Position numbers and translations under genes: made by a program. From positions 62,001 to 126,000 of the forward strand of contig CANFHA010000016.1 of assembly GCA_947446645.1 (NCBI GenBank): DNA of 64,000 nt, written 5' to 3'. Source of the stretch: Chitinophagaceae bacterium (lineage in GTDB: Bacteria > Bacteroidota > Bacteroidia > Chitinophagales > Chitinophagaceae). The notes under the pieces are model-generated. The model did not search any database, had not been told where the DNA came from, and worked only from the letters and a program-made list of their open reading frames with translations. Shown piece after piece: positions 1 to 64,000 of the stretch. Numbering within the stretch: the stretch's first letter is position 1; every line of letters begins with the position of its first letter.

Positions 1-2
1 AG

Positions 3-191
3 CGGGTAGCCATGCAACGGGCTGCATCTTACAAAAGATACCTGGAAAAGAAGGGGATTAATAGTAGTAGAATAGCGTGCAAGTGGTTTGGTACACGGGA
101 TCCTGAAATTAGTTGCACGCCCTGCAATAGTTGCAGCGAAGAAGACCACAAACGAAACCGGCGTATAGAATTTAAGATAGCCGCGCTATAG
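3..191 (+). CDS. OmpA-family C-terminal domain protein (3' fragment)
   Basis: This frame is open from the left window edge and encodes 62 residues before TAG. The peptide has the features of the end of an OmpA-like peptidoglycan-binding domain: a helix R-A-x-S-Y-K-R-Y-L, then K-G-I-N-x-x-R-I, a W-F-G turn, a Cys-containing N-S-C-S-E-E-D-H insert and the signature N-R-R-I-E-F-K-I. In this family the Asn-Arg-Arg region lies close to the diaminopimelate-binding site, so the protein probably anchors the outer membrane to the wall. The N-terminal part lies outside the window. It converges on the DUF922 gene with 12 bp between the stop codons. Confidence 0.8.
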   Translation, partial: RVAMQRAASYKRYLEKKGINSSRIACKWFGTRDPEISCTPCNSCSEEDHKRNRRIEFKIAAL

Positions 192-203
192 CCGGCAAAG
201 TAT

Positions 204-812
204 TTAAGAGCGGGTACGCAACTCAAGCTGCATCATCTGCTGCCATCTTTGCTGGGCTGTGGTATTTGTGCCATGTATAGTCTCCTGCTCATAGGCACGC
301 TGCTGATTTTCGTACTCCCCGGTTATCTCATTGTATATAGCCATTAACGCCTGGCGGTTATCGGCTGTTCCAAAGTCGAACTGGCTCATGCGAGTGCGCA
401 GCTTGCGGGTGTAGATCTCGCATAGATCAAAATGGCCCTGCTCATGATCTAAAATAGAAGCGATGCGTGCATCCGGTCTCACCCAGGATTTGGAAGTATA
501 GAAGGTGTTGTAAACAATAACAGACGGCTTACCACCGGGTACGTCTGTAATTGTTCTGAATCCGATGCCACAATGGGTGGCTGCAGCACTCCGCTCGGTT
601 TCGGCGGCTACAGGACCTTTGAAGTCATCCCATGAAAGCTTGTTGTGTTCTTCCCAGCGGAACTCGCGGGAACTAGTATTAACCGCGGATGCCTCAACCG
701 AGGCTACAGGCTTATCCTCTTTACCGGTTTTACCGGCGGCCGCAACAACTTGCGCACCAACAAAAAAACTAAGACACACAGCATACGCACAACTCCTTCC
801 CGCACAAATCAT
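204..812 (-). CDS. Secreted DUF922-type putative zinc protease
   Basis: A 202-residue protein with an N-terminal hydrophobic signal peptide (about residues 8-26, A-rich cleavage region). The core contains HEQGH at residues 123-127, the HExxH zinc-metallopeptidase motif, followed by F-D-L-C-E. It resembles the DUF922 family of predicted secreted Zn-dependent proteases. Also consistent with the family are the W-D-D-F-K-G segment near residue 61 and the Y-N-T-F-Y strand before the helix with the motif. Substrate unknown. It would act in the periplasm or outside the cell. It is a single gene, convergent with the OmpA fragment. Confidence 0.75.
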   Translation of the reverse strand: MICAGRSCAYAVCLSFFVGAQVVAAAGKTGKEDKPVASVEASAVNTSSREFRWEEHNKLSWDDFKGPVAAETERSAAATHCGIGFRTITDVPGGKPSVIVYNTFYTSKSWVRPDARIASILDHEQGHFDLCEIYTRKLRTRMSQFDFGTADNRQALMAIYNEITGEYENQQRAYEQETIHGTNTTAQQRWQQMMQLELRTRS

Positions 813-1058
813 TTTATGCTCTAGTTTTAAAATGAGAAATAATGATGAAATAAAGTTAAGTGAAATGAAATCACATCGCGCATTTTGTCATTATTATTTT
901 ACAAATTTTGGGTAAAATATGCCTCAAATAGTACTGCCTTTTGCTCATCCATTTAAGCTTGAAACCGTATCATTGTTGATAATCATGAAACTACGCGCTG
1001 GCATGATTATTACGCTAAGGGCCGCCAATTCCCATTTCTATGCTATTGGTAATTCGGT

Positions 1059-1066
1059 TAACTTTG
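1059..1066 (+). promoter_or_regulatory. Putative -7 box of lpxH promoter
   Basis: TAACTTTG fits the Bacteroidota -7 consensus TAnnTTTG and is followed by CCCC. It lies 18 bp before the lpxH ATG, so transcription would begin only a few bases before the start codon. No clear -33 TTG is visible at the usual distance. Confidence 0.45.
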
Positions 1067-1084
1067 CCCCACGTTTAGCGCCGC

Positions 1085-1852
1085 ATGGAATTAGCAAAGG
1101 GTAAAAAAGTTTATTTCGCATCTGATTTTCACCTGGGCATACCAGACCGTGCTACCAGCATAGATCGCGAGCGGCGCCTGTGCCAATGGCTGGATGAGAT
1201 AAAGGCTGACGCTGCGCTGCTGTACCTGGTAGGCGACTTATTTGATACGTGGTTTGAGTATAAGAATGTAGTACCTAAGGGCCACAGCCGCTTTATGGGA
1301 AAGCTTGCTGAGCTGAGCGATGCTGGTTTGCAAATAGAAGCCTTTACCGGAAACCACGATATATGGATGATGGGCTACTTTAAAGAAGAGCTGAACATAC
1401 CTGTTCATTACTCGGGTATTACAAGAGAGATAAATGGTAAGAAGCTTTTTATAGCTCATGGAGACGGACTGGGGCCGGGTGACCGTGGTTACAAATTTCT
1501 GAAGAAGGTGCTCAGCAGCCCGGTGCTGCAGTGGCTTTACCGCCGTGTGCACCCGGATACGGGTGTGGGCATAGCCAGCTGGTTTAGCAAACTGGGGCCG
1601 AAGCATGCAGATGTGCCGGAGAAGCAATTCATGGGGCCGGAAAAGGAAATGCTGGTACAATTTTGCCTTGAGCAGCTAAAACATGAACACATAGATTATT
1701 TTATTTTTGGGCACAGGCATATAGCAATAGAATATCCCTTATCTGCGGATAGTGTGTATGTGAACCTGGGCGACTGGATACGGTATGACAGCTATGCGGT
1801 ATTTGACGGTGAGCACGTGACACTTAAATATTTTAAGGGCAACAAGGGATAA
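1085..1852 (+). CDS. lpxH: UDP-2,3-diacylglucosamine diphosphatase
   Basis: A 255-residue calcineurin-like phosphoesterase. All metal-binding motifs are visible: D14-x-H16 (DFHLG), GD at 50-51 (VGDLFDTW), GNHD at 89-92, HGD at 125-127 and GHRH at 209-212. The order, spacing and length fit LpxH, which hydrolyses UDP-2,3-diacylglucosamine to lipid X and UMP in lipid A synthesis at the inner face of the cytoplasmic membrane. The ATG at 1085 follows a TAnnTTTG promoter box. The SixA-like gene starts 111 bp downstream. A related Bacteroidota UDP-2,3-diacylglucosamine hydrolase-like phosphoesterase of other specificity cannot be excluded. Confidence 0.88.
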   Translation: MELAKGKKVYFASDFHLGIPDRATSIDRERRLCQWLDEIKADAALLYLVGDLFDTWFEYKNVVPKGHSRFMGKLAELSDAGLQIEAFTGNHDIWMMGYFKEELNIPVHYSGITREINGKKLFIAHGDGLGPGDRGYKFLKKVLSSPVLQWLYRRVHPDTGVGIASWFSKLGPKHADVPEKQFMGPEKEMLVQFCLEQLKHEHIDYFIFGHRHIAIEYPLSADSVYVNLGDWIRYDSYAVFDGEHVTLKYFKGNKG

Positions 1853-1963
1853 AACTGACCAAAATCCTGATTTTGAATAGGACAACAATATACTTTTGGG
1901 CGTAAACTATTTTTAAACAGTAACAGTTAGCGGGGATAACTCATTGAGGTTGTTCAATTAATT

Positions 1964-2473
1964 ATGCGGACACTTGTACTCATACGACATGCAAAAAGCA
2001 GCTGGGCCAATCCGCTGCAGAGTGATTTTGAACGGCCGCTTAACGACCGTGGAAAAGAAGAAGCACCGGCAATGGGCGGGCGGCTGAAGAAGCATAACCT
2101 GGTACCCGACCTGATAATAGCCAGCAGCGCGAAGAGGACCCGCCAGACAGCTAAAAAAATAGCTAAGGAAGTGGGTTATGATGCCGACAACATTAAATGG
2201 GAAGAAAAATTGTATCATTGCATTCCTTCCGTGTTTGAAGAGGTAATTTACGAGGTGGACGATTCGGTGAAAACGATATTTATAGTAGCACACAATCCGG
2301 GTATCACTGAGTTCGTTAACCAGTTGTCGCCACAGTTCAGGATCGACCATATGCCCACTTGCGGTGTAGTGGGAGCGCATATGGAAGGAGACCAATGGAA
2401 CCATTTCAGCACTACGGGACGAAAGGTTTTTTTATTTGAATACCCCGGCATGCCGGACCATGAAAAGAAATAA
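1964..2473 (+). CDS. SixA-like histidine phosphatase
   Basis: A 169-residue protein of the histidine phosphatase (phosphoglycerate mutase-like) superfamily. The phosphate-accepting R8-H9 lies in the N-terminal L-I-R-H-A-K-S-S-W motif, and the second catalytic His is H110 in V-A-H-N-P-G. A conserved S-S-A-K-R-T-R-Q-T segment (about 54-62) supplies further phosphate contacts. Size and R-H-A-K-S motif match SixA, a phosphohistidine phosphatase. It is soluble, without a signal peptide. The next gene begins 2 bp after the stop codon, so the phosphatase and the kinase/RapZ fusion are almost certainly co-transcribed. Its true phosphoprotein or phosphometabolite substrate cannot be read from sequence. 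Confidence 0.85.
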   Translation: MRTLVLIRHAKSSWANPLQSDFERPLNDRGKEEAPAMGGRLKKHNLVPDLIIASSAKRTRQTAKKIAKEVGYDADNIKWEEKLYHCIPSVFEEVIYEVDDSVKTIFIVAHNPGITEFVNQLSPQFRIDHMPTCGVVGAHMEGDQWNHFSTTGRKVFLFEYPGMPDHEKK

Positions 2474-2475
2474 GA

Positions 2476-3960
2476 ATGATAACACACAATAAATCCACGG
2501 TACAGATCACCGCTATTTTAGAGAAGCTTTTTGAAGAGCACTTCGACAAGAAACCTGAAACCACTGAGGCACTGGCCGTATCGGGCTCTGACCGCAGGTA
2601 CTACCGCCTTACCAGCGGCAAGACCGTAGCCATAGGCACCTACAATACCAACGTAGCCGAAAACAATACTTACTTCTATTTTACCGAACTGTTTCGCAAG
2701 CACCAGATAAATGTGCCTGAGGTATACAAAACCAGTAAGGACAGAAGAGCCTACCTGCAGCAAGACCTGGGGAAAACATCTTTGTTTGACCTGGTGATAA
2801 AGGATGGCTATACTGAGCCTGTGCGCAAGCTATACCACAAAGCCCTGGCTCAGTTGGCCAAGGTGCAATGGATAGCCGGTCGTGAGACAGACTACAAGCA
2901 ATGCTTTGCGTCGCGCCAGTTTGATGAGAAAGCCATCATGGCCGATCTTCTTTACTTCAAATACTACTTTGCCGACCTGCAGAATATACCGTATGACCGC
3001 TCCCTGCTGATCAGTGAAATGGAACTGCTGAGTAAAGATCTGGGCAGGGTGCAGCCGCAGACATTTATGTATCGCGACTTCCAGAGCCGCAATATAATGG
3101 TGCACGACGGCAAAATCTACTTTATAGACTTTCAGGGTGGTATGCAAGGCCCACCCCAGTATGATATTGCCTCCCTGCTGTGGCAGGCGAGGGCACAGCT
3201 GCCGGGTGCATGGAAAGAAGACCTGCTCAACGGCTACATAAGCAGCCTTAACGATCTGCATGTAGCGCGCATGGACGAAATACACTTCAGGCGCGGATAT
3301 GTGCAGTTTGTACTGGTGCGCCTGCTACAGGTGCTGGGCTCTTACGGATTCCGTGGCCTGCTGCAGCATAAAGCACACTTTATTACCAGCATAGGCCCGG
3401 CGCTGAAAAACCTCCAGACATTCCTCTCTGACCATCCGCAGGTACCGGCATACCCTGAGCTACGCTCGCTGCTGGACAAGCTATCATCAAAAGATATGCA
3501 GGACCGGTATACTACAGCTCCAAACCAGGAGAAAGCAAAGCTGGAAGTGCAGGTGTGCAGTTTCTCGTACAAAGCAGGAATGCCCAAAGCTACCGGCCCA
3601 CACGGCGGCGGCTATGTATTCGATTGCAGAGGACTGCTGAACCCCGGCAGGTATGCAGCCTATAAGTACCTTACCGGCAATGATGAGATGGTTCGCCAGT
3701 TCCTGGAGCGCGAGACGCGCATGCCCGATTTTTTGAACTATGTATACTCGCTGGTATCCATAAACGTGGATGACTACATAGCAAGGGGCTTTGAGCAACT
3801 CAGTGTGTCGTTTGGCTGCACAGGCGGACAGCACCGCTCGGTATATGCTGCCAACCAGCTTGCAGCCTACCTGAAAACAAGGTATAACCTGGAGGTGACC
3901 GTGACGCACCTGAACGAAAAGAAGTGGGTAATGCATGACGACACTGCAGAGCCGAGTTAA
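2476..3960 (+). CDS. AmgK-like sugar kinase fused to RapZ C-terminal domain
   Basis: A 494-residue two-domain protein. Residues about 10-335 are an APH-fold phosphotransferase: S-G-S-D-R-R-Y-Y-R-L (34-45, nucleotide loop), a catalytic loop Y-R-D201-F-Q-S-R-N206, and metal-binding D218 in I-D-F-Q-G. This resembles AmgK, the anomeric N-acetylmuramate/N-acetylglucosamine kinase. Residues about 355-483 match the C-terminal domain of RapZ, including G-C-T-G-G-x-H-R-S-V-Y at 447-457. The RapZ N-terminal P-loop kinase domain is absent. In E. coli the RapZ C-domain senses glucosamine-6-phosphate and binds sRNAs; here it probably senses or binds an amino-sugar phosphate. Many annotations call this simply RapZ. 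It follows the SixA-like gene by 2 bp. Confidence 0.85.
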   Translation: MITHNKSTVQITAILEKLFEEHFDKKPETTEALAVSGSDRRYYRLTSGKTVAIGTYNTNVAENNTYFYFTELFRKHQINVPEVYKTSKDRRAYLQQDLGKTSLFDLVIKDGYTEPVRKLYHKALAQLAKVQWIAGRETDYKQCFASRQFDEKAIMADLLYFKYYFADLQNIPYDRSLLISEMELLSKDLGRVQPQTFMYRDFQSRNIMVHDGKIYFIDFQGGMQGPPQYDIASLLWQARAQLPGAWKEDLLNGYISSLNDLHVARMDEIHFRRGYVQFVLVRLLQVLGSYGFRGLLQHKAHFITSIGPALKNLQTFLSDHPQVPAYPELRSLLDKLSSKDMQDRYTTAPNQEKAKLEVQVCSFSYKAGMPKATGPHGGGYVFDCRGLLNPGRYAAYKYLTGNDEMVRQFLERETRMPDFLNYVYSLVSINVDDYIARGFEQLSVSFGCTGGQHRSVYAANQLAAYLKTRYNLEVTVTHLNEKKWVMHDDTAEPS

Positions 3961-3967
3961 AAAGAAT

Positions 3968-4000
3968 GGCTCAATGGCTTAATAGCTCAAAGGCTCAATG
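3968..4000. repeat. Imperfect short direct repeats after the fusion gene
   Basis: GGCTCAATG occurs twice, separated by a degenerate GGCTTAATAGCTCAA stretch, giving a run of 7-9 bp imperfect tandem units 7 bp after the stop codon. Function unknown; it resembles other short phased repeats at gene ends in this window. Confidence 0.5.
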
Positions 4001-4055
4001 CCTGTGTTATTGGCATCAATGGCTGGTTCTTTTCAGAGTTTATGTAGCACTCAGG

Positions 4056-4421
4056 TTACCACATACCGTCCCCAGGGCTGGTATTGGTAAATTCCCATGA
4101 CTCAGCTGTTGGGCCAACCTTGTCGTAAGGAAATTTTACTTTGGGAACTTCTGTAATGCCGGGCAGTACTATGAGCACACCGCGATCGGGCTCATAGGCC
4201 GGGGCGTGAAACGATCTGTAAACCGGTAATGAATAGGTAGAATTCTGTGCAGAAGGCGCCTGGCCACATATGGTATAGCCTGCATCATTCTTGCACACTT
4301 TAAAGTTCATAACCACGGTATCTTTCGCAACTTTTTTGCGGCTGGCAACGCTCACATGCTTTTTTGCAAATGCACTGATGCAAAAGATACATCCAAAAGC
4401 AATCATTATTATTCCTTTCAT
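4056..4421 (-). CDS. Small secreted protein with FKVCKxxAGYxIC motif
   Basis: A 121-residue protein with a signal peptide (hydrophobic residues about 4-19, I-S-A-F-A cleavage region). I do not recognise a named family. Residues about 40-62 carry N-F-K-V-C-K-N-D-A-G-Y-T-I-C, which recurs almost unchanged in the 181-residue protein at 5748-6293, including the following P and N-S-T. The two Cys here are the only ones in the mature part and could form a disulfide. The rest is P/G-rich without a recognisable fold. The ATG at 4421 is preceded by an A/T-rich leader. An in-frame ATG at 4406 would shorten the signal peptide too much. Confidence 0.7.
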   Translation of the reverse strand: MKGIIMIAFGCIFCISAFAKKHVSVASRKKVAKDTVVMNFKVCKNDAGYTICGQAPSAQNSTYSLPVYRSFHAPAYEPDRGVLIVLPGITEVPKVKFPYDKVGPTAESWEFTNTSPGDGMW

Positions 4422-4557
4422 TTTTTATTATTAGAGCCAATAAATATACGGCAGTCTGGGATCAGAATTTGCAGAATTTTAAAAATTTTAAGGATGCCAG
4501 GGAATAGAGATGATACTGACTTTAGTATGCATCATAGCATTTCGTCCCCGGCGCGAG

Positions 4558-4582
4558 GCAGTTGGTGAAGAACACCAACTGC
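4558..4582. other. Hairpin between two minus-strand genes
   Basis: GCAGTTGGTG and CACCAACTGC form a perfect 10-bp stem with loop AAGAA, embedded in G/C-rich flanks. There is no T-tract on either side, so it is a weak terminator candidate for the aldo/keto reductase or a leader structure of the small secreted protein gene. Confidence 0.5.
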
Positions 4583-4604
4583 GGCGGGAAAAATCATTTT
4601 ATCA

Positions 4605-5636
<1,032 letters not shown>

Positions 5637-5694
5637 TCAATATCCAGTTTTTCCTTTTGCCCAGGTTCTCCATTCACTAGACATAGCCTAACAC

Positions 5695-5727
5695 AAAAGA
5701 GATCGCTCTTTTGGAACGATCTCTTTT
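5695..5727 (-). terminator. Rho-independent terminator of the 181-aa secreted protein gene
   Basis: AAAAGAGATCG and CGATCTCTTTT form a perfect 11-bp stem with an 11-nt loop. The A/T ends give a T-tract for minus-strand transcription, 20 bp after the stop codon at 5748. Confidence 0.75.
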
Positions 5728-5747
5728 ATTCAATTAACCTTTAATTA

Positions 5748-6293
5748 TTAGTCACCGGCTGCTGTAAGTACATTTACATTACGCTGCCTGTTTTTGTCGG
5801 CATCATCGTTTTCGGGGCTGTTGCAACCCTTCCATGGGGCGCGTGTAAGCTCACTTACATTGTCGCCGACATAACAAACTTTCATCTTGCCTTTTGGGGT
5901 GTCGAAATAACCTTCGTATGAAGTAGTGCGGTTAGCGCCATACTGCTGCATAGACTGTGGCGCAGGGGCTACAAACTCATCGGCGGTAGGTATACCTCCG
6001 TAGCGTGTCATATCCTGGTAGTCATCAGCACGATATTGGTTTGCTCTTGCCCGCACCGTAGCACGGGTGCTATTTGAGTTATTAGGTTCTTCGCAGCATA
6101 TATAGTAGCCTGCGTTACCCTTGCATACCTTGAAGTTTTCGGCGTATTTTGTTTTGTAACAGGAAACTGAATTACTTGAAGATTTCCTGCACACGCGGTC
6201 CTGCTTAGTACCACAACTACTCTTTACTGTCTGGGCTTCTGCGCTCAAATAAACAAATCCAGTCATTGCAAGCGCCATTAGTATCTTTTTCAT
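5748..6293 (-). CDS. Secreted Cys-rich protein with FKVCKxxAGYxIC motif
   Basis: A 181-residue protein with an N-terminal signal peptide (about residues 1-20, ending S-A-E-A-Q). The mature N-terminus is Cys-rich: S-S-C-G-T-K, D-R-V-C-R-K and V-S-C-Y-K precede N-F-K-V-C-K-G-N-A-G-Y-Y-I-C-C (about 52-68). This last block is shared with the 121-residue protein at 4056-4421. A second part (about 130-160) has M-K-V-C-Y-V-G-D-N and W-K-G-C-N-S, so disulfides are likely. No known family is recognised. It has its own terminator at 5695-5727. It is probably exported, with unknown function. Confidence 0.7.
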   Translation of the reverse strand: MKKILMALAMTGFVYLSAEAQTVKSSCGTKQDRVCRKSSSNSVSCYKTKYAENFKVCKGNAGYYICCEEPNNSNSTRATVRARANQYRADDYQDMTRYGGIPTADEFVAPAPQSMQQYGANRTTSYEGYFDTPKGKMKVCYVGDNVSELTRAPWKGCNSPENDDADKNRQRNVNVLTAAGD

Positions 6294-6414
6294 GATCTTA
6301 GTTTTTTAAGTTTCTTACACTACCTGTTTATAAAACTGTACCGCACCGTGTTAATGAGATGATAAAGGCTTTATTTCGTTTATAGTTGATTAAAAATCAA
6401 AACGCAACAAACTT

Positions 6415-6765
6415 TTATTTTCCAATTCCCGGTGTGTTAGCAGGTGCAGGACTACGCATGACCGGGGCGCTGTTATTATAGTTAGTAGCTGGTGCCGGGC
6501 TGTTTTTTGTGGGGTCCAGGTAGTCCCCGGTTCCCGTATATGGTCCCGCTTTGGGGTTTTGCGGCGGGTTGTACTGCATGCTGTTGTTGCTGAACATGGA
6601 GTTATTCTGATAATAATTAGGGAACTGGCCCGGCTGATTGCTGTATATGGTTGGCGGCATCTGAAGCGGTGTGTCTTTTCTTACGGGTGTATTGTTGCTA
6701 TTATAGATCTGCGCATCAGCACCATACGTAATACAAGCAAGCAGCGCAATGAGTATCTTTTTCAT
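6415..6765 (-). CDS. Small secreted Asn/Pro/Gln-rich protein
   Basis: Chosen start is the ATG at 6765, giving 116 residues beginning M-K-K-I-L-I-A-L-L-A, a clear signal peptide ending near A-D-A-Q. An upstream in-frame ATG at 6894 would put 43 unlikely residues before this peptide. The mature part is low-complexity, rich in N, P, Q, S, T and Y (for example repeated N-N-S-M and S-P-A-P-A), with no Cys and no fold I recognise. It could be a surface or matrix-associated disordered protein. It lies upstream of the 181-residue secreted protein gene on the same strand. Confidence 0.6.
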   Translation of the reverse strand: MKKILIALLACITYGADAQIYNSNNTPVRKDTPLQMPPTIYSNQPGQFPNYYQNNSMFSNNSMQYNPPQNPKAGPYTGTGDYLDPTKNSPAPATNYNNSAPVMRSPAPANTPGIGK

Positions 6766-6901
6766 AAAACGAATTTTTGTCCGGTAGGTAGGGGATAAAA
6801 ACCAATCCGCCACGAGCCAATGAAGTGTGAAAGTGGGGGTACTATCAATTTCACCACTACATACATTGGCATAAATAATCTGAGTAAAGGGCATATTTAT
6901 G

Positions 6902-6909
6902 TATTTTTG
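6902..6909 (+). promoter_or_regulatory. Possible -7 box before the Nfu gene
   Basis: TATTTTTG matches TAnnTTTG and lies 15 bp before the ATG at 6925. The area is A/T-rich, so a chance match is possible. Confidence 0.3.
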
Positions 6910-6924
6910 TAAAAAATTACTGAG

Positions 6925-7515
6925 ATGCTGAAGACCGGAAATACAATAGTGAGTATTTATACCGAAATGACCCCTAACCCGGAAACAATGAAGTTTGTGG
7001 CAAACAAGCTGTTGTATCCTGGTAAAAGCATAGATTTTCCCGATGAATCTACCGCAGGACCCTCGCCGCTGGCTAAGGAACTGTTCGCTTTCCCATTTAT
7101 ACGGAGTGTATTCATTGCCAGCAACTTTGTGACGCTGAGCAAGACAATAGAAACTAACTGGGATGATGTAATACCTACCATACGCCAGTTTTTGAAAGAG
7201 TACCTGGAAGAAGGAAAGGCTGTGATAAACGAAGACCAGGTAGTGGTAAAGGCCGACAATAACCTGGTGAGCGCAGACGATGAAGATGTAGTGGTGCGCA
7301 TAAAAGAGCTGCTGGAGAACTATGTGAAGCCAGCTGTGGAAATGGACGGAGGCGCAATAAGCTTTAAAGGCTTTGACAATGGAACAGTAAAGCTAATGCT
7401 GCAGGGTTCTTGCTCGGGCTGCCCATCGTCTATGATCACCCTGAAAACGGGTATAGAGGGTATGATGAAACGCATGATACCTGAGGTGAAGGAAGTAGTA
7501 GCGGAGGCGGAATAA
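6925..7515 (+). CDS. Nfu/NifU-type iron-sulfur cluster scaffold or carrier
   Basis: A 196-residue protein with two domains. Residues about 10-95 match the Nfu N-terminal domain (T-P-N-P-E-T-M-K-F near 16-24). Residues about 120-195 are the NifU C-terminal domain with C163-x-x-C166 in G-S-C-S-G-C-P-S-S, preceded by V-K-P-A-V-E-M-D-G-G. The two Cys bind a 4Fe-4S cluster at the dimer interface, for transfer to apoproteins. The layout is that of mitochondrial/Bacteroidota Nfu1. NfuA of E. coli instead has a degenerate A-type domain at the N-terminus. It is monocistronic, followed by a strong terminator. Confidence 0.9.
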   Translation: MLKTGNTIVSIYTEMTPNPETMKFVANKLLYPGKSIDFPDESTAGPSPLAKELFAFPFIRSVFIASNFVTLSKTIETNWDDVIPTIRQFLKEYLEEGKAVINEDQVVVKADNNLVSADDEDVVVRIKELLENYVKPAVEMDGGAISFKGFDNGTVKLMLQGSCSGCPSSMITLKTGIEGMMKRMIPEVKEVVAEAE

Positions 7516-7523
7516 AGTACATT

Positions 7524-7555
7524 AAGGCAAAAGTTAAAAGTCAAAACCGAAAAGT
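7524..7555 (+). repeat. Heptameric AT-rich repeat, 3' side of nfu gene (left arm)
   Basis: A 32-bp stretch of units close to AAAAGTT/AAAAGTC beginning 9 bp after the stop codon. Its reverse complement recurs with few changes at 7704-7740, so the two copies form inverted arms around the spacer. Confidence 0.75.
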
Positions 7556-7584
7556 GCCTTTAATAACTATTGATGAATTTGAAT

Positions 7585-7616
7585 AAAAGCGGCTGGGGTC
7601 CCCTAGTCGCTTTTTT
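7585..7616 (+). terminator. Rho-independent terminator after the Nfu gene
   Basis: AAAAGCGGCTGGG pairs with the right half CCCTAGTCGCTTTT, with two G-T wobbles, followed by TTTTTT. It can work in both directions and lies 70 bp after the stop codon. Confidence 0.75.
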
Positions 7617-7703
7617 AATACTGCGCTTATTGTTCTATTTTTATCCTTTTTTATCATTAAACAAAAAGCAAAAGACAACTGTGCGGGGTTGTATCGATAC
7701 ACT

Positions 7704-7740
7704 CACTTTTGGCTTTTGACTTTTAACTTTTGACTTTAAA
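7704..7740 (+). repeat. Heptameric AT-rich repeat abutting the manC start (right arm)
   Basis: CACTTTTGGC followed by TTTTGAC/TTTTAAC/TTTTGAC units, ending directly at the ATG at 7741. It is a near-perfect inverted copy of 7524-7555. Confidence 0.75.
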
Positions 7741-8826
7741 ATGAGCATCCAGAATAATTACGTGGCTATAATGGCTGGTGGTATCGGCAGTCGGTTTTGG
7801 CCAGAGAGCCGTACCCATCATCCTAAACAATTCCTGGATCTGCTGGGCACCGGCCGCTCCCTGATACAGTGGACCTACAACCGTTTCAAGCATATATGCC
7901 CGAAGGAAAACATCTACTTCATTACCAACGAGCAGTATATAGGCACGCTGAAACAGCAGATACCGGAAATAAGTGACGACAACATCATCAGCGAACCATC
8001 GCGAAAGAATACTGCACCCTGTGCGGCATACTTTGCACACAAAATAATGGCGCTGAATCCACTGGCCAACATAATTATGTCGCCGGCGGATCACCTGATA
8101 ATGGATGAGCATTCGTTTGAGCGTACCGCTCATGAGGCGCTCGACTTTGTAGCGCATCACAAATCGCTGCTGACGCTGGGTGTAAAACCTACGCGGCCTG
8201 ACACAGGTTACGGCTATATACAGTATGACCCGGAGCAGGAAATAGATAAAAGCTATCGCGTAAAAACGTTTACCGAGAAGCCATCACTGGAACTGGCAGA
8301 GACCTTTTTGAAGAGCGGAGACTTCCTCTGGAATTCCGGCATATTTGTATGGAACGTGAAGACCATAATGGAAGCGCTGGAGCATTTTCTGCCAGAGATG
8401 AACGAGGTGTTTGCCCAGGCAACAAACCTGTATAACACACCGGGCGAGCACGATGCGATCACCAAACTATACCCACACTGTACCAACATATCTATTGACT
8501 ATGGTATAATGGAAAAGGCCAGGAATGTATATGTGATACCTTCTTACTTTGGCTGGTGCGACCTGGGAACCTGGGAATCGGCCTACGAAAACTGTAACAA
8601 GGACTACCTTGGCAATGCCGTGCTTGGCAATAACGTAATGGTGATAGATGCAAATCAGTGTATGATAAAAGCACCTCACGAAAAACTGGTGGTGGTGCAG
8701 GGGCTGGAGAACTTTATAGTAGTGGATACGCCGGACATACTACTGATATGCGAGCGCAACCGTGAACAGCAGATAAAGGAGTACGTGGCAGAAGTAAAGA
8801 GGAATAAGGGGGATAAATTTCTTTGA
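7741..8826 (+). CDS. manC: Mannose-1-phosphate guanylyltransferase
   Basis: A 361-residue nucleotidyltransferase that makes GDP-mannose from GTP and mannose-1-phosphate, a sugar donor for surface glycans. The N-terminal G-G-x-G-S-R-F-W-P-x-S-R (about 13-24) is the GTP-binding pyrophosphorylase signature. Also present are S-P-A-D-H (about 114-118), G-Y-G-Y-I (about 156) and F-T-E-K-P (about 175-179), followed by F-L-W-N-S-G-I-F, typical of the GMP/ManC group. It lacks the C-terminal isomerase domain of bifunctional enzymes. The ATG at 7741 directly follows the heptameric repeat. It stands alone, with its own spacer repeats on both sides. Confidence 0.92.
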   Translation: MSIQNNYVAIMAGGIGSRFWPESRTHHPKQFLDLLGTGRSLIQWTYNRFKHICPKENIYFITNEQYIGTLKQQIPEISDDNIISEPSRKNTAPCAAYFAHKIMALNPLANIIMSPADHLIMDEHSFERTAHEALDFVAHHKSLLTLGVKPTRPDTGYGYIQYDPEQEIDKSYRVKTFTEKPSLELAETFLKSGDFLWNSGIFVWNVKTIMEALEHFLPEMNEVFAQATNLYNTPGEHDAITKLYPHCTNISIDYGIMEKARNVYVIPSYFGWCDLGTWESAYENCNKDYLGNAVLGNNVMVIDANQCMIKAPHEKLVVVQGLENFIVVDTPDILLICERNREQQIKEYVAEVKRNKGDKFL

Positions 8827-8827
8827 T

Positions 8828-8860
8828 AAGGCAAAAGTTAAAAGTCAAAACCTAAAAGTG
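8828..8860 (+). repeat. Heptameric AT-rich repeat directly after manC
   Basis: Begins 1 bp after the manC stop and is nearly identical to the copy at 7524-7555. Its inverted partner is at 9199-9233, directly before the next start codon. Confidence 0.75.
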
Positions 8861-9198
8861 ATGGCTTTATGAAGGAAACCAATAAAATCTGTTATTACGT
8901 TGTATTGATAGTGCACTGATCGGTCTATTTGTCATATATAATGACTTCATCGCATTTTTCAACCGAATGGCATGGCACATGACCGTGATGTCACAGATAT
9001 GCTGGTTTTCAGATGATCTTGCCACACTTTACTGCTCCATATCCGGTATATACTACCTCGTTTTTGTGAGTATAATTTCGGGAGTTTTATGTGAAAAGAT
9101 ACAAACCATCTGTAATTACTACTGCAATAATTATTCTTTCATTCATTATCCAGATTTTTTTTGAGATTAAGTATATATATTACCAGCAGGTATAACAC
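8861..9198. other. 338-bp A/T-rich spacer without a gene
   Basis: Bounded by inverted heptameric repeats. I see no convincing ORF, tRNA fold or terminator. Short frames here (for example 8967-9164) have no start context, signal or composition that supports coding. It may hold the promoter of the following aminotransferase gene. Confidence 0.5.
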
Positions 9199-9233
9199 AC
9201 TTTTTGGTTTTCACTTTTAACTTTTGACTTAAA
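9199..9233 (+). repeat. Heptameric AT-rich repeat abutting the aminotransferase start
   Basis: CACTTTTTGG then TTTTCAC/TTTTAAC/TTTTGAC units ending at the ATG at 9234. It is the inverted partner of 8828-8860. Confidence 0.75.
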
Positions 9234-10376
9234 ATGGATTTTCCTTCCAAACACTCTGCTACTGGTACTACAATATTTACTGTGATGAGTGCGCTGGCTA
9301 CAGAGCACAATGCCATTAACCTTTCGCAGGGTTTCCCGGATTTTCATATTGATGAAGATCTGTCGCAGGCCCTAGGAGATGCAGCAAAAAATGGATTTAA
9401 CCAGTATGCACCTATGGCAGGCCTGCCTGTGCTACGCCACGAGATAGCGGCGAGTTTTAAGAAGAGGTATAATGTAGCTATAGATGCTGATGCGGAGATA
9501 ACAATAACACCAGGGGCCACCTATGCCATATATACGGCATTTACGGCCATATTATCGGCGGGGGATGAGGTTATAGTATTGGAGCCGGCCTATGACAGCT
9601 ATATACCTAATATAGAAATGAATGGTGCAAAGGTGGTGCCCGTGGCACTGCAGGCACCTGCCTTTGAGGTAGACTGGAGCAGGGTAAAAGAGGCAATGAC
9701 ACCAAGGACTAAAGCCATCATCGTTAACACGCCTCATAACCCGACAGGCGCTATCTGGACTAAAGCTGACTGGGATGAACTTGCGGCAATAGTACGGGGT
9801 ACAGACATAACCATACTCTCTGATGAGGTATACGAGCAGCTGGTTTTTGGGGATGAGCGGCACTACAGCGTGCTGGAGCATGCTGAGCTCCGTGAGTGCA
9901 GCTTTGCACTTTATTCGTTTGGCAAGGTGTATAATAATACCGGCTGGAAGATGGGCTACTGTATCGCTCCGCCTGCATATACACAGGCATTCAGAAGGAT
10001 ACACCAGTTCCTGGCCTTTACGGTGAATACGCCGGCACAATATGCTCTGGCGCACATACTGGCGCATGGCACGGCAGAACCTGTGCACGCAGTAATGCAG
10101 CGCAAGCGCGACCATTTTCTGAACTTAATCAAGGATACACCGTTTACGATACATACACCTGCCCGTGGCAGCTATTTTCAGCTGGCCAGCTATGAGCGGA
10201 TAAATGATATGCCGGATATGGAATTTGCCCGGTGGCTAACCAAAGAATATGGTGTAGCCACAATACCGATCAGCTCTTTCTACCACGATAAGAAAGACGA
10301 TAAGCTAATCAGGTTTTGCTTCGCGAAGAAGGAGGAAACACTGGATGAAGCGGTCAACCGGCTTCGGAAACTGTAG
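9234..10376 (+). CDS. PLP-dependent aminotransferase (YbdL/methionine aminotransferase-like)
   Basis: A 380-residue class I/II aminotransferase. Visible landmarks are N-L-S-Q-G-F-P-D-F (29-37), N-T-P-H-N169-P-T-G, D197-E-V-Y200 for the cofactor ring, and the Schiff-base lysine K231 in Y-S-F-G-K, followed by G-W-K-M-G-Y. The R at R-F-C-F-A (about 361-365) binds substrate carboxylate. The sequence resembles E. coli YbdL, a methionine/aromatic aminotransferase, and the kynurenine aminotransferase group. It could serve methionine salvage or amino-acid catabolism. It is cytosolic and stands alone. Confidence 0.88.
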   Translation: MDFPSKHSATGTTIFTVMSALATEHNAINLSQGFPDFHIDEDLSQALGDAAKNGFNQYAPMAGLPVLRHEIAASFKKRYNVAIDADAEITITPGATYAIYTAFTAILSAGDEVIVLEPAYDSYIPNIEMNGAKVVPVALQAPAFEVDWSRVKEAMTPRTKAIIVNTPHNPTGAIWTKADWDELAAIVRGTDITILSDEVYEQLVFGDERHYSVLEHAELRECSFALYSFGKVYNNTGWKMGYCIAPPAYTQAFRRIHQFLAFTVNTPAQYALAHILAHGTAEPVHAVMQRKRDHFLNLIKDTPFTIHTPARGSYFQLASYERINDMPDMEFARWLTKEYGVATIPISSFYHDKKDDKLIRFCFAKKEETLDEAVNRLRKL

Positions 10377-10467
10377 CCAGAAAGATCGTTCCTGGTTTGT
10401 CGCGGGATATCCTTTCTCATATTCCGATTTCAATCTTCTGATTATTTTTGTTCTCGTGCAATATGCC

Positions 10468-10532
10468 ACTCCTTCGGAGTTCAAGCACGTTGTGCAATAC
10501 TGTTTTCTATAATAATATTATCCCTTCGGGAT
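10468..10532. repeat. Pair of REP-like mini-hairpins
   Basis: ACTCC-TTC-GGAGT (10468-10480) and ATCCC-TTC-GGGAT (10520-10532) are 5-bp perfect stems with the same TTC loop. GTGCAATA occurs once before and once after the first hairpin. The pair sits in the otherwise empty 270-bp region between the aminotransferase gene and the minus-strand GDSL gene. Confidence 0.55.
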
Positions 10533-10585
10533 TTTTCCACCTGACTGAGAGATTGCCCCCAACACTGAAATGTTCTGCAAAAAAA

Positions 10586-10613
10586 AGCGATGTACCTTTT
10601 TGGGTACATCGCT
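10586..10613 (-). terminator. Rho-independent terminator of the fadL-like/GDSL unit
   Basis: AGCGATGTACC and GGTACATCGCT form an 11-bp perfect stem with a 6-nt loop. On the minus strand it is followed by eight T residues, 36 bp beyond the GDSL gene stop. Confidence 0.85.
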
Positions 10614-10648
10614 CAATATATTCACCGCTTTTTGGCGGAGTAAAAGCA

Positions 10649-12025
10649 TTACGGGAAAACGATACCTGCGTACTTATTAACGTCGGTAAAAGGAATGGTT
10701 GATTTATACTTGCTATTGATGCTCCTGATGATCTCGTTAGCTATTAAAGCGTAGCCGCGTGGAGTAAGATGTACACCATCGAGCGAGAATGCGCCGCCGC
10801 TTACGTAGTCAGCATTGTAGTTAATGCCGTTGTACGCAATGCCTGTAGCCACTGTGCCAAGATAAGTGTACATATCCACATAAGCGAGATTATAACGAAC
10901 TGATTCTTTCTGGATGAAATCGTTGAAACGCGCGGTAGCTGTTCTGATGAACTGCAGCTCATCTGTAGTAAGTACGTACTGTGCAGGTATAGCGGTATAG
11001 CTGCCCCAGCCCTGGCAGGTAAGACTGTTAAGCGGTGTGGTAAGTAATATCAACTCGCCGGGAACAGACTGCCTTACGTTGCCTGAATTGTCCTGAACGA
11101 TGAACTGGTTGTTGCCGATATGGAAAGAGATATCGGGGAACTGACCGCGCCAATAGCGATTCAGAGAGTCTGCCTGTGTTTGCCTGAGCAGGAAAAGCCC
11201 GTTTGAAGGGATAGCGGTAAAGAAAGGGATAGCTGTGATATCAGGGATATTGATAAGTGCACCGCTGGCACCAGTGCTGATAGCAATCCTCAGCGCAGAA
11301 TCATAAAGCTGCTCAAATACGTATGTAGGTGTAATGTCGCTCTGATTATAATAATTACCTGCAATAGGTGATGCACTGTCCGAACCGTGACCCTGGCCAC
11401 CTGCAGTAGCATAACCCAGCACATCGTTGGCACCCAGCCAGAAGGTGAAGAAAGTAGGACCAAGGTTATTTACAGTCCACTGGAGCTCATCCATAGGCGT
11501 GCCAGCCGGGTTGTGGTAAAACCTTGCAGCGTATGGATTGCCAGCAGCATATCCGGAAACAGGGTAGTCGGCGATACGAATGCCGGGAACACCGATATTG
11601 TTAACCTGGTTGTTGTTGACACCACTCTGGAAATAAGCAGCATCCTGCGCATCCTGGCTATAGCCGGTGATCGTCATCGGACCCATAGAGCTGGTGCCCG
11701 TGCAGGTGTTGGTAGTAATAGCAAGTATCAGCTTCGATGTTGGATAACCATCATCGCCATGCAGCAAAGGCTGAATGAACGGGCCTTTGGCGCCTTTAGC
11801 ACCATCAATAAGTGAAAATTGCTCAAACAGGCGCGCGGGGTAAGAATTTACCTGGCCACTGATTGTAAGGCTGTTGTTAGCAAAACCTGCAGTAAGTGAG
11901 TTGCCCACTGCCATATAGTTAGTAAAAGTGGCAGTGCCTGGCGATACAGGTTTTGTAACCTTTACACTGGGCTTGCACGCTGTAAACATGCAGGCAATAG
12001 CGCCAATGATATATAGTTTTTTCAT
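10649..12025 (-). CDS. SGNH/GDSL-hydrolase lipoprotein
   Basis: A 458-residue predicted lipoprotein: M-K-K-L-Y start, hydrophobic core, and lipobox M-F-T-A-C17. Block I is V-G-N-S43-L-T-A-G-F with the nucleophile S43. Block III is G-A-N-D-V (about 197-201). Block V is D-G-V-H-L-T-P-R-G (about 423-431), supplying the catalytic Asp and His. These define an esterase/lipase-like SGNH hydrolase, bigger than the usual 200 residues because of insertions. It lies 23 bp downstream of a FadL-family porin gene, so the two may work together at the outer membrane, for example hydrolysing esters whose fatty acids are then taken up. That link is an inference. Confidence 0.85.
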   Translation of the reverse strand: MKKLYIIGAIACMFTACKPSVKVTKPVSPGTATFTNYMAVGNSLTAGFANNSLTISGQVNSYPARLFEQFSLIDGAKGAKGPFIQPLLHGDDGYPTSKLILAITTNTCTGTSSMGPMTITGYSQDAQDAAYFQSGVNNNQVNNIGVPGIRIADYPVSGYAAGNPYAARFYHNPAGTPMDELQWTVNNLGPTFFTFWLGANDVLGYATAGGQGHGSDSASPIAGNYYNQSDITPTYVFEQLYDSALRIAISTGASGALINIPDITAIPFFTAIPSNGLFLLRQTQADSLNRYWRGQFPDISFHIGNNQFIVQDNSGNVRQSVPGELILLTTPLNSLTCQGWGSYTAIPAQYVLTTDELQFIRTATARFNDFIQKESVRYNLAYVDMYTYLGTVATGIAYNGINYNADYVSGGAFSLDGVHLTPRGYALIANEIIRSINSKYKSTIPFTDVNKYAGIVFP

Positions 12026-12048
12026 CTTTTATAATTTTGATCTGTTAT

Positions 12049-13293
12049 TTAGAAATTGTAGTAAATGCCAATGCCCGGAGTAGCCGCCTGCGTTTTGTAG
12101 GTGCCGCTGAAGTTGCCGAAATCATAAGACGCAGCACGCTTTACACCGCTGGTAGCTTCGAAAGCAGCAAGAATTGTAAACCTTGGTATAGGCTTAATAG
12201 AGATACCACAGGTAACTACAATACGGTCAGCATCAGGAAGATCCGGAGATACATAGCCATTAGGGATAGGAGAAGGATCGTATGCGCCACCGGCCATCAG
12301 TGATACTACTTTGCTCACCTTAACGTTAGCACCTACTCTCGTAGTGAGTGTATTGTGATAGTGACGTGGAGCATGGATATCTTTAAGAGAGCTGGTATGC
12401 TGGTCGAAATTGAATTTCAGTGAATCAAAAGAAGTCCAGATGGTGTAGTTCAGGTTGAGCTCGAAAGTCCATGCACCGGTTCTGTAGCCTACGCCTGCAG
12501 AAATAACCTGTGGTATGGGCAGGTGAGAGTCAAAATGTGTGTCCGGGAAAGAATCACGCAGAGAAGCAGGTACTTTGAACTTAGCTGAACCGCCACTGAT
12601 CCCCATGTTAACCTGAGAACGGTAAGTAACACCCAACTGTAGCTGCTCGCTCAGGCGCATATGCACACCAGCGTTGAACCCAATGCCGGAAGCCGTGCCA
12701 TGAAGGTGAGCCTGGCCATCATCGTAACCTGGTCCTCCAGCGCCGTGTACCGGCATAGCCTCTGTATAGTCGAATGTACCAAAACCGTAAACGAAGCCTG
12801 CACCTACAGAAAGAAAATCACTGATGCGGTAGCTGACAGTAGGCTGAACGAATACAGATTTAAGCTCAATAGACTGAACGAGGTATTTGCCCAGCCAGTT
12901 GTTATCCCACTCAAGGCCTGCACCAGCCGGAGTGTAAATACCAAGGCCTAAGCCAAACCGGCTGTTTTCCTGTACAGGACCACCTATATATACATTAAAC
13001 GGGGTGAATGTCTGTTTGTTTGTATGGGCATCAGTAGGTGTTGTTCCTGACTGGATCTGGCTGCCAAATGCGGTAGCGGGCATAATGGCAGAAACACTGC
13101 CGTAAGCCTGTATGCTTTTGAGCCTGCCAAGGCCACCGGGATTATAAAATATGGTAGCCGCGTCCCAAGGCCAGGCAACACCGGTACCGCCCATCGCTAC
13201 CTGCCTCAGACCTTCGAGATTGATCTGGTAACCAGCACCAAAAGATGTTATTGTCGTCAATAAAAACGATGCTGCCAATAAGTGTTTCTTCAT
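12049..13293 (-). CDS. OmpP1/FadL/TodX-family outer membrane transporter
   Basis: A 414-residue beta-barrel precursor with a signal peptide (residues 1-19, T-S-F-G-A). Next follow G-Y-Q-I-N-L-E-G-L-R-Q-V-A-M-G-G-T-G-V-A, with N-P-G-G-L at about 51-55, the hatch signature of FadL-type porins. Many aromatic-ended amphipathic strands follow, and the protein ends in a terminal aromatic (Y-Y-N-F). FadL relatives carry long-chain fatty acids or other hydrophobic compounds across the outer membrane. The GDSL lipoprotein gene follows at 23 bp, so they form a probable two-gene operon with a shared terminator at 10586-10613. Confidence 0.88.
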   Translation of the reverse strand: MKKHLLAASFLLTTITSFGAGYQINLEGLRQVAMGGTGVAWPWDAATIFYNPGGLGRLKSIQAYGSVSAIMPATAFGSQIQSGTTPTDAHTNKQTFTPFNVYIGGPVQENSRFGLGLGIYTPAGAGLEWDNNWLGKYLVQSIELKSVFVQPTVSYRISDFLSVGAGFVYGFGTFDYTEAMPVHGAGGPGYDDGQAHLHGTASGIGFNAGVHMRLSEQLQLGVTYRSQVNMGISGGSAKFKVPASLRDSFPDTHFDSHLPIPQVISAGVGYRTGAWTFELNLNYTIWTSFDSLKFNFDQHTSSLKDIHAPRHYHNTLTTRVGANVKVSKVVSLMAGGAYDPSPIPNGYVSPDLPDADRIVVTCGISIKPIPRFTILAAFEATSGVKRAASYDFGNFSGTYKTQAATPGIGIYYNF

Positions 13294-13399
13294 AAAGAAT
13301 GTAGTTAAAACATCAATTTAGTTCAATAAGAAATTCCAATTAATCGGTTAAGGTAAGGTGAAATAATTTTAAAACCAATACCTGTTCCCAATTTGGGGG

Positions 13400-13407
13400 C
13401 AAATATA
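13400..13407 (-). promoter_or_regulatory. Putative -7 box of the fadL-like/GDSL operon
   Basis: On the minus strand TATATTTG followed by CCCCC matches TAnnTTTG. It would start an mRNA with a leader of about 100 nt before the ATG at 13293. It lies just beyond the comF stop codon. Confidence 0.45.
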
Positions 13408-13411
13408 GTGC

Positions 13412-14116
13412 TTAGGACACGGCAATACCAATGGTAGCGATGCTTATTTTTACATTTTCGGCTTGTAACAAGGCCAGGCTACAGGCCTCCAGTGTGGCGC
13501 CGGTGGTTAGCACATCATCGCATATTAATACGTGCTTGCCAGCCAGGTTTGCATTGGCCGCGATTTTGAAAGCACCCGACATATTATCAACCCGCTCTGT
13601 ACGTGTTTTTTTGGTTTGGCTCTCCGTGTCGCGGGTGCGGAGGAGTAGTTTATCTGAGACGGGTTTTTGCAAAATGTTGCCGAGACCACGGGCGATGAGC
13701 ATACTTTGGTTATAGCCACGCTTTGCTTCTTTTACCGGATGTAAAGGAACGGGAATGATAACATCTACCGTGTCTGCCCAGTGCACCGGCTGCAGGGAGT
13801 GCGCAAACCGCTCACCCAGGAAAATGCCTATTTGCTTTTTGCCTGCATACTTGAGGCCGTGTACAAGGTGCTGCAGCAGCCCATCATCAGTGAAATAAGC
13901 AAATGATGTAGCCTGTTGAAATGGAATGCGGCCGGCAAAGCGTAATGCGGTTTCATTGTCTGCTATATGGTGATAGCCGGTTTCAGGTAACTGCAGGGCA
14001 CAGCTGATGCATAGTACGCTTTCGGAAGATAGCAAGGGCTTGCTGCACCCCTCGCACAAGCGGGGATAGAATAAATGGATGAGGCCGTGTGAGAGGTCTT
14101 TGAGGATGGAGACCAT
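13412..14116 (-). CDS. comF: ComF family phosphoribosyltransferase-like protein
   Basis: A 234-residue protein. An N-terminal zinc ribbon is visible as C-E-G-C (about 21-24) and C-I-S-C (about 36-39). The C-terminal half carries the phosphoribosyltransferase PRPP loop L-I-C-D-D-V-L-T-T-G-A-T (about 200-211). ComF proteins help single-stranded DNA uptake into the cytosol in naturally competent bacteria. In others they are called amidophosphoribosyltransferase-like, with unknown reaction. A comEC gene lies at 47439-49505, which fits a DNA-uptake role. It ends about 5 bp from the FadL promoter box. Confidence 0.88.
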   Translation of the reverse strand: MVSILKDLSHGLIHLFYPRLCEGCSKPLLSSESVLCISCALQLPETGYHHIADNETALRFAGRIPFQQATSFAYFTDDGLLQHLVHGLKYAGKKQIGIFLGERFAHSLQPVHWADTVDVIIPVPLHPVKEAKRGYNQSMLIARGLGNILQKPVSDKLLLRTRDTESQTKKTRTERVDNMSGAFKIAANANLAGKHVLICDDVLTTGATLEACSLALLQAENVKISIATIGIAVS

Positions 14117-14143
14117 TTTTGATAACGCTTATATGGTAAAAAT

Positions 14144-14175
14144 AATGAACCCTGCCGAAAAGCAGGGTTCATTTT
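14144..14175 (-). terminator. Rho-independent terminator of gcvP
   Basis: AATGAACCCTGC and GCAGGGTTCATT form a perfect 12-bp stem with a 6-nt loop. It is 35 bp beyond the gcvP stop, with a T-rich continuation on the minus strand. TTTGAAAAT units lie between stop codon and stem. Confidence 0.8.
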
Positions 14176-14199
14176 CAAATTTGCATATTTTCAAATTTC
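14172..14199 (-). repeat. TTTGAAAAT-type repeat at the gcvP 3' end
   Basis: Two copies of ATTTTCAAATTT in 28 bp, directly next to the gcvP stop. The same unit occurs three times just after the dnaN stop (56150-56187). Confidence 0.6.
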
Positions 14200-14209
14200 C
14201 ACATTACCC

Positions 14210-17083
14210 TTACGCTTCCGCATAAGACTCTGTAGGCTCACAAGTGCAGACCAGGTTCCTGTCGCCATAAGTATTGTTGACGCGGGAAACTGATGGCCAG
14301 AACTTGTTGTGCTTCACCCAGTGCAGCGGGAAGGCAGCATGCTGGCGGCTGTATTTATGGTTCCACTCATCAGCAGTTATCACCGCCTGGGTGTGTGGGG
14401 CGTTTTTCAGTGCATTATCTGCTTTGTCGGCCTTGCCATCCTCTATATCGCGTATCTCCTGGCGTATAGCAAGCATCGCATCGCAGAAGCGATCCAGCTC
14501 AGCTTTGTCTTCGCTCTCTGTTGGCTCTATCATCAGCGTGCCTGCTACAGGGAAGCTCATGGTAGGTGCGTGGAAGCCATAATCGATCAGGCGTTTTGCA
14601 ACGTCTTCGGCTTCTACATCAGCGCTCTTTTTGTACGGGCGAAGATCTACGATAAATTCGTGTGCTGTAGTGCCGCCGTGACCTGTATATAATATATCAA
14701 AGTCGTCCTGCAGCCTTGCGCGCATATAGTTGGCATTAAGTATAGCGTACTCAGTAGCCTTGCGAACACCCGCTGTGCCCAGCATACGTATATATGCATA
14801 AGAAATGAGCAGGATGCTGGCCGAACCAAATGGTGCAGCAGAAACAGCATTAGCTACCTGACCATTGCTGGTAAATACGTGACCAGGAAGGAATGGTGCC
14901 AGGTGTTTATTCACACAGATAGGGCCCATGCCTGGACCACCACCGCCGTGCGGGATAGCAAAAGTTTTGTGCAGATTGAGGTGACAAACATCGGCACCAA
15001 TGAGGCCGGGGGCAGTGAGGCCCACCTGCGCATTCATGTTAGCGCCGTCCATGTATACCATGCCGCCGTGCTCATGCACTACCTTGGTAATATCCTTTAC
15101 CGACTCTTCATAAATACCGTAGGTAGAAGGATAAGTGATCATGATACCGGCAAGGTTGGCAGCGTGCTGCTCCGCCTTGGCTTTAAGATCATGCACATCT
15201 ATATATCCGTTGTCATGCGCTTTTACCACTACTACTTTGTAGCCTACCATTACCGCACTTGCCGGGTTGGTGCCGTGTGCTGATATAGGAATGAGGATCA
15301 CGTTACGATGTCCTTCATTGCGGCTTTCGTGGTAGCCGCGAATAGCCAGCAGTCCGGCATATTCGCCCTGTGCACCGCTATTTGGCTGCAGGCTGCAGGC
15401 ATCGAATGCGGTTATTTCGCAGAGGTAGTTAGAGAGCTCTTTAGCTATCTGCAGGTATCCACCACACTGGTCCAGCGGTGCAAATGGATGCATTTTGCTC
15501 CAGTGCGTCCAGCTGAGCGGCATCATTTCTGATGCGGCGTTCAGCTTCATGGTGCAGGAGCCGAGGGATATCATACTTGTATTAAGGCTGAGGTCTTTAT
15601 TTTCCAGCATCTTAATATAGCGCATCATTTGTGTTTCGCTGTGATGGCTGTTGAATACCTGCTGTCTCAGGAACTCGCTAGTGCGGGTAAGTGAAGTAGG
15701 TATGTGGGTAAGCGCGGTATGCTCATCTATGGCGTACGATACAGGCGCATCAGGATTGCTGAATACAGAAATAATATCCAGCAGGTCGCGTGGCGTATTA
15801 GTTTCGTCCAGCGATATACCTACTATGTTACCAGCGTGGTAGCAAAAATTGACACCCCGTGCTTCTGATATCCTGCGGATAGCAGCAGGGTCTTCAACTG
15901 TTACGGTAATGGTATCAAAATATGTTTTGCTATGCACGGTTACTCCTGCTTCGGTAAGTGCATTGCCTAATGTCTGGGTAAGTGCAGCCACACGTTTTGC
16001 AATGTTCTTCAGGCCATCCGGGCCATGATAAACAGCATACATAGCGGCCATGTTAGCCAGTAATGCCTGTGCAGTGCAAATGTTTGACGTAGCTTTTTCC
16101 CTTTTTATGTGCTGCTCGCGTGTGCCCAGTGCCATGCGCAGTGCACGGTTACCGGTAGCATCTATACTGATACCAATGATACGGCCGGGTATAAGACGTT
16201 TGAACTCTTCTTTTGTAGCGAAGAAGGCTGCGTGCGGGCCACCATAGCCAAGCGGCACACCAAAACGCTGCGCGCTACCGAGCGCCACATCTGCACCCAT
16301 TTCTCCGGGAGGAGTAAGTAAAGTAAGCGCCAGCAGATCGGTAGCCATAGCCACGTAGCCACCTGCTTCGTGCATTGTAGCTATAAAACCACGGTAGTCT
16401 TCTACCTCGCCTACACTGTTAGGGTATTGTATCAGTGCACCGAAGTATGTAGTGTCTATATCCGCTATGCGGTAGTCGCCATATACTACTTCAATGCCGA
16501 GGGGCATAGCGCGCGTAACCACCACATCTTTTGTTTGTGCAAACACATTGTGGTCTACAAAGAACTTAGGACGCTCGGGCGTATTTGTATCTTTATTAAG
16601 CGCGTGGAAGAACATATTCATTGCCTCAGCCGCAGCAGTTGCCTCATCCAGCAGTGATGCATTTGTGATAGGCAATGCGGTAAGATCGCACACCACCGTC
16701 TGGAAATTGAGCAGGCTCTCCAACCGTCCCTGGCTTATCTCAGCCTGGTAGGGGGTATACTGGGTATACCATCCCGGGTTTTCAAAAATGTTGCGCAGTA
16801 TTACGCTTGGCGTATGCGTATCGTAATATCCCTGGCCTATGTATGTTTTGAATGGTTTATTTTTTTGCGATGTTTCTTTCAGTTCGTGCAGGTATTCCGC
16901 TTCGCTTACGCCTTCTGGTATGCGCAGCGTATGATCCATGCGGATAGACGCAGGTACTGTACGGTGAATCAACTCTTCCATGCTTTCTACACCTATCGTA
17001 TCCAGCATATCTTTTGTATCCTGCTCGCCCGGGCCTATATGCCTGTGAGTAAATTCTTCGTTCTGAATGGAAAACAAATTCAT
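14210..17083 (-). CDS. gcvP: Glycine dehydrogenase (decarboxylating), P protein
   Basis: A 957-residue protein from the ATG at 17083, beginning M-N-L-F-S-I-Q. An upstream frame extension to 17158 lacks family resemblance. It decarboxylates glycine with PLP and passes the aminomethyl group to the lipoyl arm of the H protein. The N-half has R-H-I-G-P and the I-G-Q-G-Y-Y-D-T-H segment. The C-half has the PLP lysine in [17 protein letters not shown] (near residue 700). The length is that of the single-chain homodimeric form. gcvH is 25 kb away at 42285 and gcvT is not in the window, so the operon is split. Confidence 0.97.
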
Positions 17084-17135
17084 AAAATAGTATAAAATAT
17101 TAGGTGAAAAATCCTGTGCCGTTTTTAACGAAGTG

Positions 17136-17143
17136 CAAAGATA
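17136..17143 (-). promoter_or_regulatory. Putative -7 box of gcvP promoter
   Basis: On the minus strand TATCTTTG followed by CACTTCG is an exact TAnnTTTG match, 52 bp before the gcvP ATG. A TTG lies 12 bp upstream of it, which is closer than the usual -33 spacing. Confidence 0.5.
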
Positions 17144-17158
17144 ATTTAATTCGTGCAA

Positions 17159-17485
17159 TTGATAAGGAGCAGCCCGTAACGCATATGTTATGCAATAATG
17201 TTACAGGCAGTAGCCGGTGCCAGTATCATTATAGCTCCGTTGATTAAGGTTTATAAAAATATTTTTTTGTCCCGTTTTAAATTTTGGCATGTTTAATAGA
17301 CTGCTCCATTCCTTTTGCAGTAGAATAGCTAGTGCTTGCTACAGTAAAATTGTACGGTGACCATCAAAATCGTATTCACCTAACATTATATCTATTTTAA
17401 CATTAATTAAGGCGGCTGGGTAGTACACCATATTACCAAATCAGTATTTTGTGTGTGAGTCGGGTAACCTTCTCCCACGATCCAT
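17159..17485. other. Divergent intergenic region, gcvP / barrel receptor gene
   Basis: A 327-bp A/T-rich region between divergent genes. Besides the gcvP promoter at its edge I see no ORF or RNA gene. GTAAC and GTTAC flank a short CATATG-centred segment near 17177-17205. A receptor promoter is expected here but no good match to TAnnTTTG was found near 17486. Confidence 0.45.
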
Positions 17486-20269
17486 ATGAAACAACTGGTT
17501 ATCCTATTTATCCTGTTCTGCTGCGCCCGGCAGGGCCTCGGACAAACATATACACTGAAAGGAAGTGTAAAAGACACACTGAACGGCGTGCCGCTTCCAT
17601 TATCATCTGTAGTGCTTATCAGCGCTAAAGACTCAAACATTGTTGCATATACCCGTGCAGACTCTGCCGGCAACTTTATGCTTGCGGCTGATAAGGAAGG
17701 CAAGTATTTGCTGCGCATTACCTTTCCCAGCTTTGCCGACTACGTGGATAAGGTGAACCTGAACAAAACTGTAACCGATGTAGGCATGGTGCCTATGGTA
17801 TCAAAGGAGCACCTGTTAAAGGAATTTGTTCTGACAAAACAGATATCTGCAATTAAAATAAAGGGCGACACTACGGAGTACGTAGCAGACAGCTTTAAGG
17901 TGAAAACAGGTGCTAATGTGGAAGACCTGCTGAAACGGCTGCCGGGTATAGAAGTAGATAAGAATGGTCAGATAACTGCACAGGGGGAAACCGTGCAAAA
18001 AATACTGGTGGATGGTGAGGAGTTTTTCTCTGATGACCCCAAGGTAGTGACAAAGGGGCTGCAGGCAAACGTGGTGGACAAGGTGCAGGTATATGATAAG
18101 AAAAGCGACCAGGCTGAATTTACCGGCGTAGATGACGGGCAAAAGACCAAGACGATAAACCTGAAGCTGAAGGAGGATAAAAAGAAAGGATTTTTCGGGA
18201 AGCTGGATGCCGGCGGCGGAACGGATAACTATTACCAGGAGCAGGGGATGCTCAATGCTTTTAAAGGCAAACGCCAGGTAGCCGCTTTTGGTATTTTATC
18301 TAATACGGACAAAGTGGGACTGGGGTGGCAGGACAATGGGAAATTTGGCGCAGGTAATGAAATGATAAGTGATGAAGACGGCAACACTTATTTTATGAAT
18401 AACACGGACGATGGCTTCAATAACTGGGACGGCAGGTATAATGGAGAGGGCCTGCCCAAAGTAGGTACCGGCGGCGTACACTTTGCCGACAAGTGGCACG
18501 AAGATAAAAACCATGTAACCGCTAACTACCGCTATGGGCAGCAACAGGTAGATATAGACGGCACCACCACCACACAGTATGCGCTGGCGGGTGATAGCAG
18601 CAATGTGAACCTGATGCACAAAACACAGCACAGCCGTGGTGAGCGCCACGGGCTGGATGGTATGTATGAGCTGAAGATAGACAGTAACAATACAATAAAG
18701 CTAACGGCATCGGCAGGAACGAAAACCAGCGAAGTGAAGTCCGATTTCAATACCCTCACTTATCTGCATACCCTTGCCGGCGATGATACCCTGTATACCA
18801 ATCAACGTACTGCAACGAACAAGACAACTGCGAACTACGTAAATGCTGAGCTGCTGTATAAAAAGAAGTTCGCGAAAAAGGGCAGGACGTTGTCGATAGA
18901 TCTGAAGGAAAACTACAACCAGTCGCTAAGTGATGGACATTTGTTTTCGATAATAGTGCCGGATACGGCAAATGCTGTGAACTCAGTAATAGACCAGAAA
19001 AAGACGAATAACACCAATACCCTGGCGCTGTTTGGCAAAGCCACATATACAGAGCCACTCTCAAAGGTGCTGAGCCTGGAGATACACTACAGCGGACTGC
19101 TGAACAATGCAACCTCGCAAAACTATTCTTACAACAATACCGGCGGAGCCTATGATGTGCGCGATGATAACTATAGCAGTAATTACCAGTATAATATCTT
19201 CACCCAGGTAGGCGGGCTTTATTTTAGATGGGTGTATAAAAAGCTGAATTTCTCTGTGGGTAGCAATGTGTCGTACACAAACTATATGCAGACGGACAAA
19301 CTAACCACCGATACTACCTTTAACCGCAACTATTTTAATATAGCGCCGAAAGCAGTATTTAATTATAAGATCAGCAACCAGCGCTCCGTTAACTTTAACT
19401 ATAGCGGTAAAACACAACAACCTACGCTTAGCGAGATACAGCCGCTACGGCAGAATACCGACCCTACCAATATAACGATAGGTAATCCACAACTACGGCA
19501 GGAATTCATTCATTCGCTGTTTGCATCGTTCAATGATTATAAGATCCTCAGCCACCGCTCATTTTATGCCAATGTAAATGCCACGTTTGTAAATGATGAT
19601 ATCAGTACATCTACCTACACTAAGAATGGTATTAATACTACGCAGTTTGTAAATGTAAACGGTGATTATAATGCACATTCCTGGATCAGCTATAATTTTA
19701 AGCTAAAGAAGCCGGAACTTGGTTTAGGTCTCCATTTGTCACCGGGCTTCAGCCATTCTAATAATTTTATTAACGGGCAAAAAAACTCGAATAATAATAA
19801 CTCTTACGAGATAGGGCCGCATGCCAGCATGTATAAAGAGGACAAGTATGAATTCTGGTTCTCTCCCACAATAACCTACTACGATAACAAAGCCACCATA
19901 AGCACCTACAGTACAAACTACTGGCTCAGTAATACCGAGTTCAACGGCTCGGTGCAACTGCCGAAGAAGTTTGAAATAGGTACTGAGTTAAACCTCATGT
20001 TCCGTCAGCAATCTGCTTTGTTTCCCACTAATAACAATGTGATAAAATGGAACGCCTGGGTGAGCAAAAAATTTGGTAAGAAAAAAGAGCTGGAAGCACG
20101 GATATCAGTATACGATATACTGAACCAGAACCTGGGATATGACCGCAGTGCGAATGCAAGCATAGTAACCCAGAGCAGCTATAACACTATACGGCGGTAT
20201 GGCATGCTAAACATTATCTGGAACTTTACCCATCAGCCCGGCGGCGCAGCCACAACGGAGGAGGAGTAA
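17486..20269 (+). CDS. TonB-dependent-receptor-like outer membrane beta-barrel protein, copy 1
   Basis: A 927-residue protein. A signal peptide (about 1-20, G-L-G-Q) is followed by a CarboxypepD_reg-like/CNA-B-like domain (about 22-100). A plug-like domain has V-E-D-L-L-K-R-L-P-G-I and the Q-K-I-L-V-D-G-E-E-F-F-S-D-D-P segment (about 145-190). The remainder is a C-terminal barrel of the OMP_b-brl_3 type, ending N-I-I-W-N-F. These proteins import large substrates or act with surface partners; the substrate is unknown here. A GLPGLI-family gene lies 82 bp downstream. A paralogous receptor/GLPGLI pair is present in the opposite orientation at 27457-31088. Confidence 0.88.
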   Translation: MKQLVILFILFCCARQGLGQTYTLKGSVKDTLNGVPLPLSSVVLISAKDSNIVAYTRADSAGNFMLAADKEGKYLLRITFPSFADYVDKVNLNKTVTDVGMVPMVSKEHLLKEFVLTKQISAIKIKGDTTEYVADSFKVKTGANVEDLLKRLPGIEVDKNGQITAQGETVQKILVDGEEFFSDDPKVVTKGLQANVVDKVQVYDKKSDQAEFTGVDDGQKTKTINLKLKEDKKKGFFGKLDAGGGTDNYYQEQGMLNAFKGKRQVAAFGILSNTDKVGLGWQDNGKFGAGNEMISDEDGNTYFMNNTDDGFNNWDGRYNGEGLPKVGTGGVHFADKWHEDKNHVTANYRYGQQQVDIDGTTTTQYALAGDSSNVNLMHKTQHSRGERHGLDGMYELKIDSNNTIKLTASAGTKTSEVKSDFNTLTYLHTLAGDDTLYTNQRTATNKTTANYVNAELLYKKKFAKKGRTLSIDLKENYNQSLSDGHLFSIIVPDTANAVNSVIDQKKTNNTNTLALFGKATYTEPLSKVLSLEIHYSGLLNNATSQNYSYNNTGGAYDVRDDNYSSNYQYNIFTQVGGLYFRWVYKKLNFSVGSNVSYTNYMQTDKLTTDTTFNRNYFNIAPKAVFNYKISNQRSVNFNYSGKTQQPTLSEIQPLRQNTDPTNITIGNPQLRQEFIHSLFASFNDYKILSHRSFYANVNATFVNDDISTSTYTKNGINTTQFVNVNGDYNAHSWISYNFKLKKPELGLGLHLSPGFSHSNNFINGQKNSNNNNSYEIGPHASMYKEDKYEFWFSPTITYYDNKATISTYSTNYWLSNTEFNGSVQLPKKFEIGTELNLMFRQQSALFPTNNNVIKWNAWVSKKFGKKKELEARISVYDILNQNLGYDRSANASIVTQSSYNTIRRYGMLNIIWNFTHQPGGAATTEEE

Positions 20270-20283
20270 TTGTTGATTGGTTG

Positions 20284-20310
20284 TCCTTCGGCTTCGCTCA
20301 GGATGACATT
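20284..20310. repeat. Dispersed-type imperfect palindrome
   Basis: GTCCTTCGGCTTCGCTCAGG followed by ATGAC lies between receptor and GLPGLI gene. This sequence type, with TCCT/AGGA arms, is familiar as a dispersed repeat in many unrelated bacterial genomes. No function is assigned. Confidence 0.5.
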
Positions 20311-20351
20311 TGTTGATTAGTAAAAAGTCAGGGAAACGAAAATCGCAACTT

Positions 20352-21107
20352 ATGAAACAGTATTTTTTTATAACGCTCATTCTGTTTTGCGCTGGTCACG
20401 GTGCCAAAGCCCAGTATACAACGGCAGGCAAAATAGAGTACGAACGCAAGATGAATGTGTTTGCACAAATAGCAGACTGGCATGATGAAGATGAAAATGA
20501 AAGTGAGTGGATCACGAACTACAAGGCAACAAACCCGCAGTTCAGGAATTACTTTTTCGATCTGTATTTCAACAGCAATAAGAGTATATACAAGCCCGGG
20601 CAGGAAGTAGAGGCCAATAATAAATGGGCGTTGGGAGAAGGACCGGCGAAGGAGAACATAGTGCTAACTGATTTTAAAACCGGGCAGGTGAAAGCCGTAA
20701 AACTTGTCTATGAGCAAAAATTCTTTGTGCAGGACAGCCTGCGCAAAATAAGCTGGAAAGAAAAGGATGAGCTGCGCACTATAATGAATTATAAATGCCA
20801 TAAAGCTGTAGGAAAGATATGTGATTCCGTGTATGTAGTCGCCTTCTATACAGAAGATTTACCTACCAGTGGCGGACCGGAAATGTTTGGCGGCTTGCCG
20901 GGTATGATATTGGAGCTGGCCATACCCCGCTTGCATACTACCTGGACGGCAACAAAGGTGGAACTTATAACTCCTAAGGAAGCGGACTTTGCGATAAGCG
21001 AGAAGGGGAAAAAAGTAAACGAAAAGGAACTTTACCAAACAATACAGAGCAGCTTGAAAGATTGGGGCAAGTGGGCCACCAAAAATATATGGTGGACAGT
21101 GCTGTAA
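20352..21107 (+). CDS. GLPGLI family secreted protein, copy 1
   Basis: The start chosen is the ATG at 20352 (251 residues), which opens directly onto a signal peptide (M-K-Q-Y-F-F-I-T-L, cleavage near A-K-A-Q). Mature landmarks are the opening G-K-I-E-Y-E-R and the naming motif G-G-L-P-G-M-I-L-E-L near residue 180, preceded by Y-T-E-D-L and S-G-G-P-E-M-F. GLPGLI proteins are a Bacteroidota family of unknown function, frequently next to barrel receptors. It is strongly similar throughout to the protein at 27457-28209, with conserved ends N-I-W-W-x-V-L. Probably periplasmic or surface partner of the upstream receptor. Confidence 0.88.
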   Translation: MKQYFFITLILFCAGHGAKAQYTTAGKIEYERKMNVFAQIADWHDEDENESEWITNYKATNPQFRNYFFDLYFNSNKSIYKPGQEVEANNKWALGEGPAKENIVLTDFKTGQVKAVKLVYEQKFFVQDSLRKISWKEKDELRTIMNYKCHKAVGKICDSVYVVAFYTEDLPTSGGPEMFGGLPGMILELAIPRLHTTWTATKVELITPKEADFAISEKGKKVNEKELYQTIQSSLKDWGKWATKNIWWTVL

Positions 21108-21112
21108 TTTTT

Positions 21113-21802
21113 TTATAAATCTCTGAACTCTCCGCACCCGATCATCCTTTTATAAGATACGCTGTCTATCCGCCTGGTTTCAATGTTACCCGTTGGTAAC
21201 ACATTGCTTATAAAGTTTACAGAGTCTATTCTTGCCGGCGACGATGTGGTATCATCAGATACGAAGATATGTAACACATATGAGTGTATATCTTTGCCGT
21301 GTATTACTGCCTGTTTCTCCGGGCAATACTCCATTATTTTACCGTCGTCTGATGCTGGGCCGGCACATTCGCCGCCGTGCAACAGATAGTGTGCTACAGG
21401 GTGAAATGAGCTGTCAAGCAATACATACTGAATAGCACTATAGTCATCTGCATTGATCAACAGGATAATAGGGGTAAAACTGCCGATTGCGTCCTGCTTC
21501 GAGATAAAATGTGCGTCGGCATAACGAACATAAGATGTATCAAAAAAATCAATGCCCGGCAGCAGCACTTGTTTTTGCGCTTCAGTCAGCTTTGTAAACC
21601 GGGTTTTCATTGTAGAATCAAGATACGCATTACCCAGGCTGTCGAAGTGCAGGTTTTTTAGCATTGCTGTACCATCTAAATTCTTTAGCGCAAACAGGTT
21701 GTCACCAAGTGTCAATTTTTCCCTTTTGTTATGGTGAGTGCAGCTAGCCAGCACCATGGCGATGAGCACAATACACGCATTCAGCTTTAGCCATCTAGCC
21801 AT
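21113..21802 (-). CDS. Hypothetical lipoprotein
   Basis: A 229-residue protein with a signal peptide and lipobox V-L-A-S-C near residue 21, so a predicted lipoprotein. No recognised domain. It has H-G-G-E-C-A-G-P-A-S-D-D-G-K (about 142-155) and a Cys pair (C at about 146 and 160) that could be functional, and ends G-C-G-E-F-R-D-L. The start codon overlaps the end of the upstream FAD-reductase gene by 8 bp, so they are translationally coupled. It converges on the GLPGLI gene with a 5-bp gap. Confidence 0.65.
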   Translation of the reverse strand: MARWLKLNACIVLIAMVLASCTHHNKREKLTLGDNLFALKNLDGTAMLKNLHFDSLGNAYLDSTMKTRFTKLTEAQKQVLLPGIDFFDTSYVRYADAHFISKQDAIGSFTPIILLINADDYSAIQYVLLDSSFHPVAHYLLHGGECAGPASDDGKIMEYCPEKQAVIHGKDIHSYVLHIFVSDDTTSSPARIDSVNFISNVLPTGNIETRRIDSVSYKRMIGCGEFRDL

Positions 21803-22511
21803 ATATCTCTATGTGAATATCCTTTTTATCGTAGCCCATTTTCAGTATCCGTTCCTTTGCCTCATCTACCATGGGTTTCCAGCCACAGAGCATGAATAGT
21901 GAAGGCTGAACTTCCACCGCCAGCTTTTCATAGATGGCATGTACGTAGCCGGTATCGCCCTCCCATTCTTCACGGGAGAGAGTGGGGTGATAAGTGAATT
22001 GTGGCATGATGCGCTCCAGGTCTTTCATTTCCTCATGATATAGCAGATCCTGCTGTGTACGAGTGCCGAAGAGCAGGTGCAGCTGCCTGTGTGGCACCTG
22101 GTGGAAGTTGATATAGCGAAGCATGCTGCGAAACGGAGCAATACCCGTGCCGGTGCAGATCATGTATATATCCTTTTCGATCTGGGGTGGAAGCACAAAA
22201 ACGCCTTGCGGGCCGCGTAGTGAAAATGTGCTGCCCACCTGGATATCATTGAAAAGATAGCTGGAAGCAAGGCCGCCATCTACGTGCACAATAACCAGCT
22301 CTATGATATTGCTGCCGTCAGGCATAGAAGCTATGCTATAGCTGCGCCACCTGCGATTGCGTTGCTCGTGTATGGGCAGGTCCAGCGTTACAAACTGGCC
22401 GGCTTTGAAATCAAAAGGGTTTGCATCCGGCAGCTCTACCCAATAGCGGCGTGTATTTGGTGTCGCCTGCTCTATTTGTTTTACTATGCCGGTTTGCCAC
22501 TGAGGTAACAT
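21795..22511 (-). CDS. FAD-dependent ferredoxin/flavodoxin-NADP reductase-type oxidoreductase
   Basis: A 238-residue protein of the ferredoxin-NADP reductase fold. The FAD-binding R-S-Y-S-I-A-S (about 56-62) and the NAD(P)-binding I-C-T-G-T-G-I-A-P-F (about 118-127) are present, followed by L-L-F-G-T-R. The C-terminal half has L-C-G-W-K-P-M-V-D-E-A (about 208-218). It lacks a fused 2Fe-2S domain. It transfers electrons between NAD(P)H and a partner protein not in this window. It is upstream of the lipoprotein gene, overlapping it by 8 bp. Confidence 0.85.
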   Translation of the reverse strand: MLPQWQTGIVKQIEQATPNTRRYWVELPDANPFDFKAGQFVTLDLPIHEQRNRRWRSYSIASMPDGSNIIELVIVHVDGGLASSYLFNDIQVGSTFSLRGPQGVFVLPPQIEKDIYMICTGTGIAPFRSMLRYINFHQVPHRQLHLLFGTRTQQDLLYHEEMKDLERIMPQFTYHPTLSREEWEGDTGYVHAIYEKLAVEVQPSLFMLCGWKPMVDEAKERILKMGYDKKDIHIEIYG

Positions 22512-22570
22512 GGTATATTTTTTCTGAAAGGTACGGCTTTAGCCATAAAACATGGATGCCGTGTGCCCGG

Positions 22571-23473
22571 CTATATCTCATAGGCCGTGCCCTCTATACT
22601 CACAAACACATTCGGGAAGATGGCACTTGCCTCTTCGCGAAAAGGCTCCAGTTCCTTATACTTTGATGAGAAGTGGCCCAGCAGCAATTGTGTTGCATTG
22701 GCCAGCTTTGCTATCTGTGCCGCCTGTGCCGCTGTGCTGTGGTGGCGTGCTGTTGCTTTTTCGGCATCTTTTTCCAGGTAGGTACATTCGTGGTATATAG
22801 TATCTGCTCCCTGTATATAAGGCAGAAAGCTTTCAGTGAACACCGTATCCGCACAGTAGGCATAACGTTTTACTGATGGTCCGTCTTCGGTAACCCACTC
22901 ATTCTTAACGAGGAGGCCGTCTTTACGCTCATAATCCTCTCCTTTCTTCAGCTGCTCATAGTATGCTGCGGGTATCTCGTATTCCTGGCATTTGGCGGGC
23001 AGCAGTTTGCGGCCTCTTGTTTTGCGCTCTATAAGAAAGCCATGGCACTGTATACGATGCTCAACAGGGAAGCAGGTAACGCTGAAAGAAGGATCGTCTA
23101 CCAGCAGGGCAGCGCCTTCTGGCAGAGCGTGGAAGTAAAAGGGATATGATAAAATGGTATCTGCAACAGCAAGTATGGAATCAATAATAGGCTTGAGCTC
23201 TGCAGGCGCATAAAGGTGCAAGGGTGCTGTGCGGCCCAGCAGGCTCATGCTATTAATAAGGCCTGGTAAACCAAAGTAATGATCGCCATGCAGGTGACTG
23301 ATGAAAATATGATGTACACTGCGCCACCGCAGTCCGTATCGCTGCATCTGCACCTGGGTACCTTCGCCGCAGTCTATCAGCAACACCTCTCCGTATACAG
23401 ATACAGCTTGTGCGCTTGGGTGACGACCAAAGGCAGGTAGGGCAGAATTATTTCCTAGTATGGTTACATGCAT
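22571..23473 (-). CDS. rnz: Ribonuclease Z
   Basis: A 300-residue metallo-beta-lactamase-fold nuclease that processes the 3' end of tRNA precursors. The zinc motif is H60-L-H62-G-D64-H65 in I-S-H-L-H-G-D-H-Y-F-G-L-P-G, with C-A-D-T (about 208) and L-G-H-F-S (about 266-270) supplying later ligands. Length and motif set match RNase Z type short form (ElaC). The gene starts 3 bp after the STAS-domain gene, an operon arrangement. Confidence 0.93.
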   Translation of the reverse strand: MHVTILGNNSALPAFGRHPSAQAVSVYGEVLLIDCGEGTQVQMQRYGLRWRSVHHIFISHLHGDHYFGLPGLINSMSLLGRTAPLHLYAPAELKPIIDSILAVADTILSYPFYFHALPEGAALLVDDPSFSVTCFPVEHRIQCHGFLIERKTRGRKLLPAKCQEYEIPAAYYEQLKKGEDYERKDGLLVKNEWVTEDGPSVKRYAYCADTVFTESFLPYIQGADTIYHECTYLEKDAEKATARHHSTAAQAAQIAKLANATQLLLGHFSSKYKELEPFREEASAIFPNVFVSIEGTAYEI

Positions 23474-23476
23474 TTT

Positions 23477-23851
23477 CTATTCCTCATTAAATAAGTCTCT
23501 TTCCAAAATTTCCATACTGATAATATCAATTGCCTCTTGCATTCGCGGGGCAATATTAATTAGAAGGTCGGTCTCATCTGCTCTTAACGCAGCCATTACT
23601 TTTTCATTCACAGCGGTGAATACGAGTGACATTTCCTGGCCATAGCTGTCTTCATGCAGTTGCACCAGTTGTGCTATCGCGTCATTTTCTATTTCATTAC
23701 AGTACTGCAGGTCCACTATTATGTTTTTACTGCCGCTTTGCCTGATTTGGGTACACTTTTCCCCGAGTGCACCTGTCAAATTAGCACTTATTTTGTCTGC
23801 AAAAGGCATAATGGTGGTAAAAGTATCTTTGGTATCAATTTTGAATTCCAT
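23477..23851 (-). CDS. STAS-domain protein lacking the usual phosphorylatable serine
   Basis: A 124-residue single STAS domain, like anti-sigma-factor antagonists. The conserved D-L-x-x-V-x-x-x-D-S-S-G region aligns to D47-L-Q-Y-C-N-E-I-E-N56-D57-A here, so Asn and Asp replace the Ser/Ser pair that kinases such as SpoIIAB phosphorylate in the family. It is thus either constitutively active or a binding module without phospho-control. It is co-transcribed with rnz (3 bp). No partner kinase or anti-sigma factor lies nearby. Confidence 0.75.
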   Translation of the reverse strand: MEFKIDTKDTFTTIMPFADKISANLTGALGEKCTQIRQSGSKNIIVDLQYCNEIENDAIAQLVQLHEDSYGQEMSLVFTAVNEKVMAALRADETDLLINIAPRMQEAIDIISMEILERDLFNEE

Positions 23852-24064
23852 TATCTACGGTATTTAAATATCCCCGGGAAAATTTGTGAGTAAGTTGAAA
23901 AATAGGACTGCCGAACGATACTTCCTTCGTATATTACAATACATTAAAAGCGGAAGAGCTGTTAAGTAGCCACAGCTAAAAATAGCAATACTTCTATAAT
24001 TAATGCCTATACCGGGAATACTTTTGAAATCGTTAACTTTATTTCTTAAAAACAGGATTTGTAC

Positions 24065-26617
24065 ATGGATTCAAATTTCTCGCCGAAAGTAAAAGAGATC
24101 ATTTCCTACAGCCGGGAGGAGGCTTTAAGGCTGGGCAATGACTTTATAGGCACCGAGCATTTATTACTAGGTCTCATTCGCGAAGGCGATGGGATGGCCC
24201 TGAAAGTGCTGCAAAGCATGCAGGTAGACCTGTTTGAGCTGCGTAAAGAGCTGGAACTGGCTATAAAAGATAAGAACAATAAACCACTCGCCAACATCAA
24301 CAGCCTGCCCCTTACCAAGCAGGCGGAGAAGGTAATCCGCATTACCGTGCTTGAGGCGAAATCGCTGAAAAGCACAACAGTGGAGACAGAGCACCTGATG
24401 CTGTCTATACTGAAGAATAAGGAAAATGTGGCTACACAGATCCTTAACCATTACGAAATTGACTACGAACGTTTTAAGGGTGAGCTGAGCATACTGCAGG
24501 GCGGTCACCCAACAAGCGACTATAACGATCCGGGATCTGAAGAGTTTGAAGAAGATGACGAGCGTCGCCAGTTTCAGCAGCAGCGCAAGCCTGCCAGCGG
24601 TAACGCCAAGTCAAAAACTCCGGTGCTGGATAACTTCGGCCGCGACATTACAAAGTTCGCAGAGCAAGGATCGCTTGACCCCATAGTAGGCCGCGATGAA
24701 GAAATAGAGCGCGTATCGCAGATATTATCTCGTCGTAAAAAGAACAACCCTATACTTATAGGTGAGCCGGGTGTGGGTAAGACCGCCATCGTAGAAGGTC
24801 TTGCACTCCGCATAGTTCAGCGCAAAGTATCGCGTGTATTGTTTGATAAGCGTGTTATCAGTCTCGATCTTGCAGCGCTTGTTGCCGGTACTAAATACCG
24901 CGGCCAGTTTGAAGAACGCATGAAGGCAATCATGAACGAGCTGGAAAAGAATCGTGACGTAATTCTGTTCATAGATGAGATACATACCATCGTAGGAGCT
25001 GGTGGTGCATCTGGCTCACTGGATGCTTCCAATATATTCAAACCTGCACTCGCCCGCGGCGACCTGCAGTGCATAGGCGCATCTACGCTGGACGAGTACC
25101 GTATGTACATAGAAAAAGATGGTGCACTTGACCGTCGTTTCCAGAAGGTACTTGTAGAACCACCAAGCGTGGATGAGACCATCATTATACTTAACAACAT
25201 TAAGTCGAAATACGAAGATTTCCACAACGTATCATACGATGCAGAATCGATTGAAGCATGTGTGAAGCTGAGCGACCGCTATATGACTGACCGCCTGCTG
25301 CCGGATAAGGCGATAGACGTGATGGACGAAGCGGGAGCGCGTGTGCACCTTAAGAACATAAATGTGCCTGAAAATATCCTGGAGCTTGAAAAGAAGATCG
25401 AGGATATAAAGCAGGAGAAGAACAAGGTGGTAAAGAGCCAGCGCTTTGAGGAAGCAGCTGCGCTTAGAGACCGTGAAAAGAGATTGGGTGAAGAACTGGA
25501 CCGTGCTAAGGCGGAATGGGAAGAAGAGGCTAAGCATAAGCGCTACCCGATCACCGAAGAGTCGATAGCAGAGGTTATAAGCATGATGACGGGTATACCT
25601 GTGATGCGTATGGTGGAAGCAGAAAGCGCAAAGCTGCGCCGTATGGATGACGACCTGCGTGGAACAGTGGTAGGCCAGGATGATGCGATAAACAAAATTG
25701 TAAAAGCAATTCAGCGTAACCGTGTAGGTCTTAAAGATCCGCGCAAGCCAATAGGGTCGTTCATATTCCTGGGACCGACTGGTGTAGGTAAAACTGAGCT
25801 TGCCCGCTCTCTCGCACGCTATATGTTTGACAGCGATGATGCGCTGATACGTATAGACATGAGCGAATACATGGAGAAATTCTCGCTCAGCCGCCTTATA
25901 GGTGCGCCTCCGGGATACGTAGGATACGAAGAAGGCGGTCAGTTGACGGAGAAAGTGCGCCGTAAGCCATACTCTGTGGTGCTGCTTGATGAGATAGAGA
26001 AAGCGCACCCGGATATCTTCAACATACTGCTCCAGGTGCTTGATGACGGACAGCTTACCGATGGTCTTGGCCGTAAGGTGGACTTTAAGAATACGCTGAT
26101 CATCATGACCTCTAACATTGGCGCAAGGCAGCTGAAAGATTTTGGTGCAGGCGTAGGTTTTGCAACCAATGCAAAAACGGAAAATCTGGAGGAGAACAAC
26201 CGTGGTGTGATAGAAAAGGCACTGAAGCGTACCTTCTCTCCTGAGTTCCTGAACCGTATAGATGATGTAGTGATCTTCAATTCGCTTGAAGAGAAGCACA
26301 TAGGAATGATCATTGACATCATTATGAAGGATGTAATGAAGCGCCTGAATACGCTTGGCTTCACAATGACGATTACTGAGCCTGCTAAAAAGTTCATTGC
26401 AGAGAAAGGATACGACCAGCAGTTTGGTGCGCGCCCATTGCACCGCGCCATACAGAAATACCTGGAAGATCCGTTGGCTGAAGAAATACTGAACCACCGT
26501 ATTAAAGCCGGCGACAATGTAGCGGCCGACTTTAATGAAGCAGATAGCAAGATCGTATTTACCATTGGCCTGCCTGCCGAAAAGAAGGAAGAAGAGGAAA
26601 CGAAGAAAGCTGAGTAG
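24065..26617 (+). CDS. clpC: ATP-dependent Clp protease ATP-binding subunit ClpC
   Basis: An 850-residue AAA+ unfoldase from the ATG at 24065; a TTG two codons upstream is less likely. Domains in order: twin ClpN repeats (about 1-145), AAA-1 with Walker A G-E-P-G-V-G-K-T (about 235) and D-E-I-H, a UVR-type coiled segment (about 430-470), AAA-2 with G-P-T-G-V-G-K-T-E (about 570), and a ClpB D2-small domain. The I-G-F-type P-loop for ClpP docking is not obvious. It feeds damaged proteins to ClpP in the cytosol. A strong terminator follows. Confidence 0.96.
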
Positions 26618-26635
26618 TGAAAATTAGTTGGTTAT

Positions 26636-26675
26636 AAAAAGCGAACGGCCTCAGAGATGGGGCCGTTCGCTTTTT
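26636..26675 (+). terminator. Rho-independent terminator of clpC
   Basis: AAAAAGCGAACGGCC and GGCCGTTCGCTTTTT form a perfect 15-bp stem with a 10-nt loop. It lies 18 bp after the stop codon and is one of the strongest in the window. Confidence 0.92.
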
Positions 26676-26686
26676 GTGATAACAGG

Positions 26687-27448
26687 ATGTTTTTGGTTCA
26701 TCTGCACCATAGATCCGGTGTGTTTTTTAAATTTCTATATTTGGGTACTTTTAAAACAGGTAAACTGGAACTTCCCACAACCGATACAGGCGCTAACAGG
26801 GGTATTAAATCAAGAAAGGCAACTCTATCCCTGATTGCCATTTGCTGTATTGCTTACCCCGCAGGATTCAGATATAGCTATCTGCAGTGCAGCTACGACA
26901 ATATTTTTTTGTCAGGCAATTGGTGGTCGGTATTCACAGCCTTGTTTTTGCATGGCAACCTTATGCACCTACTGGGGAATATGTTGTTCCTGCTGTTGTT
27001 TGGCCTGGGGCTGGAAAAAAAAGTAGGCCCCGGGCGGCTAATTGCAGTCTTTCTGCTCGGCGGGGCAATAAGCATGTTTTTAAGCTCGTTTTATTATCCG
27101 CATAACCAGCCGAGCGTAGGTGCGTCAGGGGCAATTGCTACTATATTGGCAGCACTCATGTTATTCAATCCGTGGAGGATATCATTTCTGCTGAATTTTT
27201 TCCCGATGCCTATAGGTGTGGCGGGTTTTACTTTTTTGTTGTTAAACATCGGCGGTCTCTATCGCGACTTTGCTCACCCTTCAGTAAGCAATTTTCATGT
27301 TGCATATATGGGCCACCTGATTGGCTTCCTGGTTGGTATTGTGTTTGCCTCGGTGGTCACGCCCGATTGGAAGAAGAACCTTGTGCTTAGCGTTATTCAG
27401 TTTATTGGCTTTTATGCGCTACTGCTGCTGATCTTCCACTATCTATAG
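26687..27448 (+). CDS. Rhomboid family intramembrane serine protease
   Basis: At most 253 residues from the ATG at 26687; an ATG at 26657 lies inside the clpC terminator and is rejected. A TATATTTG box near 26734 suggests that the real start could be even further downstream, at a TTG or other codon. Six predicted membrane segments. The catalytic Ser is in V-G-A-S-G-A (about 151) and the His is in Y-M-G-H-L-I-G-F (about 217). The loop H-G-N-L-M-H-L-L-G-N-M (about 93-103) is typical. The rhomboid cleaves membrane protein segments in the lipid bilayer. Substrate unknown. It converges on a GLPGLI gene with an 8-bp gap. Confidence 0.85.
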   Translation: MFLVHLHHRSGVFFKFLYLGTFKTGKLELPTTDTGANRGIKSRKATLSLIAICCIAYPAGFRYSYLQCSYDNIFLSGNWWSVFTALFLHGNLMHLLGNMLFLLLFGLGLEKKVGPGRLIAVFLLGGAISMFLSSFYYPHNQPSVGASGAIATILAALMLFNPWRISFLLNFFPMPIGVAGFTFLLLNIGGLYRDFAHPSVSNFHVAYMGHLIGFLVGIVFASVVTPDWKKNLVLSVIQFIGFYALLLLIFHYL

Positions 27449-27456
27449 CATGGCAA

Positions 27457-28209
27457 TTATAGTACCGACCACCAGATATTCCTTGGCGCCATTTTGCCCC
27501 AGCTTTTGAAGCTTTCCTGCAGGCCATCATAGAGCTCTTTTTCGCTAACTTTTTTTCCTTTGTCAGGTATAGTGAAGTCTGTCTCTTTGGGTTGCACCAG
27601 CTCCACCTTATCGGCCGTCCATGTGCAGTGGAGCCTCGGTATTGCCAGTTCCAGTATCATGCCCGGCAGGCCGCCAAACATCTCGGGGCCGCCACTTACC
27701 GCAATATCTTCTGTGTAGAATGCAACCACGTAAACCGTATCGCACATGCGGCCCACTGCCTTGTGGCACTTAAAGTTAGCTATGGTACGTATCTCATCTT
27801 TCACTTGCCACTCCATAACACGTACCGTGTCTTCCACAAAAAACTTCTGGTCAAACACCTTTTTGTTCGCCTTTATTTTGTTTGCGCCGAAATCAGTTAA
27901 AACGATATTTTCTGTAGCGGGTCCGCCGCCAAACATTTTGAAAACATTGCCCTCTACTTCCTTGCCGGGCTTGTAGATGCTGCGAGAAGAGTCGAATACA
28001 AGTTCAAAAAATGAGCTGTTGAACTTCGGTATGCGCGACTTCATTTGTTCCATCATAGGGTTAGCGCCCTGCTCTTCCTCCATTTCCTTCAATTGTGCAT
28101 GGATATTCGTCCGTCGCTCAAACTCTATCTTACCAGCCATAGTATACTGGGCGTTTGCTCCGGCAACGGAGTAAAGCAAAATGGCGGTTATAAAAAATAC
28201 CTGTTTCAT
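27457..28209 (-). CDS. GLPGLI family secreted protein, copy 2
   Basis: A 250-residue protein with a signal peptide (M-K-Q-V-F-F-I-T-A, cleavage near A-N-A-Q). It is closely related to the GLPGLI protein at 20352-21107: shared blocks are S-I-Y-K-P-G-x-E-V-E, E-N-I-V-L-T-D-F, C-H-K-A-V-G, V-Y-V-V-A-F-Y-T-E-D, S-G-G-P-E-M-F-G-G-L-P-G-M and the I-W-W-S-V-L end. The central part after residue 40 is M/E-rich, unlike copy 1. It lies 59 bp downstream of its own barrel-receptor gene. Function unknown, likely partner of that receptor. Confidence 0.88.
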   Translation of the reverse strand: MKQVFFITAILLYSVAGANAQYTMAGKIEFERRTNIHAQLKEMEEEQGANPMMEQMKSRIPKFNSSFFELVFDSSRSIYKPGKEVEGNVFKMFGGGPATENIVLTDFGANKIKANKKVFDQKFFVEDTVRVMEWQVKDEIRTIANFKCHKAVGRMCDTVYVVAFYTEDIAVSGGPEMFGGLPGMILELAIPRLHCTWTADKVELVQPKETDFTIPDKGKKVSEKELYDGLQESFKSWGKMAPRNIWWSVL

Positions 28210-28268
28210 AATCTATTTCTTTATACGCTTACTATTTAACTAATCAACTCATTAACCAATAAACCGGA

Positions 28269-31088
28269 TTACCTCCGCATCATCATCATGCCGCCTCCGT
28301 TTGGTGGTGGTGCACCTGCAGGGGTGTGAGAGAAATTCCAGATAAGGCTGAGCATACCATAACGGCGAATGGTATTATAGTTCTCTTCGGTAATAATGCC
28401 GGCCTGGCCACTTCGGCTATAGCCTACATTCTGATTGAAAATATCAAACACCGAAGCGCGGATCTCTATGTCGCTCTTCTTCCTGAGCTTCTTACCTATA
28501 TAGGCGTTGCAAAGCAGCACATTGTTTCCTTTGTAGAACAGCCTCGTTTCTTCTCTCAGAAACCAGTTTACTGTGGCACTTACTTCCAGTTTCCAGGGCA
28601 GCTGCACGGTAGCGGTAAGCTCGTTGTTGCTCGTCCAGTAGCTGGTGCTGTAGCTGGTTATCGTTGATTTGTTGTCGTTGTAACTAAAAGAGGGGTCGAA
28701 TTCGATGCTGAACTTCTTATCCTTAAAGTATTCTATCGTTGGTGTAAAGGAGTACGTGTTGTTATCACTTTTGTTGAGCGCGCTGTTTACATAACTGTTA
28801 ATATGGTTGATGCCCGAACTCAGGCGTGCACCCATCTGCAGGTCTATCTTTTTCAGTTTGAAGCCATAGCCAAGAAATGCAAAGGCGTTGTAGTTGCCAT
28901 TTACATTTACATATTGTGTGGTGCGGATACCACCTATGTTTGTTGTATTAGTGCTTATGGCATCGCCGATGACGTTAAAGCTCGCGCTTGCGAACAAATA
29001 CCGCTGTGACAATATTTTAAAGTTATTGAAGCGGATGCTGAATGCATTTGTAAACTGCTGCCGTAGGCCTGGGTTACCGACTGTTTGATTTGTAGGGTCT
29101 GTATTCTGGCACTGTGGCGACACTTCGTCAATGGTAGGCTGGGTGGTACTGCCGAGGTAGTTGAAACGGAAATTGGTTTCCCGGCCGACCCTGTACACAA
29201 ACGTAGCCTTAGGGAAATAATTCAGATAGGCATATTTACGCTCTGATCCCGGCCGGAGGGCATCGGACTGATCATAGAGCGCATTAGAGATATCACCACC
29301 CACAGAGAAGTTAATTTGTTTGAACACAAAACGGGCAGCGACACCACCCATATTGGTAAATATATTGTACTTGTAATCCGTGCTGTAAAAAGTGTTCCTG
29401 TTGTTAAAAACACCGGGCGCTGTGCTGTCATAAGAATTATTGGTGGAGTTACTGTTGTTTATGGTTACGCCATAGTCCAGCTCCAGGTAGGCCACTTTCG
29501 ATAATGGCTCAGTATATGTTGCCTTTGCATTAAATGCCAGTGTGCCTACGTCGCTGCTCTTGCGCTGGCTGGTATAAATGCTTGAGTCCGGCATGCCCGC
29601 GCTGGATGCATACACATCCGTTAGTGATCTGAGGTGACCATCGCTTTTCGAGTCTTTATAATTCTCTTTGACATCCACAGATAGCGTCCGTCCCTTCTTA
29701 GCAAATTTCTTTCTCAGCAGCAGGTCTGCATTTACAAAATCTGCTTTAGCATTGCTCGTCACCTTGCGGTCGTTAGTATTAGATAGTAAACTATCCTGCA
29801 GCAGTGTGGTGCTGTAGTAGTCGGTGGAGATATCGGTGTTTTTTTCGCCGGCAGTAGCAGTTACCTTAATCGATAACAAGGAGTCGATCTTCCATTCATA
29901 CATGCCATCCAGCCCGTGGCGGTCGCCCCTGCTGAATTGATTTTTATTCTGGCGTATTATGCTCTCCTGGTCATTGGGCAGCGGATTTTGTGTTACTGTC
30001 GTTCCCTCTATTTCTACGTTCTGCATGGCATAGCGGTAGTTGGCAGTTACGTGTTGCTTGTCCTCATTCCACTTATCAGCAAAGTGGAGGCCTCCGGTCC
30101 ACACCTTGGGCAGACCCTCTCCATTATACTTACCGTCCCATCCGGCTATGTCTTCGGCATTGTTGTTAGAGGTTATGGTTACCTGGCCTTCATCGGTGAT
30201 CTCCGTAACACCGCTTCCGCTGCTGAAGCTGTTGTTATCCTGCCAGCCGAGGCCTACCTTGTCGGTATTAGACATAATACCGAAAGCCGATAATTGCCTT
30301 TTGGCTTTAAATGCATTGATCATGCCCTGGTTCTGAAAGTAGCCATCCGTTCCGCCTCCCGCTTCCAGCTTACCAAAGTAGCCTTTCTTCTTATCCTCCT
30401 TTAACTCCAGGTTTATGGTTTTAGTTTTTTGTCCATCGTCTATCCCTGTAAATTCTGTCTGGTCGCTTTTCTTATCGTACACCTGCACTTTCTCTACTGC
30501 ATTGGCTTGTAAGCCCTTTGTTACCACCTTCGGGTCGTCGGAGAAAAACTCTTCACCATCTACAAGTACTTTTTGTACGGTCTCGCCTTGCGCGGTTATC
30601 TGCCCGTTTTTATCTACCTGTATACCCGGCAGTCTTTTTAATAGGTCTTCCACCGTAGCGCCTTTCTTCACCTTAAAGCTGTCGGCCATATACTCAGTAG
30701 TATCGCCCTTTATCTTTATGGCGGCTACCTGCTGCCTGAGCACAAACTCTTTTAGCAGGTGCTCCTTCGACACCATAGGTATAGTGCCATAGTCGGTCAC
30801 CTGTTTCTTCACATTCACCACATCTATATAATTGGCAAAGCTTGGGAAGGTAACCTGCAGTATATACTTACCCTGTGCAGGTGCTTTCAGCTCAAAGGTT
30901 CCATCCTGCCGGGTGCGGGTGAAGGTTTGTATTACCGAGTCGGTGGTGCGGATAAGGACCACAGAGGCGCGCGGCAACTGGGCCATGTTCAGCGTATCTG
31001 TTACTGATCCCTTTATGGTATAGCTCTGCGCTATGCTGCGCTGAAATGAGCATAAAAGGACAAGGCAACCAATAAAAAAGTACTTCAT
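28269..31088 (-). CDS. TonB-dependent-receptor-like outer membrane beta-barrel protein, copy 2
   Basis: Start chosen at the ATG at 31088 (939 residues), because it opens on a signal peptide (M-K-Y-F-F-I-G-C-L, cleavage at S-I-A-Q). An upstream start at 31148 would add 20 non-signal residues. Same domain order as copy 1: CarboxypepD_reg-like domain, plug-like part with L-P-G-I-Q-V-D-K-N-G-Q and V-L-V-D-G-E-E-F-F-S-D-D-P, then the barrel. Unlike copy 1 it ends in a Gly/Met/Pro-rich tail (P-P-N-G-G-G-M-M-M-M-R-R), so the last strand is not C-terminal. The GLPGLI gene follows at 59 bp. Confidence 0.88.
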   Translation of the reverse strand: MKYFFIGCLVLLCSFQRSIAQSYTIKGSVTDTLNMAQLPRASVVLIRTTDSVIQTFTRTRQDGTFELKAPAQGKYILQVTFPSFANYIDVVNVKKQVTDYGTIPMVSKEHLLKEFVLRQQVAAIKIKGDTTEYMADSFKVKKGATVEDLLKRLPGIQVDKNGQITAQGETVQKVLVDGEEFFSDDPKVVTKGLQANAVEKVQVYDKKSDQTEFTGIDDGQKTKTINLELKEDKKKGYFGKLEAGGGTDGYFQNQGMINAFKAKRQLSAFGIMSNTDKVGLGWQDNNSFSSGSGVTEITDEGQVTITSNNNAEDIAGWDGKYNGEGLPKVWTGGLHFADKWNEDKQHVTANYRYAMQNVEIEGTTVTQNPLPNDQESIIRQNKNQFSRGDRHGLDGMYEWKIDSLLSIKVTATAGEKNTDISTDYYSTTLLQDSLLSNTNDRKVTSNAKADFVNADLLLRKKFAKKGRTLSVDVKENYKDSKSDGHLRSLTDVYASSAGMPDSSIYTSQRKSSDVGTLAFNAKATYTEPLSKVAYLELDYGVTINNSNSTNNSYDSTAPGVFNNRNTFYSTDYKYNIFTNMGGVAARFVFKQINFSVGGDISNALYDQSDALRPGSERKYAYLNYFPKATFVYRVGRETNFRFNYLGSTTQPTIDEVSPQCQNTDPTNQTVGNPGLRQQFTNAFSIRFNNFKILSQRYLFASASFNVIGDAISTNTTNIGGIRTTQYVNVNGNYNAFAFLGYGFKLKKIDLQMGARLSSGINHINSYVNSALNKSDNNTYSFTPTIEYFKDKKFSIEFDPSFSYNDNKSTITSYSTSYWTSNNELTATVQLPWKLEVSATVNWFLREETRLFYKGNNVLLCNAYIGKKLRKKSDIEIRASVFDIFNQNVGYSRSGQAGIITEENYNTIRRYGMLSLIWNFSHTPAGAPPPNGGGMMMMRR

Positions 31089-31237
31089 AAAACGGTGTGT
31101 GTGATCGTTTTCGCCAATAGCAAAGCGAATTGTTCTGTAAAGCAACAAAACTACGACTAAATAACGCCTTGTGATGAGGGTTAGAAAAAGGGGTACATGC
31201 CATCTTTTAACACTTCCTTACCAGAAAGCGCCTGATT

Positions 31238-34200
31238 CTATTTTGCCGGGGCCTGGCCCACCACAGCTTTATACACAGCAGGCCGGTTATGGTCTACCGG
31301 TATTCCTAATGCCTCATAAATGTAGTCCTGGGAAGTAGTGCGCACACCCAGTTTTGTGATCTTGGTATTGGCACCAGATGGGAATACACGGTTTGATAAA
31401 AACACAAACACGATGCCGGTAGCAGGATCGGCCCATGCGCAGGTGCCCGTGAAGCCTTGGTGCCCGAATGCCAGACCGCTGCAGCGCTCCCCAGCGGGCC
31501 CTGATTCATCGGCTTCAGGCAGCGGCTTATCAAAGCCAAGACCACGGTGGCTGATCTTGCTGTTGTAGGCGGTAAAAAGATCTACTGTAGCCGGCTTGAA
31601 GTACCGTTTAGTGCCGTATACTCCTTTATTCAGCAGCATCTGGAAAATAGCCGCAACATCGTGGGTCGATGCAAACAAGCCCGCATGGCCGCCTACACCA
31701 CCCAGCATAGCTGCCCCAGGGTCATGCACAAAGCCCCACAAGGTCTGGCTGCGGAAGGTGATCTCCACCTCTGAAGGTACTATCTGCAGCGAATCAAATT
31801 TCTTTAGCGGTAGATAAGTGATACGCTTCAGACCCATGGGCTTATAAAATTCTTCATCAGCGTATTTGTCTATTGTCTGGCCGGTTATTTGTTTTACCAC
31901 GGCCGCCAGGAAGAAATAATCGAGATCGCTATATAGCATTTTGCCGGCATTGTCCAGCGGGCTGGCATAGATCCTGCTCCACATGGTATCTATCCAGTCG
32001 GTACGCAGGTTTACATCTTTAGCTACCTGCACACCAAAGCCCGGTGTTGGTGTTTTGCGGTACAGGTCGCTTTTCAGTTTGCCATCACCGTCTACTGTTT
32101 CTTTATAGAACGGTATCCAGCCTTTTAGTCCGGCCTGGTGCAGCAGTATATCTTTTATCAGCAGGCCCGATTTATTGGTACCCCTTGCCTGTGGCAGGTA
32201 GTCACCCAGCGTTTTGTTCAGGTCCAGCTTGCCCTGCTCATAAAGCCGCATCACAGAAATGGTTGTTGCCAGTACCTTGGTGCACGAGGCCATATCGTAA
32301 AGCATATTGGTGTCTACAGCATGCATCTTGTCGTACCGGGTGTAGCCAAAAGCTTTATCGTAAAATACCTTTCCATTGTGCGCCGCCAGTACCCTGCAAC
32401 CGGGAAATACGCCATCAGCTATATTGCGCGCCATAAACATATCCAGCCTGTCCAGGGCTTTTTGCTCCACTACACCTGCATCCGTTGGGAAAAACACTTT
32501 CCTCAGTTCATTGGAAGCCTCCTTCAGCACCACGGGTGGTTTCACTGGCATAGGGCATATGCTCTGTCCGTTCATGCAGGCCGTTACGGGTAATTTTCCT
32601 TTAAACCGGGTCTTGCGCAGCAGCATATTGGCAACCGCATTTTCTGTAAGTGTATCATCTTCGTAAGCCACTACCACGGAGCCCGCGCCACAAAAGTACT
32701 GGGTGACATAGGCGTTGCCCATATCTACTACCAGCACATTGTTACGGCAGCCTGCCTGCTGCAGAAAAGCCACCGCCTCATCTCCAAGGCCGTAGTTACC
32801 ACCGGGCGCAAAACTGAGATTATGAATGGCAATAACTGTAACATCGTACTTGCTCATACCGTCCAGTATCTTCTGCACTGTATCAGCAGGACTACCTTTT
32901 GGCAACCACTCCGCTTTTACATTATCAAACTCATCGTCAAGGCGCTGGTAGAGTGGTGTTATTGCAGAAGCGTTTACGCCAATGTAGCCTATGCGCATGT
33001 TCTCGTTTATTTTTTTCAGCGCCTGATTATCGTCTCTTATTATGGTTATGGCTGCCCTGGCCACCTGGCTGCGCAGGGTGTCCACCATTTTGTTGAGGTC
33101 GGCCGTAATATTGGTAGTGTCAATTTCTTTCCACTCGTTCAGGCCGGCATTGTACTTTGCTGCAAGTATCTTTTTTACACTGGTTTCGAGCGCCGATTGC
33201 GGGATAATGCCCGTGTCTATAGCATGTTTTATTTTAGCCAGCGCTGCGGGCACATCCTGCGAAAACAACAGTACATCGTTGCCGGCTTCAAATGCCAGCA
33301 GGTCAGCATCGCCGGCGGGGAAGTATTTGGTAACACCTTGCATATTCAGCGCATCAGTAAAGATAAGCCCGGTAAAACCAAGCTTGTTTTTCAGCAGGCC
33401 GGTAACCGCGTTTTTAGAAAGCGTTGTAGGTACATGAGCAGTAGTATCCAGGGCCGGTACTTCCAGGTGGGCTACCATTACACTTTTCACGCCGGCCGCT
33501 ATCAGCTGTTTAAAAGGGTAGAGCTCTATACTGTCCAGCTGCTCTACAGTGCGTGTTACCACGGGTAGTTCTTTATGCGAGTCAGCGCTGGTATTTCCAT
33601 GCCCCGGAAAGTGCTTGGCGCAGGCCATAATACCGTTGCGCTGCAGGCCTTTCATAAAGGCAATACCCAGGTGCGACACCCACGCTTTATCCTCTCCAAA
33701 CGAGCGGGAGTTGATGACCGGGTTAGCCGGGTTATTATTCACATCTACATCTGGCGCAAAGTCTATATGCACACCCAGCCGCCTGCACTGCATAGCTATA
33801 GCACTTGCTACGCGAAAGACGATATCAGTATCACGAGTAGCGCCCAGCATCATTTGTCTGGGTAGGCTCTTTACACTATCCAGGCGCATACCCAGGCCCC
33901 ACTCGGCATCCATAGATAATAGCAAAGGTACATTTGCCAGGTGCTGATATTTGTTGGTAAGTATTGCCTGGCGCACAGGGCCGCCCTGCATGAAAATAAG
34001 GCCGCCCAGCTGGTGTGCATTTATCAGTTGTGTTACCAATTCCTCATTATAGTTCTTTCCACCCGAATAAGCTGCTATCATGAACAATTGTCCGATGCGC
34101 TCCTCTTGCGTCAGCTTATCATAAACGCTGTCTACCCAATGGTTGCGTGCGGCTATATTGATGGGTTTTAGCTTGCCGTTAGTTTGGCCATAGCTGAAAA

Positions 34201-34255
34201 CAGTAAAAAACAAAGAAACAAACACCAGCGAAATAGCGCAACGGAATAGCCTCAT
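31238..34255 (-). CDS. GH3 beta-N-acetylhexosaminidase fused to a serine-hydrolase (beta-lactamase-fold) domain
   Basis: Start chosen at the ATG at 34255 (1005 residues), in front of a signal peptide (about 1-23, F-S-Y-G-Q). Residues about 40-370 are a glycoside hydrolase family 3 domain. The NagZ signature K-H-F-P-G-H-G (214-220) with D-S-H (225-227) provides the acid/base loop, and the Asp nucleophile is D301 in F-T-D-A-L-N-M. Residues about 595-990 are a class C beta-lactamase-like hydrolase with S657-C-T-K660 (SxxK) and Y-S-D near 760. It probably removes GlcNAc and hydrolyses peptide or ester bonds in cell wall fragments in the periplasm. Such fusions are known in Bacteroidota. Confidence 0.88.
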   Translation of the reverse strand: MRLFRCAISLVFVSLFFTVFSYGQTNGKLKPINIAARNHWVDSVYDKLTQEERIGQLFMIAAYSGGKNYNEELVTQLINAHQLGGLIFMQGGPVRQAILTNKYQHLANVPLLLSMDAEWGLGMRLDSVKSLPRQMMLGATRDTDIVFRVASAIAMQCRRLGVHIDFAPDVDVNNNPANPVINSRSFGEDKAWVSHLGIAFMKGLQRNGIMACAKHFPGHGNTSADSHKELPVVTRTVEQLDSIELYPFKQLIAAGVKSVMVAHLEVPALDTTAHVPTTLSKNAVTGLLKNKLGFTGLIFTDALNMQGVTKYFPAGDADLLAFEAGNDVLLFSQDVPAALAKIKHAIDTGIIPQSALETSVKKILAAKYNAGLNEWKEIDTTNITADLNKMVDTLRSQVARAAITIIRDDNQALKKINENMRIGYIGVNASAITPLYQRLDDEFDNVKAEWLPKGSPADTVQKILDGMSKYDVTVIAIHNLSFAPGGNYGLGDEAVAFLQQAGCRNNVLVVDMGNAYVTQYFCGAGSVVVAYEDDTLTENAVANMLLRKTRFKGKLPVTACMNGQSICPMPVKPPVVLKEASNELRKVFFPTDAGVVEQKALDRLDMFMARNIADGVFPGCRVLAAHNGKVFYDKAFGYTRYDKMHAVDTNMLYDMASCTKVLATTISVMRLYEQGKLDLNKTLGDYLPQARGTNKSGLLIKDILLHQAGLKGWIPFYKETVDGDGKLKSDLYRKTPTPGFGVQVAKDVNLRTDWIDTMWSRIYASPLDNAGKMLYSDLDYFFLAAVVKQITGQTIDKYADEEFYKPMGLKRITYLPLKKFDSLQIVPSEVEITFRSQTLWGFVHDPGAAMLGGVGGHAGLFASTHDVAAIFQMLLNKGVYGTKRYFKPATVDLFTAYNSKISHRGLGFDKPLPEADESGPAGERCSGLAFGHQGFTGTCAWADPATGIVFVFLSNRVFPSGANTKITKLGVRTTSQDYIYEALGIPVDHNRPAVYKAVVGQAPAK

Positions 34256-34453
34256 TAAGCAAAAATAATTGACCACCTAAATATCGCTGATAATAGCAGT
34301 ATTTCAAATTTTCACTGCAATTATTAACAAGTGTAGTGACGACAACAAACAGGAGCGTGATTAAGAGAACTTTACAAACCAATACTTGAACTGCCGTGTT
34401 TGTCTTTCCACAGCTCATGTTTGCGGTCATAATTAACTATTCCACCAATCAAC

Positions 34454-34461
34454 TAACTTTG
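34454..34461 (+). promoter_or_regulatory. Putative -7 box of gpmI promoter
   Basis: TAACTTTG followed by CACC and then the ATG at 34466, only 4 bp after the box. If it is a promoter the mRNA would be leaderless or nearly so. The closest upstream TTTG (34420-34423) is too far for a -33 element. Confidence 0.45.
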
Positions 34462-34465
34462 CACC

Positions 34466-35992
34466 ATGTCTAAAAAAGCAATGCTTATTATAATGGACGG
34501 CTGGGGCCATGGCAAGGTGCCTGCTGCTGATGCCGTAGCAAATGCTAACGCGCCGTTTGTGAAATCCCTTTATAATCAATACCCCAATACTGAGTTGATA
34601 ACCTGTGGTGAAGATGTGGGCCTGCCTGCAGGGCAAATGGGAAATTCGGAAGTCGGCCACCTGAACATTGGTGCCGGTCGAATTGTGTACCAGGAGCTTC
34701 AGCGTATCAATGTAGCGGTGAGAGATGGTGAGTTGGAGCGCAGCCCGGTTTTACATGCTGCTTTCGAAGCCGCGAAGACCGCAGGTAAAACGCTGCATTT
34801 CATAGGACTAGTGAGCGATGGCGGCGTACACTCCCACATACAGCACCTGAAAGCACTTTGCACGCTGGCGCAGAAAAATAATGTGCCGCGTGTGGCTGTC
34901 CATGCATTTAGTGATGGCAGGGACTGTGACCCGAAGAGCGGACTTGGGTTTATTACTGAACTGAATATACACCTGCGTGAAACAAACTGTATGCTGGCAT
35001 CCGTTACCGGCCGGTTCTACGCTATGGACCGCGATAAGCGCTGGGAGCGGGTAAAGGTAGCTTATGACGGAATGGTGAATGGTTTAGGAACCCATACTAC
35101 TGATGCCCTGGCTGCTATTGAAGCCTCTTACAAAGAACAGGTAACGGATGAATTCATAAAGCCAATAATTGTATGCGATGCCGCAGGCAAGCCGCTTGCT
35201 ACTATAAAAGATAGTGATGTAGTGGTGTGTTTCAATTTCCGCACCGACCGTTGCCGCGAAATAACGGAGGCATTGACCCAGCAGGCTTTTGCAGAGCAGA
35301 ATATGCACCCGCTGGATCTTCATTATGTGACCATGACTGAGTACGACAAGAGCTTTAAAAAAGTAAATGTCATATTTGAAAACAAAGACCTTACCAATAC
35401 CCTTGGCGAAGTGCTGGAGGCAAATGGTAAGACGCAGATACGCATAGCTGAAACGGAGAAATATCCACACGTGACATTCTTTTTCTCCGGGGGCCGCGAG
35501 GCGCCGTTTGCTGGAGAAAAGCGTATCATGATACCCTCTCCCAGAACGGTAGCGACCTATGATCTGAAGCCGGAAATGAGCGCACTGGAATTGACCGATG
35601 CAATACTCCCGGAAATAAATGCCGGCACTACTGACTTTATCTGCCTCAACTTTGCAAATGCGGACATGGTAGGGCACACCGGCGTGTGGCCTGCAGTAAT
35701 AAAGGCAGTGGAAACAGTAGATAGCTGCGTGAGCCGGCTGGTGCCTGCTGCTCTGAAAAATGGCTACGCAGTTTTCCTGACTGCAGACCATGGAAATGCT
35801 GATTATATGGTAAATGAAGATGGCACGCCGAATACGGCACATACGCTGAATCTTGTGCCACTATTCCTTATTTCCAACGACTTTAAGGGTAAGCTGAGCC
35901 CGGGAAAGCTTGGCGACCTGGCTCCCAGCATATTAACGTATATGGGTATAACAGTACCTGCGGAAATGACCGGAAACGTACTGATAAGCTAG
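34466..35992 (+). CDS. gpmI: 2,3-bisphosphoglycerate-independent phosphoglycerate mutase
   Basis: A 508-residue enzyme of the alkaline phosphatase superfamily that interconverts 3- and 2-phosphoglycerate in glycolysis. M-D-G-W-G-H (10-15) supplies metal ligands and G-Q-M-G-N-S-E-V-G-H (about 56-65) contains the phosphorylated Ser. Later metal sites are visible in N-F-A-N-A-D-M-V-G-H-T-G (about 395-406) and T-A-D-H-G-N-A-D (about 437-444). The length is typical of the two-Mn form. The ATG is 4 bp after a TAnnTTTG box. A terminator follows. Confidence 0.96.
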   Translation: MSKKAMLIIMDGWGHGKVPAADAVANANAPFVKSLYNQYPNTELITCGEDVGLPAGQMGNSEVGHLNIGAGRIVYQELQRINVAVRDGELERSPVLHAAFEAAKTAGKTLHFIGLVSDGGVHSHIQHLKALCTLAQKNNVPRVAVHAFSDGRDCDPKSGLGFITELNIHLRETNCMLASVTGRFYAMDRDKRWERVKVAYDGMVNGLGTHTTDALAAIEASYKEQVTDEFIKPIIVCDAAGKPLATIKDSDVVVCFNFRTDRCREITEALTQQAFAEQNMHPLDLHYVTMTEYDKSFKKVNVIFENKDLTNTLGEVLEANGKTQIRIAETEKYPHVTFFFSGGREAPFAGEKRIMIPSPRTVATYDLKPEMSALELTDAILPEINAGTTDFICLNFANADMVGHTGVWPAVIKAVETVDSCVSRLVPAALKNGYAVFLTADHGNADYMVNEDGTPNTAHTLNLVPLFLISNDFKGKLSPGKLGDLAPSILTYMGITVPAEMTGNVLIS

Positions 35993-36029
35993 AGCCCGAT
36001 AGGTTACATTTATAGGGACTTCAATATTT

Positions 36030-36054
36030 GCCCGCACGGTAGTGCGGGCTTTTT
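36030..36054 (+). terminator. Rho-independent terminator of gpmI
   Basis: GCCCGCAC and GTGCGGGC form a perfect 8-bp G/C-rich stem with loop GGTA, followed by TTTTT. It lies 37 bp after the gpmI stop and directly precedes the clpX promoter box. Confidence 0.9.
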
Positions 36055-36057
36055 ACT

Positions 36058-36065
36058 TACCTTTG
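36058..36065 (+). promoter_or_regulatory. Putative -7 box of clpX promoter
   Basis: TACCTTTG followed by CACC matches TAnnTTTG, 28 bp before the clpX ATG and 3 bp after the gpmI terminator T-tract. Confidence 0.5.
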
Positions 36066-36093
36066 CACCTCAATTAAATAAGGAAAAAAGTTA

Positions 36094-37344
36094 ATGGCAA
36101 AGCAATCCGAGAAAAAGTGTTCTTTTTGCGACCGTGCAGAAAGTGATGTGAATATACTTTTCACTGGTATAAAGGGCAATATTTGCGACCAGTGTATAGA
36201 AAATGCACATTCATTGCTGGCGGAGGCAACTGGTGCTGCTGATAAAGTGAAAAAGGAAGAACCAAAGCAGGAATTCCAGAAACTTAAGAATTACAAACCA
36301 CGCGAAATAAAAGATTTTCTCGACCAGTATGTCATTGGTCAGAACGATGCTAAGAAAGTATTGTCTGTAGCTATATACAACCATTACAAGCGCCTTACAA
36401 TGCCAGTGCAGGATGATGTGGAGATCGAAAAATCAAACATCATGATGGTAGGTGAGACCGGTACAGGCAAAACCTTGCTGGCCAAGACCATCGCCCGTTT
36501 GCTGCAGGTGCCATTTGCTATAGTAGATGCTACTGTATTTACAGAGGCAGGCTATGTGGGCGAAGATGTGGAAAGCATACTCTCCAGACTGCTGCAGGCA
36601 AGCAACTACGATGTAGCTGCTGCTGAGCGCGGTATAGTGTATATAGATGAGCTGGATAAGATAGGCCGCAAGAGTGATAACCCGTCTATAACCCGCGACG
36701 TAAGTGGCGAGGGTGTGCAGCAGGCTATGCTGAAACTGCTCGAAGGGTCTGAGGTGATGGTCCCTCCGCAGGGCGGCAGGAAGCACCCTGAGCAGAAAAT
36801 GATAAAAGTAAATACCCAGAATATACTGTTCATCTGCGGTGGTGCGTTTGAGGGCATTGACAAAATGATAGCCCGCAGGATACAGACATCATCAATAGGG
36901 TATAATGCCATAAAGGCTACTAAAGACCTGGACAGGGCCAACCTGCTGCAATATGTAAATGCACAGGACCTTCGCACCTTTGGCTTGATACCAGAGCTGC
37001 TGGGCCGCTTGCCGGTGGTTACTTATCTGAACCCGTTGGATGCTGTGTCGCTGAAGCTGATACTCACTGAGCCGAAGAATGCCCTGGTAAAGCAATATAC
37101 CCGCCTGTTCGAATTTGAGGGTATAAAACTTACGGTAGAAGATGGCGCGCTGGACTATATGGTGCAGAAAGCCATACAGTACAAGCTGGGAGGCCGTGGT
37201 CTGCGTACCATCTGCGAAATGATACTTACAGATGCCATGTTCGATCTGCCATCTGAGAAGCACAATGGTGCCTTCCACCTGACGCTTGACTACGCGCAGC
37301 AGATGGTAGAGCACGCTAAGCTGGAACATATGAAGGCCGCATAA
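36094..37344 (+). CDS. clpX: ATP-dependent Clp protease ATP-binding subunit ClpX
   Basis: A 416-residue AAA+ unfoldase. The N-terminal zinc-binding domain has C-S-F-C (9-12) and C-D-Q-C (about 31-34). Walker A is G-E-T-G-T-G-K-T (about 117-124) and Walker B is Y-I-D-E-L-D-K (about 185-191). The I-G-F-type ClpP-docking loop and the R-I-Q pore segment occur in I-A-R-R-I-Q-T-S-S-I-G-Y (about 263-274), with I-G-Y in place of I-G-F. It delivers tagged substrates to ClpP. A small ORF follows 50 bp downstream. Confidence 0.96.
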   Translation: MAKQSEKKCSFCDRAESDVNILFTGIKGNICDQCIENAHSLLAEATGAADKVKKEEPKQEFQKLKNYKPREIKDFLDQYVIGQNDAKKVLSVAIYNHYKRLTMPVQDDVEIEKSNIMMVGETGTGKTLLAKTIARLLQVPFAIVDATVFTEAGYVGEDVESILSRLLQASNYDVAAAERGIVYIDELDKIGRKSDNPSITRDVSGEGVQQAMLKLLEGSEVMVPPQGGRKHPEQKMIKVNTQNILFICGGAFEGIDKMIARRIQTSSIGYNAIKATKDLDRANLLQYVNAQDLRTFGLIPELLGRLPVVTYLNPLDAVSLKLILTEPKNALVKQYTRLFEFEGIKLTVEDGALDYMVQKAIQYKLGGRGLRTICEMILTDAMFDLPSEKHNGAFHLTLDYAQQMVEHAKLEHMKAA

Positions 37345-37394
37345 GACCCTAGCAGGTTTTTACGAACTATTGATTAACTACTTACGACTTAAGT

Positions 37395-37574
37395 ATGGAT
37401 GACCTGGTACAACAATTAAAGGATAATGCGGGCCTCACTGAGGAGCAGGCACTGAAGGCCCTGGAAACAATGAAGGGCTACCTGATGGGCAAAGTACCCC
37501 CTATGTTCAGCGGTTTTGTAGACAACTTTTTTGCCAAGGCTGCAAAAACGGATGATATCGATCCGCTGGCGTAG
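37395..37574 (+). CDS. Small conserved-looking acidic/helical protein (59 aa)
   Basis: ATG at 37395 to TAG at 37574 gives 59 residues: M-D-D-L-V-Q-Q-L-K-D, then G-L-T-E-E-Q-A-L-K-A-L-E-T-M-K-G-Y, G-K-V-P-P-M and F-V-D-N-F-F-A-K. The pattern is two amphipathic helices joined by a Pro turn, like small helical proteins near DUF2267/DUF2780 in character, but I cannot name a family. It starts 50 bp after clpX in the same direction, so it may be co-transcribed. Coding is supported by the regular heptad-like helix and absence of low-complexity composition. Confidence 0.6.
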   Translation: MDDLVQQLKDNAGLTEEQALKALETMKGYLMGKVPPMFSGFVDNFFAKAAKTDDIDPLA

Positions 37575-37612
37575 TCGATCGCCTTGTAGTTATCACATGT
37601 TAAATGGTAGGG

Positions 37613-38335
37613 TCATACGGTTATACGTCCCGGTTTACGCACGGTTACGTCAGACCCCTTTGCCAGGAATACAGACTGCGGGGCCACTCCCTGTATAAAA
37701 GGCACAAACTCTTTACCGTAAAGCCCTTTTATATCAGCATTAAGCAGCCACGAGCTTACGGGGAATACCTGCCAGCGTGGATGCTGCACCTGGTATACAA
37801 TTGATGTATTTGGTTTAAGACGGTTGTAACCATAATAGTGCTCCAGTATAAACTCCTCCTCGCTGCCTGCAGTTATATCCTCTAGCTTGTTCGCAGCTGT
37901 TACACATAGCGAATTCCATTTTCCCCTAAATTTCCAATCGTAGGAAACAGCCAGATCATGCTCATTAAATGTATGGGTATGGCGCATACGCATTGCATGG
38001 TAATGCTCATTGTAGAGCTGGTTGGCCATAACTGCAATTGCACGCCGTGGTACTATCTCTGATACAAATCCAACGCCGCGTTTTTCAATTGCGCCTTCCT
38101 GCTTTATGTAATACCGCAGGTTTACTTCTTCAAAGTTGATATGAAACGGCCACTTAATGCCGAGTACACGGGTGTCGTTAAACATAAACCCTACCACGCT
38201 TACTAACGCCTTGCCGTTCCAAAGGTCCAGCACCGTGCCGGGGGGCAAATGTGGATAGAGAACCACCGGGTCTACGCTATAATTCAGCATTACCAGGTAC
38301 TCCCAACGCGCAGACAGAAAGAGACCTTTTTCCAT
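37613..38335 (-). CDS. DUF2071 (YqjF-like) family protein
   Basis: A 240-residue protein of the DUF2071/YqjF type. Supporting segments are W-E-Y-L-V-M-L-N-Y at 11-19, P-P-G-T-V-L-D-L-W (about 30-38), F-E-E-V-N-L-R-Y-Y (about 68-76) and G-V-G-F-V-S-E-I-V-P-R (about 86-96), with the expected end near P-V-S-S-W-L. YqjF-like proteins have an acetoacetate-decarboxylase-like fold, with unproven function. No signal peptide or membrane segment. It converges with the 59-aa ORF. Confidence 0.75.
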   Translation of the reverse strand: MEKGLFLSARWEYLVMLNYSVDPVVLYPHLPPGTVLDLWNGKALVSVVGFMFNDTRVLGIKWPFHINFEEVNLRYYIKQEGAIEKRGVGFVSEIVPRRAIAVMANQLYNEHYHAMRMRHTHTFNEHDLAVSYDWKFRGKWNSLCVTAANKLEDITAGSEEEFILEHYYGYNRLKPNTSIVYQVQHPRWQVFPVSSWLLNADIKGLYGKEFVPFIQGVAPQSVFLAKGSDVTVRKPGRITV

Positions 38336-38361
38336 AGCCTAAAGTTACGTGGAATACACCC

Positions 38362-38871
38362 CTAGTATTTCAAAACAAAATGTTGCTTTTCTTTAAAATC
38401 TTCCCTGAAGAAAAGTATCCCCATATCGAACAGGTCTATACTCATAGGTACACCAGGGTGCTTCAGCATTTTTTGCCAGGCGGCAGTATTGTTTTTTGTT
38501 TTGTGGATATGTGTGACAACAACAGTACCATTCCTGTTCAGCCATGGCAAATGCTGCTCAAATATACCGACCCATTTTCCGGCATCCTGCTCGTTGATAA
38601 TCAGCATATCAAACGGTGTATTGAGTAATGAAAGATCAGTACCGTACCTGATACTGTCATTGTTGTAATTGTAGTGAGCGGCTATGCGGGTCATAAGGTT
38701 TTCATACTTCAGCTCCATAAAGGATGCAGCAATTAACCTCGACTGATCCAGCGCTCCTTTCTCCATCAGCACCTGCTCCACAAACTCATAAACGAATGGT
38801 GAGTGTGTGCCATGCCTCCCCTTTGCTTTCCAGCTGTATTTCAGATATTCTACGAAACTGTAAAAGGCCAT
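38362..38871 (-). CDS. Degenerate class I methyltransferase-like protein, SAM site missing
   Basis: Start chosen at the ATG at 38871 (169 residues); the upstream ATG at 38958 would overlap folA. It has the opening of a Bacteroidota methyltransferase family (K-A-K-G-R-H-G-T-H-S-P-F-V-Y-E-F) and its conserved C-terminus (V-V-T-H-I-H-K-T-K, A-A-W-Q-K-M, H-P-G-V-P-M-S-I-D-L-F-D-M-G-I-L-F-F-R). The middle, where the usual family has E-L-G-T-S-L-G and the next strands, is reduced to about 30 residues. It is therefore probably unable to bind SAM. Not a frameshift product: one open frame throughout. It lies 44 bp downstream of folA. Confidence 0.65.
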   Translation of the reverse strand: MAFYSFVEYLKYSWKAKGRHGTHSPFVYEFVEQVLMEKGALDQSRLIAASFMELKYENLMTRIAAHYNYNNDSIRYGTDLSLLNTPFDMLIINEQDAGKWVGIFEQHLPWLNRNGTVVVTHIHKTKNNTAAWQKMLKHPGVPMSIDLFDMGILFFREDFKEKQHFVLKY

Positions 38872-38887
38872 CGGAGTAAATATTGGG

Positions 38888-38918
38888 GAGAAAGCCCCTT
38901 TAGGGGTTGGGGTTGCTA
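38888..38918. repeat. Dispersed-type CCCCTTTAGGGG element between folA and the next gene
   Basis: A short palindrome-like CCCCTTTAGGGG followed by TTGGGGTTG. It lies in the 44-bp gap and slightly into the folA end. Similar G-run elements are common between genes of Bacteroidota. Function unknown. Confidence 0.4.
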
Positions 38919-39419
38919 CATCTCTATCCTTTCCAGCTTCTGGAAAGTAAAGGCGCACTGGTGGTGGTCATCTATATGGTGTTTTTCTTCCCATACCAGC
39001 TTCCAGTGTGTATGATCTATATTGGGAAAGAAGGCATCGGCATCATGCACCGTTGTGTGTACACGGGTCACGTACATACGCTCCACAAGTTCTATTGTTG
39101 ATTCAAAAATTTTCCCTCCACCTATAATAAATCCTTCGTCCGTATTTTCCTGCTGCAGTCGTTCCACAGCTGCATTCAGGTCGCCATAAATCAGAACGCC
39201 ATCAGGTACTTTAAAATCCTTATCGTGTGTCACCACGATGTTAAGCCTCCCTGGCAGTGCTCTTCCCAGCGATTCAAAGGTCTTGCGACCCATGAGCACG
39301 GGCTTACCCATAGTAGTACGTTTAAAAAACTTAAGATCTTCCGGTAAGTGCCATGGCAGGGTATTGTGGCGGCCTATGGCATTGTTCTCGGAAACGGCAA
39401 CTATAAAGGAGAGGATCAT
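38916..39419 (-). CDS. folA: Dihydrofolate reductase
   Basis: A 167-residue enzyme reducing dihydrofolate to tetrahydrofolate with NADPH. Active-site landmarks are I-V-A-V-S-E-N-N-A-I-G (6-16), L-P-W-H-L-P-E-D (about 20-27, the Asp/Glu for protonation), G-R-K-T-F-E-S (about 44-50) and I-I-G-G-G-K-I-F (about 97-104). The C-terminal strand is present. It is the second gene of a thyA-folA unit transcribed leftward, 109 bp after thyA. An AT-rich heptameric repeat directly precedes the ATG. Confidence 0.96.
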   Translation of the reverse strand: MILSFIVAVSENNAIGRHNTLPWHLPEDLKFFKRTTMGKPVLMGRKTFESLGRALPGRLNIVVTHDKDFKVPDGVLIYGDLNAAVERLQQENTDEGFIIGGGKIFESTIELVERMYVTRVHTTVHDADAFFPNIDHTHWKLVWEEKHHIDDHHQCAFTFQKLERIEM

Positions 39420-39422
39420 TTT

Positions 39423-39451
39423 AGCAAGTTAAAAGTTAAAACAAAAAAGTG
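39423..39451 (-). repeat. Heptameric AT-rich repeat directly before folA
   Basis: On the minus strand, TTTTAAC-type units end 3 bp before the folA ATG. Its inverted partner is at 39510-39533, directly after the thyA stop. Confidence 0.6.
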
Positions 39452-39509
39452 AAGCTGTTCCATATCAAAAGAGTAAAAACTTCCCATTACGCAGTGCAAT
39501 TATTAGCTG

Positions 39510-39533
39510 TTCACTTTTGATTTTTAACTTAAA
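39510..39533 (-). repeat. Heptameric AT-rich repeat at the thyA stop
   Basis: TTCACTTTTGATTTTTAACT overlaps the thyA stop codon (TAA, 39529-39531). It mirrors 39423-39451. Confidence 0.55.
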
Positions 39534-40323
39534 CAGCTACAGGAGCTTTTATTGCTGCGTGATGCTGGTAATTTTCAAGCGTAAAATCTTCGTATTTAAA
39601 GTCGAAAAGATCTTTCACATCCGGGTTTATTTTCATGGTGGGCAACGGGTAGGGAGTGCGTGTAAGCTGCAGCGCCGCCTGCTCCATATGGTTACTGTAC
39701 AGGTGCACATCTCCAAACGTGTGAATAAACTCCCCGGCCTCCAGGCCGCATACCTGTGCCATCATCATGGTGAGCAATGCATAAGAAGCAATGTTGAATG
39801 GCACACCCAGGAAGACATCCGCACTGCGTTGGTACAGCTGGCAGCTTAGCTTGCCGTTGGCCACGTAAAACTGGAACAATGCATGACAGGGATTTAATCC
39901 CATCTTAGGTAGGTCGGCCACATTCCACGCACTTACTATCATGCGCCTGCTGTCCGGATTAGTTTTTATCTGGTGCAGCACATCTTGTATCTGGTCGTAG
40001 GTTGTTCCATCAGCACCGGTCCAGCTGCGCCATTGATGACCATATATAGGCCCGAGACTGCCATTTTCATCCGCCCATTCATCCCATATGGATACATTGT
40101 GCTCATGCAGGTAAGCCACATTGGTATCACCCTTCAGGAACCACAGCAACTCGTAAATGATGGACTTAAGATGTAGTTTCTTTGTGGTCACCAGCGGGAA
40201 GCCCTTTTGCAGGTCGAATCGCATTTGATAACCAAAACAACTGGTAGTACCCGTGCCGGTGCGGTCGCTCTTTTTTACGCCGGTATCTATGATGTGCTGG
40301 AGGAGATCTAAATAAGCTTGCAT
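39529..40323 (-). CDS. thyA: Thymidylate synthase
   Basis: A 264-residue ThyA that methylates dUMP to dTMP using methylene-tetrahydrofolate. The catalytic Cys is in N-P-C-H-A-L-F-Q (about 146), followed by [18 protein letters not shown] (about 160-178). R-x-G-T-G-T (about 21-26) binds phosphate. The dihydrofolate released is recycled by folA, next in the operon. The gene has a TAAATTTG promoter box that overlaps the end of the upstream gene. Confidence 0.97.
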
Positions 40324-40351
40324 AACATGCGCACTTAAAAACTGCGCACTA

Positions 40352-40359
40352 CAAATTTA
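40352..40359 (-). promoter_or_regulatory. Putative -7 box of thyA promoter
   Basis: On the minus strand TAAATTTG is an exact TAnnTTTG match, 28 bp before the thyA ATG. It overlaps the stop codon of the gene at 40357-40785. Confidence 0.4.
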
Positions 40360-40785
40360 GCTATTTTTCTGCTCCTTATAGACATGACTGATGGTATGTA
40401 CTATCGTTAACGGCACATACACGATAAGCACATGCTTAACGTTTAAGGGTAGCATACTGCCAAACGATACACTGCCCCAGGTTTGTACTACGAGCAGCAA
40501 AGCATCGAGCAAAACAAAAACGCCAACAAGACAAACCAGCATAAGGAGATATGCAGGGAACTTCCTGGCTTTAAAAAACGGTATAAAAGCGAGATAATAA
40601 TGGCTCACAGACATCAGTGCCCCTAATGCAGCAAGATCAACCCCAAGAAGAAAATCCCGCGTAAGAGATGTGTGGGTGATACCGGTAGCGCTTAAAATAA
40701 GCAGCAACGCGATAAGAAAAATGATATACATGCCCCACCAGGCAAAAAATTCCTGAACGACTCTCTTTCTGTTTACTGTAGCCAT
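40357..40785 (-). CDS. Four-helix hypothetical membrane protein
   Basis: A 142-residue protein from the ATG at 40785; a TTG five codons upstream is less likely. Hydrophobic helices are at about residues 16-36, 45-65, 75-100 and 115-137, with an N-terminal R/K-rich stretch (V-N-R-K-R-V-V). The helix pattern is like the membrane half of small Bacteroidota sensor or 2TM-type proteins, but no named family is evident. It lies upstream of thyA with a promoter between, so may be separately expressed. Confidence 0.6.
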   Translation of the reverse strand: MATVNRKRVVQEFFAWWGMYIIFLIALLLILSATGITHTSLTRDFLLGVDLAALGALMSVSHYYLAFIPFFKARKFPAYLLMLVCLVGVFVLLDALLLVVQTWGSVSFGSMLPLNVKHVLIVYVPLTIVHTISHVYKEQKNS

Positions 40786-40951
40786 AGCGTTGTTTCTCAA
40801 AAATAATTAAAAACGACATAACTACAAATAAATCTGATAAGTCATTATTTACAGTCGGGTAGTTCTTTATCGGTAGAAACTTTTTACTTTCGCATACCTG
40901 CTGCCAGCAGACAGGTGTAAATATATCTGATACCCGATACTATCTTAATAA

Positions 40952-41668
40952 ATGAGTACATTATCAATTGTCATACCTGCTTATAACGAAGGCCCTACTA
41001 TTCACCGTATCTTGAATAAGGTAAAGGCTGTAAAGCTGACTGATGATATGAAAAAGGAAGTCATTATTGTTAATGACTGCTCCAAAGACAATACCGAAGA
41101 ATCCATACTGGCATATAAAGCCGCGAATCCTGATTTACCTATCAGCTATTACAAGCACGAGGTAAACCAGGGCAAAGGTGCTGCCTTGCATACGGGCATT
41201 AAAAAGGCTACGGGCGATTATGTAATTATCCAGGATGCGGATCTTGAATATGACCCTGAGGAATACAACATTCTGCTCAAGCCGTTGCTTAGCGACTTTG
41301 CCGATGTTGTGTATGGTTCGCGTTTCATTGGCGGCAAACCTCATCGTATCTTATTCTTCTGGCACTCTATTGGTAACAGGTGGCTTACAACGGCATCTAA
41401 CATGTTTACCAATCTCAACCTTACCGATATGGAAACCTGTTACAAGGTTTTTAAAAGGGAGATGGTACAAAGTTTAACCCTGAAAGAAAAACGCTTTGGC
41501 TTTGAGCCGGAGGTGACTGCCAAAATATCACGTATCCCCAAGGTGCGCATATACGAGGTAGGTATCTCCTACTACGGCCGCACCTACGAAGAAGGCAAGA
41601 AGATAGGTATGAAAGATGCCTTCCGTGCACTGTACTGCATCATCAAGTACAACGTTTTTAAAAAGTAA
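40952..41668 (+). CDS. Family 2 glycosyltransferase
   Basis: A 238-residue GT-A enzyme of GT2, similar to polyprenyl/dolichyl-phosphate mannosyltransferases and to Bacteroidota polysaccharide GTs. Visible are V-I-P-A-Y-N-E (7-13), V-N-D-C-S-K-D (about 41-47), Q-D-A-D-L-E-Y-D-P (about 92-100, the metal-binding DxD) and G-S-R-F (about 122). The R-x-Y-x-E-G-K-K-I segment (about 210-220) is typical for polyprenyl phosphate sugar transfer. It lacks a C-terminal membrane domain. It likely works with nucleotide sugar at the membrane. The next gene follows at 46 bp. Confidence 0.9.
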
Positions 41669-41678
41669 GCGGCTCATC

Positions 41679-41714
41679 TTTTTATTTTTGAATTTTTACT
41701 TTTGAATTTGAAAC
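41679..41714 (+). repeat. AT-rich repeat directly before the gamma-carbonic anhydrase-like gene
   Basis: TTTTATTTTTGAATTTTTAC then TTTTGAATTTG lies between the GT2 stop and the ATG at 41715. It has the same style as the start-codon repeats of manC and folA. Confidence 0.45.
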
Positions 41715-42227
41715 ATGCCAGTTATTTTACCCGTAAAGGGAGTATCGCCGCAAATACCTGAAAATTGCTTTATTGCCCCTAACGCTACTATAGTAGGCGA
41801 TGTGATCATGGGCGATGATTGCAGCATCTGGTTTAATGCCGTAGTGCGCGGAGACGTGAACAGTATAAGGATAGGCAACAAGGTGAACATACAGGATGGC
41901 GCATGCATTCACTGCACCTACCAGAAAACTAAAACCGTTATTGGCAATAATGTATCTATAGGGCATAATGCACTGGTGCATGGCTGCACGGTAGCAGATA
42001 ATGTGCTCATAGGTATGGGCGCTATAGTTATGGATAATGTGGTGATTGGTGAGAACTGTATTATAGCAGCGGGCGCCGTGGTGCTGGAAGGTACACAGGT
42101 GCCTGCGGGCAGTATTTTTGCAGGCGTGCCTGCAAAAAAAGTGAAAGATATAAGCCAGGAACTGCTAAAGGGAGAAGTTGAGCGCATAGCCAATAATTAC
42201 CTTATGTATAGCTCTTGGTTTAAATAA
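41715..42227 (+). CDS. Gamma-carbonic anhydrase-like hexapeptide protein
   Basis: A 170-residue left-handed beta-helix protein with hexapeptide repeats. The zinc-ligand pattern is visible as D-G-A-C-I-H-C (about 55), S-I-G-H-N-A-L-V-H-G (about 75-84) and V-L-I-G-M-G-A-I-V-M (about 93-102). It resembles the YrdA/CaiE gamma-carbonic anhydrase group; activity is uncertain in many. It is cytosolic and probably trimeric. No neighbour suggests a substrate. Confidence 0.88.
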   Translation: MPVILPVKGVSPQIPENCFIAPNATIVGDVIMGDDCSIWFNAVVRGDVNSIRIGNKVNIQDGACIHCTYQKTKTVIGNNVSIGHNALVHGCTVADNVLIGMGAIVMDNVVIGENCIIAAGAVVLEGTQVPAGSIFAGVPAKKVKDISQELLKGEVERIANNYLMYSSWFK

Positions 42228-42284
42228 TTTTCATCAGTGCGAAATCTCCTTTTTTCTTTTATTTTTACCTCAAATATTTAAACA

Positions 42285-42665
42285 ATGGAATTTCCAGGAA
42301 CATTACGTTACACAAAGGACCACGAATGGATAAAAATTGAGGGCGACACTGCAACAATTGGTGTTACCGATTTCGCACAGCACGAGCTTGGCGATATAGT
42401 GTTCGTGGACATAGACACAGTGGGCAAACCACTTAATACCAATGATATCTTTGGTACGGTAGAAGCGGTGAAAACAGTATCAGACCTGTACCTGCCGGTG
42501 GCTGGCACGATTACCGAGGTTAATGCTGACCTTGAAGCGCATCCTGAGCATGTTAACAACGATGCTTACGGCAAAGGCTGGATGGTGAAAATGACCGTAG
42601 ATAATCCGGCTGAAGTAGAGGGCCTGCTTGATGCAGCCGCTTACAAGCAACTGGTAGGAGAATAA
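42285..42665 (+). CDS. gcvH: Glycine cleavage system H protein
   Basis: A 126-residue lipoyl carrier. The modified Lys is in F-G-T-V-E-A-V-K-T-V-S-D-L (about K63). The fold has the usual opening Y-T-K-D-H-E-W-I and end G-K-G-W-M-V-K-M (about 97-104). It shuttles the aminomethyl group between GcvP, GcvT and the dehydrogenase. It lies 57 bp after the gamma-CA-like gene; gcvP is far away. The VanZ gene follows 4 bp downstream. Confidence 0.97.
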   Translation: MEFPGTLRYTKDHEWIKIEGDTATIGVTDFAQHELGDIVFVDIDTVGKPLNTNDIFGTVEAVKTVSDLYLPVAGTITEVNADLEAHPEHVNNDAYGKGWMVKMTVDNPAEVEGLLDAAAYKQLVGE

Positions 42666-42669
42666 TAAA

Positions 42670-43065
42670 ATGATTAAGCGGATATTCAGTCCGGACTCAC
42701 CTTATAAGAAACAAGCAAGGTTCTTAGCTATGCTCTGGACCTTGCTTATTTTTATTGGCTGCTTCACACCGTCTAAAGACATTCCCAAGGTAGATGTGCC
42801 ACTCATAGACAAGTGGGTTCATTTCGTATTGTTCGGGGGATTCACCTTTTTGTGGCTATGTACTTCCCCGGCCATTACTCTGCGTAGGCTTGTTACTATC
42901 TTTCTTATTGCCTTTGGGCTTGGTGCTTTCATCGAGGTAATGCAGGGCATCCTCATCTTCCTCGGCCGCAGCATGGAGCTAATGGATGCCGTGGCCGACA
43001 GCATTGGCGGGCTGCTGGGTATAGGTATGTTTTGTTTCTGCGCCCAGCTGGCAAAAAAAGTTTAG
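42670..43065 (+). CDS. VanZ-like family membrane protein
   Basis: A 131-residue membrane protein of the VanZ-like type: four hydrophobic segments (about 18-32, 48-66, 72-90, 105-125), with D-K-W-V-H-F (about 46-51) before the second and E-x-x-Q (E85-Q88 region) in the third. These are the usual conserved residues. Close to gcvH (4 bp), so likely co-transcribed. Function not established. Confidence 0.85.
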   Translation: MIKRIFSPDSPYKKQARFLAMLWTLLIFIGCFTPSKDIPKVDVPLIDKWVHFVLFGGFTFLWLCTSPAITLRRLVTIFLIAFGLGAFIEVMQGILIFLGRSMELMDAVADSIGGLLGIGMFCFCAQLAKKV

Positions 43066-43107
43066 AAAGGTGTTAAGCCTTTTTATAGATCCCGGCATTT
43101 AGAGACC

Positions 43108-45390
43108 CTATTTCACTATCCTCAGCTTTGCATAGTTCAGCATTATTTTCTTTACGCCATGCCCGGTGCCAAAGTCTATGCCCGCTATACGGTTGTTAGC
43201 ACCGCCTTCTATGGTTAGTATTTTGCCAAAACCAAACTTCTGGTGTTCCACCTGCATCCCTACTTCCATACCTTCTACTTCGTCCGCTACAAAATTGGAA
43301 GATGGCGTATGTGGCGCAGGCGCGCCTGCAGCAAGCTTATCTGCCAGTTTTTTCAGCGAAGGCATTTTGTCAAACGTCTGGTTCAGCATACTGCCAAAGC
43401 CTCCGGTATGCGCAGCCGGTTTGTTGCTGATACCGGTAAACGTCCGGTCCAGGTGTGCCGCAGGTATCTCTTCTATAAAGCGGCTTGGGTCATTCTGCAC
43501 CAGGCTGCCGAAACGGTAGCGGCTGTTTGCGTACGTGATCCACAGGCGTTCCTTAGCGCGGGTAATAGCCACATAAAACAGGCGTCGTTCTTCCTCAAGA
43601 TCGGCACGGTCATAGAGGCTCATAGAGCTTGGAAAAAGATTCTCTTCCAGCCCCACTACAAACACACCGGGAAACTCAAGGCCCTTGGCTGCATGTATGG
43701 TCATCAGTTTCACTACATCGGCATTGGCATCATTATTCTGGTCGGCATCTGTGAGCAGTGTTATCTGTTGCAGGTAGCTGCCCAGGCTTTTGTCCAGCAG
43801 TTCTCCTTCTTCATCGGGTGTTTCGGTAAATTCTTTTATTGAGTTCAGCAGTTCCTGCACGTTCTCGTATCGTGCCAGGCCTTCTACGCTCTTGTCGTTA
43901 TATAGTTCTGCTACAAGGCCGGTATGCTTGCCCACAGCAAATGCCACATCATATGCATTCTGCTTCTCCAGCATGGTGCGGAAGCTCTTTATCATCATCA
44001 CAAACCCTTCCAGCTGCGAGGAGTGTATACCACTCATCTCCGGCTGCGATATCACTTCCCAGAAAGTTTTGTCCAGCTCATTTGCCCGAACAATGATGCG
44101 CTCTATACTCGTCTTGCCTATACCGCGTGTAGGATAGTTAATGATGCGCTTTATATTCTCTTCATCTTGTGAATTGACGATCACCCGCAGATAAGCCAGG
44201 TAATCCTTCACCTCCTTGCGGCTGTAGAACGATGTACCCCCTACCAGCTTGTAAGGAATGCTCATACGCCTCAGGCTTTCCTCAAACGAGCGGCTCTGGG
44301 CATTAGTGCGGTAAAGTATAGCAAAATCTTTGTTGCTGTAGTGGTTGCGCATCTGCTGCTCTTTTATAGCATCTGCCACAAACCGGCCTTCGTCATTGTC
44401 GGTCATAGTGCGCGCCAGCACTATTTTCTCACCTTCCAGGTTGCTCGTCCACAGTTCCTTGGGTATCTGGTTCTTGTTATTGCCTATTACGTTGTTGGCT
44501 ACATTCAGTATGGTCTGCGTGCTGCGGTAGTTCTGTTCCAGCTTCACCACTTTCACATCCTCATAGTCATCCTGGAACTGAAGTATGTTTTGAACCGTGG
44601 CACCACGAAACGAATAGATACTCTGTGCATCATCGCCCACCACGCAAATGTTCTCATGGCGTGCGCCCAGCATTTTTATTATCGCATACTGCGCCACATT
44701 GGTATCCTGGTACTCATCTATAAGTATGTAATGGAAACGCCCCTGGTATTTTGCGAGCGCCTCCGGATGATGTGTAAGCAGCACATACATTTTAAAAAGC
44801 AGGTCATCAAAATCCATCGCGCCATTTTTAAAACAGCGTTTGGCATATGCCTCATATATGGCCCCCATCACTGGCCGGTTGCTGCGGGCATCCTCTTGCT
44901 GTATCTGGGTATCCTGCTTGTAAATGGCCGGGTCTATAAGAGCGTTCTTTGCCGCACTGATGCGGTTATAAACAAATGCTGCTTTGTAGTGCTTATCGTC
45001 AAGGTTCATTTCCTTCACTATATCTTTCACCACCCCTTTTGCATCGTCTGAATCGTATATAGTAAAGTTGTTCGGGTATCCCAGTTTATTAGCCTCTGCC
45101 CGCAGTATGCGTGCAAATACGGAGTGAAATGTGCCGATATACAGGTTCCTGGCTTCTGTATTGCCGAGCGTGTGCTCCACTCTTTCCTTCATTTCCGCTG
45201 CAGCCTTATTGGTAAAGGTGAGCGCAAGTATATTAAAAGCATCCACACCACTGTTCATCAGGTGAGCTATACGCGTAGTAAGCACCTTGGTTTTTCCGCT
45301 GCCTGCACCCGCCACTATCATTATAGGCCCATCCTTATGCTCCACCGCCACACGCTGCTGTTCATTCAATCCCTGTAAATAATTCTGCAT
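43108..45390 (-). CDS. pcrA: ATP-dependent DNA helicase, PcrA/UvrD type
   Basis: A 760-residue superfamily 1A helicase that unwinds DNA 3' to 5' in repair and replication restart. The motifs are in order: Q-motif L-N-E-Q-Q-R (8-13), Walker A G-A-G-S-G-K-T (28-34), D-E-Y-Q-D-T (about 224-229), G-D-D-A-Q-S-I-Y-S-F-R (about 250-260), Y-R-T (about 353), T-I-H-A-A-K-G-L-E (about 563-571) and V-A-I-T-R-A-K-E-R (about 609-617). The C-terminal Tudor-like domain (Q-K-F-G-F-G, about 715) is that of PcrA. It stands alone; its own promoter box overlaps the ATG area. Confidence 0.95.
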   Translation of the reverse strand: MQNYLQGLNEQQRVAVEHKDGPIMIVAGAGSGKTKVLTTRIAHLMNSGVDAFNILALTFTNKAAAEMKERVEHTLGNTEARNLYIGTFHSVFARILRAEANKLGYPNNFTIYDSDDAKGVVKDIVKEMNLDDKHYKAAFVYNRISAAKNALIDPAIYKQDTQIQQEDARSNRPVMGAIYEAYAKRCFKNGAMDFDDLLFKMYVLLTHHPEALAKYQGRFHYILIDEYQDTNVAQYAIIKMLGARHENICVVGDDAQSIYSFRGATVQNILQFQDDYEDVKVVKLEQNYRSTQTILNVANNVIGNNKNQIPKELWTSNLEGEKIVLARTMTDNDEGRFVADAIKEQQMRNHYSNKDFAILYRTNAQSRSFEESLRRMSIPYKLVGGTSFYSRKEVKDYLAYLRVIVNSQDEENIKRIINYPTRGIGKTSIERIIVRANELDKTFWEVISQPEMSGIHSSQLEGFVMMIKSFRTMLEKQNAYDVAFAVGKHTGLVAELYNDKSVEGLARYENVQELLNSIKEFTETPDEEGELLDKSLGSYLQQITLLTDADQNNDANADVVKLMTIHAAKGLEFPGVFVVGLEENLFPSSMSLYDRADLEEERRLFYVAITRAKERLWITYANSRYRFGSLVQNDPSRFIEEIPAAHLDRTFTGISNKPAAHTGGFGSMLNQTFDKMPSLKKLADKLAAGAPAPHTPSSNFVADEVEGMEVGMQVEHQKFGFGKILTIEGGANNRIAGIDFGTGHGVKKIMLNYAKLRIVK

Positions 45391-45394
45391 GCTG

Positions 45395-45402
45395 CAAATT
45401 TA
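45395..45402 (-). promoter_or_regulatory. Putative -7 box of pcrA/uvrD promoter
   Basis: On the minus strand TAAATTTG followed by CAGC and then the ATG, only 4 bp after the box, as for gpmI. The resulting mRNA would be nearly leaderless. Confidence 0.45.
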
Positions 45403-45648
45403 AGACTGGAATTTGGAATAAGCGGGCAGTAAAAGCGATTGGGGATAAATAGCTGGCAACTTAAGGGGCAGGAATATTGCCTGAGTACTGAACTCTCAGG
45501 ATTTTGATAAGTATTCCAAAACAATAAAATATCTACGGTCGTTGGCTGGTAGGTGATGGCAAAAAATGTTCGCCCGGTAATGTTGAATCTGCTTACCAAG
45601 CAGTAGTAAGTCAAATTTTTTATACAACTCACAAACCTATTTACGATC

Positions 45649-47232
45649 TCAGTTCTTCACCACCTTCCCTGCATATTCACCGTTCACCTTCACCAGGAAC
45701 ATGCCGGAAGGCAGATCGGTGAGTCTTAGGCTTACGCTCTCGGCATTGAATGTTCCGCTATAGACCTGTTTTCCTGCACCGGTAGTAATCACTACTGTCT
45801 TTATCTTATTACCGGTTTTATCGCCTGCCGCCGCAGCCAGTGTTATATTCAACTCGTCCTTTGTAGGGTTTGAGGTTATTCTGATGCGCTCGGCAAACGT
45901 CCGTGTTCTTTCAGCTTCCGGAACAATCGGTTTGGCAGGTTTGGTACTGGTCGTGTCTCCAAGTACTACCGTCTGTATCGCTTTCTTTTTCGCCGCGGGA
46001 AACAGTACATTGTTAAGTATAAGTCTATAGCCCGGTGAGTTAGGATGTTTACTGAGATCAGTTGGTAGGTTGTTGATTTGATGCTGGTAATCTTCCGGGT
46101 CATGGCCTCCGTAAAACGTCCATGTTCCATTACCAAACTCGCCATGAATATAGCGGGCTTCATTGAACCTTGCGAAATCTGCCAGTACCTGCACAGATGG
46201 TTTTAAAACCGCTTTGCGAAAGGCGGTTGTCTGCCCCATAAATCCCTTGATGCTGCTCGTGTGATTCTGGCAAAGCATCGCAGCCGCCGGGTCAAACTTT
46301 GCCGGATATTTGATAAGATTAAAGCGGTCACTGTCGGCAGTAATAAAACGATAGTTTGTAGCATCAATGCTGGAGTACTCATATTCCAGCATGTTGGTAG
46401 ATACAGTGAAATTTTGAAAAGCAAAACACTTTGAATAGTCCAGTTTATTTTGCGCCTGTGGGTCCATTTTATCACCGTCATACGCTGTATCACAAATGTC
46501 TGTTCCATCGGCGGCCTGGGCTATATCGTAGGTATCGGTAGCCGAGCACATAGCAAACATGTTGCCGCCGCTACCTACAAATGCACGTATTTTCTTCACC
46601 ACTGCCAGCTGCATTTGCGATACTTTCCTGAAGCCATTCCTGGCTGCCAGTATCTCGGCGGCTTTCTTATCATTTATATACCACGTTGCTGCGCGGAACT
46701 GTCCCCAGAATTTTCCATACTGGCCCGTAAAATCTTCGTGGTGCAGGTGCAGCCAGTCATATTTGTCCAGGTCGCCCGCCAGCACCTCGCTGGCATATAT
46801 CTTGTCGAACGGGATCTCGGCATAAGTCAGCGCCAGGGTTACTGCATCGTCCCACGGCTCTTTATTCAGCGGAGTATACACGGCTATTTTCGGTGGCTTC
46901 TCCAGTTTTATTATTTCACCGTTAAAGTGCGGGTCGTGCAGCTTTTTTGCGATCACTGCATATGCTGCATCCGTTATTTTTTTGCAGGTCACTCCCTTTA
47001 GCCTGCATTGGTTTTCTATCCCTGCCGAATATTCCATTACAAAACTGCCTCCCTTGTAATTGAGCAGCCAATATACAGGTGTGCCTTGCTTCAGTGCTGC
47101 AAACGCAATACCGTATGCCTTTAAATAATTGGATTGTCCTTTTTCATCCATGGGTATGAGTACCTTGGATGCATGGGCTGCCTGAAAAACAAACAAACAG
47201 AAGAAGAATATAATAAGATGCGTTCGCCCCAT
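45649..47232 (-). CDS. T9SS-exported protein of the 'asparagine synthetase B' family
   Basis: Start chosen at the ATG at 47232 (527 residues), which opens on the signal peptide (G-R-T-H-L-I-I-F-F-F, cleavage H-A-S). Residues about 22-420 match a Bacteroidota family often called asparagine synthetase B, with K-V-L-I-P-M-D, L-N-Y-K-G-G-S-F, H-L-H-H-E-D-F-T-G-Q-Y and S-A-T-D-T-Y; it has no glutaminase or ATP-PPi motifs of a real AsnB. The last ~80 residues form a T9SS type A sorting domain (S-N-P-T-K-D-E-L-N, L-P-S-G-M-F-L-V-K-V). It is therefore outer-surface or secreted. Function unknown. Confidence 0.8.
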   Translation of the reverse strand: MGRTHLIIFFFCLFVFQAAHASKVLIPMDEKGQSNYLKAYGIAFAALKQGTPVYWLLNYKGGSFVMEYSAGIENQCRLKGVTCKKITDAAYAVIAKKLHDPHFNGEIIKLEKPPKIAVYTPLNKEPWDDAVTLALTYAEIPFDKIYASEVLAGDLDKYDWLHLHHEDFTGQYGKFWGQFRAATWYINDKKAAEILAARNGFRKVSQMQLAVVKKIRAFVGSGGNMFAMCSATDTYDIAQAADGTDICDTAYDGDKMDPQAQNKLDYSKCFAFQNFTVSTNMLEYEYSSIDATNYRFITADSDRFNLIKYPAKFDPAAAMLCQNHTSSIKGFMGQTTAFRKAVLKPSVQVLADFARFNEARYIHGEFGNGTWTFYGGHDPEDYQHQINNLPTDLSKHPNSPGYRLILNNVLFPAAKKKAIQTVVLGDTTSTKPAKPIVPEAERTRTFAERIRITSNPTKDELNITLAAAAGDKTGNKIKTVVITTGAGKQVYSGTFNAESVSLRLTDLPSGMFLVKVNGEYAGKVVKN

Positions 47233-47438
47233 ATTGTAAAATAGCAAACAGGGGTGAACAATCAAAAAACGAGGGTGAATAAATTACTAACCAATAGTTA
47301 ATGTACTATTTTTTGCTGTATGATAAACTGGTCCGGTAGCACCACATTGTAGTATGATCCCATATTTAATGGGCTTCATTATGGTACTAAGTTTTAGTTT
47401 CTTTCTTTTACTTTTAAAATACTATTTCTGAGACAAAC

Positions 47439-49505
47439 TTGAACCGCTGGCCGCTTCATAAGGCATACTTCTGGGAAACCGCACCGTTCTTCCGGATATT
47501 GCTGCCCTTTGTGGCAGGCATCGTGATTTATGATGCCCGGTGGTTCACCATTCCTGTTATTGTTGTTGCTGCTGCCCTTATCAGCTCATTTATCGTTTAT
47601 GCCCTGGCAGCTGTCGTAAGTCAAAACACTTTCGTAAAGATCGCGTCAGCAATTGGCTTGAATATTTTCCTGTTTTTATCCGGTATTTCTGTTTCTTACT
47701 ACAGTGATGCAAGAAGCTATAAGATGTGGTTCGGTCATCGTGTGAATGAACCATATGCCTGCCTGGCAAGGATAGCCACTGCCCCCGTGGAAAAGGAACA
47801 TGTATGGAAATTGCGTGTGCAGGTAGTTGCAAGCGGAGTAGATAACAAAATTGCGACCGCTTCTGGTGATGCCTTTTTATACGTTTACAAAGATAGATAC
47901 CCCATGCTGCTGCACAAAGGGGATAGTATATGGGTACCGGGCAAGTGGCAACCGATAAAGAATTCGGGTAATCCATTTGAATTTGACTATGCAACGTTTT
48001 GCCGTCGAAATGGTGTTTTCTACCAGCAGTTCTGCAGCATGAACAATATACGCCTCTACGCAACTGCCGACCCACTGGCAATGCCGCTTGCGGACAAATG
48101 CCATGACTGGTGTATGCAGCAACTGGACAGGTATATGCCAGGCACTAAGGCCAAAGGTCTGATACAGGCCATGCTGCTTGGTGATGAAGTGAACCTTGAT
48201 GAAGACCTGCGCCAGTCTTACGCTGACACCGGCATAGTCCATATCATAGCGATATCAGGTGGCAATGTCGCTATTTTCTTTATTGTAATTTCCTTCTTAC
48301 TACGTTGGCTGCGGCATAAAAAGTACAGGTGGATCAGGTTTGCTATTGCCCTGCCGCTGGTTTGGTTTTATATAGTTATGGCCGGCGCACCTCCTTCTGC
48401 TGTTCGTGCGGCAATCATGTTCACATTGCTGGCTTTTTCAGTGATGCTGCAAAAAAGTAACAATAGCCTCAACCAGCTTTTTGCTACAGCTTTCCTGCTA
48501 CTTTTTGCCCAGCCCGCATGGTTGTTTTCTGTCGGGTTCCAGCTGTCGTTTGTCGCCGTCTTATCGTTAATACTGTTTTACACACCCGTATACAAGTGGC
48601 TGTCGCCAGTAAGTAAAGTAGCAAAATGCCTGTGGAGTACAGCGGCTGCAAGTATTGCCGCAGAAGTGCTGGTGGCGCCCCTGGTTATATACTACTTCCA
48701 TACTTTCCCGCTGTTATTCCTGGTGGCCAATGTTGCGGCCTACATTTTTATGACACTTGCCCTCATTCTCGGTATCGTTGTTATTGCTGTCAGTTTTATG
48801 TCTCCGGTAGCAGATTGCCTCGGCAAGTGCACAGAGTGTATCGTTACTGCATTTGATAAGATCGTCTCATTCTTACAGCATGGAAACCCGGAATCATTCC
48901 ATTTCCTGGTGCTCACCGGCTTTGAGTTAGTCGTTGCATTTGTTGCTATCACATGCCTCTCCGTTTTTCTGATTAGGAAAAAGAAGACGGCATTGTACGC
49001 CGGATTAAGCGCCTGTATTTTATTATTCTCTTCCTTTTGCATTGATGAGTGGCAGGCCCTGCATCAGCAGAAGCTTATTGTTTACAACATTAATAAGGCG
49101 AACTATATAGAGTGGATAAATGGTAAACAATTCCTGGTACTGAAAGCAGATACCGGCATCACAAAGAAGACTGACTATGCCGCCAAACCGGCCCATATCG
49201 GTTTCCATGCATGGCATCAGGGCAAAGCGGAGAAGGTTGATATAGTTGATGTAAACGGCAAAAACGTTCTTCTGCTTACTGATCCGGTCGATACCAACCT
49301 CACATTCCATGCAGACTATCTCATAATAAACCAAAACGTTCTGCAATCCCCTGCTGCGCTGAAAAATGTATTTTCGCCTTCCCTCATTATTGTTGGCAAT
49401 GCCAGTCCCCCAAACTTGCTGGATAGATTTATAACGGCATGCACAGAAGCCCATATTCCTGTTCATGCTACTGGCAGGGATGGTGCCTTTGTATTGGCTC
49501 ATTAG
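47439..49505 (+). CDS. ComEC/Rec2-like DNA-uptake membrane protein
   Basis: A 688-residue polytopic membrane protein. It starts with TTG at 47439; no ATG or GTG lies near the conserved N-terminus (R-I-L-L-P-F-V-A-G-I) and the stop upstream in frame is at 47415. The competence domain has H-I-I-A-I-S-G-G-N-V (about 266-275) and A-G-A-P-P-S-A-V-R-A (about 312-321). It lacks the C-terminal metallo-beta-lactamase nuclease H-x-H-x-D-H motif, so is the short type. It transports single DNA strands across the inner membrane. comF is also in the window. Confidence 0.85.
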   Translation: MNRWPLHKAYFWETAPFFRILLPFVAGIVIYDARWFTIPVIVVAAALISSFIVYALAAVVSQNTFVKIASAIGLNIFLFLSGISVSYYSDARSYKMWFGHRVNEPYACLARIATAPVEKEHVWKLRVQVVASGVDNKIATASGDAFLYVYKDRYPMLLHKGDSIWVPGKWQPIKNSGNPFEFDYATFCRRNGVFYQQFCSMNNIRLYATADPLAMPLADKCHDWCMQQLDRYMPGTKAKGLIQAMLLGDEVNLDEDLRQSYADTGIVHIIAISGGNVAIFFIVISFLLRWLRHKKYRWIRFAIALPLVWFYIVMAGAPPSAVRAAIMFTLLAFSVMLQKSNNSLNQLFATAFLLLFAQPAWLFSVGFQLSFVAVLSLILFYTPVYKWLSPVSKVAKCLWSTAAASIAAEVLVAPLVIYYFHTFPLLFLVANVAAYIFMTLALILGIVVIAVSFMSPVADCLGKCTECIVTAFDKIVSFLQHGNPESFHFLVLTGFELVVAFVAITCLSVFLIRKKKTALYAGLSACILLFSSFCIDEWQALHQQKLIVYNINKANYIEWINGKQFLVLKADTGITKKTDYAAKPAHIGFHAWHQGKAEKVDIVDVNGKNVLLLTDPVDTNLTFHADYLIINQNVLQSPAALKNVFSPSLIIVGNASPPNLLDRFITACTEAHIPVHATGRDGAFVLAH

Positions 49506-49589
49506 CCGCATCACAAATATATCTTAAAACCAACCTGCTGTCTCGCGTGCTGCTGTATGTTGTGTAGTTTTGTAATATAATCTTTCCAT

Positions 49590-50321
49590 TTGCGGTCACT
49601 GCTCCTCTTCTGCTTTTTATTGTCAGTTACGGCCTGCGCACAGGCGCAGGTGCTCAGGGGTGTAATAATAGATGGTGAGACCAAACAACCGCTTTCCCCG
49701 GTTAATGTGGTTGATAATGCCAATTCACAATCTACCGCTACCAGCGATCGTGGTCTCTTTTACCTTTCCGCAAAAAACGGTGATGTCATTTCATTTTCCT
49801 ACATAGGCTACCACACCATACAGCGACTGGCCAATACCGATACGGTAATGCATATAGAAATGTTTCCGCTGAGCGTAAGCCTGCAGGAATATGTGCTGCA
49901 CCCGGAGTACACACCCTATCAGCAGGATTCGGTAGAAATGGTGACGCGCTATAGCACCGAGTTAAATAAAAAGCCGGTAAAAGTAGGTTTCAGCAGTGCG
50001 AACGGTGGCGGCTTTACCGGGCTTATAGGTCGGCCGGTGCAAAAAATGTCTAAGAGCTACAAGCAGAACAAAAAATTCAAAGAGAATTTTCAAAGGGAAC
50101 AGGAACAGAAATATATTGATACCCGGTATACACAAAAACTCACATCGGCGCTTACCGGCATCACCGGCGACTCGCTCGCTATGTTTATGAATACCTATCC
50201 ATTGGAGTATAAATTTGCCCGCACAGCCACCGACCTGGAAATAAAAATGTGGATACGTGGCAATTACAGGGACTATATGAAGGTGCGACCACCTGCTGTT
50301 ACCAGCCGAAAAACAAAGTAG
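49590..50321 (+). CDS. CarboxypepD_reg-like domain secreted protein
   Basis: A 243-residue protein starting with TTG at 49590, which opens directly on a signal peptide (R-S-L-L-L-F-C-F-L-L, end A-Q-A-Q). Residues about 20-100 form a carboxypeptidase-regulatory-like fold (G-V-I-I-D-G-E-T-K-Q-P-L, S-D-R-G-L-F, F-S-Y-I-G-Y). The rest is K/Q-rich and unassigned. Likely periplasmic or attached to the outer membrane. Such a domain alone, without barrel, is common in Bacteroidota. Upstream, TAGTTTTG near 49566 matches TAnnTTTG. Confidence 0.72.
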   Translation: MRSLLLFCFLLSVTACAQAQVLRGVIIDGETKQPLSPVNVVDNANSQSTATSDRGLFYLSAKNGDVISFSYIGYHTIQRLANTDTVMHIEMFPLSVSLQEYVLHPEYTPYQQDSVEMVTRYSTELNKKPVKVGFSSANGGGFTGLIGRPVQKMSKSYKQNKKFKENFQREQEQKYIDTRYTQKLTSALTGITGDSLAMFMNTYPLEYKFARTATDLEIKMWIRGNYRDYMKVRPPAVTSRKTK

Positions 50322-50461
50322 CAATATATACATTCATAGTGCGTACAAAAGGCGTAAAAGCGCACAGTCATGGCATCGCGCTGATATATTGATAATCCTA
50401 AAAAGTGTCTAATACCCCCACCTTTTAGTATTTTTACGGTTTTAACGCTAACCCATGCTTC

Positions 50462-52972
50462 ATGTGGCATAAAATAGCTGCCTTTATAATTAAGTACCGC
50501 ATTGCCCTGTTGATCTCCTTACTGGCGGCAACCGGGGTTATGGGGTATTTCGCCTCGCAGGTAAGGATCAGCTATGAATTTACCAGCGCAGTACCTACAG
50601 ATAATCCAAAATATATTGAGTACCAGGCCTTCCGCAAGCAGTTTGGCGAGGATGGTAACCTGATGGTTATCGGCATAAAGACCAAAGATTTCTTTTCCCC
50701 GGCTTTTTTTAACGACTACGCCTTGCTTGCAAAGCAGCTGGCTAAGGTAGACTCAGTAGAAAATGTGCTCAGCATACCCGGCGCCATTACCCTCGTAAAA
50801 GATACGGCTACGCAAAAGCTGACGCCACTGCCCATAGCCGGCACACCACCTTTTTCTAATATTGATAGTATAAGGCAGACGTTCGTAAACCTCCCGTTTT
50901 ACAAAGGCTTCCTGTATAACAATCGTGATACTCCTGCCTACATGATGGCGGTGCGCATCAGCAAGATCGTCCTCAACTCGGCAAAGCGTGCCGATGTAAT
51001 AAAGCATATTGTGGCGCTGGGAGATGCGTTCGGTAAGTCGCATAATGTAGAGATGCACTATTCCGGCCTGCCGCTTATACGCACAGAAATGGCGACAAAG
51101 GTGCAGACGGAAATGCGTTTGTTCCTGATCTTGTCATTTGTATTGACGGCCATTATATTGATCATATTCTTCAGGTCGTTTACAGCCGTATTATCTTCCA
51201 TGCTGGTAGTGGCTATAGGTGTGGTTTGGTCTATGGGCACTATAGTACTGCTCGGTTATAAGATCACCATACTCACAGCCCTCATCCCGCCGCTGGTAGT
51301 GGTGATAGGCATACCTAACTGTGTGTACCTCCTCAACAGGTACCACTATGAATACCACAGGAATCCGAATAAAATGAAGTCCCTGCTGCGTATGGTAGAC
51401 AGGATGGGGATTGTGACCTTCTTCACCAACCTTACTGCGGCTATCGGTTTTGGCGTATTCTTCTTTACTAAAAGCACCCTGCTCAAGGAGTTTGGCCTGG
51501 TGGCGGGCATCAATATCCTTGGGTTATTCTTTATTTCCCTGGTTTTTATCCCCGCTTTTTTCAGCTTTTTACCCCCGCCTAAAACCAAGCATACCAGCTA
51601 TCTCGAAAAGAAGTGGATCACCAACCTGCTTACCAGTATCACCGACTGGGTATTCAGTCACCGCATCTGGATATATGGCTTCACTATTGTTATTTGCATT
51701 TTCTCACTGGTAGGCGTTCTTAAGCTGAAAAACGATGCACATATAGTGGATGACCTGCCAAAGTCGGACAAGGTGTTCCTGGACCTGAAATTTTTTGAAA
51801 ACAATTTCCGTGGTGTCATGCCGCTGGAGATAGTGGTGGACACCCGCAAGAAGAATGGTGTATTGTCACTGGATGTACTGGGCAAAATTGACCGCATAGT
51901 AGATTCCATTCAAAAGTATCCTGAAATAGGCAGGCCGCTGGCCATTACTGAAGGCATCAAATTTGCTAACCAGGCCTACTTTGGCGGCGACACAGCCAAC
52001 TACGAGGTTCCGGGCGATATGCTGCAGGCTGCCTTCATAATGCCTTACCTGCGCACTGGCAAGGGTGATGACAACAGCATGTTCAATAAACTGCTGCATT
52101 CCTTTATTGATAAAGACAAGCAAAAGGCCCGCATCAGTGTGAGCATGGCCGACATTGGTTCCCGCCGCCTCCCCTCCCTGCTGGATAGCATCCAGTTCGA
52201 GATCATCCGCTCCCTCGATACCGGCAAATACAATATCACATTTACGGATACCAATAGCATCATACCCACTACCTATCGTATAGCCGGTCATTGGCCGTTC
52301 ATTGTGCGCACTACCCAGCAAAGGCTTTCTCCTGTACTGCCAAAATTTGACAGCAATAAGAAAAGTATTGATGTCACCTTTACAGGCACTACGGTTACTT
52401 TCCTTGAGGGTAGTAAATTCATAGTAAACAGCCTGCGTGATAGCCTGATACTTGCATTTATTATTATATTCAGTTGCATGGTCGCACTGTTCAGATCGTG
52501 GAGAATATTACTCATTTCCATTGTGGTAAACATAGTTCCTTTGTTAATAACTGCCGGTCTTATGGGCTGGATGGGAATACGCATAAAGCCGTCAACAGTG
52601 CTTGTATTCAGCGTTGCACTGGGTATTACCATAGATGTTACCATCAGGTTCCTGGTCAACTTTAAACAGGAGCTGGCACGGCACGATGATAGTATAGCCG
52701 ATACTGTGCACAGAACTATACATGATACAGGACTAAGTATTATTTATACGTCACTGATTCTCACAGCGGGTTTCGGTGTGTTTATACTGTCCCAGTTCGA
52801 CGGCACAAAAGCTCTTGGGTACTTAACTTCTATTACTTTGTTGCTGGCAATGGTCACTAACCTTATCTTGTTACCTGCTCTTTTGCTGTGGATGGATAAA
52901 GTGATTGAAAAGAAGAATAACGCACTGGATTTCCTCATGGATGAGGAGGACGGTGATAATGACCAGATATAA
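50462..52972 (+). CDS. MMPL/RND-superfamily transporter
   Basis: An 836-residue membrane protein with the duplicated RND layout: one helix, a large periplasmic domain (about 35-210), five helices (about 215-390), helix (about 402-420), a second periplasmic domain (about 425-650) and five helices (about 660-810). Conserved in family: G-I-P-N-C-V-Y-L-L-N-R-Y-H (about 281-293) and G-I-T-I-D-V-T-I-R-F-L (about 719-729), the loop-end segments. It belongs to the MMPL/HpnN-like group that exports lipids or hydrophobic compounds. Substrate unknown. It stands before a fatty acid hydroxylase gene (59 bp), which suggests lipid work. Confidence 0.88.
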   Translation: MWHKIAAFIIKYRIALLISLLAATGVMGYFASQVRISYEFTSAVPTDNPKYIEYQAFRKQFGEDGNLMVIGIKTKDFFSPAFFNDYALLAKQLAKVDSVENVLSIPGAITLVKDTATQKLTPLPIAGTPPFSNIDSIRQTFVNLPFYKGFLYNNRDTPAYMMAVRISKIVLNSAKRADVIKHIVALGDAFGKSHNVEMHYSGLPLIRTEMATKVQTEMRLFLILSFVLTAIILIIFFRSFTAVLSSMLVVAIGVVWSMGTIVLLGYKITILTALIPPLVVVIGIPNCVYLLNRYHYEYHRNPNKMKSLLRMVDRMGIVTFFTNLTAAIGFGVFFFTKSTLLKEFGLVAGINILGLFFISLVFIPAFFSFLPPPKTKHTSYLEKKWITNLLTSITDWVFSHRIWIYGFTIVICIFSLVGVLKLKNDAHIVDDLPKSDKVFLDLKFFENNFRGVMPLEIVVDTRKKNGVLSLDVLGKIDRIVDSIQKYPEIGRPLAITEGIKFANQAYFGGDTANYEVPGDMLQAAFIMPYLRTGKGDDNSMFNKLLHSFIDKDKQKARISVSMADIGSRRLPSLLDSIQFEIIRSLDTGKYNITFTDTNSIIPTTYRIAGHWPFIVRTTQQRLSPVLPKFDSNKKSIDVTFTGTTVTFLEGSKFIVNSLRDSLILAFIIIFSCMVALFRSWRILLISIVVNIVPLLITAGLMGWMGIRIKPSTVLVFSVALGITIDVTIRFLVNFKQELARHDDSIADTVHRTIHDTGLSIIYTSLILTAGFGVFILSQFDGTKALGYLTSITLLLAMVTNLILLPALLLWMDKVIEKKNNALDFLMDEEDGDNDQI

Positions 52973-53031
52973 CAAATTGATGGCGAGAAAAACCCCATAA
53001 AAGAGTAATTTATTATTTTTACGGGCGTGCT

Positions 53032-53649
53032 ATGGAAATCGAAAAAATAAAAAATAAAGGTCAGGCGAGGCTATTTAAGAACGATTACATGGAGATGATG
53101 ACTAAAACACATCCCGTGGTCGTGTACTGTATGTACTTCCCTGTTATTGTCTTTATGCTTTATTTTGGCTCCACACATAAAAGCTTATCAGTAGGGCGCG
53201 AAGCGATGCTCTTTATTTGCGGTGCCTTATTCTGGACGTTTTTTGAATACCTCATGCACCGCTTCCTGTTCCATATGTATGTTGACAGTCCACGTGCGAA
53301 AAAATTTGTTTACACAATGCATGGTGTGCACCACGAATATCCCCGCGACAAAGAACGCCTGTTCATGCCACCCGTGCCCAGCATTATACTAGCGGTGATC
53401 ATTTTTTATTCAATGCATACCCTTATGGGCTGGAACGCACTTGCCTTTTTTCCTGGCTTCCTGTTTGGTTACATATTATACGGTTCCATGCACTATGCTA
53501 TCCATGCCTTTGCCCCGCCTAAGTTCATGAAGGCCCTCTGGCGCAATCATCATCTGCACCACTACAAAGCCCCCGAAAAAGGCTTTGGCGTAAGCTCTGT
53601 GCTTTGGGATGTTGTTTTTAAGACAGTTCCGAGGAAAGAGGAGGCGTAG
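53032..53649 (+). CDS. Fatty acid hydroxylase/sterol desaturase family protein
   Basis: A 205-residue membrane di-iron enzyme. The eight-His pattern is visible: H-R-F-L-F-H (about 79-84), H-G-V-H-H (about 100-104), H-Y-A-I-H (about 152-156) and H-H-L-H-H (about 176-180). Four hydrophobic segments surround these. It resembles 2-hydroxylases of fatty acids (Scs7/FA2H-like, without cytochrome b5 domain), which hydroxylate fatty acids in sphingolipids; sphingolipids occur in Bacteroidota. Next to an MMPL transporter gene. Substrate is an inference. Confidence 0.88.
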   Translation: MEIEKIKNKGQARLFKNDYMEMMTKTHPVVVYCMYFPVIVFMLYFGSTHKSLSVGREAMLFICGALFWTFFEYLMHRFLFHMYVDSPRAKKFVYTMHGVHHEYPRDKERLFMPPVPSIILAVIIFYSMHTLMGWNALAFFPGFLFGYILYGSMHYAIHAFAPPKFMKALWRNHHLHHYKAPEKGFGVSSVLWDVVFKTVPRKEEA

Positions 53650-53702
53650 CACTGTAATTGTAGTTAGCTTTTTTTGGCAGAAAGTAATTACTTTTACATA
53701 CG

Positions 53703-53942
53703 ATGAGTTTTACCGAAAAACATATTGTAGCGTCGTATTCAGATCTGTTTGAAGGACTTAGTTCTTCAAGTAAGGCGGAGCTCATTGAAAACCTGTCCAA
53801 GTCGCTAAAGACCAACAAAGGCACTAAAGATGATGCTTTCTACAAATCATTTGGTGGGTTTGTCTCAAAGAAAAGCACCGGAGAAATAATAAATGACATT
53901 AAGCAGAACAGAAAATTCAGGACAAAAGACGTTCATTTTTGA
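53703..53942 (+). CDS. Putative antitoxin of VapBC-like pair
   Basis: A 79-residue protein. I recognise no exact family. The first part (S-D-L-F-E-G-L-S-S-S-S-K-A-E-L-I-E-N-L-S-K-S-L) looks helical and dimerising. The tail (F-Y-K-S-F-G-G-F-V-S-K-K-S-T-G-E-I-I-N-D-I-K-Q-N-R-K-F) has the usual shape of a toxin-binding segment. It is called from its position: its stop codon overlaps the PIN toxin's ATG by 1 bp (TGATG). Confidence 0.7.
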   Translation: MSFTEKHIVASYSDLFEGLSSSSKAELIENLSKSLKTNKGTKDDAFYKSFGGFVSKKSTGEIINDIKQNRKFRTKDVHF

Positions 53943-54346
53943 TGAAGTATCTGCTCGACACAAGTATTTGTGTGTTTTTTCTCCGTGGCAAATTAGATAT
54001 GGATGCGCACATTAGAGAAAAGGGCAGAGAAAACTGCTTTATATCAGAAATTACTGTTGCTGAACTCAGGTATGGCGCTGAAAATAGTGATAGTCCGGTA
54101 AAATCTCATAAGGCTGTAGACTCCTTTTTAGCCGGGCTTTCCATCATTCCCATTTATGGTTCTATCAGACGTTATGCCAAAGAAAAGGTAAGGTTAAGGA
54201 AGTCAGGCAACCCGATGCATGATGAGTTTGACCTGATGATAGGAGTTACTGCAATAGAAAATAAGCTTACGCTTGTCACAGACAATGTGAAAGATTTTGA
54301 AAGATTAAAAGGCATCAAAATCGAAAATTGGTTTAAGCGGAAATAG
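53942..54346 (+). CDS. VapC-like PIN-domain toxin
   Basis: A 134-residue PIN-domain ribonuclease. The metal-binding acidic residues are D6 in Y-L-L-D-T-S, E41 in V-A-E-L-R-Y-G, D97 in E-F-D-L-M-I-G, and D114/D118 in V-T-D-N-V-K-D-F. Such toxins usually cut tRNA or rRNA and are held inactive by their cognate antitoxin. Start taken at the ATG at 53942, one base within the antitoxin stop; a TTG just upstream at 53939 is less likely. The pair forms a type II toxin/antitoxin operon. Confidence 0.88.
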   Translation: MKYLLDTSICVFFLRGKLDMDAHIREKGRENCFISEITVAELRYGAENSDSPVKSHKAVDSFLAGLSIIPIYGSIRRYAKEKVRLRKSGNPMHDEFDLMIGVTAIENKLTLVTDNVKDFERLKGIKIENWFKRK

Positions 54347-54535
54347 AACCGCTGTTCTAAATTTATCAATTCGTGAAATCCACTAGACTTTCGTGTCATC
54401 TTAGTGCGCTGCTATCGCTTTCGTGCAGCACCGCGTAATCTCTGATTCTCATTTATACTTTGCTCATCAGTGTTTAAGATACCTATGGCATCCCGTGGCA
54501 TGTGATTTGATTATATTAAAGCAGAGCACAGATAA

Positions 54536-54781
54536 ATGAGACGAAAGATGAAAACGATAAAACAAGAAGAATATACGAAGCTGAACAAAGCCCTCTACCA
54601 TTTGGAAGATATATTGTCGTGCATGGGCGTTAAGGAGTTCTCAATATCAAGGGAGAAGCACAATATGCAGATGGATATGAATGCCGAAAATATAGACGCA
54701 GACCTGCTTTATGCATTTTGTAACAATATAGCGCAGATACATCATGCCAAATTTGGCAACGCACAGCATTTTCTAAAGTGA
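54536..54781 (+). CDS. Hypothetical small protein (81 aa)
   Basis: An 81-residue ORF from ATG at 54536; the ATG at 54548 would give 77 residues starting M-K-T-I-K-Q. It is helical in appearance (Y-T-K-L-N-K-A-L-Y-H-L-E-D-I-L) and has no membrane segment or known domain. It lies 189 bp downstream of the toxin gene and 77 bp before mqnC. Could be a real gene or a relic. Confidence 0.45.
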   Translation: MRRKMKTIKQEEYTKLNKALYHLEDILSCMGVKEFSISREKHNMQMDMNAENIDADLLYAFCNNIAQIHHAKFGNAQHFLK

Positions 54782-54858
54782 CTATTGAAAACAATGATAC
54801 TGGTCATACCGGTTTGGGCCTATTATTCAGTAATTTTACAGCCTAAAAAGAGTTTTTG

Positions 54859-55980
54859 ATGCAGTTATCATTGTTATTAGAGCGGGCTATGAATTTTGAG
54901 TTCCTCAGTGCCGAAGAAGGTGTATACCTGTTTGAGCATGCGCCCCTTACCGAGTTGATGTACGTGGCAAATGAGTTGAGGAAGATACAGGTGCCGCATG
55001 GCAAAGTAACCTGGCAGATAGACCGCAATGTAAATACTACCAACGTATGTGTGGCTAACTGCAAATTCTGCAATTTTTACCGCATCCCCGGCCATGCAGA
55101 GGCCTACATTACTGATATAGAAACTTACAAAACAAAAATTGAAGAAACCTTCAAATACGGCGGCGATCAGCTGCTGTTACAGGGTGGTCACCATCCCGAT
55201 CTGGGACTGGCATTTTATGTGGATCTTTTCAAAACACTTAAAGGATTATACCCCAATCTAAAGCTGCATACTCTGGGCCCACCAGAAATAGCCCACATCA
55301 CTAAGCTGGAAAAAAGCACACATAGCGAGGTACTGAAAGCATTAATGGAGGCAGGTATGGACAGCATGCCGGGAGCAGGTGCCGAAATACTTAACGACCG
55401 CGTGCGCAGGCTGGTATCGAACGGTAAGTGCGGTGCCCAGGAATGGCTCGATGTGATGCGTGAAGCTCATAAGCTTGGCCTTACCACCAGCGCCACCATG
55501 ATGTTCGGGCATGTGGAAACTGTTCTTGAGCGCTTTGAGCACCTGGTAAAACTGCGCGAAGTACAGGCAGAAAAACCCGAAGGTGCAAAAGGATTCCTCA
55601 ACTTTATACCCTGGACCTTCCAGAATGTGGACACACTGCTGGAAAAAATACGCGGCATAAAGAACATGACCACTCCTGAAGAGTATATACGCATGATAGC
55701 CCTGAGCCGCATAATGCTGCCTAATGTGAAGAACATACAGGCGTCATGGCTCACAGTGGGCAAGCAGGTGGCCCAGATATGCCTTAACGCTGGCGCCAAC
55801 GACTTTGGCTCTATAATGATAGAAGAGAACGTAGTAAGCGCCGCCGGGGCACCACACCGCTTTACTGCACAGAGCATACAGCAATCAATAAGGGATGCAG
55901 GCTTTGAGCCACAACTGCGCAACCAGCAATATGAATTCCGCAAAATGCCGGAAATGGAAGAACAGGTCATAAATTATTAA
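54859..55980 (+). CDS. mqnC: Cyclic dehypoxanthinyl futalosine synthase
   Basis: A 373-residue radical SAM enzyme of the futalosine route to menaquinone. The Fe-S motif is C64-x-x-x-C68-x-x-C71 in N-V-C-V-A-N-C-K-F-C-N-F. Q-G-G-H-H-P-D (about 108-114), G-A-G-A-E (about 174-178) and H-V-E-T-V (about 219) are as in MqnC rather than MqnE. It cyclises dehypoxanthinyl futalosine. Start taken at the ATG at 54859; a TTG three bases upstream is less likely. Other mqn genes are not in this window. Confidence 0.93.
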   Translation: MQLSLLLERAMNFEFLSAEEGVYLFEHAPLTELMYVANELRKIQVPHGKVTWQIDRNVNTTNVCVANCKFCNFYRIPGHAEAYITDIETYKTKIEETFKYGGDQLLLQGGHHPDLGLAFYVDLFKTLKGLYPNLKLHTLGPPEIAHITKLEKSTHSEVLKALMEAGMDSMPGAGAEILNDRVRRLVSNGKCGAQEWLDVMREAHKLGLTTSATMMFGHVETVLERFEHLVKLREVQAEKPEGAKGFLNFIPWTFQNVDTLLEKIRGIKNMTTPEEYIRMIALSRIMLPNVKNIQASWLTVGKQVAQICLNAGANDFGSIMIEENVVSAAGAPHRFTAQSIQQSIRDAGFEPQLRNQQYEFRKMPEMEEQVINY

Positions 55981-56010
55981 GGCAAAAGTTAAAAGTCAAA
56001 ACCAGAAAAT
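55979..56010 (+). repeat. Heptameric AT-rich repeat at the mqnC stop
   Basis: AAGGCAAAAGTTAAAAGTCA followed by AAACC overlaps the mqnC stop codon TAA. It is nearly the same sequence as at 7524 and 8828. Confidence 0.7.
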
Positions 56011-56049
56011 ACAGGCTGTTCTTTATTTGTAATACTGTAGATAAAACTG

Positions 56050-56080
56050 AAAAAGTGTACGGCATCCGTACACTTTTTTT
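56050..56080. terminator. Bidirectional terminator between mqnC and dnaN
   Basis: AAAAAGTGTACGG and CCGTACACTTTTT form a perfect 13-bp stem with loop CAT and T-tracts in both directions. It serves the convergent genes mqnC and dnaN. Confidence 0.9.
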
Positions 56081-56092
56081 ATATCTCGTAAA

Positions 56093-56124
56093 ACTTTTTG
56101 GTTTTGACTTTTAACTTTTGAACT
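56093..56124 (+). repeat. Heptameric AT-rich repeat, right arm, in the mqnC/dnaN spacer
   Basis: ACTTTTTGGTTTTGACTTTT followed by AACTTTTGAACT is the inverted partner of 55979-56010. Here no gene start follows; an orphan ATG at 56133 opens only a short frame. Confidence 0.65.
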
Positions 56125-56149
56125 AAAAGAAAAATGCCCCAAAACGAGA

Positions 56150-56187
56150 GCATTTTCAAATTTTCAAATTCGTTAATTTTCAAATTA
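56150..56187 (-). repeat. TTTGAAAAT-type repeat at the dnaN stop
   Basis: Three ATTTTCAAATT-like units in 38 bp that run into the dnaN stop codon. The same unit lies at the 3' end of gcvP (14172-14199). Confidence 0.6.
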
Positions 56188-57306
56188 AACCCCTACCATC
56201 AGCGGCATCAGCAGCATCAGTAGATCTTCATTCTCCACTTTGTCTATTGAGCGGAAGATACCGGCACGTGTTGGGGTGCTTAGCTCTACTTGTATTTCGT
56301 TGCCGTCAAGGTTGCCCACCATTTCCACCATCAGTTTGGCATTGAAGGCTATTTTCATATCCTCGCCGCTGTACTGGCAGCTCAGCATTTCCTTGCCTTC
56401 GTAGGAGAAGTCAACGTCTTGCGCGCTTATCTGCAGGGCGTTGCCGTTTATGTCCAGTACTACCTGGTTAGTGGTCTTGTTGGCAAATATGCTTACACGG
56501 CGTAGTGCGCTTACAAAGTCCGCGCGGTTTATCGTGAGCTTATACGGGTTATCCAGTGGTATTACGGCCTTATAATCGGGGAAGCGTGCGTCTATAAGAC
56601 GGCAGCTGAGACTTATGCGCTCACCGGTTACAAACAGGTGGCTGCCATTGTAGGCAAGCTGCAGTATAGATTCATCCGGGGGCAATGTAGCACGCAGCTG
56701 CTGCAGCGGCTTCTTAGGCACCACAAAACCATCCTTTGCAGGGCAGTTAATATCTGTGCGGCGAAACTGTACCAGGCGATGTGCATCGGTAGAAACAAAC
56801 GTGATGCCATCTGTAGCCAGCTCAAAGTATACGCCGGTCATTGCGGGGCGCAGCGTATCCGAACTCACCGCAAAAAGCGATTTGTTCACACACTCCAGCA
56901 GTGATATAGATGGCATGGTGAATGAAGTGGTTTCACCCGGTGCTGGTTCCTTCGGAAAGTCATCTGCTTTTTCACCACCTATACGGTACTTGCCCACATC
57001 GCTCGACATTTCTATAGAGAGATCGTTCTCGTTGATATTGAAAGTAATGGGCTGCTCAGGCAGGTTTTTCAGATAGTCCGTTAGTATCTTAGATGGGATA
57101 CAGATACGGCCATCGCCCTGTGCATCATTTACCTCCATTTGCACACGCATCATGGTTTCCAGGTCAGTAGCAGTAAGGGTAAGTGTGTTGCCACGCAGTT
57201 CAAAAAGGAAATCTTCAAGCACAGATAAAACTGTGTTCGCGCTGATAACGCCGCTTATCTGCTGCAGGTTTTTAAGCAAGGCAGTTGATGTAACTATGAA
57301 ACGCAT
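56185..57306 (-). CDS. dnaN: DNA polymerase III subunit beta (sliding clamp)
   Basis: A 373-residue protein forming the ring-shaped processivity clamp. Three similar domains of ~120 residues are expected; the N-terminal M-R-F-I-V-T-S-T-A-L-L-K and the R-P-A-M-T-G-V-Y-F-E (about 157-166) start of the second domain, plus F-V-S-T-D-A-H-R-L (about 174-182), are clearly visible. The C-terminal M-L-L-M-P-L-M is the usual hydrophobic pocket end. dnaA and recF are not next to it. It has a promoter with a hairpin leader. Confidence 0.97.
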   Translation of the reverse strand: MRFIVTSTALLKNLQQISGVISANTVLSVLEDFLFELRGNTLTLTATDLETMMRVQMEVNDAQGDGRICIPSKILTDYLKNLPEQPITFNINENDLSIEMSSDVGKYRIGGEKADDFPKEPAPGETTSFTMPSISLLECVNKSLFAVSSDTLRPAMTGVYFELATDGITFVSTDAHRLVQFRRTDINCPAKDGFVVPKKPLQQLRATLPPDESILQLAYNGSHLFVTGERISLSCRLIDARFPDYKAVIPLDNPYKLTINRADFVSALRRVSIFANKTTNQVVLDINGNALQISAQDVDFSYEGKEMLSCQYSGEDMKIAFNAKLMVEMVGNLDGNEIQVELSTPTRAGIFRSIDKVENEDLLMLLMPLMVGV

Positions 57307-57327
57307 AGTATATTATTGGTTTTGAAA

Positions 57328-57343
57328 CCTGCCTACCGGCAGG
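57328..57343 (-). promoter_or_regulatory. Hairpin at the start of the dnaN leader
   Basis: CCTGCC and GGCAGG form a 6-bp stem with loop TACC, with a further CAGG after. It starts right after the dnaN -7 box, so the mRNA would begin with this hairpin. The 12-mer CCTACCGGCAGG in it recurs at 62653-62664. Confidence 0.4.
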
Positions 57344-57347
57344 CAGG

Positions 57348-57355
57348 CAAAGATA
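57348..57355 (-). promoter_or_regulatory. Putative -7 box of dnaN promoter
   Basis: On the minus strand TATCTTTG followed by CCTGCC is an exact TAnnTTTG match, 41 bp before the dnaN ATG. Confidence 0.5.
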
Positions 57356-57476
57356 TTTTAAATAAGGTCAAAATTAAAAGCACTAATGCTATTGTGGATA
57401 AATAAGCCGCAATTGGGAATTTGGCATTTTCTGACACGAGAAAGTCCCAATAGCTAAACAGCAAGGTAGCGAATAC

Positions 57477-57647
57477 CTAATCTACGTCTTTGCCCGGCTT
57501 CTGGGTAAAGGCCATTATAAGCGATACTATAGCCAGCGCAGCCATAAGGTGTACCATATATCCCTTATGCTGCCACACAATGAATCCCAGTACCCAGCCT
57601 ATGACAAGGATTACGGCAATAAAGTATAAAAGATTACGGAGTATCAT
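57477..57647 (-). CDS. Small membrane protein, lmo0937/DUF5670 type
   Basis: ATG at 57647 to TAG at 57477, 56 residues. The sequence begins M-I-L-R-N-L-L-Y-F-I-A-V-I-L-V-I-G-W-V-L and has a second helix H-L-M-A-A-L-A-I-V-S-L-I-M-A-F, ending T-Q-K-P-G-K-D-V-D. Start R-N-L-L-Y, G-W-x-L-G-F and the second helix match the lmo0937/DUF5670 family of two-helix membrane proteins, often stress-linked. It stands between dnaN and alaS on the same strand, with 57 bp to alaS. Confidence 0.75.
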   Translation of the reverse strand: MILRNLLYFIAVILVIGWVLGFIVWQHKGYMVHLMAALAIVSLIMAFTQKPGKDVD

Positions 57648-57704
57648 AGATTACAGTAGTAAAAATAAGAAATCTACATTGTAAACCTAATAACCATCGA
57701 AAGT

Positions 57705-60332
57705 CTACAGCAGCCCCCTTACTTTTTCAATCACGGCCATTAGGCCGCTGGCATCTTGTCCGCCTGCAGTGGCCAGCGCTTTCTGTCCTCCCCCTCCGCC
57801 CTTTATTAGCGGCGCTACATGTTCTTTTATGATCTTGCCGGCATCAAGCCCTTTGGCGGCAGCCACCTTTTCATCTACCCCCACAGCCACATAAGCCTTT
57901 CCGTCTACGTTTGAGCAAAGCACTATCACGTGGTCGTTAAGGTGAGATTTCAGGTCGGTACACAGGCGCTTCAGCGCATCCAGCGAGCTTACCGTTACCA
58001 TCTGCCCTACAAAGGTTACCTGGTTAATGATCTCATCTTTTGTAAGCAGCTCATTGCGTATTCCCACCAGCATCCTGTTCTCTAGGTGCTCGGCATGTTT
58101 CTCAAATTGTGAACGTTCTTCCTGCAGTTTTTCTATTGCTTTCAGCGGGTCTTTTGCATTCTTCAGTTGCGCGGTTATGCTGGCTATAAGCTGCAGCTGG
58201 CTGTTGATAAAATGCTCAGCGGCCTTGCCACTCACTGCTTCTATACGGCGTACACCTGCGGCCACTGCTGCCTCGCTGGTTATCTTAAAATAGCCCAGCT
58301 GCCCGGTAGCGCCCACATGGGTGCCACCGCAAAGCTCAATAGAATATGTGGGGTTCATCATTACCACACGTACCACATTTCCATACTTCTCACCAAACAA
58401 GGCCATTGCTCCCATTGCTACGGCCTCATCCTTGCCCATTTCCTTTATTACTACAGGTATGTTCTCCCGTATCTTCTCATTCACTATCGCTTCTATCCGG
58501 GCTATCTCTTCATCAGACACTTTTGCAAAATGCGAAAAGTCGAACCTGAGATGCTCTTCATTTACGAGAGAGCCTTTTTGTGCTACATGCGTGCCCAGCA
58601 CCTGGCGCAGTGCTGCATGCAGCAGGTGCGTAGCGCTATGGTGCACAGCAGTAGAAACCCTTCTCGGGGAGTCCACTACAGCATGCACAGGTGCAGTAAC
58701 ATTTTCCGGCATCACTTCAGAAAAATGTATGGTAAGCCCATCCTCTTTCTTGGTATCAATTATCTGTATGCTCTCATTCGGAAAAATGAACTCACCGGAA
58801 TCACCTACCTGTCCACCACTCTCGGCATAAAAGGGAGTAGTGTCCAGCACAAACTGGAACAGCTCTTTACTTTTTGATGTTACCCTGCGGTATTTCAATA
58901 TAGAGGCTTCGGCCTCAAGGCTATCGTAGCCTACAAATTTTGTAGCATTGGTATCCTTCACTATTACCCAGTCATCCGTGTCAAGTGCAGTAGCTGCGCG
59001 GCTGCGGGTTTTCTGTTCCTGCAGTGCCTTGTCAAATGCGGCTTCATCTACATGCAGACCATTCTCAGTACCTATGAGGCGGGTCAGGTCTATCGGGAAA
59101 CCAAACGTATCATATAGCTCAAACGCCGCCTTGCCATTTATAGCCAGGGTATTCTGTTTTTTGGTCTCGGTGATCACATCGTCTATCCGCTTCAGCCCCT
59201 TGTCCAGCGTCCTCAGGAAGGCTTCTTCTTCTTCCTTTACTACGCGGCTCACAAGATCCAGTTGCTTATGCAGCTCTGGGAACACATCTTCAAATTGTTT
59301 TGCCAGCACGGGCATTAACCTGTGCAGCAATGGCTGCTTATGGTCCAGGTAAGAATAGTAGTATCGCACTGCGCGGCGCAGTATGCGGCGTATTACGTAT
59401 CCGGCGCCGGTATTAGACGGCAACTGTCCATCAGCAATAGTAAAACCAATCGCCCTTATATGGTCAGACAGTACACGGAAAGCAATATCCTGCTTGCTGT
59501 CTGTGTATCCGTATTTCTTACCGGTTATGCCTTCTACCGCGCTTATTGTCCCTGTAAATATATCCGTATCATAGTTGCTCTGCTTGCCCTGTAGCACTCT
59601 TACCAGGCGCTCCAGGCCCATGCCTGTGTCTACATGCTTTGCGGGCAGCGGCACTAGGCTACCATCTTTCTGCCTGTTAAACTGCATGAACACATTATTC
59701 CATATCTCTATCACCTGCGGATGGTCTGCATTTACAAGCGTCTTGCCATCTACAAGTTTCTTTTCCTCGTCGGTCCTGCAATCCACATGTATCTCTGAGC
59801 ACGGGCCACATGGGCCTGTATCACCCATTTCCCAGAAGTTGTCTTTCTTATTGCCCAGCAGTATGCGGTCTTCGGCTATATGCTGTTTCCAAAAGTTGTA
59901 AGCCTCTTCATCTTTCGGCAGGTTTTCCGCCGCATCACCCTGGAAAACGGTTACGTACAGTTTCTCCTTAGGTATACCATACACAGTAGTCAGCAGTTCC
60001 CAGCTCCATGCTATAGCTTCTTCTTTAAAGTAATCGCCAAAGCTCCAGTTGCCCAGCATCTCAAACATGGTGTGGTGGTAAGTATCTACCCCCACCTCTT
60101 CCAGGTCGTTATGTTTACCGCTTACGCGCAGGCATTTTTGCGTATCAGCAATACGCGTATTACCTGGCACCTGGTTACCCAGGAAATAGTCTTTAAACTG
60201 GTTCATACCGGCATTGGTAAACAACAGGGTAGGGTCATTCTTCACCACTATAGGTGCCGATGGCACTATCTCATGTCCCTTACTACGGAAAAAATCTAAA
60301 AACTGTTTGCGTATCTCGTTTGCGGTTAGCAT
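57705..60332 (-). CDS. alaS: Alanyl-tRNA synthetase
   Basis: An 875-residue class II enzyme. Motif 1 region is F-T-N-A-G-M-N-Q-F-K (about 38-47), with R-I-A-D-T-Q-K-C-L-R (about 60-69). The editing domain has H-H-S-A-T-H-L-L-H (about 563-571), and C-G-G-T-H (about 668-672) completes the zinc site. The end has the DHHA1 domain with G-G-G-G-G-Q (about 848-853). It charges tRNA-Ala and edits Ser/Gly. It is downstream of a histidine kinase gene with a 55-bp dyad in the gap. Confidence 0.97.
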   Translation of the reverse strand: MLTANEIRKQFLDFFRSKGHEIVPSAPIVVKNDPTLLFTNAGMNQFKDYFLGNQVPGNTRIADTQKCLRVSGKHNDLEEVGVDTYHHTMFEMLGNWSFGDYFKEEAIAWSWELLTTVYGIPKEKLYVTVFQGDAAENLPKDEEAYNFWKQHIAEDRILLGNKKDNFWEMGDTGPCGPCSEIHVDCRTDEEKKLVDGKTLVNADHPQVIEIWNNVFMQFNRQKDGSLVPLPAKHVDTGMGLERLVRVLQGKQSNYDTDIFTGTISAVEGITGKKYGYTDSKQDIAFRVLSDHIRAIGFTIADGQLPSNTGAGYVIRRILRRAVRYYYSYLDHKQPLLHRLMPVLAKQFEDVFPELHKQLDLVSRVVKEEEEAFLRTLDKGLKRIDDVITETKKQNTLAINGKAAFELYDTFGFPIDLTRLIGTENGLHVDEAAFDKALQEQKTRSRAATALDTDDWVIVKDTNATKFVGYDSLEAEASILKYRRVTSKSKELFQFVLDTTPFYAESGGQVGDSGEFIFPNESIQIIDTKKEDGLTIHFSEVMPENVTAPVHAVVDSPRRVSTAVHHSATHLLHAALRQVLGTHVAQKGSLVNEEHLRFDFSHFAKVSDEEIARIEAIVNEKIRENIPVVIKEMGKDEAVAMGAMALFGEKYGNVVRVVMMNPTYSIELCGGTHVGATGQLGYFKITSEAAVAAGVRRIEAVSGKAAEHFINSQLQLIASITAQLKNAKDPLKAIEKLQEERSQFEKHAEHLENRMLVGIRNELLTKDEIINQVTFVGQMVTVSSLDALKRLCTDLKSHLNDHVIVLCSNVDGKAYVAVGVDEKVAAAKGLDAGKIIKEHVAPLIKGGGGGQKALATAGGQDASGLMAVIEKVRGLL

Positions 60333-60357
60333 CGTATGAAGTATAATAATAAGGCTG

Positions 60358-60365
60358 CAAAACTA
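60358..60365 (-). promoter_or_regulatory. Putative -7 box of alaS promoter
   Basis: On the minus strand TAGTTTTG followed by CAGCC is an exact TAnnTTTG match, 25 bp before the alaS ATG. Confidence 0.5.
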
Positions 60366-60430
60366 ATGGAAAAGGAGAAAGTAGGCGGAAAGAAGTTAGA
60401 ATTCTTAGATTGCTTTTCATATTTAACATA

Positions 60431-60485
60431 TGCCATATATTTGGAAAAATATGGAATCCAATTCCATATTTTTCCAAACATGGCA
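60431..60485. repeat. 55-bp dyad upstream of alaS
   Basis: TTTGGAAAAATATGGAA (60440-60456) and its perfect reverse complement (60462-60478) flank TCCAA. Outer arms TGCCAT (60431-60436) and ATGGCA (60480-60485) add 6 more pairs, with ATA opposite C between the two stems. No T-tract follows on either strand, so it is not a typical terminator; an operator, a small mobile remnant or an RNA hairpin are possible. Confidence 0.8.
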
Positions 60486-60533
60486 AAGACCATTATGCAA
60501 TCAGGTAAAGTAGAAATAAAAAGGGAATGGCAA

Positions 60534-61373
60534 CTACGAAGCCAGCGCCTGCTCCTGCTTGAAAGCCCGGCTGATAGCCGCATCTATTTTCTTTTGGTTG
60601 CTTTTAGACTGTTTTTTTTTGGTAACCAGGCTATACAGAACAATGGTGAAAGTAGCACCCTTGTTTATCCCATCGCTTTGGGCAATCAGCTTACCATCAT
60701 GCTTTTCTATCATCTTCCGGCTCAGGTACAGACCCAGGCCTATAGATGCCTCGCCATGAGTGCCCTTTTTTCCCGATTTTGTAAACCGGTCAAACAATCC
60801 CTCGATCTCCGACTGCATAAAGCCAATTCCTTCATCCTGTATAGACAGCGATACCTGGTCTTTATCTTGCGTGGCAGTAATGTGGATGCTTTTACCTTCT
60901 GACGAAAATTTGATGGCGTTTCCCATTATGTTCCTCACGGCTTGCACAAAAAGCTCGCGCTGCACCGTAATAACGATTGACTTATCTACAGATACACGCG
61001 CATGCAGATTTTTTTCCGTCAATGCAAAATCGAAGAAATGAACGGTCTCCTCTATCAGATCGCTCAGATTTACCGGGCTCATGGTAAATGGCCGGCTGTC
61101 CTCACGCAGCATCATCAATATATTTTCCAGCACGCTGAGCAGGCTGTTACATTCTTCAGTTATGTAGTCTGCGTAAATTTCCTTCTTGGTTTCGTCGTCT
61201 ATTCTTATGAGATTACTGATTCCCAGGATGCGGGTAATAGGCGCCCTCAGATCGTGCGAAAGCAGATCTATCATGTCATTTTTTTCGGCCAGCATCGAAT
61301 CCAGGCTTGCTATGGTATCCTGTATGTTGCCAAGTAATGTACGGGCGTCATCTATCATTGCATATAAACGCAC
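60534..61373 (-). CDS. Sensor-less histidine kinase
   Basis: A 279-residue cytosolic histidine kinase. A short coiled-coil (about 10-32) precedes the HisKA domain with H40 in L-L-S-H-D-L-R-A-P-I-T. The ATP-binding half has the N-box V-R-N-I-M-G-N-A-I-K-F-S (about 145-156), D-E-G-I-G-F (about 182-187) and G-L-G-L-Y-L-S-R (about 211-218). There is no membrane segment, PAS or other sensor domain, and no response regulator next to it. The C-terminal tail is K/Q-rich (K-K-K-Q-S-K-S-N-Q). Ligand unknown. It lies upstream of alaS, with the 55-bp dyad between. Confidence 0.88.
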   Translation of the reverse strand: MRLYAMIDDARTLLGNIQDTIASLDSMLAEKNDMIDLLSHDLRAPITRILGISNLIRIDDETKKEIYADYITEECNSLLSVLENILMMLREDSRPFTMSPVNLSDLIEETVHFFDFALTEKNLHARVSVDKSIVITVQRELFVQAVRNIMGNAIKFSSEGKSIHITATQDKDQVSLSIQDEGIGFMQSEIEGLFDRFTKSGKKGTHGEASIGLGLYLSRKMIEKHDGKLIAQSDGINKGATFTIVLYSLVTKKKQSKSNQKKIDAAISRAFKQEQALAS

Positions 61374-61689
61374 ATTTTGACGTGCGCAGTCTTCAGTCCA
61401 CTATTCTTTTTCACCAACACAAATAAACCCTTCACCCCGGATAGTTTCTTTTCTCTGAAAATAAATGTATAACGATATAGTTAACCATTATGTTTATTCA
61501 TCATGATTAACAATACATTCACATCGGATTGAGGGCTCCTTAACGCATGCGCTATTAGGTAGCGCTCGCGTACATTGGTTCCCGCCCGTATTAGTTCAAA
61601 AAGCATGCCGCTTTGTATGAGTTGCGCACATCTTCACATATATATAACTACACATTTTGTAGCTTGCAGCCAAATGAAAGCTAACCATA
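61374..61689. other. 316-bp divergent intergenic region
   Basis: Between the divergent histidine kinase and CDF genes. A/T-rich, with no ORF or RNA gene I can support. Short dyads (for example GCATGCGC near 61545) are visible, without a clear -7 box for either gene. Confidence 0.45.
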
Positions 61690-62631
61690 ATGGACCACGG
61701 GCATAATCACGGCCATGACCATAGCCACGCAGGGCATCACCATCACCAGGTGAGTGCTGCCGATGTAGCCAACAAGGCCTTCATTGCCGGCATTGTGCTC
61801 AATGGTATCTACGTGGTCGTTCAGGCTATTGCCGGGTTTGCTACACATTCTATGGCGCTCCTTTCAGATGCCGGGCACAACCTTGGCGATGTGGCCAGTC
61901 TTGCCTTGTCGCTTATGGCGTTTCGCCTGGCGCGGGTAAAGCCCAGCCAGTCGTTTACCTACGGTTATAAGAAAACAACCATCATCGCCGCCCTCACTAA
62001 TGCAGTTATTCTATCCCTGGCTATAGGAATGCTCGGCTATGAGTCGGTTCTAAGGCTCATGCACCCGCGCCACGATATAGATGGTGGCCTTGTGGCCATT
62101 ATTGCCGGCATAGGCATTATCATCAACCTGGCATCTGCATTCCTTTTCTTCAGGAATAAGGAGCACGACCTAAATACAAAAGGAGCTTATCTGCACCTGC
62201 TGACAGATGCGCTGGTATCCCTGGGCGTGGTGGTATCAGGCATTGTTATCAAGTTTACCAACTGGTATTGGCTGGATGGTGCTGTAAGCATCGTGGTGCT
62301 GGTGGTAATACTGGCGGGTACCTGGTCGTTGCTCACAGCTAGCCTCCGTATGTCGCTCGACGCTGTGCCCGGTGACATAAAGATGGACGAAATTGAAGCT
62401 ATTATAAAGAAAGTGAAAGGCGTGGAAAGCGTGCACCACATGCATATATGGGCCATGAGCACCACCGAGAACGCCCTCACTGCCCACCTGTTGCTGCAGG
62501 AAACCCTCACCTTTGTAGAGAAGATGAAGGTGGTGCACAATGTAAAGCACGAGCTGTATCACAACAAGGTACACCATGCCACCATAGAGCTGGAATCGGC
62601 CACCCTTCCGTGCTCAGATGAGGAGTGTTAG
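61690..62631 (+). CDS. Cation diffusion facilitator (CzcD-like) exporter
   Basis: A 313-residue CDF family transporter that moves Zn2+ (or Cd2+/Co2+) out of the cytosol by proton exchange. N-terminal His-rich tail (H-G-H-N-H-G-H-D-H-S-H, 3-13). Six predicted helices. The transport site is D60-A-G-H63-N-L-G-D67 in helix 2 and H169-L-L-T-D173 in helix 5. The C-terminal cytosolic domain ends with a Cys-containing tail (C-S-D-E-E-C). The H/D pattern H-D-H-D is the Zn2+ type. Confidence 0.92.
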   Translation: MDHGHNHGHDHSHAGHHHHQVSAADVANKAFIAGIVLNGIYVVVQAIAGFATHSMALLSDAGHNLGDVASLALSLMAFRLARVKPSQSFTYGYKKTTIIAALTNAVILSLAIGMLGYESVLRLMHPRHDIDGGLVAIIAGIGIIINLASAFLFFRNKEHDLNTKGAYLHLLTDALVSLGVVVSGIVIKFTNWYWLDGAVSIVVLVVILAGTWSLLTASLRMSLDAVPGDIKMDEIEAIIKKVKGVESVHHMHIWAMSTTENALTAHLLLQETLTFVEKMKVVHNVKHELYHNKVHHATIELESATLPCSDEEC

Positions 62632-62652
62632 TCCGTCTTGACTCATGACCTC

Positions 62653-62664
62653 CCTACCGGCAGG
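62653..62664. repeat. Dispersed 12-mer CCTACCGGCAGG
   Basis: Identical 12-mer to the one in the dnaN leader (57332-57343). Forms a short stem CCTRCC/GGCAGG. Located 21 bp after the CDF stop. Confidence 0.4.
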
Positions 62665-62706
62665 CGCGTTTCCTGGTTACAAGATTAGCATGATCGTTTA
62701 ATTGAA

Positions 62707-62728
62707 AAAGGACCCAAACGGGTCCTTT
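62707..62728. terminator. Bidirectional terminator, CDF / lipocalin-like genes
   Basis: AAAGGACCC and GGGTCCTTT form a perfect 9-bp stem with loop AAAC, with A/T-tracts on both sides. It lies between convergent genes. Confidence 0.85.
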
Positions 62729-62783
62729 AAAAATGTATAAATGAATCAGAATAATCCGCTGATCGGGAAAATCACGGTTCAGA

Positions 62784-63251
62784 CTATGGTGCTATAGCGT
62801 AGGTGATATTGCACTTTTCGCCTTCGTCTGTGCGTATAAGCGTAAGGTGATTGGTTTCCACCATTGGTATCATATACTTGGCAGTAGCGCCGGTCTTGCT
62901 TTTCTTCAGGGTAAGTACCACATTGCCTACCTCATCATTAGTAAGTGAATAGGTGCCCGTTTCTTTTGGGTTATCACGCATATCCCTGTATGTTTTTACG
63001 TAGGTACCGTAGTTTATATTATTGCTGTTGGTGGCAGAAAGCTTCAGGGTAGACAGGAAGTGTATGTACTGGCCTTCAGAACCTATCTTGTCAGGGCATT
63101 TCATAGCTACAAAGCACCAGGTCTTATCAAGCAGCTCATACCTGTTTATAGGCAGTGTATTTGCCGGTGGCGTTAGTGTTTGGGCGAAAACGCTTGCAGG
63201 CAGTGCCATCAGGCATACAAGAAGTATTTTTTTGAACGATTCTTTCATCAT
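62784..63251 (-). CDS. Lipocalin-like secreted protein
   Basis: A 155-residue protein with a signal peptide (about 1-23, S-V-F-A-Q). The mature part looks like a lipocalin-type barrel: L-L-D-K-T-W-C-F at the first strand (about 40-47), Y-R-D-M-R-D-N-P-K-E-T-G-T-Y-S-L (about 87-102), then V-L-T-L-K-K (about 111-116). Two Cys (C47 and C54) and C148 could pair. Ligand unknown. It is small and stands alone. Confidence 0.65.
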   Translation of the reverse strand: MMKESFKKILLVCLMALPASVFAQTLTPPANTLPINRYELLDKTWCFVAMKCPDKIGSEGQYIHFLSTLKLSATNSNNINYGTYVKTYRDMRDNPKETGTYSLTNDEVGNVVLTLKKSKTGATAKYMIPMVETNHLTLIRTDEGEKCNITYAIAP

Positions 63252-63381
63252 AAAATTTATTTCTTCGGGTAAAAGTAATAAAACCTGTGATTAAATAAAG
63301 TATAGCATCGCAAAATAATCAATATTCTTTAAGTATGCCAATAACAAATATGGGTAAGGAAACAAAACCCTGCGCCTGGCG

Positions 63382-63996
63382 CTACTCGTCTTCATTGTGT
63401 ATCAGCTCTACTTTAGAGCCAAAGAAGTTGAGGAACAGCACTATGAAGGCTACTACCATTATGGCCTGCACGCATACAGTTACCTGGCCTATATGGTTTA
63501 CCGGTGCCATATCGCCATAGCCTATAGTAGTGGAGGTAACTATGCTGAAGTAGATGTAGTCCACAACATCATAGCTTCGGTCGCCAAGCAGGTGCAGGCT
63601 GGCGTAGATAACGGAGAAGCAGAGCGAGATCTCCAGGTAGTTAAGAAAGAGCATCAGTATGTTGCGCCGGTAAGAGCGCGGCTTCACAAATATATCTGAC
63701 ACAAAAATGAGGGATGCCACGTAAAAAATAGTCTCCAGCAGCAGGTAAGATGCTATAACTACCGCAATAGTGTATTGGTAAAAGCCCGTGAACAGGAACA
63801 CCAGGGGTAGCAGTGTTTTGAACAGCACGTAGAACTCAATAGCCACATTACGGGCAATGACGCCGTATCTGCCAAACAAGTTGCGGATATGAATGCCCGG
63901 GAAAACGATCTGTGCAGCAACCAATACAAGGCGTAGTATCTTCTCAAACCCTATATCATGGTGCTTTTCATTGTTCCAGATGCTGACCACATTCAT
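63382..63996 (-). CDS. Potassium channel family protein
   Basis: A 204-residue protein with the filter T157-I-G-Y-G-D162 in S-T-T-I-G-Y-G-D-M-A-P, preceded by a pore helix and followed by the inner helix (about 172-193). Four further hydrophobic segments (about 20-33, 55-70, 75-100, 113-137) precede it. It allows K+ passage through the cytoplasmic membrane. The frame stays open to the right edge of the window, so the start at 63996 may be internal and the protein longer. No RCK domain after the pore. Confidence 0.85.
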   Translation of the reverse strand: MNVVSIWNNEKHHDIGFEKILRLVLVAAQIVFPGIHIRNLFGRYGVIARNVAIEFYVLFKTLLPLVFLFTGFYQYTIAVVIASYLLLETIFYVASLIFVSDIFVKPRSYRRNILMLFLNYLEISLCFSVIYASLHLLGDRSYDVVDYIYFSIVTSTTIGYGDMAPVNHIGQVTVCVQAIMVVAFIVLFLNFFGSKVELIHNEDE

Positions 63997-64000
63997 CCGG

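Follow-up and report, generated by a model that had tools for sequence, protein, structure and literature searches.

A lasting partnership between a receptor-like outer-membrane barrel and a GLPGLI protein is strongly supported by the comparison of sequences presented here, and the pairing with a barrel is likely the best clue to GLPGLI function. The window, a stretch of 64,000 nucleotides from a genome assembly of 4.71 Mb that is 98% complete, holds the pair twice. The preliminary description had placed the two modules at 17486-21107 on the plus strand (module 1, 3622 nt) and at 27457-31088 on the minus strand (module 2, 3632 nt), and open reading frames, strands and coordinates all agreed on inspection. 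A genome search found only two GLPGLI genes in the 4.7-Mb genome, namely those of modules 1 and 2. The region comprises the following features.

17486..20269, plus strand: module 1 (type A) outer-membrane barrel, 927 aa, with a CarboxypepD_reg domain, a plug-like region (assigned by eye), the barrel and an acidic C-terminal tail, THQPGGAATTEEE
20352..21107, plus strand: module 1 GLPGLI protein, 251 aa, TIGR01200 149.6 bits
21113..21802, minus strand: small lipoprotein-like protein outside the module, no family match above threshold
21795..23851, minus strand: FAD/NAD reductase, RNase Z-like and weak STAS-like proteins, by synteny conserved neighbours of the type A slot
24059..26617, plus strand: ClpC-type ATPase with Clp_N, AAA_2 and UVR matches, by synteny a conserved neighbour
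26657..27448, plus strand: rhomboid protease, PF01694 98.9 bits
27457..28209, minus strand: module 2 (type B) GLPGLI protein, 250 aa, TIGR01200 150.8 bits
28269..31088, minus strand: module 2 outer-membrane barrel, 939 aa, PF14905 97.3 bits, with a C-terminal tail ending PPPNGGGMMMMRR
31238..34276, minus strand: presumed GH3-like gene, by synteny a conserved neighbour of the type B slot

Both receptors are PF14905 (OMP_b-brl_3) barrels with a CarboxypepD_reg domain and score above the gathering cut-off of 27 bits; the barrel of module 1 reached 120.8 bits and also matched PF13620 and PF13715. Likewise, both GLPGLI proteins exceed the curated TIGR01200 cut-off of 50 bits and pass the Pfam cut-off of the GLPGLI family (PF09697), the module 1 protein scoring 37.5 bits against PF09697 and 36.3 bits against PF22252. 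Gene order and spacing are conserved relative to each module's own strand, as had been claimed, with barrel-to-GLPGLI gaps of 82 nt in module 1 and 59 nt in module 2. The claimed paralogy is equally clear from amino-acid identities far above chance, 57% for the barrels and 62% for the GLPGLI proteins. Among the labels given earlier to the intervening genes, we could corroborate the FAD/NAD reductase (PF00175 and PF00970), the rhomboid, the metallo-beta-lactamase-fold protein expected for rnz (metallo-beta-lactamase families) and the Clp-type ATPase, while the "STAS" protein fell below threshold (19.1 bits, cut-off 22.6) and the "lipoprotein" had no significant family match.

Some further genes of the window and its relatives deserve mention. 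Relatives of the lipoprotein-like gene occur at the same place in locus L062 and next to the reductase gene in L102; no relative of the rhomboid was found in the fetched regions L032-L091 (tblastn, 1e-10, >60 bits). A short histidine kinase (HisKA, HATPase_c) is encoded at 60534-61388 of the window on the minus strand, and a relative of it lies near the type B pair of genome G001. The same genome as the window encodes a further PF14905 barrel (L263:7577-10492, minus strand), which is 29% identical to the barrel of module 1, has its own G/M/P-rich C-terminal tail and stands without a GLPGLI neighbour.

The preliminary description had proposed a conserved partnership between receptor and GLPGLI protein, to be judged by counting pairs in other Bacteroidota, and this proposal proved correct on a wide scale. 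In the genus, a barrel lies directly upstream on the same strand for all 47 GLPGLI genes over the cut-off, which come from 33 genomes and comprise 43 parsed genes plus four found by tblastn (L041, L062, L071, L072); sub-threshold matches in G002 and G030 were left out. Other genera of the family and order contributed 10 further GLPGLI genes, with a barrel upstream of five, downstream of three and next to neither of the two from G036. Across the phylum, GLPGLI was found in 94 of 296 sampled genomes, in 84 of them over the family cut-off. We called clusters with custom HMMs, built from genus and order sequences with one iteration, at 80 sites in 55 genomes among the best-scoring matches listed, a sample that hardly covers weaker-scoring families. 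At 79 of these sites we obtained 83 GLPGLI clusters, in which a barrel was upstream (21), downstream (42) or missing (20). Sixteen of the 20 barrel-less clusters belong to a single family, f23, whose GLPGLI genes are mostly solitary (17 clusters, one of them paired). Outside this family, and among the best-scoring matches listed, 62 of 66 GLPGLI clusters adjoin a barrel, and linkage between the two genes is the rule in relatives. As a baseline, 29 of 484 other ORFs of at least 150 aa at the same loci have a same-strand barrel neighbour, a figure that is itself raised by the choice of loci.

The pairing has outlived changes in gene order. Of 110 pairs, 68 are barrel-first and 42 GLPGLI-first, and on the barrel tree these orders require four changes, compared with about 34 under shuffling; the count was repeated on another tree. 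Nothing speaks more strongly for a working partnership than the retention of the pair through order swaps. Distances in the barrel and GLPGLI trees also correlate at 0.96, as against at most 0.20 in 1000 permutations, which is weaker evidence because both genes share the history of their species.

Departures from the simple pair were seen as well. Solitary GLPGLI genes of f23 are found, for example, in L143, L145-L148, L175, L179 and L183, and those of the f23 loci L169, L176, L180 and L182 lie near M56/BlaI genes. In L149 (family f30), one barrel is accompanied by eight adjacent ORFs with GLPGLI matches, of which two are short (153 and 112 aa).

The inverted arrangement in the window had been read as an ancestral duplication set in inverse orientation, which would allow the region between the modules to invert by recombination; our data speak against both parts of this reading. 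An invertible or recently duplicated recombining element would account for the inverted paralogous arms, which match at the DNA level over up to 638 nt at 77%. However, the longest exact match between them is 18 bp, and identity at fourfold-degenerate sites is 39% for the barrels and 30% for the GLPGLI genes, so that third positions are near random agreement. An invertible DNA element needs near-identical inverted repeats or a recombinase, and we found neither, Pfam giving no recombinase match among the six genes between the modules. The layout is seen in one of the 14 genomes carrying both copies, that is, in none of the other 13. Given the short exact match, the low fourfold identity and the absence of the layout from relatives, inversion by recombination is unsupported, and we regard an element of this kind as exceedingly improbable.

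Phylogeny points in the same direction. In a tree of 44 concatenated barrel and GLPGLI pairs, copy 1 (type A) groups with the copies of G001 and G015 and then G014, and copy 2 (type B) with copies of G015, G001, G020, G004, G006 and G033. The named relatives, presumably freshwater bacteria, are assemblies from metagenomes that carry the labels Chitinophagaceae, Flavipsychrobacter, Taibaiella, Sphingobacteriales or simply Bacteroidetes. When topologies were compared by the AU test, making the window copies sisters cost 805 log-likelihood units (p-AU 1e-118), and a duplication inside the focal lineage was rejected (p-AU 3.6e-6), as was sisterhood of the tandem A and B pairs of G028 (p-AU 0.0011). 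A single clade of all type A rows was absent from the best tree and was not rejected (p-AU 0.448). Because the window copies are not each other's closest relatives and group with different lineages, a local inverted duplication does not explain them; with sisterhood and a focal-lineage duplication both rejected, we infer that the duplication predates many species of the genus.

How the inverted placement came about is suggested by synteny. The 33 genus genomes with a parsed pair include 14 with both types, four with A only and 15 with B only, single-type counts that may be undercounts because some of the assemblies are incomplete. Among the 14 genomes with both, the layout is inverted in the focal genome, a direct tandem in G028 and split over different contigs in 12. 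A slot between the GH3-like and reductase genes holds single pairs, of type A in L050 and of type B in L032, L035, L036, L038 and L045, while a further 20 of the fetched pairs, 10 of each type, have neither neighbour from this slot. The occurrence of single A or B pairs in one shared slot suggests a former direct tandem there, and a tandem followed by loss of either copy explains the single pairs best. The type A pair has gcvP on one side and the reductase-rnz-STAS-clpC block on the other in G001, G015 and the window, one or two additional genes aside, and B remains beside the GH3-like gene there; gcvP and GH3-like are labels given by eye that serve for synteny only. In G001, G015, G004 and G020, another conserved gene follows clpC (with one small ORF in between in G020) and the type B pair is on another contig, which implies that the contact of clpC and the rhomboid gene with the B pair arose by rearrangement in the focal lineage. 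One simple inversion of the intervening block is insufficient, since the clpC context in these four genomes calls for at least one further rearrangement. The inverted placement is thus probably a relic, without function, of a tandem that rearrangement later broke apart. An assembly error behind the layout is unlikely; the window proteins P0121 and P0212 are both present on four contigs, the longest of 437,390 bases.

The two copies had also been said to differ in ways that may reflect different substrates, and here the picture is mixed in detail. The supposed M/E-rich insert in the GLPGLI protein of module 2 is no such thing, as this part of the protein can be aligned to copy 1 with a single gap. 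In contrast, the G/M/P-rich tail of receptor 2 is real, its kind is conserved in orthologues and it marks type B genus-wide, so that A and B paralogues do differ consistently across the genus. Leaving out one tail of each type as not readable, at least two acidic residues are present among the last six in 14 of 16 A tails, none of which has at least two Met, whereas 23 of 25 B tails have at least three hydrophobic residues there and 20 have at least two Met. This clean difference counts as one event, as it reflects a single evolutionary split. In the GLPGLI proteins, positions 42-45, 53, 55, 87-99, 115-117, 171, 234 and 240 separate A from B. Together, tails and partner positions support different partners or cargo for the two types, and the window modules, which are ancient paralogues, probably serve different cargo. 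Tail charge and partner charge are negatively correlated in the genus (Spearman -0.41, n=43, p 0.007) and outside it (-0.38, n=21, p 0.09), both values being uncorrected for kinship; partner charge alone gives p 0.057 for A versus B. The match between tail presence and gene order means nothing, because tail presence changes once on the barrel tree.

We modelled one copy of each protein with AlphaFold2. For the module 1 barrel (pLDDT 78.7), the best PDB matches are TonB-dependent receptors. For the module 2 GLPGLI protein (pLDDT 82.9), the best fold match is the N-terminal NBL domain of PNGase F-II (PDB 4r4x, 4r4z, 7zgn; PF22252), followed by weaker matches to VioE, LolA and MucB/RseB. The NBL domain also matches GLPGLI weakly in sequence around the GLPGLI motif (PF22252 cut-off 27.6 bits), but it is fused to a glycanase, whereas GLPGLI is a free protein beside a barrel, and a Cys that is invariant in our GLPGLI alignments A1 and A2 is Val in PNGF-II. 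Of 159 wider GLPGLI proteins, 23 have no Cys after residue 22.

The window partners are thus members of the GLPGLI family (TIGR01200 / PF09697), to which the present work adds a counted partnership with a barrel and a predicted fold. Their likeness to LolA/LolB carriers and RseB/MucB sensors is one of fold, as GLPGLI proteins had no Pfam match to the LolA or RseB sequence families at E up to 10 in a search whose HMMER filters drop most matches above E of about 0.1. SusC/SusD and other Bacteroidota receptor-lipoprotein pairs likewise join a receptor gene to a dedicated partner gene. Unlike SusD, the GLPGLI partners show no lipobox by eye and gave no SusD match in Pfam or NCBIfam, and they are therefore predicted to be periplasmic. 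The proteobacterial DUF1302/DUF1329 pair resembles the module in combining an outer-membrane barrel with a LolA-superfamily partner, but the module barrel is modelled as TonB-receptor-like, and neither DUF1302 for the barrels nor DUF1329 for the partners was among the Pfam matches. In Pseudomonas putida, the use of Tween 20 reportedly requires such a DUF1302 barrel and DUF1329 protein, and the two are predicted to associate in a complex (PMC10866462), a partial precedent for a LolA-like bowl beside an outer-membrane barrel.

By analogy with this pair and from the models, we tentatively favour, at somewhat short of an even chance, a receptor paired with a periplasmic protein that carries either a hydrophobic ligand or a lipid-bearing peptide. 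The GLPGLI protein would reside in the periplasm, would bind its own barrel from the periplasmic side and would pass a putative hydrophobic or lipidated cargo to or from it, a logic modelled on DUF1302/DUF1329. The different tails and partner residues of the two window modules suggest that they probably serve different cargo. Two more specific cargoes were considered. The Met-rich tail, as well as OprC and ZnuD among the fold matches, would point to metal uptake, which found no further support. Surface lipoproteins of Flavobacterium (F.) johnsoniae are reported to reach the surface without any LolA/LolB (PMC11885536); a general surface-lipoprotein route is unlikely for GLPGLI, since it is present in only 94 of the 296 sampled genomes.

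The main rival to the receptor-carrier reading is a sensing role, in which GLPGLI would be an RseB-like periplasmic sensor of a lipid or peptide signal, maybe delivered by the barrel, that acts on a two-component kinase or on M56/BlaI. We consider this possible though doubtful. It draws on RseB and MucB among the fold matches and on the neighbours of the pair: kinase and regulator genes occur in 15 of 79 phylum loci (about 12 kb each), mostly divergent from the pair, and in 14 of these 15 the kinase is one or two genes away from GLPGLI; five of the 79 have an M56 peptidase together with a BlaI-type repressor. None of 20 other regions (L092-L111) has a kinase-regulator couple, a rough control, as all 20 come from the genus and L105, L109 and L111 hold pair genes. 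PhoP-binding sites upstream of five differentially expressed GLPGLI genes, reported for Riemerella anatipestifer (PMC9603813), fit such a role, and two GLPGLI genes stand in the changed-gene table of a study of the Porphyromonas gingivalis response regulator PG0720 (PMC8757827). Yet such regulators are absent from most loci and from the vicinity of both window modules, the sensor region of the kinases is recognisably common only to two families plus two weak matches, and regulators beside a transporter often merely control its expression. Linked pairing and congruent trees would also fit a GLPGLI protein that does not carry cargo but helps its barrel to fold, as a dedicated factor, or belongs to it as a fixed structural subunit. 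This we hold to be unlikely: related barrels occur without GLPGLI, and a one-to-one subunit is at odds with the lone GLPGLI genes of f23 and with the cases in which several GLPGLI genes stand in tandem next to a single barrel.

As an observation apart, one ORF in L066 (11013-12509, minus strand) joins a BlaR1-like M56 peptidase to an N-acetylmuramoyl-L-alanine amidase domain. Its neighbours are a type A pair and a BlaI-type repressor, and a domain resembling a cell-wall amidase may act as the sensor here.

A bolder and rather improbable extension of these readings would see in GLPGLI the periplasmic component of a so far unrecognised class of outer-membrane machinery for transport or sensing, in which the LolA-fold GLPGLI protein would dock on its own TonB-receptor-like barrel with lipid-bearing cargo. 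The C-terminal tail in the genus would then be a docking tag separating two systems (A acidic, B Met-rich and basic), and the NBL domain of PNGase F-II a borrowed docking domain. We confine the docking tag to this bolder reading, given that the A/B difference of tails is one event and that the third, unpaired barrel of the genome carries a G/M/P-rich tail as well.

A literature search under the names Porph_ging, PF09697, TIGR01200 and OMP_b-brl_3, or combining TonB and LolA-like terms, gave no match, and the Riemerella and Porphyromonas studies list GLPGLI genes in expression tables that state no partner or role. Nor do the GLPGLI family models assign a function. Linkage to a partner that persists despite repeated changes of order, together with the predicted fold, now provides a testable receptor-carrier hypothesis for GLPGLI, and the unexplained N-terminal domain of PNGase F-II gains a family.
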